Shown here piece after piece: positions 1 to 31,606 of a DNA stretch of 31,606 nucleotides. The translations under genes were made by a program, and so were the position numbers. The stretch is from a virus. Each line of letters begins with the position of its first letter. The stretch's first letter is position 1. The DNA lies in IMG/VR virus record IMGVR_UViG_3300021197_000677, positions 1-31,606 of that record; one strand, written 5' to 3'. The notes under the pieces were generated by a model that had not been told where the DNA came from, made no database searches, and saw nothing but the letters and a program-made list of their open reading frames with translations.

Positions 1-2
1 TC

Positions 3-1427
3 AATACCAGTACAACAACTGTGTTTAATACAACAACTACATATAGTACTAACCAAGCTACAACCACCACCTTTAATACTAGCACAACGACTACATTTGG
101 TACTACAACTACATACAGTACAAATAGAGCAACTACTACTACATACGAAACTACAAAAACTACAAATACTGTATTTAACACAAGCACTGCTACAACTGTT
201 ACTACTAGTACCACGGTGTCTACAAACGTTGATACTACAACTACGTTTAATACAAGCACAGCAACAGTAACTACATTTAACACTTCAACCACAACCACAT
301 TTAATACAACAACTACTTATAACACGAGTACTAATACGACTACGACTTTTAATACTAGTACTACAACCACATTTAATACAACAACAACCGTATCAACAAA
401 TAGGGCTACTACTACTACCTTTAATACTAGTACAGCTACCGTTACTGTATTTAACACATCAACTGTAACACAAAAAGCAACTAGTACTGTAGTTAGTACA
501 AACAGAGCAACAAGCACAACAGTTTCTACAAATGTCGATACCACTACAACTTTTAACACATCAACCAACACTATCACGGTATATACAACAACATACTCAA
601 CTAATGTAGATACTACAACAACTTATAATACTACAAGAGGTACAACAACTGCGTATAATACAAACACTAGTACAACCACTGTATTTAATACATCGACGAG
701 TACTAGTAAAGCTACAAATACAGTAGTGTCAACTAATAGAGCAACTAATACTGTGTTTAATACGTCAACAAATACAACAACGGTATTTAATACAACAACA
801 GCTACGGTAACAACGTTTAACACTAGTACAGCTACTACAACCACTTTTAACACGAGTACTAATACTATAACTATATATAGCACAACATACGAAACAAACA
901 TTGACACGACTACTACTTTTAATACGTCAAGAACTACAATATTTATAACTACTATAAGTACAAATAGAAATACAACAACGGTATTTAATACAAGTACTGT
1001 TACGGAAAAAGCTACAAGTACTGTTGTGTCAACTAACAGAGCCACTACAACTACATATGAAACAAGCAAAGCTACCAACACTGTAGTATCAACAAACAGA
1101 AGTACTAATACAGTGTTTAATACTACCACTGCTACAACCACTACGTTCAATACTACAACAGCAACTGTTACTGTGTTTAACACTACAACTACAACAAACA
1201 GAAGTACAACTACAACTTTCAACACTTCAACTAACACAACAACGGTAGTATCAACTAATAGAGCTACTACTACAACTTACAGTACCAACAGAGCAACTAA
1301 TACTGTTATAAGTACTAACACGGTATTTAACACAACAACAACATTTAACACTACTGTAGCTTTTTACAATACTACAAGAGCAGATTACAATACTGACAGA
1401 GTAGACTACAACAGCGTTGGCACCTAG
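3..1427 (+). CDS. Thr-rich repeat protein, probable virion fibre (5' end outside window)
   Basis: The frame is open to the left edge of the window, so the gene is 5'-partial; the GTG at 21 is an ordinary valine codon inside a repeat. About 475 residues are visible and nearly all are Thr, Ser, Asn, Val, Phe or Tyr. They form repeat units starting with F, Y, V or I, such as FNTSTATVTT and VSTNRATTTT. I parse 47 consecutive units of 4, 6, 8, 10, 12 or 14 residues (29 are exactly 10), then three 7-residue units and a six-residue end at the C-terminus. Thr occupies every second position, as expected of extended beta structure. No catalytic motif, membrane segment or cysteine is present. Position at the edge of the structural block and next to a glycosyltransferase-like gene suggests a surface fibre, perhaps glycosylated; this is inference. 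It could also be a host-derived adhesin-like or ice-binding-like repeat. Confidence 0.8.
   Translation, partial: NTSTTTVFNTTTTYSTNQATTTTFNTSTTTTFGTTTTYSTNRATTTTYETTKTTNTVFNTSTATTVTTSTTVSTNVDTTTTFNTSTATVTTFNTSTTTTFNTTTTYNTSTNTTTTFNTSTTTTFNTTTTVSTNRATTTTFNTSTATVTVFNTSTVTQKATSTVVSTNRATSTTVSTNVDTTTTFNTSTNTITVYTTTYSTNVDTTTTYNTTRGTTTAYNTNTSTTTVFNTSTSTSKATNTVVSTNRATNTVFNTSTNTTTVFNTTTATVTTFNTSTATTTTFNTSTNTITIYSTTYETNIDTTTTFNTSRTTIFITTISTNRNTTTVFNTSTVTEKATSTVVSTNRATTTTYETSKATNTVVSTNRSTNTVFNTTTATTTTFNTTTATVTVFNTTTTTNRSTTTTFNTSTNTTTVVSTNRATTTTYSTNRATNTVISTNTVFNTTTTFNTTVAFYNTTRADYNTDRVDYNSVGT
3..1427 (+). repeat. Degenerate tandem repeat, mostly 30 bp (10-codon) units
   Basis: The repeat is conserved in protein but scrambled in DNA. 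The heptapeptide VSTNRAT occurs at about 390, 492, 726, 1026 and elsewhere with different codons in each copy, and serine switches between TCA and AGT families. Unit lengths differ by multiples of two codons. A 14-residue variant of the form FNTSTVTQKATSTV followed by VSTNRAT occurs three times, and a 10-8-6 unit order recurs in the left half. There is no exact repeat with unique spacers, so it is not a CRISPR array. Confidence 0.9.
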
Positions 1428-1486
1428 TTAGAAAAGATTAAAAGTGTGTAATAGTATATAAAGAAATTTAAATTTAATTTAATAAT

Positions 1487-2392
1487 ATGGAAATGTTTAA
1501 TAGGAAGGTCCTTAAAGAAAGAATAGGGCACCTTCAAAAAAATGATAAGCTCGATTACTTAGAGCAAGTAGAAGGTTACGTTATACGAAAGTGTAGCGAA
1601 AACGGAATAGAGTATGCTTATGATGTAATGGCAGAGGAAATGCCTTACTTCAAAACAATGGCATACACAGAGTTGGCAACGTGTTTTTATTTACAGCCAA
1701 TGAACTTCAAAATAAGAGACGCACAATTACCAGATGCGTTTAATGATAAAGATCATGAAGTTTTAGATTATGCTTCTTATTTTGTAAGCAACATAACAGA
1801 TAATACAGCTAACAAGTACAAAGATAGATTAGATGATTACCGAAAGTGGCCAGCTAAAGATTACTTAGTAATACTTCCAGGTTCAAACAAATTAAAAGAC
1901 AGATGTTGTTTGAATAAAATGAGGCATATACAAAGAACACACAAAGGTAACGTTTTATTTAAGCCACACCCGATAACAACCCATCAGATAATTGGTGAGA
2001 TGAAAGATTTATTTGGGCAGGAAAACGTATTGCCAAGAGAGATGGATATGTATTACTACATACAAAAGTCTAAGAAAGTTTACACAACGCATTTAAGTGA
2101 AAGTGCTGTATATGCAAGTGTGTTAGGTAAAGACATAGAACCATTTGATGTATGGAACAATATATTTTATGGATCTTTTTATTGTGTTAGTAATCATTTA
2201 TTTGATAACAAGCATGATGCAAGAAATTATATCAACAAAGTTTTTTCAAGTCCTAAGTCAGGAGTTATATGTCCTAGGATAGATAAAAACTGGAAAGAAA
2301 AAGTTGATAAGTACTTTGAGTATATAACTACTAAAAGAGACAAGTATAAAAACTGGTTTATTGATAGTAGAAAACCAAAAAATAAAAAATAA
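1487..2392 (+). CDS. Glycosyltransferase-like protein (GT-B / capsule-synthesis type), putative
   Basis: This 301-residue soluble protein starts at ATG 1487 behind an A/T-only leader; ATG 1493 is an alternative two codons in. The half from about residue 125 looks like the C-terminal Rossmann domain of GT-B enzymes of the capsule-polysaccharide or CDP-glycerol transferase kind: a strand DYLVILPGS (125-133), the signature KPHP at 159-162, and the downstream THLSESAVYASVLGK (201-215), which matches the usual Ser/Glu-helix-GK nucleotide-sugar site. The N-terminal half is not recognised. It would transfer a sugar or sugar phosphate in the cytoplasm; donor and acceptor cannot be read from sequence. 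It lies 59 bp after the Thr-rich repeat gene, so glycosylation of that protein is an attractive guess. Modification of the host envelope is the main alternative. Confidence 0.5.
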   Translation: MEMFNRKVLKERIGHLQKNDKLDYLEQVEGYVIRKCSENGIEYAYDVMAEEMPYFKTMAYTELATCFYLQPMNFKIRDAQLPDAFNDKDHEVLDYASYFVSNITDNTANKYKDRLDDYRKWPAKDYLVILPGSNKLKDRCCLNKMRHIQRTHKGNVLFKPHPITTHQIIGEMKDLFGQENVLPREMDMYYYIQKSKKVYTTHLSESAVYASVLGKDIEPFDVWNNIFYGSFYCVSNHLFDNKHDARNYINKVFSSPKSGVICPRIDKNWKEKVDKYFEYITTKRDKYKNWFIDSRKPKNKK

Positions 2393-2403
2393 AATTTAAT
2401 ATA

Positions 2404-2658
2404 ATGAGAATAAAAAAAGACGAATTAAAAGAACTACAAGAAAAAGTTTCAAATATAAACCAAGCTAAACTTAGACTTGGTACTTTAGAAACACAAAAGG
2501 TAGTAATAGCACAAGCTATTATAAATTTACAGAGACAACTAGAAGAGTTTCATCAGAAGATGGATGTGTTGTACGGTAACGGTGATAAGTTGAACATTGA
2601 TGTTAACTCAGGTGAATATCAAAAAATAGAGGAAGATGAAACTAATAAGAAAAATTAG
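2404..2658 (+). CDS. Small coiled-coil protein
   Basis: 84 residues starting at ATG 2404, 11 bp after the previous gene. Residues 1-55 are charged and heptad-like (ELKELQEKV, then INLQRQLEEFHQKM), predicting a helical coiled coil. The C-terminus ends in an acidic tail after a short motif NIDVNSGEYQKI. I recall similar small proteins near the terminase in phages of Flavobacteriia, but no function is known to me. Its stop lies inside the next gene (23 bp overlap), so translation of the two is probably coupled. Confidence 0.75.
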   Translation: MRIKKDELKELQEKVSNINQAKLRLGTLETQKVVIAQAIINLQRQLEEFHQKMDVLYGNGDKLNIDVNSGEYQKIEEDETNKKN

Positions 2659-2854
2659 TGTTGGCAAAGATTATAAGAACGATGCTATGCACTACTCTGT
2701 AGGTCAAGAGGTTTATGGCGGGCACACTATTTGTGATATCATAGATGGTAAAGACAAATACAGTGTGTTTATTAAAAAAAATGAAGACGTATTACCATGG
2801 AAAGACTTTAATAAAAACATGGCAATATCAGTCGAGTATAACTTAGAGTATTGA
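2636..2854 (+). CDS. Small conserved-looking phage protein, unknown function
   Basis: 72 residues from ATG 2636, overlapping the preceding gene by 23 bp. It reads as a small beta-rich domain (ISVGKDYKNDAMHYSVGQ, then a strand-turn-strand with DIIDGKDKYSVFIKK). No catalytic motif or membrane segment is visible. The overlap on both sides and lack of a plausible alternative frame argue that it is real. The role is unknown; the neighbours suggest DNA packaging or head assembly. Confidence 0.7.
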   Translation: MKLIRKISVGKDYKNDAMHYSVGQEVYGGHTICDIIDGKDKYSVFIKKNEDVLPWKDFNKNMAISVEYNLEY

Positions 2855-3447
2855 GAGGTTTATTTGACTTCATCATAACACCAAAAGGTAAACGCTACAA
2901 CAACACTAAGCAAGTTGGTGATACAGAACTTATATTAAATGCTTCAATTGAAGACCATTTAATGATAAATAGAACTGGTATTGTAAAAGCGTTACCTAGC
3001 GTTGGTAAAACTAATATACAAATTGGTGATGAAGTAATTCTTCACCATAATGTATTTAGAAGATGGTATGACGCTCATGGTAATGAAAAAAATAGTAGAA
3101 GCTTTATAGATGAAAATACATACTGCGTATCTAGTGAACAGATATTTTTGTATAAACATAAAGATGAATGGCTAGCACCAGATGAATATTGTTTTGTTAA
3201 GCCAATAAAATCACGTGATGATTTTGATAATGATAAAGAACAGCAATTAGTAGGTGTTTTAAAATATTCAAATAACTCCTTAGAAGCGTTAGGATTAACA
3301 GAAAATACCTTAGTGGGTTTTAGTCCGTATAGCAAGTTTGAGTTTGTTATAGATCGCGAGAGGTTATATAGGGTATTAACTAATTCAATTACAATTAAAT
3401 ATGAATATCAAGGACAAGAAGAAGAATATAATCCAAGCTGGTTATAA
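2851..3447 (+). CDS. Tandem GroES-like (co-chaperonin fold) protein, putative
   Basis: 198 residues with a TTG start at 2851 that overlaps the TGA stop of the gene before it (TTGA), indicating translational coupling. Two successive segments each look like a GroES barrel. Residues 25-103 contain GIVKALPS, then IGDEVILHHNVFR, then FIDENTYCVSSEQIFLY. Residues 112-183 contain YCFVKPIK, then LVGVLKYS, then NTLVGFSPYSKFEFVID and ERLYRVLTNSI. The second matches by eye the GroES pattern of a VGD-V-FSKYAG turn, a strand with ID, and a final ILREDDI strand. No clear hydrophobic IVL-type mobile loop is visible, so GroEL binding is uncertain. It may act in capsid protein folding, as T4 gp31 does, or have reused the fold structurally. 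The next gene overlaps its end by 47 bp. Confidence 0.5.
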   Translation: MRGLFDFIITPKGKRYNNTKQVGDTELILNASIEDHLMINRTGIVKALPSVGKTNIQIGDEVILHHNVFRRWYDAHGNEKNSRSFIDENTYCVSSEQIFLYKHKDEWLAPDEYCFVKPIKSRDDFDNDKEQQLVGVLKYSNNSLEALGLTENTLVGFSPYSKFEFVIDRERLYRVLTNSITIKYEYQGQEEEYNPSWL

Positions 3448-3673
3448 GGCGGTTGATGAATTAATTAAAGTTGCCAAAGAAGAAATAGTAGATACAGACG
3501 AAGACATATCAGCTGACAGATTAAAAAATGCAGCAGCAACTAAAAAGCTTGCTATATTTGACGCGTTTGAAATATTAAATAAAATACAAGACGAACAGAA
3601 CATGCTTGATGGTGTGGTAAAAGAAGATAAACAAGAATCTTTTGGTGGTTTTGCAGAAAGAAGATCTAAGTAA
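3401..3673 (+). CDS. Small terminase subunit candidate
   Basis: 90 residues, helical and charged, with the stretch ISADRLKNAAATKKLAIFDA (about 45-64) in the middle and an acidic C-terminus. I recall comparable short proteins directly upstream of large terminases in Bacteroidota phages. The ATG at 3401 lies 47 bp inside the preceding gene; no later ATG leaves the conserved-looking part intact, so I keep it. The stop TAA shares its last base with the terminase ATG (TAATG), so the two are probably co-translated. If it is the small subunit it would recognise phage DNA for packaging, but it is shorter than classical TerS proteins and has no clear DNA-binding motif. Assignment is mainly by position. 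Confidence 0.45.
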   Translation: MNIKDKKKNIIQAGYKAVDELIKVAKEEIVDTDEDISADRLKNAAATKKLAIFDAFEILNKIQDEQNMLDGVVKEDKQESFGGFAERRSK

Positions 3674-5886
3674 TGTACGAACAAACATTATATAAAGTTG
3701 TTCAACCAGTTAAGTTAACTACGGTTAATAGGTTAAACAAAAGTAAAAAGTGGAAGTACGGGTATAATAAAGAACATGACGTTGTTGTTATATCTAAAAC
3801 AGGTATGATAGGTGATATAGTAGAAATACAAAATTTACAAATAGCACTACCTAAACAGCCAAAAAAAATACATAAGTTTGAAAAAGATAAATGGCAAGTA
3901 ACGCCATATCCAAAAGAACTTAATAGGATAAAATCAATATTTGATTGGAGAGATTATCCCGATGAATTTAAAAACAAATATATTGATTATATAGAGGATG
4001 AATTTAAAAGAAGAGAAAGCGGTTTCTGGTTTTATAACAAGGGTGTTGCTACTTATGTTACTGGTACTCATTACATGTACCTCCAATGGTCAAAGATTGA
4101 TGTTGGACACCCTGACTTTAGAGAAGCAAATAGATTATTCTTTATATTCTGGGAAGCTTGCAAAGCAGACACAAGAGCGTATGGCATGTGTTACCTTAAA
4201 AACAGACGATCTGGTTTTTCATTTATGGCCTCAGGTGAAATCGTTAACCTTGCCACAATATCATCAGATGCAAGATTCGGTATATTATCTAAGTCTGGTG
4301 CCGATGCTAAAAAGATGTTCACAGATAAAGTTGTACCAATATCAGTCAACTATCCTTTCTTTTTCAAGCCTATACAGGATGGAATGGACAGACCGAAGAC
4401 AGAGTTGGCATACAGAGTACCAGCGTCTAGGCTTACAAGAAAAAAGCTTACCACAGCTACCAGTGATCAACCGGAAGAACTTACCGGTCTTGATACAACT
4501 ATCGATTGGAAAAACACCGGTGATAATTCGTATGACGGTGAGAAATTAAAACTTCTTGCACATGATGAATCAGGTAAGTGGGAAAGACCAGATAATATAT
4601 TAAATAACTGGAGAGTAACTAAAACAACTCTAAGATTAGGTAGTAGAATCATAGGTAAGTGTATGATGGGTAGTACTTGTAATGCACTAGATAAAGGTGG
4701 TGATAATTTTAAGAAATTATATTATAACTCTGACGTAACTAAAAGAAATAAAAATGGCCAAACAGCTTCAGGACTATATTCGTTTTTTATACCAATGGAG
4801 TGGAACTATGAGGGATTTATGGATGAGTATGGCTTACCTGTGTTTGATACACCAGATAACGAGGTCAACGGCCCACACAATGACATTATTGATACTGGCG
4901 TTATAGATCACTGGCAAAATGAAGCAGAGGGTTTAAAAAACGATCAAGATGCGTTAAATGAGTTTTACCGTCAGTTTCCAAGAACTGAAGAACACGCATT
5001 TAGAGACGAAGCTAATAATAGTATATTTAATCTAGTAAAAATATACGAGCAAATAGACTTTAATGAAGAAGCTAACAACAGTATATCCATTGGTAATTTT
5101 CAATGGGTAAATGGTATTAAAGATACAAACGTTATGTTTTATCCAGATCCCAAAGGTAGATTTAGAATTAGCTGGGTACCACCTACTAATTTACAAAATA
5201 AGTTTATTGAAAGAAACGGATTGAAGTATCCAGGTAATGAGCACATGGGTGCTTTTGGATGTGATAGTTACGATATATCAGGAACAGTTGATGGCGTAGG
5301 TTCAAATGGTGCTTTACATGGTTTAACTAAGTTTAGCATGGAAGACGCACCACCTAGTCAGTTTTTTTTAGAGTACGTGGCAAGACCTCAAACTGCTGAA
5401 ATATTCTTTGAAGATGTTTTAATGTCATTAGTTTTTTATGGCATGCCTATACTTGCAGAGAATAATAAACCGCGTTTATTGTATTATCTACGAAGAAGAG
5501 GTTACAGAGGGTATTCAATGAATAGACCTGATAAAGTATGGAACAAGCTGTCTGTTACTGAAAAAGAAATAGGTGGTATACCTAACTCCAGTGAAGATAT
5601 TAAGCAGGCACACGCGGCAGCTATTGAAACATATATACAAGAAAATGTAGGTTTAAAGTTAAACGGTGGTTGTGGTAACATGTATTTTAACAGGACTTTA
5701 AATGATTGGGCGAAATTTGATATTACTAAGCGTACTAGGTTTGATGCTACTATTAGCAGCGGGCTTGCGATTATGGCTTGTAATAGACACCTTTATACAC
5801 CTAATTCGAAAACACATAAAGCGAAAGTAAATATAAACTTTGCAAGATATAACAATGATGGATTTACATCACAAATAATAAAATAG
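3673..5886 (+). CDS. terL: Terminase large subunit (packaging ATPase-nuclease)
   Basis: 737 residues; powers DNA translocation into the prohead through the portal and cuts concatemers. The ATPase half has a deviant Walker A, KNRRSGFS at 176-183, similar in form to the KSARVGYS of lambda gpA rather than GxxxxGKT, and a Walker B LLAHDES at 294-300. The nuclease half fits the RNase H-like fold: GCDSYDIS (Asp531 and Asp534), ILAEN (Glu596) and RFDATISSGLA (Asp691) as the likely metal ligands. Between them GSTCNALDKGG (333-343) is a likely coupling segment. The start ATG overlaps the stop of the small gene before it by one base, and the portal ATG follows the stop by two bases. A 183-codon open frame at 3998-4549 lies inside this gene and is treated as a shadow. 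Confidence 0.93.
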   Translation: MYEQTLYKVVQPVKLTTVNRLNKSKKWKYGYNKEHDVVVISKTGMIGDIVEIQNLQIALPKQPKKIHKFEKDKWQVTPYPKELNRIKSIFDWRDYPDEFKNKYIDYIEDEFKRRESGFWFYNKGVATYVTGTHYMYLQWSKIDVGHPDFREANRLFFIFWEACKADTRAYGMCYLKNRRSGFSFMASGEIVNLATISSDARFGILSKSGADAKKMFTDKVVPISVNYPFFFKPIQDGMDRPKTELAYRVPASRLTRKKLTTATSDQPEELTGLDTTIDWKNTGDNSYDGEKLKLLAHDESGKWERPDNILNNWRVTKTTLRLGSRIIGKCMMGSTCNALDKGGDNFKKLYYNSDVTKRNKNGQTASGLYSFFIPMEWNYEGFMDEYGLPVFDTPDNEVNGPHNDIIDTGVIDHWQNEAEGLKNDQDALNEFYRQFPRTEEHAFRDEANNSIFNLVKIYEQIDFNEEANNSISIGNFQWVNGIKDTNVMFYPDPKGRFRISWVPPTNLQNKFIERNGLKYPGNEHMGAFGCDSYDISGTVDGVGSNGALHGLTKFSMEDAPPSQFFLEYVARPQTAEIFFEDVLMSLVFYGMPILAENNKPRLLYYLRRRGYRGYSMNRPDKVWNKLSVTEKEIGGIPNSSEDIKQAHAAAIETYIQENVGLKLNGGCGNMYFNRTLNDWAKFDITKRTRFDATISSGLAIMACNRHLYTPNSKTHKAKVNINFARYNNDGFTSQIIK

Positions 5887-5888
5887 AT

Positions 5889-8303
5889 ATGAGTAAAAAA
5901 GGTTATTTTCCTAGTCAAGTAGTTAGCGACGCTGAAAAAGCTAGTGCTGAATACGGTTTAAAAGTAGCTAAAGCCATTGAAAACGAATGGTTTGGAAAAG
6001 ATAAAAACAACAATAGGTATAATATTAATCAAGCTGAGTTTCATAAACTTAGATTATATGCTAGAGGCGAACAATCAATACAAAAATATAAAGATGAATT
6101 ATCTATTAATGGTGATTTATCATATCTTAATTTAGATTGGAAGCCAGTTCCAATAATCCCAAAGTTTGTAGATATAGTAGTTAATGGTATTGCTGAAAGA
6201 ACTTACGATATAAAAGCGTATTCTCAAGATCCCGCTGGCGTTACAAAAAGAACAAATTACCTAGAGTCTATAATAAATGACATGAATACTAGAGAGTTCA
6301 ACGATAATGTTATGAACAAGTTTGGTATAAATATGTATCAAAATAATCCCGAAGAGTTACCACAAAGTAATGAGGAGCTTGAAATACACATGCAGCTAAA
6401 CTACAAACAGGCTATTGAACTAGCAGAAGAACAAGCGTTAAAGGTTTTAATGGATGGTAATAAATATGAAAATATATTAAAAAGAATGTATTATGATTTA
6501 ACAGTACTAGGTATTGGCGCTGTTAAAAACGACTTTAATACATCAGAAGGTGCAACAGTAAAATATGTTGATCCTGCTAATTTAGTTTACTCATATAGCG
6601 ATTCACCTTTCTTTGATGACATATACTATGTTGGAGAAGCAAAGAATGTGCCTATAAATGAACTTAAAAAGCAGTTTCCAGAATTAACAGACGCTGATCT
6701 TGAAGAGATACAACAACAGCCAGCACAACCAGCATATCAAGCAACAAGATATGGGACTAAATATGAAGATAACAATTTAGATGAAAACATTATTACGGTA
6801 TTATACTTCAACTATAAAACTTACACTAACAATGTTTTTAAAGTTAAAACGTTAGGATCTGGCGCAGAAAAAGCTATTGAAAAAGATGATACATTTAATC
6901 CGCCTAGCGATGGTAACTTTGAAAGAGTTTCAAAAGCTATGGAGGTTTTGTATGAAGGTGCATTGATAGTAGGTACTAAAAAATTACTAAAGTGGAAATT
7001 AGCTGAGAATATGCTAAGATCTAAAAGTGACTATTCACAAGTTAAGATGAACTACAATATAGTAGCACCACGTATGTACAAGGGTAGAATTGAATCACTA
7101 GTAAGACGTATAACTGGTTTTGCTGATATGGTACAGTTAACACACTTAAAAATACAGCAAGTGCTAGCAAGGGTTGTACCTGATGGTGTTTATTTAGATG
7201 CTGATGGTTTAGCAGAGGTTGATTTAGGTAACGGTACAAACTACAACCCACAAGAAGCATTAAATATGTTCTTCCAAACTGGTAGTATAATTGGTAGATC
7301 ATTAACGCAAGAGGGTGATATGAATCCTGGTAAAGTACCTATACAAGAAATATCAAGTGGCTCAGGTGGTCAAAAGTTAGCATCGCTAATCAACACGTAC
7401 AATTACTATTTGCAAATGATAAGAGATGTTACTGGGTTAAACGAAGCAAGAGATGGTAGTACGCCTGATAAAAATGCTTTAGTTGGTGTGCAAAAAATAG
7501 CCGCAGCAAATAGTAATACAGCTACTAGGCATATATTACAGTCAGGCTTATTTTTAACTACTGAACTAGCACAGTCATTATCGTTAAGAATATCTGATTT
7601 ACTAGAGTATTCACCAACAAGAGACGCTTTTATTCAAGCTATTGGTTCTCATAATGTTGCGACATTAGATGAAATAAAAGAATTATACCTATATGACTTT
7701 GGTATATTTATTGAACTAGCGCCAGATGAAGAAGAAAAACAACTGCTTGAAAACAATATACAAATGGCGTTACAGTCAAATAGTATAGAACTTGAAGATG
7801 CTATTGATGTTAGAAATATCAAAAACGTGAAGCTAGCAAATCAAGTTTTAAAAGTTAGAAGACAAAAGAAATCAGCAAGAGATCAAGCTATTGCAGAAAG
7901 AAATATACAGGTGCAAGCTCAAGCAAACGCACAAGCAGCAGAGCAAGCAGCAGCCGCTAACTTACAAAAAGAACAATTATCTTTACAGAGCAAAGCTCAA
8001 CTTGAACAAGTTAGAGGCCAAGTTGAACTGCAGAAGCTACAAACTGAAGCACAGCTTAAGTTTCAGTTAATGCAAGCTGAAGCTCAAATATCAGCACAAC
8101 TTAAAAGCTTAGAAGTTCAAGCTTTAAAAACTAGAGAGGATAATAAAGAAGATCGTAAAGACGAAAGAACTAGAATACAAGCTAGTCAACAGTCTGAATT
8201 AATATCACAAAGAAAAGAAGGTTCAGGACCTAAAAAGTTTGAGTCTTCAGGTAATGATATATTAGGTGAAGGAATAAATTTAGGTTCATTTGGACCTAGA
8301 TAA
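5889..8303 (+). CDS. Portal protein
   Basis: 804 residues, starting two bases after the terminase stop. Portals form the dodecameric ring at one capsid vertex through which DNA enters and leaves. The diagnostic stretch LNLDWKPVPIIPKFVDIVVN (80-99) is typical of the portals of Bacteroidota podovirus-like phages as I know them. The middle contains the expected alpha-helical stem and wing (RMYKGRIESLVRRITGFADM is one piece). Residues about 670-764 are an unusually long Gln/Ala-rich helix (repeats such as QAQANAQAAEQAAAANLQ) predicting a coiled-coil barrel inside the head, as in P22 portal. The tail end (765-804) is Gly/Ser-rich and flexible. Neighbours (TerL before, scaffold and capsid after) support the call. 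Confidence 0.88.
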   Translation: MSKKGYFPSQVVSDAEKASAEYGLKVAKAIENEWFGKDKNNNRYNINQAEFHKLRLYARGEQSIQKYKDELSINGDLSYLNLDWKPVPIIPKFVDIVVNGIAERTYDIKAYSQDPAGVTKRTNYLESIINDMNTREFNDNVMNKFGINMYQNNPEELPQSNEELEIHMQLNYKQAIELAEEQALKVLMDGNKYENILKRMYYDLTVLGIGAVKNDFNTSEGATVKYVDPANLVYSYSDSPFFDDIYYVGEAKNVPINELKKQFPELTDADLEEIQQQPAQPAYQATRYGTKYEDNNLDENIITVLYFNYKTYTNNVFKVKTLGSGAEKAIEKDDTFNPPSDGNFERVSKAMEVLYEGALIVGTKKLLKWKLAENMLRSKSDYSQVKMNYNIVAPRMYKGRIESLVRRITGFADMVQLTHLKIQQVLARVVPDGVYLDADGLAEVDLGNGTNYNPQEALNMFFQTGSIIGRSLTQEGDMNPGKVPIQEISSGSGGQKLASLINTYNYYLQMIRDVTGLNEARDGSTPDKNALVGVQKIAAANSNTATRHILQSGLFLTTELAQSLSLRISDLLEYSPTRDAFIQAIGSHNVATLDEIKELYLYDFGIFIELAPDEEEKQLLENNIQMALQSNSIELEDAIDVRNIKNVKLANQVLKVRRQKKSARDQAIAERNIQVQAQANAQAAEQAAAANLQKEQLSLQSKAQLEQVRGQVELQKLQTEAQLKFQLMQAEAQISAQLKSLEVQALKTREDNKEDRKDERTRIQASQQSELISQRKEGSGPKKFESSGNDILGEGINLGSFGPR

Positions 8304-8327
8304 TGTTTAACAAATAAATAAAAACAA

Positions 8328-8657
8328 ATGGCAATAGTAACTAATGATTGGACTGGTAGCATTGTAGCATCAAGATGGATTGATGATACAGGCGCTGAAA
8401 CACCTGGTAGAGGAACTTACTTTTGTGCTATTGAAGTTATAGCAGCTGTAAAATTCACCGCTTTGATATCTGAAAAGATAGATGATGATAGTGATGGAGA
8501 AGCAGCGGATGTTAGTGTTTATATAAACACAGAGGGAACAGACGCAGGTACAGCCGTTGTAAATACTGATGTTTTTCCAGCAGGTACTATATTGTACGGT
8601 AAATGGACCACATTTACTTTAGCTGAAGGCAAAGTTGTAGCATACGAGTGTAAATAA
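8328..8657 (+). CDS. Small capsid-associated protein, possibly decoration protein
   Basis: 109 residues, beta-rich, no membrane segment or cysteine pair pattern. The C-terminal half contains a motif FPAGTILYGKWTTFTLAEG followed by a terminal strand VVAYECK, which I associate with small structural proteins near the capsid gene of Bacteroidota phages. The N-terminus carries NDWTGSIVASRWID. Position between portal and scaffold suggests a head protein, perhaps on the outside of the capsid; this is inference from order and size. Start ATG 8328 follows an A-rich leader. Confidence 0.55.
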   Translation: MAIVTNDWTGSIVASRWIDDTGAETPGRGTYFCAIEVIAAVKFTALISEKIDDDSDGEAADVSVYINTEGTDAGTAVVNTDVFPAGTILYGKWTTFTLAEGKVVAYECK

Positions 8658-8662
8658 GAAAT

Positions 8663-8676
8663 TGTACGAGAGTACA
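8663..8676 (+). other. Short intergenic hairpin with GAGA tetraloop
   Basis: TGTAC-GAGA-GTACA forms a 5-bp perfect stem closed by a GNRA-type loop in the 45-bp gap before the scaffold gene. The following sequence has T's but no clean T-tract, so it is at best a weak terminator or an RNA-processing/stability element. The downstream leader 8681-8702 is pure A/T. Confidence 0.35.
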
Positions 8677-8702
8677 TATGTTTAATTTTATAATATTATA
8701 TT

Positions 8703-9881
8703 ATGGCGAATAAAGCAAAAATAGACGAGAATAATGCTGAATCACCTATGGGTGATGGTAAAGTAAAAAAACCACGTCTTAAAAAATACAATCAGCAAGA
8801 AGAAACTTTAAAAGTTAATCTTGCTAAAGAAGAGCCTGCAGCAGAAGAGCAGGTAAAAGAACAGCCAAAAGAGGAAGTACAAGAGGAGCAACCTGTTGTA
8901 GAGGAAGTTGTTGAAGAAACAAAGGAAGAAGAGGCTGTTGAAGAAACGGAGCAACCAGTTGTAGAAGAAATAACTGATGAAAAAGTAGAAGAAAAGGTAG
9001 AAGAAGTACAAGAAGCAGTTGAAGAGGCGATTGATGAAGCAGAAAAAACTGGCGAAGACCTACCAGAAAACATTCAAAAACTTATGAAGTTTATGGATGA
9101 AACTGGTGGTGATCTTGAGGATTATGTTAGATTAAATCAAGATTATAGTAAACTTGATAATAAAGATTTATTAAGAGAATACTATAAACAAACTAAATCA
9201 CATCTTGATGCTGATGAAATTGAGTTTTTAATAGAAGACTCATTTACATACGACGAAGATGTTGATGATCCAAGAGATATAAAGCGAAAGAAATTAGCGT
9301 TTAAAGAGCAGGTTGCCAACGCTAGAGCCAACTTAGACGGGCAAAAGTCTAAATACTACGAGGAAATTAAAGCTGGTGTTAAGTTAACACCTGATCAACA
9401 AAAGGCTGTTGATTTCTTTAGTAGACACAACAAAGAGCAGACAGAAACTAATAAAATTGCTCAACAACAAAGAGACGCGTTTACATCTAAAACAAATCAG
9501 TTATTCACGGATAAATTCAAAGGTTTTGAATATAACATCGGTGATAAACGTTTTAGATTTAATGTTAAGGATGCAACGCAAGTAAAAGAAAACCAAAGTG
9601 ATATCAATAACTTTGTTTCTAAGTTTACGGACAAAAGAAACCAATTAACTGATCCACAAGGTTATCATAAATCTTTGTTTACAGCAATGAACGCTGACGC
9701 TGTAGCTAATCATTTTTACCAGCAAGGTAAGGCAGATGCTATCAAAAATAGTATGGCAAAAGCTAAAAACATAACAACAGAACCTAGACAAGGTCTTGGT
9801 GAAGTACAAGCTGGTGGCGTGAAAGTTAAAGTGTTAAGCGGTGATGATTCTAATGCTTTTAAATTTAAACTTAAAAAATAA
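8703..9881 (+). CDS. Scaffolding-like protein, highly acidic
   Basis: 392 residues directly upstream of the capsid gene, the usual place for a scaffold. Residues about 42-122 are extremely Glu-rich (EEPAAEEQVKEQPKEEVQEE and similar), predicted disordered. A helical domain follows (about 119-178: KLMKFMDETGGDLEDYVRL, then LREYYKQTK and DADEIEFLIED), then a charged helical region, and finally a short basic tail FKFKLKK that could contact the capsid protein. This composition fits assembly scaffolds, which bind the inside of the capsid shell and leave or are degraded. No protease motif is visible. Start ATG 8703 follows the A/T-only leader TTTAATTTTATAATATTA. Confidence 0.75.
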   Translation: MANKAKIDENNAESPMGDGKVKKPRLKKYNQQEETLKVNLAKEEPAAEEQVKEQPKEEVQEEQPVVEEVVEETKEEEAVEETEQPVVEEITDEKVEEKVEEVQEAVEEAIDEAEKTGEDLPENIQKLMKFMDETGGDLEDYVRLNQDYSKLDNKDLLREYYKQTKSHLDADEIEFLIEDSFTYDEDVDDPRDIKRKKLAFKEQVANARANLDGQKSKYYEEIKAGVKLTPDQQKAVDFFSRHNKEQTETNKIAQQQRDAFTSKTNQLFTDKFKGFEYNIGDKRFRFNVKDATQVKENQSDINNFVSKFTDKRNQLTDPQGYHKSLFTAMNADAVANHFYQQGKADAIKNSMAKAKNITTEPRQGLGEVQAGGVKVKVLSGDDSNAFKFKLKK

Positions 9882-9899
9882 CAATTAAAATTTATAATT

Positions 9900-11396
9900 A
9901 TGGCAGCAATTACTCCAGGTGCGGGTGGATCGTTAAATGCGGTTCCTTCGCCAATTAAGAGTGCTATATCTACTAATTATTTGGATTTTACTTCTTCAGA
10001 CATTGACGGTAACGGAAATGCAGGTTGGGCACAGCAGTATCTACCTGATTTGATAGAACAAGAAGCAGAGGTTTACGGTAAAAGAAATATCTCTGGTTTC
10101 TTATCAGCTATTGGAGCAGAAGAAGCAATGAGTTCAGATCAAGTAATATGGACAGAACAAGGTAGATTACATCTATCTTACAAAATAAGTGCAGTGAATG
10201 AATCAACTAACGTTATCACTTTAAACGGTGTCGTTGGTACTACAAACACAGCAAGTTTTTCAGCAAATGGACACGCGGTTAGAGTAGGACAAACAGTTCT
10301 AGTTTCTGATGGTCAAGCAACTCCAGTTGTATTTAGAGGTTATGTTTCAGCTGTTGCAGCTACTACTATTACAGTTTTACCTTACACAGGTGCAGCTATC
10401 AGTAATATTACTGGCTTTGCTTTAAGCGGAACAGCAGGTAGAGTTTTCGTATACGGTTCAGAGTTTAAAAAAGCTACTAACGGTATGGGTAACGATGCGG
10501 CTAATAACCCAGTACAACCTGAATTTAAATCATTTAACAACAAACCAATCATCTTAAAAGATCACTATGAGATCTCAGGATCTGATACTTCAAGAATCGG
10601 TTGGGTTGAAGTAAGTGCAGAAGATGGAACTTCAGGTTACTTATGGTATCTAAAAGCAGAAGCGGAAACTAGATTAAGATTCGCTGATTACTTAGAGATG
10701 GCCTTAGTTGAAGCAGAAAAAACAACTGTATCTGCAGATGGTAGTGCTACAGAAATTACTGATAGCCTAGGAACAGCATCAGGTACTGAAGGTTTATTCT
10801 CAGCTATTACAGGAAGAGGTCACACAACTTCAGGTATCGGTGGAACTAGCGCAGCAGATGATTTAGGATCTTTTGACGAGATACTTAAAAAGTTTGATGA
10901 GCAAGGTGCTATCGAAGAATACATGTTATATTGTAACAGAGACGTATCATTAGCAATTGATGATATGTTAGCAGCACAAAATTCTTACGGATCTGGTGGT
11001 ACATCTTACGGTGTATTCAGCAACTCTGAAGATATGGCGTTAAATTTAGGTTTCTCTGGATTTAGAAGAGCATCTTATGACTTCTACAAATCAGATTGGA
11101 GATACTTAAATGATGTAACATTAAGAGGTCAAGCAGCTTTCAACGATGTCAGAGGGGTTTTAATCCCAGCTGGTACTTCAACAGTTTATGATGAAGTAGT
11201 TGGATCAAGCATGAGACGACCTTTCCTACATGTTAGGTATAGAGCATCTCAAGTAGATGATAGAAGAATGAAAACATGGGTAACAGGTTCAGTAGGTGGA
11301 AACATCACATCTGATCTTGATGCTATGGAAATCAACTTCCTATCAGAAAGATGTTTAGTTGTTCAAGGAGCTAATAACTTCATGATCCTTAACTAA
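9900..11396 (+). CDS. Major capsid protein
   Basis: 498 residues, presumed HK97 fold. The N-terminal part contains WAQQYLPDLIEQEAEVYGKR (43-62) and SSDQVIWTEQGRLHLSY, which I recognise from capsid proteins of Bacteroidota phages. Residues about 105-195 look like an inserted beta domain (VITLNGVVGTTNTASF ... VLVSDGQATPVVFRGYVSA), and the C-terminal half holds the expected P- and A-domain-like stretches up to CLVVQGANNFMILN. Codon choice differs from its neighbours: isoleucine is often ATC and asparagine AAC, whereas the giant genes nearly always use ATA for Ile, as expected for the most abundant phage protein. A strong terminator follows 11 bp after the stop. Confidence 0.9.
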   Translation: MAAITPGAGGSLNAVPSPIKSAISTNYLDFTSSDIDGNGNAGWAQQYLPDLIEQEAEVYGKRNISGFLSAIGAEEAMSSDQVIWTEQGRLHLSYKISAVNESTNVITLNGVVGTTNTASFSANGHAVRVGQTVLVSDGQATPVVFRGYVSAVAATTITVLPYTGAAISNITGFALSGTAGRVFVYGSEFKKATNGMGNDAANNPVQPEFKSFNNKPIILKDHYEISGSDTSRIGWVEVSAEDGTSGYLWYLKAEAETRLRFADYLEMALVEAEKTTVSADGSATEITDSLGTASGTEGLFSAITGRGHTTSGIGGTSAADDLGSFDEILKKFDEQGAIEEYMLYCNRDVSLAIDDMLAAQNSYGSGGTSYGVFSNSEDMALNLGFSGFRRASYDFYKSDWRYLNDVTLRGQAAFNDVRGVLIPAGTSTVYDEVVGSSMRRPFLHVRYRASQVDDRRMKTWVTGSVGGNITSDLDAMEINFLSERCLVVQGANNFMILN

Positions 11397-11407
11397 TACA
11401 TTACTTT

Positions 11408-11448
11408 AAAGAGTTAGGTGCTTCGGCACCTAGCCCTTTATTTTTTTT
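11408..11448 (+). terminator. Intrinsic terminator with C(UUCG)G tetraloop after the capsid gene
   Basis: The stem pairs AAAGAGTTAGGTGC (11408-11421) with GCACCTAGCCCTTT (11426-11439), 14 positions with one A-C mismatch and one G-T wobble, closed by the extra-stable loop TTCG. A run of eight T's follows at 11441-11448. It sits between the capsid stop (11396) and the next ATG (11470), so it probably limits transcription into the connector genes and stabilises the capsid mRNA 3' end. Confidence 0.9.
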
Positions 11449-11469
11449 AATATTTAATTTTATTATATC

Positions 11470-12270
11470 ATGGCAAAAAAACAAACAAAAAAAGCGGTAG
11501 CTATAGAAGAACCTGTAGTTGCTGTAAAAGAACAACCTAAGAAAAAAGATTCTTGGGAAATAAAAGACAGAGTATATTTTTTAAGAGATGGCGTAGCGCC
11601 ATTATCGTATACAATTAGATCAAGAGGTATATATTACTTTGATGAAGAAAAAGGATACGAAAGAGAATTAAAATATACACTTAATCAAAAAACAGTTTTT
11701 GTAGATGAATTTAAAGGTGATGCTAGATTAGGTCACATTGTTTTTGAAGAAGGAGCTTTAAGTGTTCCAAAAGAAAAACAAACATTACAAAAACTTTTAT
11801 CACTATACCATCCAGAAAGAGGCAGGTTATTCACGGAATTTAATCCTGTTCAAGACGCTGAAGAAGATATTTCAACTATTGAACTTGAAATTGACGCTTT
11901 AAATACAGCTAGAGGCATGGAAGTTGATAGAGCAGAGGCTATACTAAGAGTAGAGCAAGGTAGTTCAGTAAGTAATATGACATCAAAAGAAATAAAAAGA
12001 GATGTTATGCTACTAGCTAGAAATAACCCGAAATTATTTTTAGAATTAGCTAATGACGAAAATGTTACACTTAGAAACTTCGGTATTAAGTGTGTTGAGT
12101 TAGGTTTATTATCGTTATCTTCTGATAACAGAAACTTTAACTGGGCACAAACAGATAGAAAACTTATGAATGTTCCTTTTGATGAGCATCCATACTCTGC
12201 ATTAGCAGCTTGGTTTAAAACTGACGAAGGTTTAGAAGCGTATAACAATTTAGAAAAAAGATTAAAATAA
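11470..12270 (+). CDS. Phage structural protein, head completion region, unknown exact role
   Basis: 266 residues. After a Lys-rich flexible N-terminus (1-30), residues 31-110 look beta-rich (VYFLRDGVAPLSYTI, then YFDEEKGYERELKY), and the rest is helical with LQKLLSLYHPERGRLFTEFN, KEIKRDVMLLARNNPKLFLE and a C-terminal DEHPYSALAAWFKTDEGLE. I recall this combination from uncharacterised proteins located just after the capsid gene in marine Bacteroidota phages. It has no enzyme motif. It is translated downstream of the strong terminator, so it is probably made in lower amount than capsid. A head-vertex or connector role is inferred from position only. Confidence 0.7.
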   Translation: MAKKQTKKAVAIEEPVVAVKEQPKKKDSWEIKDRVYFLRDGVAPLSYTIRSRGIYYFDEEKGYERELKYTLNQKTVFVDEFKGDARLGHIVFEEGALSVPKEKQTLQKLLSLYHPERGRLFTEFNPVQDAEEDISTIELEIDALNTARGMEVDRAEAILRVEQGSSVSNMTSKEIKRDVMLLARNNPKLFLELANDENVTLRNFGIKCVELGLLSLSSDNRNFNWAQTDRKLMNVPFDEHPYSALAAWFKTDEGLEAYNNLEKRLK

Positions 12271-12280
12271 TTAATCACTT

Positions 12281-12316
12281 TATAGAGTAGTCACTCTATT
12301 GGGTGACTACACTATA
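12281..12316 (+). promoter_or_regulatory. Two mutually exclusive RNA hairpins before the connector gene
   Basis: Hairpin A pairs ATAGAGT with ACTCTAT around the loop AGTC (12282-12299, 7 perfect bp). Hairpin B pairs TATAGAGTAGTCAC (12281-12294) with GTGACTACACTATA (12303-12316), 14 positions with one mismatch and an 8-base loop. Both use the same left arm, so only one can form. The next start codon is at 12330. There is no T-tract after either stem, so this is not a standard terminator; it may be an attenuator, a processing site or a translation control. Confidence 0.5.
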
Positions 12317-12329
12317 TAAAAAGAAATTT

Positions 12330-13040
12330 ATGGCAATTAACGTAAACACAATTTATCAAAGGGTTTTAGCAATATCAAACAAAGAACAGAGAGGTTATGT
12401 AACACCTCAAGAATATAATGTGTTTGCTAATGCTGCACAAGCAGATATATTTGAACAGTATTTCTATGACCTTAATCAGTTTATGAGAAGACCTGGTAAT
12501 GATACTAGATTTGCCGATACAATCGATAGCATCGAAGAAAAAATAAGTTTATTTGAAAAGTATGATACAGCTTTATCATATGATTCAGATCATTATAACT
12601 TACCATCAGACTTATACAAAATAAATTCAGTAATGTTTAACGATAAAGAAGCTAGCAACATATCGTTAAAAGATCTTAAATACATACTAGCTAGTAATCT
12701 GACTTTACCTACAAACAACCAACCTATTTATGTAAAAAACTCAGATGGTTTAGTTGTATATGGTAGTAAAACAACCACACCTTTTTGGGAAACAAAAACG
12801 TCAGGAGCTAAAATAACTTATATAAAAAATCCAGCAACTGTTAAATGGGGTTTTGTTATGGTTAATAATGAGCCACTATATGATCCTGGTAGTTCTACAA
12901 ACTTTGAATTACACGGGTCAGAACAAAGAAACTTAGTTAATAAAATATTAGAACTAGCAGGTATATCTATGGAAGCGGCTGATGTATACCAAGCATCTGA
13001 TAAAGAAGATATTGAAAATTTACAAAACGAAAAATTATAA
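12330..13040 (+). CDS. Head-tail connector / ring protein, putative
   Basis: 236 residues from ATG 12330 (MAINVNTIYQRVLA). A GTG at 12303 would add nine residues, but it lies in the right arm of the intergenic hairpin, whereas ATG 12330 has the A/T-only leader and ATGGCA start shared by its neighbours. The N-terminal part, with NKEQRGYVTPQEYNVFANAA and DIFEQYFYDLNQF, is a pattern I associate with conserved structural proteins of crAss-like and flavobacterial podovirus-like phages, where they occur between capsid and nozzle. The later half is beta-rich with a helical C-terminus (RNLVNKILELAGISME). It likely forms a ring below the portal; function is inferred from order. Confidence 0.65.
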   Translation: MAINVNTIYQRVLAISNKEQRGYVTPQEYNVFANAAQADIFEQYFYDLNQFMRRPGNDTRFADTIDSIEEKISLFEKYDTALSYDSDHYNLPSDLYKINSVMFNDKEASNISLKDLKYILASNLTLPTNNQPIYVKNSDGLVVYGSKTTTPFWETKTSGAKITYIKNPATVKWGFVMVNNEPLYDPGSSTNFELHGSEQRNLVNKILELAGISMEAADVYQASDKEDIENLQNEKL

Positions 13041-13043
13041 TAA

Positions 13044-14147
13044 ATGGCAGGCTTATTTAATAAAACACAAGAAGAATATTATCAGCAAAGTCAAACCTTT
13101 GAAGCTGTAGCAGATGCCGCACAGGCGTATGAGCTGTTAAACACTTTCTTTCCTACAGTACCAGCAGCTAAAGCAGACATAAGAGTTTTTGTAGATGGTG
13201 CCGAACTTGATGTTGATGATTATTCATATTCAGATCCTAACTTAACATTAGACACAGCACCAACAGCTGGTGTTAGCATTGTAGTTAGACAAGTAGAAAC
13301 TTCAGAAGATTTTGGTACGTATCAACATGTAGCATTAACAGATATCGTAAATAACTTTATGATAGCTTATGTTGGTGAAAGTAAATTAATAAGCAAAGTT
13401 AGTAGAACAGATGTAAGCTTTCATGCTAAAAGAGGTTTAGCGGAGTTTAGTTATGATACGCTACAATCACATAAATCACAAGAAATAGAAGTACCACCTT
13501 CATTAATAGTACCTTTACCACATGATTATGTCAACTACACTAGTATAGTTCACTCAGACGGTAACGGTATAGAGTTAAAATTATATCCAGTTAGATATTC
13601 ATCAAACCCAAAATCATTATTGCAAGATGCTAACTATGATTATATATTTGATAATGACGGCACATTATTAGAACAACAGCCATCTGATACTTGGAATAAA
13701 TTTACAAACAATCGACCTGGAACAAACGAAGCAAATGTTAATCAAGATGATAGTACTGATATTGAATGGAAGTACCAAGAAGGTAGAAGGTATGGTATAA
13801 CACCAGAACATGCTCAAGATAATGGATCTTATTATATTGACTTGAATCAAGGTAGAATACATTTTTCAGCTGGTCTTGCAAGTAAAACTGTAATAATAAA
13901 ATATATATCAGACACATTAGGTACTGATGACGAGATGAGAGTACATAAGTTTGCTGAAGAAGCTTTATACAAACATATTGCTCACGCTGTATTATCATCA
14001 AGAGTCAACATACCAGAGTACGTAGTGAGAAGATATAAACAAGAAAGATATGCGTCATTAAGAAACGCTAAGATAAGGTTGTCAAATCTTAAATCAGAAG
14101 AATTAGCTCAAATAATGAGAAATAAATCGAAACAGATTAAACATTAA
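13044..14147 (+). CDS. Tail adaptor protein (T7 gp11 / P22 gp4 position) with N-terminal fibre-docking-like domain
   Basis: 367 residues starting three bases after the previous stop. Residues 1-95 resemble the beta-sandwich found at the N-terminus of T7-type tail fibres: IRVFVDGAELDVDDYSY, then DPNLTLDTAPTAG, then IVVRQVETSEDFG. Residues about 105-367 form a separate domain: FMIAYVGESKLISKVSRTDV, a helix FHAKRGLAEFSYDTLQ, then EIEVPPSLIVPLPHDYVNYT, and a C-terminal helix rich in basic residues. The second domain is the pattern I associate with adaptor or tubular-A-like proteins that join portal to nozzle. The fused first domain could offer a docking site for a fibre. Domain calls are by eye. 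Confidence 0.6.
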   Translation: MAGLFNKTQEEYYQQSQTFEAVADAAQAYELLNTFFPTVPAAKADIRVFVDGAELDVDDYSYSDPNLTLDTAPTAGVSIVVRQVETSEDFGTYQHVALTDIVNNFMIAYVGESKLISKVSRTDVSFHAKRGLAEFSYDTLQSHKSQEIEVPPSLIVPLPHDYVNYTSIVHSDGNGIELKLYPVRYSSNPKSLLQDANYDYIFDNDGTLLEQQPSDTWNKFTNNRPGTNEANVNQDDSTDIEWKYQEGRRYGITPEHAQDNGSYYIDLNQGRIHFSAGLASKTVIIKYISDTLGTDDEMRVHKFAEEALYKHIAHAVLSSRVNIPEYVVRRYKQERYASLRNAKIRLSNLKSEELAQIMRNKSKQIKH

Positions 14148-14152
14148 TTAGT

Positions 14153-17100
14153 ATGGCAGAGTTGAAAAGAAACTTTATTGGAGGTGCTATGAACAAGGAT
14201 CTTGATGAGAGGCTTGTGCCAAATGGTTATTATAGAGACGCACAAAACGTAGAAATAGTAACATCAGAAGGATCTAATGTTGGTTCTGTACAAAATATAT
14301 TAGGTAATCAAGAAAGAAAAATAAAAAAAGATGGCGTCGCGTGGTCATCAGACTACATAAGTAATCTTACAAATCCAGAGTGTATCGGTAGTATCGCAGA
14401 TACAGAAAATAATAAAATTTATTGGTTTATAGCTACATCAGATAAAAGCGTTAGTGCTATAGCTGTATATGATACAGTAAAAGACACTGTAGCTCCAGTG
14501 TTAGTTGATAAAAATAGCATATTAAAGTTTAGCTCAAGTTATTTGATAACAGGCATTAACATAATTGATGGTTTATTATTTTGGACAGATGATCAGTACG
14601 AACCAAAAAAAATAAATGTTACAGAAAATGGAGGCTTTGTTTCAACAGATTTTAATACACATACTACATTTGAAGGTGTAGCTTTTAAAGAAGAGCATAT
14701 AACAGTTATAAAACAATCACCATTAAAAGCACCTTCGCTTAATAAATCAGCTACGTTTCAATCAGGTAAAATAGGTATAGAAACAAATCCACTAGATATC
14801 ACTGAAGACTTTAGCTCAGGCTCAGTTGTACTTAAAGGTGGTGACACAAAAGAAATATCAGTTCAAATATTTCCTACAGCATGGGCAAGAGGTAGTATAA
14901 TAAGAATTAAAAGAGTTGAAATTATTAACAACAGAAAAGTTGATTTAATTATAAGGGCAACCGTAACAGATATAAGGCCTTTTGCAGGTGGAGCAAATGC
15001 CACAATAAGAATAATATCTATTGATGGTAGGATATCAGCAGGCAGCGAAGCGTATACATGTTTTCTAGAAGAAGATGATGCTTTATACAAGCTTAAATTT
15101 CCTAGATTTGCATACAGGTATAAATATAACGATGGTGAATACTCTTGTTTTTCACCATTTTCAGATGTAGCTTTTGTACCAGGTTTATATGATTATAGAC
15201 CTAGCATAGGAACAAACGTAGGTATGGAAAATAGACTAAGAGAGTTAGAAATAACTTTACCTGATATAGTTGATAGTGCTTTTCCAAAAGGTGTTAAATC
15301 GGTAGACATTTTATATAAAGAGTCTAACAGTAATAATGTAAGAGTAGTTACAACTTTAAAAAATAACGAGAACACATATATATTAAATAGAGAAATTTTA
15401 AAGTCATTAGTTGAATCAAATCAATTAACAAGACCATTTGATGCTGTACCTAAAAAAGCAAAAGCCCAAGAGCTTATAGGTAATAGAATTGTGTATGGTA
15501 ACTACAAAGAAGGGTATGATACAAAAGATCCTGTAATAATAGCTGATCAAACATCAAGCAACATTATTGAGTCAGAAGATTTTACATACGTAACGGGCAC
15601 ACGAAAGCTTGTATTATCACCAGATAAATTTTCTGAGTTTCCAATACAAGGTCAAGATGTAACGGTCCTAGATGTAAATAATAATGAATTACCCTTTGAC
15701 CAATACCCTAGACTAATAAACAAACAAGCAAACGAAACGTCTTTATTTTTTACTGATACACAACCTGCAGCTGGGACTATCACAATACAATATGATAGAA
15801 AAAATAGAGGTATACCATCTGTCAAGTCACAAAGAAATTATCAACTTGGTCTTGTATATCAAGATAAGTACGGAAGACAATCACCTGTGTTTACAGATAA
15901 AGACGCTTCAACTTTTATTGAAAAGAAAAACTCAGCACTTAAAAATAAACTTATTGGTAGTGTAGAAAGTGATGCACCTGACTGGGCAACACATTATAAA
16001 TGGTTTTTAAAAGAAGGTGCTAGTGAGTATTACAATTTAGTGTTAAGTAATTTTTATACAGCTGAAGATGGTAACATATGGTTAAGTTTTCCTTCAGCAG
16101 AAGTTAATAAGATTAAAACAGGAGATTTTATAGAGTTAAAAAAGAAACACGACATTGAGGAAGTTGTTGAAGATATCGTAAAACTAAAAGTACTAGATAT
16201 AGCACTAGAGCCACCAAAGTTTGTTGAGTTTGAAAGAGTACAAATACATAGTGAAGATGTTGATACATCAGGACCATGTACAGTAGGTTTATCAACATTT
16301 GAATTTAGTGGTGGTTCAAAAGACTTCACGACATTAAATGACAGGCTTAACGTAAGTACAAGAAGAGTTGTTAGGTTTACAGATGGTACAGGTAGTGACA
16401 AAAAAGTATCAAAGTTTTATACTGTTGTTGGTTACAAAATGCTTACAGGTAACAGGTATATATTAACATTAGACACAGCTATAGTTGAAGCTGATAATTT
16501 TCTTGTAACCGCTACAACACCAACATTAGAATTATTTGAGCTGCAAAATAGAAGAGGCGCAGAGCTTAGTGGTAAGTTTTTTGCTAAAGTTGAAGACAGT
16601 AAAGAGATAGTAGAAAATATAAAAATACCACTAGCAGTAGAAGAAGACCGCTTAGTAATTCAAACGTTACCAGAAACAGAATCAGTGGGTATCGTAGAAA
16701 ATCAAACAGCGTATAAGGGTGGTAGTACGCTTACGCCAACAATAACGTGGCAGTTAAGCCGTAATAATGATAGAGAAACATTTACTTCTAACAAGCCTTA
16801 TGATATAACTACTCATCCTATAAACTTATCAAGCAGTAAAAAGCATACACACCCTACAACTAATAGCTCATATTTTGGTTTAACATTTTACAACTTAGGC
16901 GCTAATTTTCCATCTGCAGATAATGACGTTCCAGCAGCTATACAAAACTACATGAACAATTTACCAGAAAATTACCAAGGTTTTAAAAATTTAGTAACTG
17001 GAACTAAAATAAAATTTGCTAATGACAGTGGTGTAACAAGCGCAACATACGAAATAGTGTTTGATCCTATTAATGGTGATTTTAAAAATTTTTGGAATAA

Positions 17101-20100
17101 AGATAGTATAGGAACTTTAGAAAATTATTTTACTAGAATATGGAAAATAAAATTAATTGATACTGAAGAAGAGCCTTACCAAGAAGAACCTTTGTTTTTT
17201 AGTGGCTCAGCAGCAACAAGAATATATATAATGACTAAAGAAGAGCAGCCAATAACTGGTAGTGAAGTGCAAGTTGCATCGCCTGCTGTTTTTGAAACAG
17301 AGCCCGCAGAGCTAGCTGATTTAGATTTATATCACGAAATATCTGATGCAATAGGTATTGTTAAAATAGGTAGTACATTAAAAGGAACTGATGCTAAGGT
17401 GGCAAGCGTTGACATGGCAGATAGAAAAATAACACTTGATCGTATAGTAACTGGTATAACAAACAACGAAACAAAAACGTTTGTTGATACTAACGGCTTT
17501 GAAACAGATATAGTAACAGTAGGAATATCATCAGCCACAGAAAATGCCGGTGGTAAAACAGTTATTAACGTAGCAAATGGTGGTCACGTTGGTAGTGATA
17601 TCTTGTCATGGTTTAATTGCTTTACATTTGGCAACGGTATTGAATCAAATAGAATAAGAGATGATTTCAATCAGGTGTTTATTGACAAAGGGCCAAAGGT
17701 TTCTACAGTACTTGAAAGAGAAGTTGTTGAAGAACATAAGAAAGCAAGCTTAATATATTCAGGTATATATGTTAATAAAAATGGTATAAACGAAACCAAT
17801 CAATTTTTAATAGCAGATAAAATAACAAAAAACTTAAATCCAGAATATGGATCAATACAAAAGTTAGAAGCAAGAGACAGTAACTTAATATCTTGCAATG
17901 AAGATAAAATAATAAACATAGTTGCTAATAAGGATGCTATATTTAATGCTGATGGTAATCCACAGCTTATAGCAAGTACCAACGTATTAGGTCAAGCAGT
18001 GCCTTATACTGGTGAGTATGGTATAAGTAAAAACCCCGAATCATTTGTTTCTTATGCTTACAGATCTTATTTTACAGACAAAGCTAGAGGTGTTGTATTA
18101 AGGTTATCAAGAGATGGCTTAACTGATATAAGTGGTAAAGGTATGTCAGATTATTTTGGTGACAACTTAAAAACCTCTACAAAACTAATAGGTAGTTACA
18201 GTGAAGATAAATCAGAATATATCTTGACATTAAATAAAGACACATCAGAGACTGTAGCATTTTCAGAATCATCAGGTGAAGGTGGTGGCTGGACAAGCTT
18301 CAGATCATACATACCAGAATCAGGTTTAAGTATTAATGACACATACTACACATTTAAAAATGGTTTGTTATACTCTCATGATAACGAAACTAGAAATACA
18401 TTTTATGGAGCTAGCGCTGTTGAGTCAAGTATAAACGTTTTGTTTAACGAAGCAAGTGACACAGTAAAGAGCTTTAAAACATTAGCATATGAAGGGTCAC
18501 AACAGAAGAGATTTAGATATTTAGGTACTATTGATAGTGTTGAATATACCGCCGCTGATAACTTAACGTTAGCAAGGTTGATTGAGCTTGCACCAGATAC
18601 TACAAGTGAATTTAATTCACTTAGCGCTCAAGAAAGACAAGCAGGTTGGTATTTAGATAGCATGACAACTGATCTACAATCAGGTAACATACAAGAGTTT
18701 ATTGGTAAAGAAAATAAGTTTTATAATCACCTGCGTGGTGACTCATTAACCGATGCTAACCTAGATGCCTCAGAATTTTCAGTGCAGGGCTTGGGTGTAG
18801 CAGCAGCGGCTGAAGGTGACGCAGATGGTGGCAACGTTGGTAGCCAAACACAGGGTAACGTATCAATAACAATAGCTGGGTTGACAAATAATAATCTTGA
18901 AATAAATGGAACACCATCAGGTTATTCTGCTAACAGCACTAACGATACGTTTACTAAAGCGTTTGCAGCATCAACAGAGATAAGCACTGTAACACTGCAA
19001 GTAGATTTAGATGCTTTATCAGGATTTGATTTACCATCATCACTTACTATAAGTGGTAACGCGACGGCGTCATATAATTCAACAACGGGTGTTGTTACAT
19101 TTACATTAAACCTAAGTGGAACAATTGGTGCTGACGGACACACAGAAACAATAACAATAACATCAGCTGCTACAGCTACAAAGAACTCGGTGGCTGGTAA
19201 CTACATAATACAAGCATCACCACTTTTTGTTGTAAGTACAGACACTATAAATACAACACAAAGTTATAGCGCTACAGACTACGTAGGTAACAAACAAGTT
19301 GTTGTAAGTGAATTTACTTTAAGCGCAGTACCAGCAATACCTGGTGAGCTACCTATATTTGGTGTTTATAAAGGCGGCACATACTTTGAACCTACAGCTT
19401 TTGATTTACTTCGAGTTAACACAAAAAATGATAATAGTGGTAAATATACTTTAACTATATCAGACAAAATAACAAACGCTGATAACGAAGTTATAAGTAT
19501 GAAAGTTAAAGTTGAGTATACATTTGGTAGTGAAACCACTATAACAGGTGATGATATAATCATACAAGTAGCTACGGGACTATCAAAACAAGGACCATCT
19601 TCACCTAAAATAAGATCAATAGTATTAGGTAGAAAACTAGATGATGGCACATTTGTACCGGATAATTCAAAGGTAGGTTATATTGGAGCTAACGACATAA
19701 GATATTTTAAAGTAAGTGGTGATGCCGGTGCTTTTTTTGGTTTAACAAGACTATCACCTGGTAGTACTTTAGGATTTAAACTAAATGGTAGTGCTAGTGA
19801 CATAGCTCAGGATACGCTACAAATACCTACAGAACAAAACTTTGTGTTAGTAAGCTTAGAAATGCCTGATAGAACAGGCCAAACTCAATTAGAAAACATG
19901 GGATTTTTTGTTAATAGCACGATGTTAAAAAGTGGTTTTACGGAAGTTTCATCAGGTGTACACGTACAAGTTAATCAACATGCGCTTTCTAAATTAAAGT
20001 TACAAGTTTCTAGTACTAGTTACGGTGGTACTGGATCTGCAGTAGGCACATCAAACTTTACTGTGACTGAAGATGTTGATAGAGATTTTATTAACAATGC

Positions 20101-20866
20101 AACAGTTACAGCTTTTACTGGTGATTCAACTATAGCAACACAGGTTATTACCACACAAGCACAAACTGAAAGCACATTACTAGGATCGTATGATGTATTC
20201 AGTAGGTTTATACCTTTTAAATTTGTGTTTGATCCAGGTGGTGGTTCAGATGACACTTTAATTAGACAACCTGAAGTAGAAGACTTTACACACACTGGTA
20301 ATGGTGGATCGGGTGACGATGATAACTTTGACATTGATATAACTAACTTAACAGCAACTTTAGCAACTGGTAGTGGTGGTTCTGCTACAAAGTTAACTGT
20401 GTTTGGTATGCTAATAATAAGGAAGTATGGTGATGCTACTTCAAATTCTGGTGGTAGTTTTAACTTACTTAACTTTAATCCAGATAATTTAATAACTAGA
20501 GGTAGTGGCGTTTCTAGTTTATATGTTAACTTGTTTGGAATAAGTAACATAGCAACAACTACAAGTAGAGGCACTATACCAACTACTATAAACATAGGCA
20601 CATCAGATGGAACAAATTATACAGGTACAGTTACCTTCGTACCTTTATCTTCTTTCTTTACTGGAAAAACAACTAGCGATATAACAATAAGCTACACGCT
20701 TGATGGATTTTCAAATAACGGATCCGCTACAAATCCTAGCGGTTGGACAGGAGCGTATACAGGTGGTACAGCAACTATAGCTGTAAATGTAAACCTTGAT
20801 AACGCTAGTGGTGGTAACCTAGTAGCTGGAGATGCACCGTTAACAATTAGATATGACGCAAGTTAA
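14153..20866 (+). CDS. Tail nozzle / stabilization protein (T7 gp12, P22 gp10-like) with long C-terminal extension
   Basis: 2237 residues, ATG 14153. The beginning (FIGGAMNKDLDERLVPNG at 8-25, YYRDAQNVEI, SNVGSVQNILGN) is the hallmark of podovirus nozzle or packaged-DNA-stabilization proteins, followed by short strands such as NKIYWFI and GLLFWTDDQ that suggest a beta-propeller. Later core motifs are WFNCFTFGNGIESNRIRDDF (1153-1172) and YRSYFTDKARGVVLRLSRDG (1303-1322). The core seems to end near 1550 (EFSVQGLGVA). Residues about 1560-2237 are a Thr/Ser/Gly-rich beta extension without cysteines that looks like tandem Ig-like or adhesin-like modules and could bind host receptors. It would close the head and form the tail tip. 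Minus-strand open frames inside it are shadows. Confidence 0.8.
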   Translation: MAELKRNFIGGAMNKDLDERLVPNGYYRDAQNVEIVTSEGSNVGSVQNILGNQERKIKKDGVAWSSDYISNLTNPECIGSIADTENNKIYWFIATSDKSVSAIAVYDTVKDTVAPVLVDKNSILKFSSSYLITGINIIDGLLFWTDDQYEPKKINVTENGGFVSTDFNTHTTFEGVAFKEEHITVIKQSPLKAPSLNKSATFQSGKIGIETNPLDITEDFSSGSVVLKGGDTKEISVQIFPTAWARGSIIRIKRVEIINNRKVDLIIRATVTDIRPFAGGANATIRIISIDGRISAGSEAYTCFLEEDDALYKLKFPRFAYRYKYNDGEYSCFSPFSDVAFVPGLYDYRPSIGTNVGMENRLRELEITLPDIVDSAFPKGVKSVDILYKESNSNNVRVVTTLKNNENTYILNREILKSLVESNQLTRPFDAVPKKAKAQELIGNRIVYGNYKEGYDTKDPVIIADQTSSNIIESEDFTYVTGTRKLVLSPDKFSEFPIQGQDVTVLDVNNNELPFDQYPRLINKQANETSLFFTDTQPAAGTITIQYDRKNRGIPSVKSQRNYQLGLVYQDKYGRQSPVFTDKDASTFIEKKNSALKNKLIGSVESDAPDWATHYKWFLKEGASEYYNLVLSNFYTAEDGNIWLSFPSAEVNKIKTGDFIELKKKHDIEEVVEDIVKLKVLDIALEPPKFVEFERVQIHSEDVDTSGPCTVGLSTFEFSGGSKDFTTLNDRLNVSTRRVVRFTDGTGSDKKVSKFYTVVGYKMLTGNRYILTLDTAIVEADNFLVTATTPTLELFELQNRRGAELSGKFFAKVEDSKEIVENIKIPLAVEEDRLVIQTLPETESVGIVENQTAYKGGSTLTPTITWQLSRNNDRETFTSNKPYDITTHPINLSSSKKHTHPTTNSSYFGLTFYNLGANFPSADNDVPAAIQNYMNNLPENYQGFKNLVTGTKIKFANDSGVTSATYEIVFDPINGDFKNFWNKDSIGTLENYFTRIWKIKLIDTEEEPYQEEPLFFSGSAATRIYIMTKEEQPITGSEVQVASPAVFETEPAELADLDLYHEISDAIGIVKIGSTLKGTDAKVASVDMADRKITLDRIVTGITNNETKTFVDTNGFETDIVTVGISSATENAGGKTVINVANGGHVGSDILSWFNCFTFGNGIESNRIRDDFNQVFIDKGPKVSTVLEREVVEEHKKASLIYSGIYVNKNGINETNQFLIADKITKNLNPEYGSIQKLEARDSNLISCNEDKIINIVANKDAIFNADGNPQLIASTNVLGQAVPYTGEYGISKNPESFVSYAYRSYFTDKARGVVLRLSRDGLTDISGKGMSDYFGDNLKTSTKLIGSYSEDKSEYILTLNKDTSETVAFSESSGEGGGWTSFRSYIPESGLSINDTYYTFKNGLLYSHDNETRNTFYGASAVESSINVLFNEASDTVKSFKTLAYEGSQQKRFRYLGTIDSVEYTAADNLTLARLIELAPDTTSEFNSLSAQERQAGWYLDSMTTDLQSGNIQEFIGKENKFYNHLRGDSLTDANLDASEFSVQGLGVAAAAEGDADGGNVGSQTQGNVSITIAGLTNNNLEINGTPSGYSANSTNDTFTKAFAASTEISTVTLQVDLDALSGFDLPSSLTISGNATASYNSTTGVVTFTLNLSGTIGADGHTETITITSAATATKNSVAGNYIIQASPLFVVSTDTINTTQSYSATDYVGNKQVVVSEFTLSAVPAIPGELPIFGVYKGGTYFEPTAFDLLRVNTKNDNSGKYTLTISDKITNADNEVISMKVKVEYTFGSETTITGDDIIIQVATGLSKQGPSSPKIRSIVLGRKLDDGTFVPDNSKVGYIGANDIRYFKVSGDAGAFFGLTRLSPGSTLGFKLNGSASDIAQDTLQIPTEQNFVLVSLEMPDRTGQTQLENMGFFVNSTMLKSGFTEVSSGVHVQVNQHALSKLKLQVSSTSYGGTGSAVGTSNFTVTEDVDRDFINNATVTAFTGDSTIATQVITTQAQTESTLLGSYDVFSRFIPFKFVFDPGGGSDDTLIRQPEVEDFTHTGNGGSGDDDNFDIDITNLTATLATGSGGSATKLTVFGMLIIRKYGDATSNSGGSFNLLNFNPDNLITRGSGVSSLYVNLFGISNIATTTSRGTIPTTINIGTSDGTNYTGTVTFVPLSSFFTGKTTSDITISYTLDGFSNNGSATNPSGWTGAYTGGTATIAVNVNLDNASGGNLVAGDAPLTIRYDAS

Positions 20867-20875
20867 TAAAAAAAT

Positions 20876-21202
20876 ATGGCAAGATTAATAACACTAACAT
20901 TTACGTACGATTTAAACGACTTAGTTCAAGTTGATGATATCATATTCTTTAATAGTGATACAGGTGCTAAAAGACTAGGAACAATAACTGTAGTCAATAC
21001 TACAACTAAAAAAATAACAGTTAGTGTCGCTGACAATGTGGCAACACCTGCTGCTGGTACTTATTACCTTTTTGCTAAAGATAATAAAGCAAACCAAGCA
21101 GATATAATAGGATATTATGCTGAAGCTGTAATGAAAAATAATAGTACAGCTGAAGCTGAATTATTCCAGTTATCTTCCGAGATAGCTGAGAGTAGTAAAT
21201 AA
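20876..21202 (+). CDS. Small beta-rich virion protein, unknown role
   Basis: 108 residues, start ATG 20876 behind an A-run. Strands DDIIFFNSDTG, GTITVVNT and KITVSVADN are followed by YYLFAKDNKANQADIIGYYA and a C-terminal helix ending in LSSEIAESSK. I recall this small protein from many marine phages at the same place after tail genes. It has no signal peptide, membrane helix or catalytic motif. Its place between nozzle and the ejection proteins suggests a minor tail component. Confidence 0.65.
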   Translation: MARLITLTFTYDLNDLVQVDDIIFFNSDTGAKRLGTITVVNTTTKKITVSVADNVATPAAGTYYLFAKDNKANQADIIGYYAEAVMKNNSTAEAELFQLSSEIAESSK

Positions 21203-21251
21203 TAAGAAATTAATGTAATTATAACAGTATAACAAAATAAAAAATAAAATT

Positions 21252-21950
21252 ATGGGATTTGGAGTGATGACTAGAGCAAGTAAAGACGAAACAGTAGACA
21301 CAGGACGAAAAAGCAACTTTGCATCAATGGATCCAGGGTTAAGAGCATCTGGAACAGCCGGTGTCATTGGTGGTGTAGCTGGTATAGTAGGTGGTTTGGT
21401 TGGCATGCGTGATGCTAGAAAGAAAAGAGACACTGCGTACGATAACTTTAATAAAGAATTAGGAGCACTTAAAGGTGTTGATGTAAGCAACCCGTTTACA
21501 AACATGACAAACCCTTTTGCTAATCTAACTGTAAATCAACAACAAGCACAATTTCAAGCACAGCAGGGTCAACAGGCTTTAACTGATGTATTATCACAAG
21601 CAAGAGTTGGTGTTGGTGGTAGTGGTGTTGCAGCGTTAGCACAAGCGATAGCAAATCAAAGTACACAAATGACGCAACAAGCGTCTGCCTCTATAGGTGA
21701 ACAAGAATCAAGAAATAATCTAGCAAGAGCTGAAGGTGAAATGATGAGACAAAGAGTAATAGGTCAAGGCGAACAAGGATCACAGCAACTAAGAGCTGAA
21801 AAACAATCTACAATAACAGGTTACGCATCTGATAGATTACAGTCAGCTAACGAAGCGTTAGCAGCTAAACAAGGAGCAGTGGCTCAAGGCATAGGAAGTT
21901 TAGTAGGTGGTGTTGCATCACTAGCAGGCGGCGGATTATTCAGTAGTTAA
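21252..21950 (+). CDS. Internal virion protein, T7 gp14-like (membrane-inserting ejection protein)
   Basis: 232 residues. Two glycine-zipper hydrophobic segments are visible: GVIGGVAGIVGGLVG (37-51) and GIGSLVGGVASLAGGGLF (213-230). The middle is Gln/Ala-rich and helical (VNQQQAQFQAQQGQQALTDV). This combination of size, two membrane-competent ends and Gln-rich helix, and its place first in a row of three ejection-type genes, matches T7 gp14, which forms the outer-membrane part of the ejection channel. The 49-bp gap before it is A/T-rich and shows no clear promoter or terminator. Confidence 0.65.
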   Translation: MGFGVMTRASKDETVDTGRKSNFASMDPGLRASGTAGVIGGVAGIVGGLVGMRDARKKRDTAYDNFNKELGALKGVDVSNPFTNMTNPFANLTVNQQQAQFQAQQGQQALTDVLSQARVGVGGSGVAALAQAIANQSTQMTQQASASIGEQESRNNLARAEGEMMRQRVIGQGEQGSQQLRAEKQSTITGYASDRLQSANEALAAKQGAVAQGIGSLVGGVASLAGGGLFSS

Positions 21951-21963
21951 CAAATAAAATAAT

Positions 21964-23973
21964 ATGGCATTTTTTAAAGAAAAAAGAACAGGTAGTTTAA
22001 ACACAACAACAGCGGTTAACTGGGGTGGACTCATAAGCGAGTCTATGGATCTTAGCGTGTTAAGTAATTATTTAGCAGAGCAGCAAACACAGAGAAGAAA
22101 AGATTTAGAAAATGCTCCAAAGATGTTTGATACTACATTAGTAAAGCTTGAACCAGCTTTAAGAGCTGAAGTAGATACTTTATATGAAGAGTATGTTTCT
22201 AACATAAACTACATACAGGGTAGACCATCAAACAGGTCAGACGTGGATGCTAAAAGAAAAAGAAACTCTGAAATACTAAAACACATATCACAATACGAAT
22301 TAGGTATACAAAATTTAGAAAACAACGAAAAGTTATACGACGAAGATTACACTCAGTTTCTACCAACATCTTATAATAATTATGATGGTGGTACTAGGGG
22401 TTTAAAGCTTCACAATGCTTATATTGATTTAATAGATGGTAGTTGGAAGCAGGGCACTTCAGATGTTGTTGAGGACGTAATACCACAAGGTGGTAAAGTA
22501 ATGGTAAAGATAGTCGGTGAAGACGAGCTTATAGATGCTAATGATTTATCACCATTTCCACAGCCAAGCGCACAAGTTAAGACTGGTGTGTTTGATCCAT
22601 TAGCAGGGTTAGGCGCTTTGTCAATACAAGAAAATGGTGACGTACTAGCAACTGAATCACTCGATGATATATTTAATAGTGTTACTAATATGAAGTTCAA
22701 TGATATTAGGGGCGTTTTAAATTATGACATACCATTATCAAGAACAGACTTACGAAGTAAGTTTGGTGGAAAATCTTCTATATCTGCTATGGATGACGAG
22801 GACTACCTTAATATTTATAAAAAATATATTGGTGGTGATGGAACTGAAAAAAACTGGAAAGGATTTTATGATGCTGGTACTAGAGAAGAAAATGGTATGA
22901 CCTTTAAAACAAACGAAGAAACTGGTCAGCAATACACACAGTACGAACTAAACGAAGAACTTAAAAATTTTACACAAGACTGGGTACAAAAAACTGGTCA
23001 ACAAATTATTGATGCTGGCGCGGCATTTAGACCTGTAGATAAAGAGGATAATAGAATTCCAATATTTGGTGGGGTAACCGCAGAAAATAGAGTACAAAGA
23101 ATTGAAGGTGGTATAGATTTTATAGAAGAAATACATGAAATAACTAAGACAAAAACTGAAAGTCCTTTAGGCACTGACGCTTACAAAGATCTATTCTTAG
23201 AAAATCTTGTTAATCGCTTAGATCAGATAACTACTGATGGTGAGTGGGATGCAAGCAGGAGGTACACAAGTATAGAAGAAGCAGAGCAAGACGCGTTAAA
23301 CAACTTAACTAGTGAACAATTGATATTAGCTCTTCAGAAAGATGGAACTGCGATTGATGAAGATGAAGATGAAGCACTATTAAACGCAATTAGTGTACCT
23401 GATACTAAAAATTTAACTGAGAAACAGTTAAAACCAATTATGAAATCTTTATTTATATTTAAAGATGAAGCAGGTAAAGAGCATGATCTTGAAGATTTAG
23501 TAGTTGGAGGCTCTAGATATGATAAAGATAATATTACTGGTAAGCTCACACCAGTAAGAACAAATTTATTCCGCGATTTACTTCCAAATGAAGACATTGA
23601 TCTTAATAAATATAAATTTGAAGCAATTTATGAAGGAAAATACTTAAAAGGGTTTACTAAAGAATTTGATGAGTTAATGGCACAAACAAAATCTGAGTTT
23701 GTACCTAATGTTAGGAACGGTATATTTAGAAATGTTTTATCAAGAGGTATGATAGGTGTTGGTAGTGCTGATCTTATAGTAAAACATATAGACAAGAATG
23801 ATCTTATAACGTATCACGCTATAGATATATTTAGAGGTGATGTTAACTTCACAGCAAATGAAGACTCAGGTATAAGACTTAGTGAAACAACACACATAGA
23901 TCCTGATGTATTACTTAAAAGAGGAATAACTAGATATAGCACGAAATATAAAAAAGGTGGAGTAAACGATTAA
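21964..23973 (+). CDS. Internal virion protein, T7 gp15 position
   Basis: 669 residues beginning MAFFKEKRTGSLNTTTAV. The first 130 residues are helical and charged (LSNYLAEQQTQRRKDLENAP, ALRAEVDTLYEEYVSNINYI); the rest is mixed and acidic. No hydrophobic segment, signal peptide or enzyme motif is visible. It lies between the gp14-like and the giant protein with gaps of 13 and 2 bp, so a stoichiometric partner in the periplasm-spanning ejection tunnel is likely. Identity with gp15 is by gene order and size (T7 gp15 is similar in length), not by a recognised motif. Confidence 0.55.
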   Translation: MAFFKEKRTGSLNTTTAVNWGGLISESMDLSVLSNYLAEQQTQRRKDLENAPKMFDTTLVKLEPALRAEVDTLYEEYVSNINYIQGRPSNRSDVDAKRKRNSEILKHISQYELGIQNLENNEKLYDEDYTQFLPTSYNNYDGGTRGLKLHNAYIDLIDGSWKQGTSDVVEDVIPQGGKVMVKIVGEDELIDANDLSPFPQPSAQVKTGVFDPLAGLGALSIQENGDVLATESLDDIFNSVTNMKFNDIRGVLNYDIPLSRTDLRSKFGGKSSISAMDDEDYLNIYKKYIGGDGTEKNWKGFYDAGTREENGMTFKTNEETGQQYTQYELNEELKNFTQDWVQKTGQQIIDAGAAFRPVDKEDNRIPIFGGVTAENRVQRIEGGIDFIEEIHEITKTKTESPLGTDAYKDLFLENLVNRLDQITTDGEWDASRRYTSIEEAEQDALNNLTSEQLILALQKDGTAIDEDEDEALLNAISVPDTKNLTEKQLKPIMKSLFIFKDEAGKEHDLEDLVVGGSRYDKDNITGKLTPVRTNLFRDLLPNEDIDLNKYKFEAIYEGKYLKGFTKEFDELMAQTKSEFVPNVRNGIFRNVLSRGMIGVGSADLIVKHIDKNDLITYHAIDIFRGDVNFTANEDSGIRLSETTHIDPDVLLKRGITRYSTKYKKGGVND

Positions 23974-23975
23974 AT

Positions 23976-26900
23976 ATGAAAGACTTAGCAGTAATATATA
24001 GTAAATTACATAGAGAAAAGCTACTAGGTCAAGACATAGACTTAGACACGTTTTTAAACGCGTACAATAACGATCCTGAGTTTAAATCTCAGGTAGATCA
24101 GTACAGACAATCGCTTGAACAACAGCGACTTCCGTCAAAAATCAAAGCAAAACAACCAGTAGAAACAGATAATATATTAGATAGTATACCTATTATTGGT
24201 GACTTTTTATCTGATATGGTTAAGTACACAGTAGGTGGTGCTAAAGCAGGTATGTCTGCTGATGAGAGTATTGCGTTAATGAAAAAGGTTTTTGGCGAAA
24301 ATAAAGCCACTGATGATGAAATATTAGAGTACATACAAGCTTACAATGAAATGGCAGATCCTAATACTGTAACTGAGGAGATGCAGAACTATCAAAGAAT
24401 ATACGAAGAAGAAGGTAAAAGTACTTTTGGTGTTATCAAAGGTTTGTTAAACAACCCTACTGTAATGCCTGGTTTATTATTACAATCACTATCTACACAA
24501 GCAGCGTCAGCGTTGTCTTCAAAAGAAGTTGCAGCCGCTGGTTTAGCAGGTGCTGGTGCTGGTGGTTTAACAGGTGCAAAAATTGGTGGTAAAGCAGGAG
24601 CTTTAACTGGTGCTATAGCTGGTGGTATGGGTGGTTTAGCAACAGGTATGGAAGCAGCATTAACATTTGGTGAGCTATTAAAAGAAGAAGTTGGCGAAGG
24701 TAATTTTAATTTAGAGAGTGTTAGAGCTGTATTAGATGATCCTGATAAAGCTAATGACTTTGTACAAAGAGCATTAAAAAGAGGTTTAACTATAGGTGCA
24801 ATAGAAACCCTAACAGGTGGTATAGCAGGTAAAGCAACTAGATTAATTAGTAGAGCAGGTAAAGGCACGGGTACAGCATTAACCACCGGTTTAACTATAG
24901 AGGCTGCTGGTGGTTCATTAGGTGAAGTTGCTGGGCGTTTAGCGGCTGAACAAGAAATGGATACTTCAGAAATAATTCTTGAAGGTATAATAGGTAAGGG
25001 TAACAACCTAGTTAATGTAGTTTCTAACTTAACAAAGCCAGGTGATTATTCTATAAACGGCGAGAAGTTTAGTGGAACAGAGTTTGTTAATAAGTTAAAC
25101 CTTATGGAAGCTGAAACACTTAGAAACGTAGATATTAAAATTGAAAATGATGAAGCTATACAAGGTCTTGTAAATGAAAAAAGACAAGAAGCTTTGTATG
25201 ATATAGCAATAGGTGAAGAGGTTACTGATATAAAAGATAGACAGGAAATAATAAACCTAGAAAAACAATACGCAAAAATAAAAGATCAGACAAGTGTAGC
25301 TGGAAATATTAAAGCTGCTGAAATAAAAAACAAAATTAAAAACGTACTTGATAAATACAACGGTAAAGCTACAGCTAATGATGTTATTGCTAATGGAGAG
25401 TATATTAGAAAAACACAAAACCTATCAGGTAATTTAGCAAAAACAGAAGCGTTTGCAAAGTTTTTAAAAATAGGCTTTAAGTCTATGTCTAATGAAGAAT
25501 ACATAAACTTTATAGATGAGTATAACACTAAGCATAAAACAAACTTTGATGCTGCTGGTGAAGGAAAGATAATACAAGATGCTAATACTGGTGAGCAACT
25601 AATAGTTATAAATAAAGATGAGGCAATGAAAAGTGATCAGTTTACAGTTGGTCAACATGAGTTGCTACATGGTTTATTACATCAAACACTTAAGAACAAT
25701 GATGAAACGGCTATTACATTAGGACAAGAGCTAGACAAGTATCTAAACAAAATAAATGTAAAGGAATTAAAAAACAGTAGGTTTAGTGAAAGATTACTAG
25801 CATATAAGCAAGCTGTAAAAGATAATAAAATAACAGAAGCTGAAAGATACGAGGAGGTATTAACACTTACATCTGAAGCTATGGCTAATGATGAACTTAA
25901 ATATGATCAAACAACTTTTCAAAAACTAGCTGATATATTAAGACAGTTTCTAAGAAAACACTTTAATGTTAACATGGAGCTTAATACAGCTGAAGATGTT
26001 TTTAATTTATTAAAAGATTACAACAAGAGTTTTGAAGAAGGTAAATTATATAAATCATTTGGTAGGCTTTCAAGCAATGCTTTACAAGGAAAATTAATAA
26101 GTGAACCAACTTTACAAAAAGTTAAAACAATACAAGCTAAAAACAAACTTGTAGATTATACGTTAACAGACTCGCAAAGAAAAACATTAGTAAACGAAAC
26201 ATATGCAAGAAAAGGTATAGCAGCTGCTGATGATGTAATACCATTTTACATGTCTAAGGTAGAAGCTGTAGTCAATCAAAGAAGAGATTACTCAATGTCT
26301 GATTTAGGTTTCTCTGATATAGCTGAAGAGAAAAACGACATAGTTATGGATACAATGTATAATTTGTTGTTACACGCTAGAGGTTTTAAAAGTAATTTAA
26401 ATAACGACTTTGATGCTTGGATAAACTCATACATAGTACAGAAGTTTGGTACAGCTGTAAAAAGACTACAAAGAAAAGAAACTAAAATAACTGAAACGCA
26501 AGAAAGAAAAGCAAAACAACAAGGTACGTTAGATACTATAACAGAACAAGCAACAACAAGTATTAGTGACAAAATTAAAATAGATCCTAAGGTACAAGAT
26601 AAACTTAATGAGGTTGTTAAAAATCAAGTAACTAACATTATAAAGCAAATGACTATTGGCACAAAGCCGCGTGTTGCTAAACTTAATTTACAAGATACAT
26701 TTAGACAAGCTATAAGAAAAGATTTAAAAAATACAATAAAGAAAAAAGAAGTTTACAAAAAGTTTTTAACAGACAACTTTGAAACATACTTTAATGATGT
26801 TAATGTTGAAACGTTAAACAAAAGATTTAGAGGTGATAAAAGTAATCCTGATTTATTTGTAAAACCTACAGGAAAGCGAGTTATAAAAACAGCGACATCA

Positions 26901-29900
26901 CAACCTCAACTATTTGAAAAGCAACCTTTCTCTGAAGTTAAAAAAGGTTTAGATGATTATTTCATAAATGTATCACCTCAAAACGTAAGTAATAGAAAAG
27001 ATAAAATAGTAGAAGAAATATCTAACTATATGGCATTTGAACTTGCTAGACAAATTACATCATCACCAGATATATTTAATGTTGTAGATGAAATAGGTAT
27101 AACTAAGCTAGATAATATAAATAAAGAGAGAGTTGAATCTATAGTTAAAGATACTAGAGACGTAACAAATATAAGAACAAAGTTAAAGATAGCTATGACT
27201 CAGCTGTCGCCGACTCAACAGAAGTATCAAAATGAAATCATAAGTGTATTTGAAAAGTATCAACCTGTTGATATGAGAGGTAATGTTTCAGATATATATG
27301 AAGCTGCAAAGAAAAGGTTTTTAGCAAAAGTACCAGAAGAAGATAGAGCAGACGTTGACGCTTTTATGAGTGATAGAGAGTATATGATAGCTAAACCAGG
27401 AACTGGTTTATTTGTTGCTAACGTAAAGAAAACACACGATAAAAAAGTAATAGATGAGCTGTATAAAGAAGACGGCGCAACAGCTCCGACAACAGAAACT
27501 CAAGTAAAAGAAACAACTGATCAAGCTATTAGAGTAATTAAAAGCATACCACCCCAAACACTCAAACAAATATTCGGTGAGAAAATTACACTAGAAAACT
27601 TAACGTTTGTAGGCTTAAAAGATACTAACATGGGTATAGATGGTTTACCTTGGACGCTTGACGCTCAAAAGAAAAAACCTAATTATGTGCCAGATATACA
27701 GACAGACAAACCTTACAAGTATGGATCAAACGCTAATCCGTATCTTATTAAAGCTCTAGATGTATTATACGATCAAATTAGTAAGGCAGATAATCCAAAT
27801 AATAAACCAGATAAACTATGGGATAGTTTAGGTATTGATAAAAGCTGGAACTTTAAAGATTATGCACCTATAAATAAATCAACTGGATTGATAGCTAAGA
27901 TATCAAAAGACTTAGCATCCAACTCAAGAAATAATCAGCAAGAAATAATAGATAAGTATAAAAAAGATATAACAATAGCTAATCAAAATAATCCAAAGGT
28001 TCAGGCTTACATGCAATTTAAATTTGCTGAATCGTATAAGCAAGGTAACACAACTAACAAAGCTTCAAATGTAAGGTTGTTACAAGGAACAACAAACGCA
28101 ACAGCATCATTTGTTAAAGCTCTAGCTAAAATAAAATATATACATGTATTAAACGGTCAGTCTCAATCAGCTCCAACATCTAGTAGTTTATGGGGTTACG
28201 TAGAACACTTAAAAGAAAACGCTAACACATTAACTGATTTTAACGAATTAAACATAAAATACTATAACGACGAAATAACGCAAGATGAATACATGAAGCA
28301 AGCGTTAGATTTAGCTGGTGAAATGGAAATTAGTTACAACGATACAGACTTGTCAGTTGAACAGTTAGATAAAAAGTTTAATAAAAACTTAGGCCAAGGA
28401 GATTTTAAACTCAGAGCTTTAGATCCTAAAGACTTAGATAACTTTATTAACATTGAAACTGGCAAGTCAGCCAACGTAGAGTTAGCAGAGAAAATGTTTT
28501 TCATGGAAGAAAATAATCAGCTAATGGTTAGAAATGGTAAAAGATCTTTGCAAAAAATTTCTCTTCCGAACGAACAAATGAAAAGATTTAAACAATATGA
28601 TAAAGCTTTAGAGATGGCTAATCGTTTAAACCCACCAGAAAAAGGTATAAGTATACTGGACTTTGATGACACGTTGGCTAAAACTAAATCTAAGGTACTT
28701 TACACGCTTCCTGACGGCACGAAAGGTAAAATAGATGCTACAGACTTTGCAGCTGAATCAGCAGCGTTAGAAGCTGCAGGAGCAAAGTTTGATTTTAGTG
28801 AGTTTAGTAAGGTAAAAGCAGGTAAAAAAGGACCGTTCTTTAGTAAGGCTTTAGATCTTATAGGAAAGTATGGAAACAAGGATATGTTTATACTAACAGC
28901 AAGACCTCAAGAGGCTGCACCTGCTATACAGAAATTCTTAAAAGGTGTTGGGTTAAATATAAAACTTAAAAATATTATAGGTTTAGAAGATGGCAGGCCA
29001 GAGGCTAAAGCAGAGTTTATAGTAGATAAAGCTGCTGAGGGTTACAACAACTTTTTATTTGCTGATGACGCTGTTAAAAATACAATTGCTGTTAACGAAG
29101 TGTTAGAAAGTTTAGATATTAATGGTAAAGTATATCAAGTTAAACAAGACTTCAGACAAAACATGGATAAAAAGTTTAACAAAATACTAGAGCAAACTAA
29201 AGGTATAGACCGTAACGCTACATTTTCTGATGCTGCTGCTAGAGTACGTGGCGCTTTAAATGATAAGTTCTGGTCAAGATTATTTGTACCACCAGGTGCT
29301 GATGATTTTAAAGGCTTAATGTATTACTTCATGGGCAAAGGTAAACTAGGTGAGGCACACGCTGAGTTTTTCAATGAGACATTATTTAAACCATTTGCTA
29401 AAGCAACTAAAGATATTAACGCAGCTAGACAGAGAATAGTTAATGAGTATTCACAACTAACAAAAGACATGCCAGCTGTAAAGAAAATGTTGCTTACAGC
29501 TACAGGTTATAGTAACTTTACATACGATCAAGCTATAAGAGTTTACTTAATGAATCAAAATAATATTGATATACCTGGTTTATCAAAAAGAGATTTAACA
29601 GCTTTATTAGATATAGTAAAGTCTGATTCTAGTTTAGTAGCTTACGCCGATAAAGTTTCAGCTATAACAAGGCTAGATGAAGGCTACGTACAAGCTGATG
29701 ATATTAATTGGTTAGCATCAACTATAGAATTAGATTTAAAATCTATAACAACCATAACTAAAAGAGCAGAGTATCTTAAAGAGTGGAAAGCAAATAAAGA
29801 TGCTATATTTACACCCGATAATCTAAACAAAATAGAAGCTGTATACGGTGCTAGTATAAGATCAGCGTTAGAAGATTCATTGTATCGTATGGAAATAGGT

Positions 29901-31157
29901 ACTAATAGACCTACAGGCCAGAGCAAGATAGCTAGTGAATTTACTGACTGGGCTAATGGTGCTGTTGGTAATATAATGTTCTTTAATGTAAGATCTTCTG
30001 TGTTACAAACAATATCGTTTGCTAACTTTGTAAACTGGAGTGACAACAACCCCTATAAATATATGAAAGCTGTTGGTAACTTTCCACAGTTTGCTAACGA
30101 TTTTGCTATGATATGGAACTCTGATTTCTTAAAAAGCAGAAGACAAGGGCTACAAACTGACGTTAACGCAGCAGAAATAGTAAATCAAGCTGCTAACTCT
30201 AAAAACAAAGTTAAATCAATTATAGCTTATATACTTGGTAAAGGTTATTTACCTACACAGATGGGTGATAGTTTCGCGATATGTATGGGTGGTGCGGGTT
30301 TCTATAGAAATAGAGTTGATACGTATTTAAAACAAGGTTTGAGTTTAAAAGAGGCAGAGTCAAAAGCATTTAGCGACATGCAAGAAACATCTGAAGACGC
30401 ACAGCAATCAGCAAGACCAGATAAAATATCACAACAACAAGCTAGTGAAATAGGTAGATGGATACTTAGTTTTCAGAACACACCTATGCAATATACAAGA
30501 ATAATAAAGAAAGCTGCATTAGATCTAGCAAACAAAAGAGGTGATTCTAAAACGCACATATCTAAAATAATTTATTACGGTGCCTTACAAAACTTAATAT
30601 TTACATCGCTACAAAATGCTATATTTGCTTTAGCGTTTGATGATGACGAAGATAAAGAAAAAGAAAAATATGCTAGAATAGCAAATGGTATGGTTGATAC
30701 TATACTAAGAGGCACAGGTATTTACGGTGCTGTAGCAGCTATGTTAAAGAACGTAGCGCTAGAGTTTGTAGATCAAAACAAAAAAGGATATAGAGCTGAT
30801 CACGCATACACAGTACTAGAGGCAGTTAACTTGTCACCAGCACTTGGTAGTAAAACTAGAAAAGTATATGGTGCTACACAAGCATATAAATTTAATAGAG
30901 ATGAAATGATATCAAGAGGTTTTCATATAGATAACCCAGCATATGAAGCTGTGGCTAATGTAACATCAGCTGCTATTAACCTACCAGTTGATAGAGCGTT
31001 AAGAATAACAGATAATATGCGTGAGGCTACTAACAAAGAAAACCAAGCTTGGCAAAGAATAGCACTTGCTCTTGGCTGGAGTACGTGGGATGTAGGTGTA
31101 GAAGGTGGACGTAGAAAAAAAGACAAAAAGAAGAAAGGCGGAGTTAATTTATTCTAA
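23976..31157 (+). CDS. Giant ejected internal virion protein (gp16-like, polyvalent) with zincin, sigma-like and HAD domains
   Basis: 2393 residues, two bases after the previous stop. Domains from the sequence: helical N-terminus; Gly/Ala-rich membrane-competent region (about 186-228, e.g. GLAGAGAGGLTGAKIGGKAG); zinc-metallopeptidase motif HELLH (561-565) with Glu634 in LTSEAMAND as candidate third ligand; a stretch at 760-850 resembling sigma-70 region 2 (DIVMDTMYNLLLHARGF, FDAWINSYIVQKF, LQRKE); a HAD phosphatase with motif I DFDDTL (Asp1562, Asp1564), motif II LTARP (Thr1641), Lys1678 or Lys1685, and motif IV FADD (Asp1697, Asp1698); and a C-terminal structural module (about 1985-2225: FFNVRSSVLQTISFANFVNW, YLPTQMGDSFAICMGGAGFY, SFQNTPMQYTR). 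The very end is Lys-rich. It is probably ejected with the DNA; the enzymatic domains could act on the wall, host proteins or nucleotides. The HAD call is strong, zincin good, sigma tentative. Confidence 0.75.
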   Translation: MKDLAVIYSKLHREKLLGQDIDLDTFLNAYNNDPEFKSQVDQYRQSLEQQRLPSKIKAKQPVETDNILDSIPIIGDFLSDMVKYTVGGAKAGMSADESIALMKKVFGENKATDDEILEYIQAYNEMADPNTVTEEMQNYQRIYEEEGKSTFGVIKGLLNNPTVMPGLLLQSLSTQAASALSSKEVAAAGLAGAGAGGLTGAKIGGKAGALTGAIAGGMGGLATGMEAALTFGELLKEEVGEGNFNLESVRAVLDDPDKANDFVQRALKRGLTIGAIETLTGGIAGKATRLISRAGKGTGTALTTGLTIEAAGGSLGEVAGRLAAEQEMDTSEIILEGIIGKGNNLVNVVSNLTKPGDYSINGEKFSGTEFVNKLNLMEAETLRNVDIKIENDEAIQGLVNEKRQEALYDIAIGEEVTDIKDRQEIINLEKQYAKIKDQTSVAGNIKAAEIKNKIKNVLDKYNGKATANDVIANGEYIRKTQNLSGNLAKTEAFAKFLKIGFKSMSNEEYINFIDEYNTKHKTNFDAAGEGKIIQDANTGEQLIVINKDEAMKSDQFTVGQHELLHGLLHQTLKNNDETAITLGQELDKYLNKINVKELKNSRFSERLLAYKQAVKDNKITEAERYEEVLTLTSEAMANDELKYDQTTFQKLADILRQFLRKHFNVNMELNTAEDVFNLLKDYNKSFEEGKLYKSFGRLSSNALQGKLISEPTLQKVKTIQAKNKLVDYTLTDSQRKTLVNETYARKGIAAADDVIPFYMSKVEAVVNQRRDYSMSDLGFSDIAEEKNDIVMDTMYNLLLHARGFKSNLNNDFDAWINSYIVQKFGTAVKRLQRKETKITETQERKAKQQGTLDTITEQATTSISDKIKIDPKVQDKLNEVVKNQVTNIIKQMTIGTKPRVAKLNLQDTFRQAIRKDLKNTIKKKEVYKKFLTDNFETYFNDVNVETLNKRFRGDKSNPDLFVKPTGKRVIKTATSQPQLFEKQPFSEVKKGLDDYFINVSPQNVSNRKDKIVEEISNYMAFELARQITSSPDIFNVVDEIGITKLDNINKERVESIVKDTRDVTNIRTKLKIAMTQLSPTQQKYQNEIISVFEKYQPVDMRGNVSDIYEAAKKRFLAKVPEEDRADVDAFMSDREYMIAKPGTGLFVANVKKTHDKKVIDELYKEDGATAPTTETQVKETTDQAIRVIKSIPPQTLKQIFGEKITLENLTFVGLKDTNMGIDGLPWTLDAQKKKPNYVPDIQTDKPYKYGSNANPYLIKALDVLYDQISKADNPNNKPDKLWDSLGIDKSWNFKDYAPINKSTGLIAKISKDLASNSRNNQQEIIDKYKKDITIANQNNPKVQAYMQFKFAESYKQGNTTNKASNVRLLQGTTNATASFVKALAKIKYIHVLNGQSQSAPTSSSLWGYVEHLKENANTLTDFNELNIKYYNDEITQDEYMKQALDLAGEMEISYNDTDLSVEQLDKKFNKNLGQGDFKLRALDPKDLDNFINIETGKSANVELAEKMFFMEENNQLMVRNGKRSLQKISLPNEQMKRFKQYDKALEMANRLNPPEKGISILDFDDTLAKTKSKVLYTLPDGTKGKIDATDFAAESAALEAAGAKFDFSEFSKVKAGKKGPFFSKALDLIGKYGNKDMFILTARPQEAAPAIQKFLKGVGLNIKLKNIIGLEDGRPEAKAEFIVDKAAEGYNNFLFADDAVKNTIAVNEVLESLDINGKVYQVKQDFRQNMDKKFNKILEQTKGIDRNATFSDAAARVRGALNDKFWSRLFVPPGADDFKGLMYYFMGKGKLGEAHAEFFNETLFKPFAKATKDINAARQRIVNEYSQLTKDMPAVKKMLLTATGYSNFTYDQAIRVYLMNQNNIDIPGLSKRDLTALLDIVKSDSSLVAYADKVSAITRLDEGYVQADDINWLASTIELDLKSITTITKRAEYLKEWKANKDAIFTPDNLNKIEAVYGASIRSALEDSLYRMEIGTNRPTGQSKIASEFTDWANGAVGNIMFFNVRSSVLQTISFANFVNWSDNNPYKYMKAVGNFPQFANDFAMIWNSDFLKSRRQGLQTDVNAAEIVNQAANSKNKVKSIIAYILGKGYLPTQMGDSFAICMGGAGFYRNRVDTYLKQGLSLKEAESKAFSDMQETSEDAQQSARPDKISQQQASEIGRWILSFQNTPMQYTRIIKKAALDLANKRGDSKTHISKIIYYGALQNLIFTSLQNAIFALAFDDDEDKEKEKYARIANGMVDTILRGTGIYGAVAAMLKNVALEFVDQNKKGYRADHAYTVLEAVNLSPALGSKTRKVYGATQAYKFNRDEMISRGFHIDNPAYEAVANVTSAAINLPVDRALRITDNMREATNKENQAWQRIALALGWSTWDVGVEGGRRKKDKKKKGGVNLF

Positions 31158-31176
31158 TAGCAAGTAATTATAAAGT

Positions 31177-31203
31177 ATGGCAGCACAAAAACACAACAAC
31201 TAA
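31177..31203 (+). CDS. Possible 8-residue leader ORF (MAAQKHNN)
   Basis: The 58-bp gap between the giant gene and the holin-like gene holds ATGGCAGCACAAAAACAC... ending in TAA at 31201-31203. Its start (TAATTATAAAGT-ATGGCA) has the same A/T leader and ATGGCA opening as most genes here. It may be translated as a leader peptide or be a decayed gene start; length alone gives no proof. Confidence 0.2.
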   Translation: MAAQKHNN

Positions 31204-31215
31204 ATCCCTTTCATA

Positions 31216-31518
31216 ATGAAACAAATCGAAGAACTAGGCGATAAAACAATTGGTATAGATATAGATGGCGATAAAAAGCCAGACTTTAAAGTCGACGTAA
31301 AAAGCATTGCGATCGTCATAGGTTTTATTATATCTGGCACTATGGGTTATAATAACCTTAAGCAAGAAATAGAACTAGCTAAAGAACTACCTACATATGA
31401 AGTAAAAGAAACATCTGACGGTTTATTATTGAAACAAAAAGTTACGTACTTGGAAAAAGAAATAGAAAAACTTGAAGACAAAGTTAGCGACTTAGAAAAC
31501 AAAGTGTATAAAAGATAA
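31216..31518 (+). CDS. One-helix membrane protein with coiled coil, holin/spanin-like
   Basis: 100 residues. A short N-terminal domain carries IDIDGDKKPDFKVD (14-27), a DxDGDxxxD calcium-loop-like pattern. A single hydrophobic helix follows (about 29-46, SIAIVIGFIISGTMGY), and residues 65-100 are a coiled coil (KVTYLEKEIEKLEDKVSDLE). It lies five bases before an endolysin start, so membrane permeabilisation or spanin function in lysis is likely. I recall similar one-helix proteins with this aspartate motif in flavobacterial phages. No lipobox is visible. Topology is not decidable from sequence. Confidence 0.6.
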   Translation: MKQIEELGDKTIGIDIDGDKKPDFKVDVKSIAIVIGFIISGTMGYNNLKQEIELAKELPTYEVKETSDGLLLKQKVTYLEKEIEKLEDKVSDLENKVYKR

Positions 31519-31522
31519 TTAA

Positions 31523-31606
31523 ATGATTAGCAAGCACGTTAGTATGCGCGAAGGTAAGTACAGCATAACAGCAAAACGCCTTGGCTTAGAAAACAATCCA
31601 ACTGAA
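31523..31606 (+). CDS. Endolysin start, M15-type peptidase family (3' end outside window)
   Basis: Only 28 codons are visible from ATG 31523: MISKHVSMREGKYSITAKRL and then GLENNPTE. This closely resembles the N-terminus of D-Ala-D-Ala carboxypeptidase-like M15 peptidases found as lysins in Bacteroidota phages (pattern ISxHxSxxEAxxSxTAxRxGIxNxP). The zinc ligands lie beyond the window. Position after the holin-like gene supports a peptidoglycan-cutting role. Confidence 0.65.
   Translation, partial: MISKHVSMREGKYSITAKRLGLENNPTE

Follow-up and report, generated by a model that had tools for sequence, protein, structure and literature searches.

An uninterrupted open reading frame of 2393 residues with an ATG start (23976..31157, + strand) closes the structural block of the DNA analyzed here, a 31,606-base IMG/VR record that we refer to as the window and that, by this block, is a marine crAss-like podovirus. 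From the N- to the C-terminus its product combines a glycine-rich region, a zincin-like domain of the HExxH...E type, a sigma-70 region-2-like domain, a complete HAD active site and a helical C-terminal module of about 600 residues, and this order recurs in about 79 giant homologues from IMG/VR, whose frames reach 4134 residues. A preliminary description of this DNA had placed all these modules in one frame, and both the uninterrupted frame and the recurrence of the module order bear it out. The giant gene occupies the crAss cargo position, which in crAss001 is held by the RNA-polymerase-associated protein gp47. Given that a protease, a sigma-like domain and a phosphatase are joined here to a packaging-type tail, the virus may deliver a ready-made set of tools by which it directs the host RNA polymerase and does without a polymerase of its own.

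To recruit homologues, we aligned the HAD and C-terminal regions of L002, L010 and the window protein in three rows, and this alignment yielded 80 further loci. Recruitment used two short patterns that lie in the HAD region, so that the HAD domain is present in the set by construction, while the co-occurrence of the zincin and sigma-like domains is informative because neither was used. Strong conservation is limited to the HAD domain and the C-terminal module, the middle of the protein averaging 11% column identity. A single-sequence search with the lone protein had phrog_32588 as its sole match (residues 74-467, E=5.5e-40), and corresponding searches of Pfam and the PDB recovered, respectively, no family above the cut-off and no related sequence. 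The single-sequence scores fall below the Pfam cut-offs, and the case for the domains rests on conservation and on agreement between homologues. Six-frame scans of the window with PF04542, PF06114 and phrog_415 gave matches inside the giant frame only. No relatives of the giant protein are encoded in the 50,697 phage records searched, and bacterial genomes scanned with the HAD/C-terminal region gave no match, so that there is no prophage or host link. BFVD contains direct members, for example A0A218MMX7 (46% identity) and another from Virus NIOZ-UU157, and the family is thus already in databases with its function unassigned.

The HAD domain and its insertion slot

The HAD phosphatase-type domain spans residues ~1547-1730 (28614..29165, +). 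Its motif I (28659-28673), motif II (TARP, 28896-28907), K1678 (29007-29009) and D1697-D1698 (29064-29069) provide the full HAD motif set named in the preliminary description, and the catalytic positions D1562, D1564, T1566, T1641, K1678, D1697 and D1698 are conserved in 70/70 homologues. The strands of the AF2 model follow the Rossmannoid order, so that the protein shows the DxDxT motif, the Thr/Ser, the Lys, the DD pair and the fold that together typify phosphatases of the HAD superfamily. Family searches concur: DUF2608 was matched by 33 of 47 members and phrog_415, annotated as 'polynucleotide kinase', by 32 of 42, with a window match at 28614-29021 (E=6.2e-6). The closest solved folds found with Foldseek are the Legionella HAD effectors Ceg4 and Lem4, in PDB searches where no match passes E=0.1 for either AF2 model. 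Taken together, the identity of this domain is virtually certain.

Between motif I and a conserved KFDFSEF stretch lies an insertion slot (28674..28784, +), which is empty in the window and holds a kinase or ART-like domain in certain relatives. Among the 66 members in which the DxDDT-to-KFDFSEF spacing was measured, 47, with the window among them, have a spacing of 41-43 residues; the remaining spacings are 86-89 (3 members), 173-178 (3), 189 (1) and exactly 241 (12). The 241-residue class carries an AAA_33/zeta-type kinase insert of constant cassette length (E=1.5e-11 in L010, 4.9e-13 in L027; the other members are L025, L026, L028, L029, L040, L050, L063, L065, L069 and L077). The Walker A motif of these kinase inserts reads GKG rather than GKS in L025, L027, L040 and L069. 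The 173-178 class holds an ART-PolyVal-like insert, assigned at E=0.0012 in L030 (the best score, below the cut-off), at E=0.04 in L074 and by sequence likeness in L070. The slot of L089 has a different insert that matches DUF6934. In a tree of residues 1640-2376, which lie downstream of the slot, the kinase state changes at least four times and the ART state three times, indicating repeated gain and loss of modules at a single site of the enzyme. With its exchangeable slot, this HAD enzyme, invariant in other respects, is a clean natural case of effector swapping in one active-site cap.

T4 Pnkp pairs an AAA_33-type kinase with a HAD phosphatase, and the same pairing is seen in the 12 relatives with the kinase insert. 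They differ from T4 Pnkp in that the HAD domain harbors the kinase as an insert and a single giant chain contains all modules; the window protein, whose slot is empty, has the phosphatase without the kinase. Because of this Pnkp-like pairing in relatives, we favor a role in end healing, in which the HAD domain, with the polynucleotide-kinase-like insert in some relatives, would remove phosphates from nucleic-acid ends and thereby repair cuts inflicted by the host. Alternatively, the domain might dephosphorylate proteins or nucleotides and thereby act on host signaling, as the nearness of Ceg4 and Lem4 and the DUF2608 matches would suggest. The phrog_415 matches and the AAA_33 inserts argue against this reading, to which we give a serious but distinctly less than even chance.

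The N-terminal, zincin-like and C-terminal regions

The N-terminal region that matches phrog_32588 (24195..25376, +) includes, at residues 188-236 (24537-24683), a glycine zipper, the membrane-type module of the chain, as had been described. The pattern is of the GxxxG type, and the zipper region has no strong hydropathy-type TM helix. Residues 159-355 match the glycine-rich region of the giant protein of MW202828. An equation of phrog_32588 with gp101 of Cellulophaga phage phi38:1 was ruled out, since the two proteins do not match.

The zincin-like domain comprises residues ~485-700 (25428..26075, +). The HELLH motif noted earlier, which starts at residue 561 (25656-25670), proved near-invariant together with a third ligand, E627 (25854-25856): H561 is conserved in 67/69 aligned homologues, E562 in 69/69, H565 in 68/69 and E627 in 68/70, despite an average column identity of 12% across this slice. 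The Peptidase_M78 profile (PF06114) matches the window at 25590-25727 with E=2.7e-4 in the six-frame scan, below the cut-off, and was matched by 10 of 65 members, the best at 1.3e-4. In the AF2 model a three-stranded part lies between helices, the HExxH being carried by one helix and E627 by a helix further along, which agrees with the three-stranded-plus-helices zincin core described in the text of Iyer et al. 2017 (PMC5512222). Of the zincin, HAD and sigma folds that predicted structures were expected to display, the HAD domain was recovered in its Rossmannoid order and sigma chains appeared among the Foldseek matches, each at E>0.1, but no zincin structure was among the top 50 PDB matches. 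Given the metal-ligand constellation and the arrangement of secondary structure, we hold the zincin identity to be very highly probable; that the zincin cuts its own chain is a more tentative proposal, somewhat short of an even chance. The profile of this domain also matches gp18 of Flavobacterium phage elemo (E=1.5e-11 in a 9-sequence set). The 3859-residue giant protein of MW202828 has two HExxH motifs, at residues 1615 and 2500; it is annotated as 'reticulocyte binding/rhoptry protein', a name that is very likely spurious. In crAss001 gp47 an HEAFH at residue 2157, close to the C-terminus, gives a weak match to the zincin profile.

Between the sigma-like and HAD parts lies an uncharacterised domain (27798..28580, +) with a near-invariant Glu-His pair, E1410-H1411 (28203-28208), conserved in 67/70 and 66/70 homologues, respectively. 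Profile searches, including the PDB, found no family or fold for it; a hit of the Glu-His region profile to a designed repeat protein, the only one in the PDB, was judged a helical artefact.

The C-terminal module (residues ~1765-2393, 29268..31154, +) agrees with the structural module proposed earlier: the AF2 model (mean pLDDT 80.8) shows nothing but helices over its approximately 600 residues, and it is the most conserved stretch beside the HAD domain. In BFVD the model matches many giant phage proteins (E 1e-13 to 1e-5, 10-14% identity), several of which are named 'Large polyvalent protein associated domain' or 'ART-PolyVal'. Since the module is so widespread in giant phage proteins, a role in packaging or ejection is suggested. 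Together with the ART-PolyVal-like inserts of relatives, these matches uphold the kinship with polyvalent proteins that had been invoked in the preliminary description. As in the polyvalent proteins of Iyer et al. 2017 (PMC5512222), several unrelated effector-type domains are joined around a zincin hub in a single giant multi-enzyme polypeptide that is presumably injected, and there are domains in common with described members: the C-terminal module is shared with annotated ones, and the ART-PolyVal-like inserts of relatives, which score below the cut-off, point the same way. The present family differs in its sigma-2-like domain, its HAD phosphatase and its crAss-like structural setting, which are absent from that text. 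A search of the article's text finds no 'sigma', 'phosphatase' or 'crAss', and 'HAD' as a separate word on three occasions, one or more of which are the verb. To the extent of that text, the combination of modules seems undescribed, in line with the earlier remark that it was not known as characterised.

The distribution of conservation might also be read as that of a protein serving mainly as an ejection channel or scaffold, whose sigma-2-like domain binds only DNA or the portal, whose zincin acts once in maturation and whose HAD domain is the sole working enzyme. Such a role would accord with the restriction of strong conservation to the HAD domain and the C-terminal module, the drift of the middle and the wide occurrence of the C-terminal module in phage giant proteins. 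Against it, the HExxH and the third Glu have stayed invariant despite that drift, and the sigma-like segment is recognisable in 60/79 giant frames by the sigma-domain search, which did not pick up the other ~19. We consider a mainly structural role unlikely, but by no means negligible.

The sigma-70 region-2-like domain

The possible sigma-70 region 2 of the preliminary description corresponds to residues 751-854 (26226..26537, +) and was supported by several approaches, the scores of which are individually weak. PF04542 has one match in the six-frame window (26325-26474, residues 784-833, E=4.7e-4), which is below the cut-off and partial, covering Pfam positions 21-70. Sigma70_r2 is nonetheless the most frequent Pfam family in the sigma slice, matched by 8 of 33 members. 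The PDB sequence matches include four sigma factors, the alignments shown spanning regions 2.2-2.3, and about 19 of the top 50 PDB matches of the 1051-residue AF2 model in Foldseek are sigma chains or sigma subunits of holoenzymes. We further compared 66 sliding windows of the protein, with their homologues, against a region-2 profile of E. coli RpoD, RpoH, RpoE and FliA by means of hhalign. The four highest scores belong to windows that overlap residues 701-911, with a peak at residues 736-876 and a top score of 22.6, as against 13.3 for the best elsewhere. L040 and like members retain DLQQE at the position of RpoD DLIQE. Thus, the region has the fold and sequence features of sigma-70 region 2, and we regard this identity as quite probable. 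A comparison of the sigma core with the phages' own stand-alone sigma in hhalign was not significant, and an HMM of the four E. coli sigma sequences had few matches in the giants, three of four inside the domain.

α-helical bundles could match one another by chance, and the helical nature of the region and the weakness of every single score would fit such an explanation. However, across 50 related records all 18 PF04542 matches fall either in a separate sigma frame of ~250 residues (12) or in the giant frame (6), with none elsewhere, and the six in giant frames lie inside the domain outlined independently by an iterative search from the window's close relatives. Likewise, the windows that stand out in the sliding scan, 4 of 66, all overlap this domain, and sigma factors recur among both sequence and fold matches in the PDB. 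A chance resemblance is therefore improbable.

Region 4, which recognizes the -35 element, was sought with PF04545 and has no match in the window, whereas 14/14 controls were matched; hence we do not file the giant protein as a sigma factor, merely as the carrier of a region-2-like domain. T4 gp55 has only a sigma-2-like domain, so that region 4 is dispensable in principle. The window protein resembles gp55 in having this domain without region 4, and differs in that the domain sits within one giant chain.

The crAss-like setting and a proposed course of entry

The structural block runs on the + strand from TerL (3673-5886) through the portal (5889-8303, named by gene order) and the major capsid protein (9900-11396) to a muzzle protein of 2237 residues (14153..20866), which matches Pfam crAss_MUZ (2e-15) and, in tblastn, phi38:1 and the elemo phages. 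TerL and the capsid protein were identified by tblastn to crAss-like marine phages and are nearest to phages of Flavobacterium, Cellulophaga and Maribacter: for TerL, identity is 63% with MW202828, which comes from Manatee Spring, and 45% with the Flavobacterium elemo phages, and for the capsid protein it is 43-47% with MW202828, Maribacter phage Panino and the elemo phages. The muzzle type and the gene order are thus crAss-like, the record being a fragment without formal family assignment. A frame with Thr/Asn-rich repeats (NTSTTTTFNT...) at window positions 21-1427 has a strongly negative GC skew relative to the rest, and similar frames occur in G012.

After the muzzle the gene products measure 108, 232, 669 and 2393 residues. 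The 232-residue Gly/Gln-rich protein (21252..21950, +) and the 669-residue protein (21964..23973, +) are probable internal virion proteins, the former by size and position as phi38:1 gp99 and homologous to a 334-residue protein of L010, the latter by size and position as phi38:1 gp100 and crAss001 gp45/gp46; the upstream ejection proteins, the 669-residue one included, have no sequence homology to their equivalents in phi38:1, elemo or MW202828. The giant gene closes the block likewise in these three phages, and the annotations of phi38:1 and elemo list the gene product at this position as a structural protein. The gene order in crAss001 is muzzle gp44, gp45, gp46 and gp47 (2341 residues), and gp45, gp46, gp47, gp49 and gp50 were detected in its virions by mass spectrometry (Bayfield et al., PMC10172136). 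Because the window gene ends a structural block of the crAss type and occupies the place where crAss001 has the virion-detected gp47, we infer with fair assurance that its product is packaged as virion cargo. The preliminary description had put it at the T7 gp16 position; there is no match to a T7-like protein or record, and with crAss-like neighbors and the slot of gp47 this placement is an analogy only.

Like crAss001 gp47 (PMC10172136), the window protein follows the muzzle and the small internal proteins, is of similar size and has an HExxH, but the two have no profile-detectable homology, and gp47 is annotated as RNA-polymerase-associated whereas the window protein has the sigma-like and HAD domains. 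N4 gp50, the virion RNA polymerase (PMC12633501), is likewise a giant ejected chain that combines an HExxH domain with an extensive helical C-terminal part, but no polymerase domain is seen in the window protein, which has the sigma-like and HAD domains instead. Elemo gp18 shares the genomic slot and the zincin, and the MW202828 giant the slot and the glycine-rich region, but no HAD or sigma-like domain was found in either.

We propose that the protein is a polyvalent virion-cargo protein that would be packaged as the largest internal protein, held by its helical C-terminal module, and would exit through the muzzle with the glycine-rich N-terminus first. Once inside the host cell, the chain may be cleaved by its zincin into functional pieces, and the sigma-2-like domain would bind the host RNA polymerase and favor the first phage promoters, standing in for the virion RNA polymerase brought by other crassviruses and N4, while the HAD domain would act in end healing. 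As a full mechanism this comes close to an even prospect; the action of the sigma-like domain on the host RNA polymerase at entry, considered by itself, is rather more doubtful. More speculative still, and on balance unlikely, is that the lineage swapped an injected virion RNA polymerase for an injected sigma domain, within one self-processing chain that also carries an end-healing enzyme with an exchangeable active-site cap slot for a kinase or ADP-ribosyltransferase. First-minutes transcription by phages without their own polymerase is usually credited to strong early promoters; if our proposal is true, a sigma-2 domain delivered by the virion would offer a different solution, placed where related phages have a polymerase-associated protein.

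The related genome G012 (67.5 kb, with a 119-bp direct terminal repeat) is probably complete. It has no frame above 810 residues besides the muzzle and the giant, and neither it nor G019 has an extra frame of RNAP size. G012 encodes a 255-residue sigma factor whose relatives have Pfam matches to sigma regions 2 and 4. The presence of a sigma gene without a polymerase-sized gene thus fits use of the host RNA polymerase. The stand-alone sigma would need synthesis after entry, whereas the domain of the giant protein could act at once. That the middle of the giant is instead a very divergent virion RNA polymerase or subunit, with the sigma-like helices as part of it, would match the slot and size of gp47 and the domain association of the N4 enzyme, but is very improbable, since there is no conserved Asp triad, the Glu-His pair being the only near-invariant feature outside the zincin and HAD regions, and the profiles have no match in crAss001 gp47, gp49 and gp50; a PF00940 scan for T7-type RNAP, silent in every control genome, carries no weight here. 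Stand-alone sigma-70-type factors of ~250 residues with regions 2 and 4 were seen in L129-L138, and in L133 and G012 the upstream neighbor of this gene is a ~210-residue frame ending in an HTH-like stretch. In a near-identical phage (L003, 1172-5572) the small genes downstream of the giant, named by eye only, include a peptidase-like protein of 153 residues, lysine-rich basic proteins, a PAP2-like frame of 186 residues and, on the opposite strand, a glycosyltransferase-like frame.
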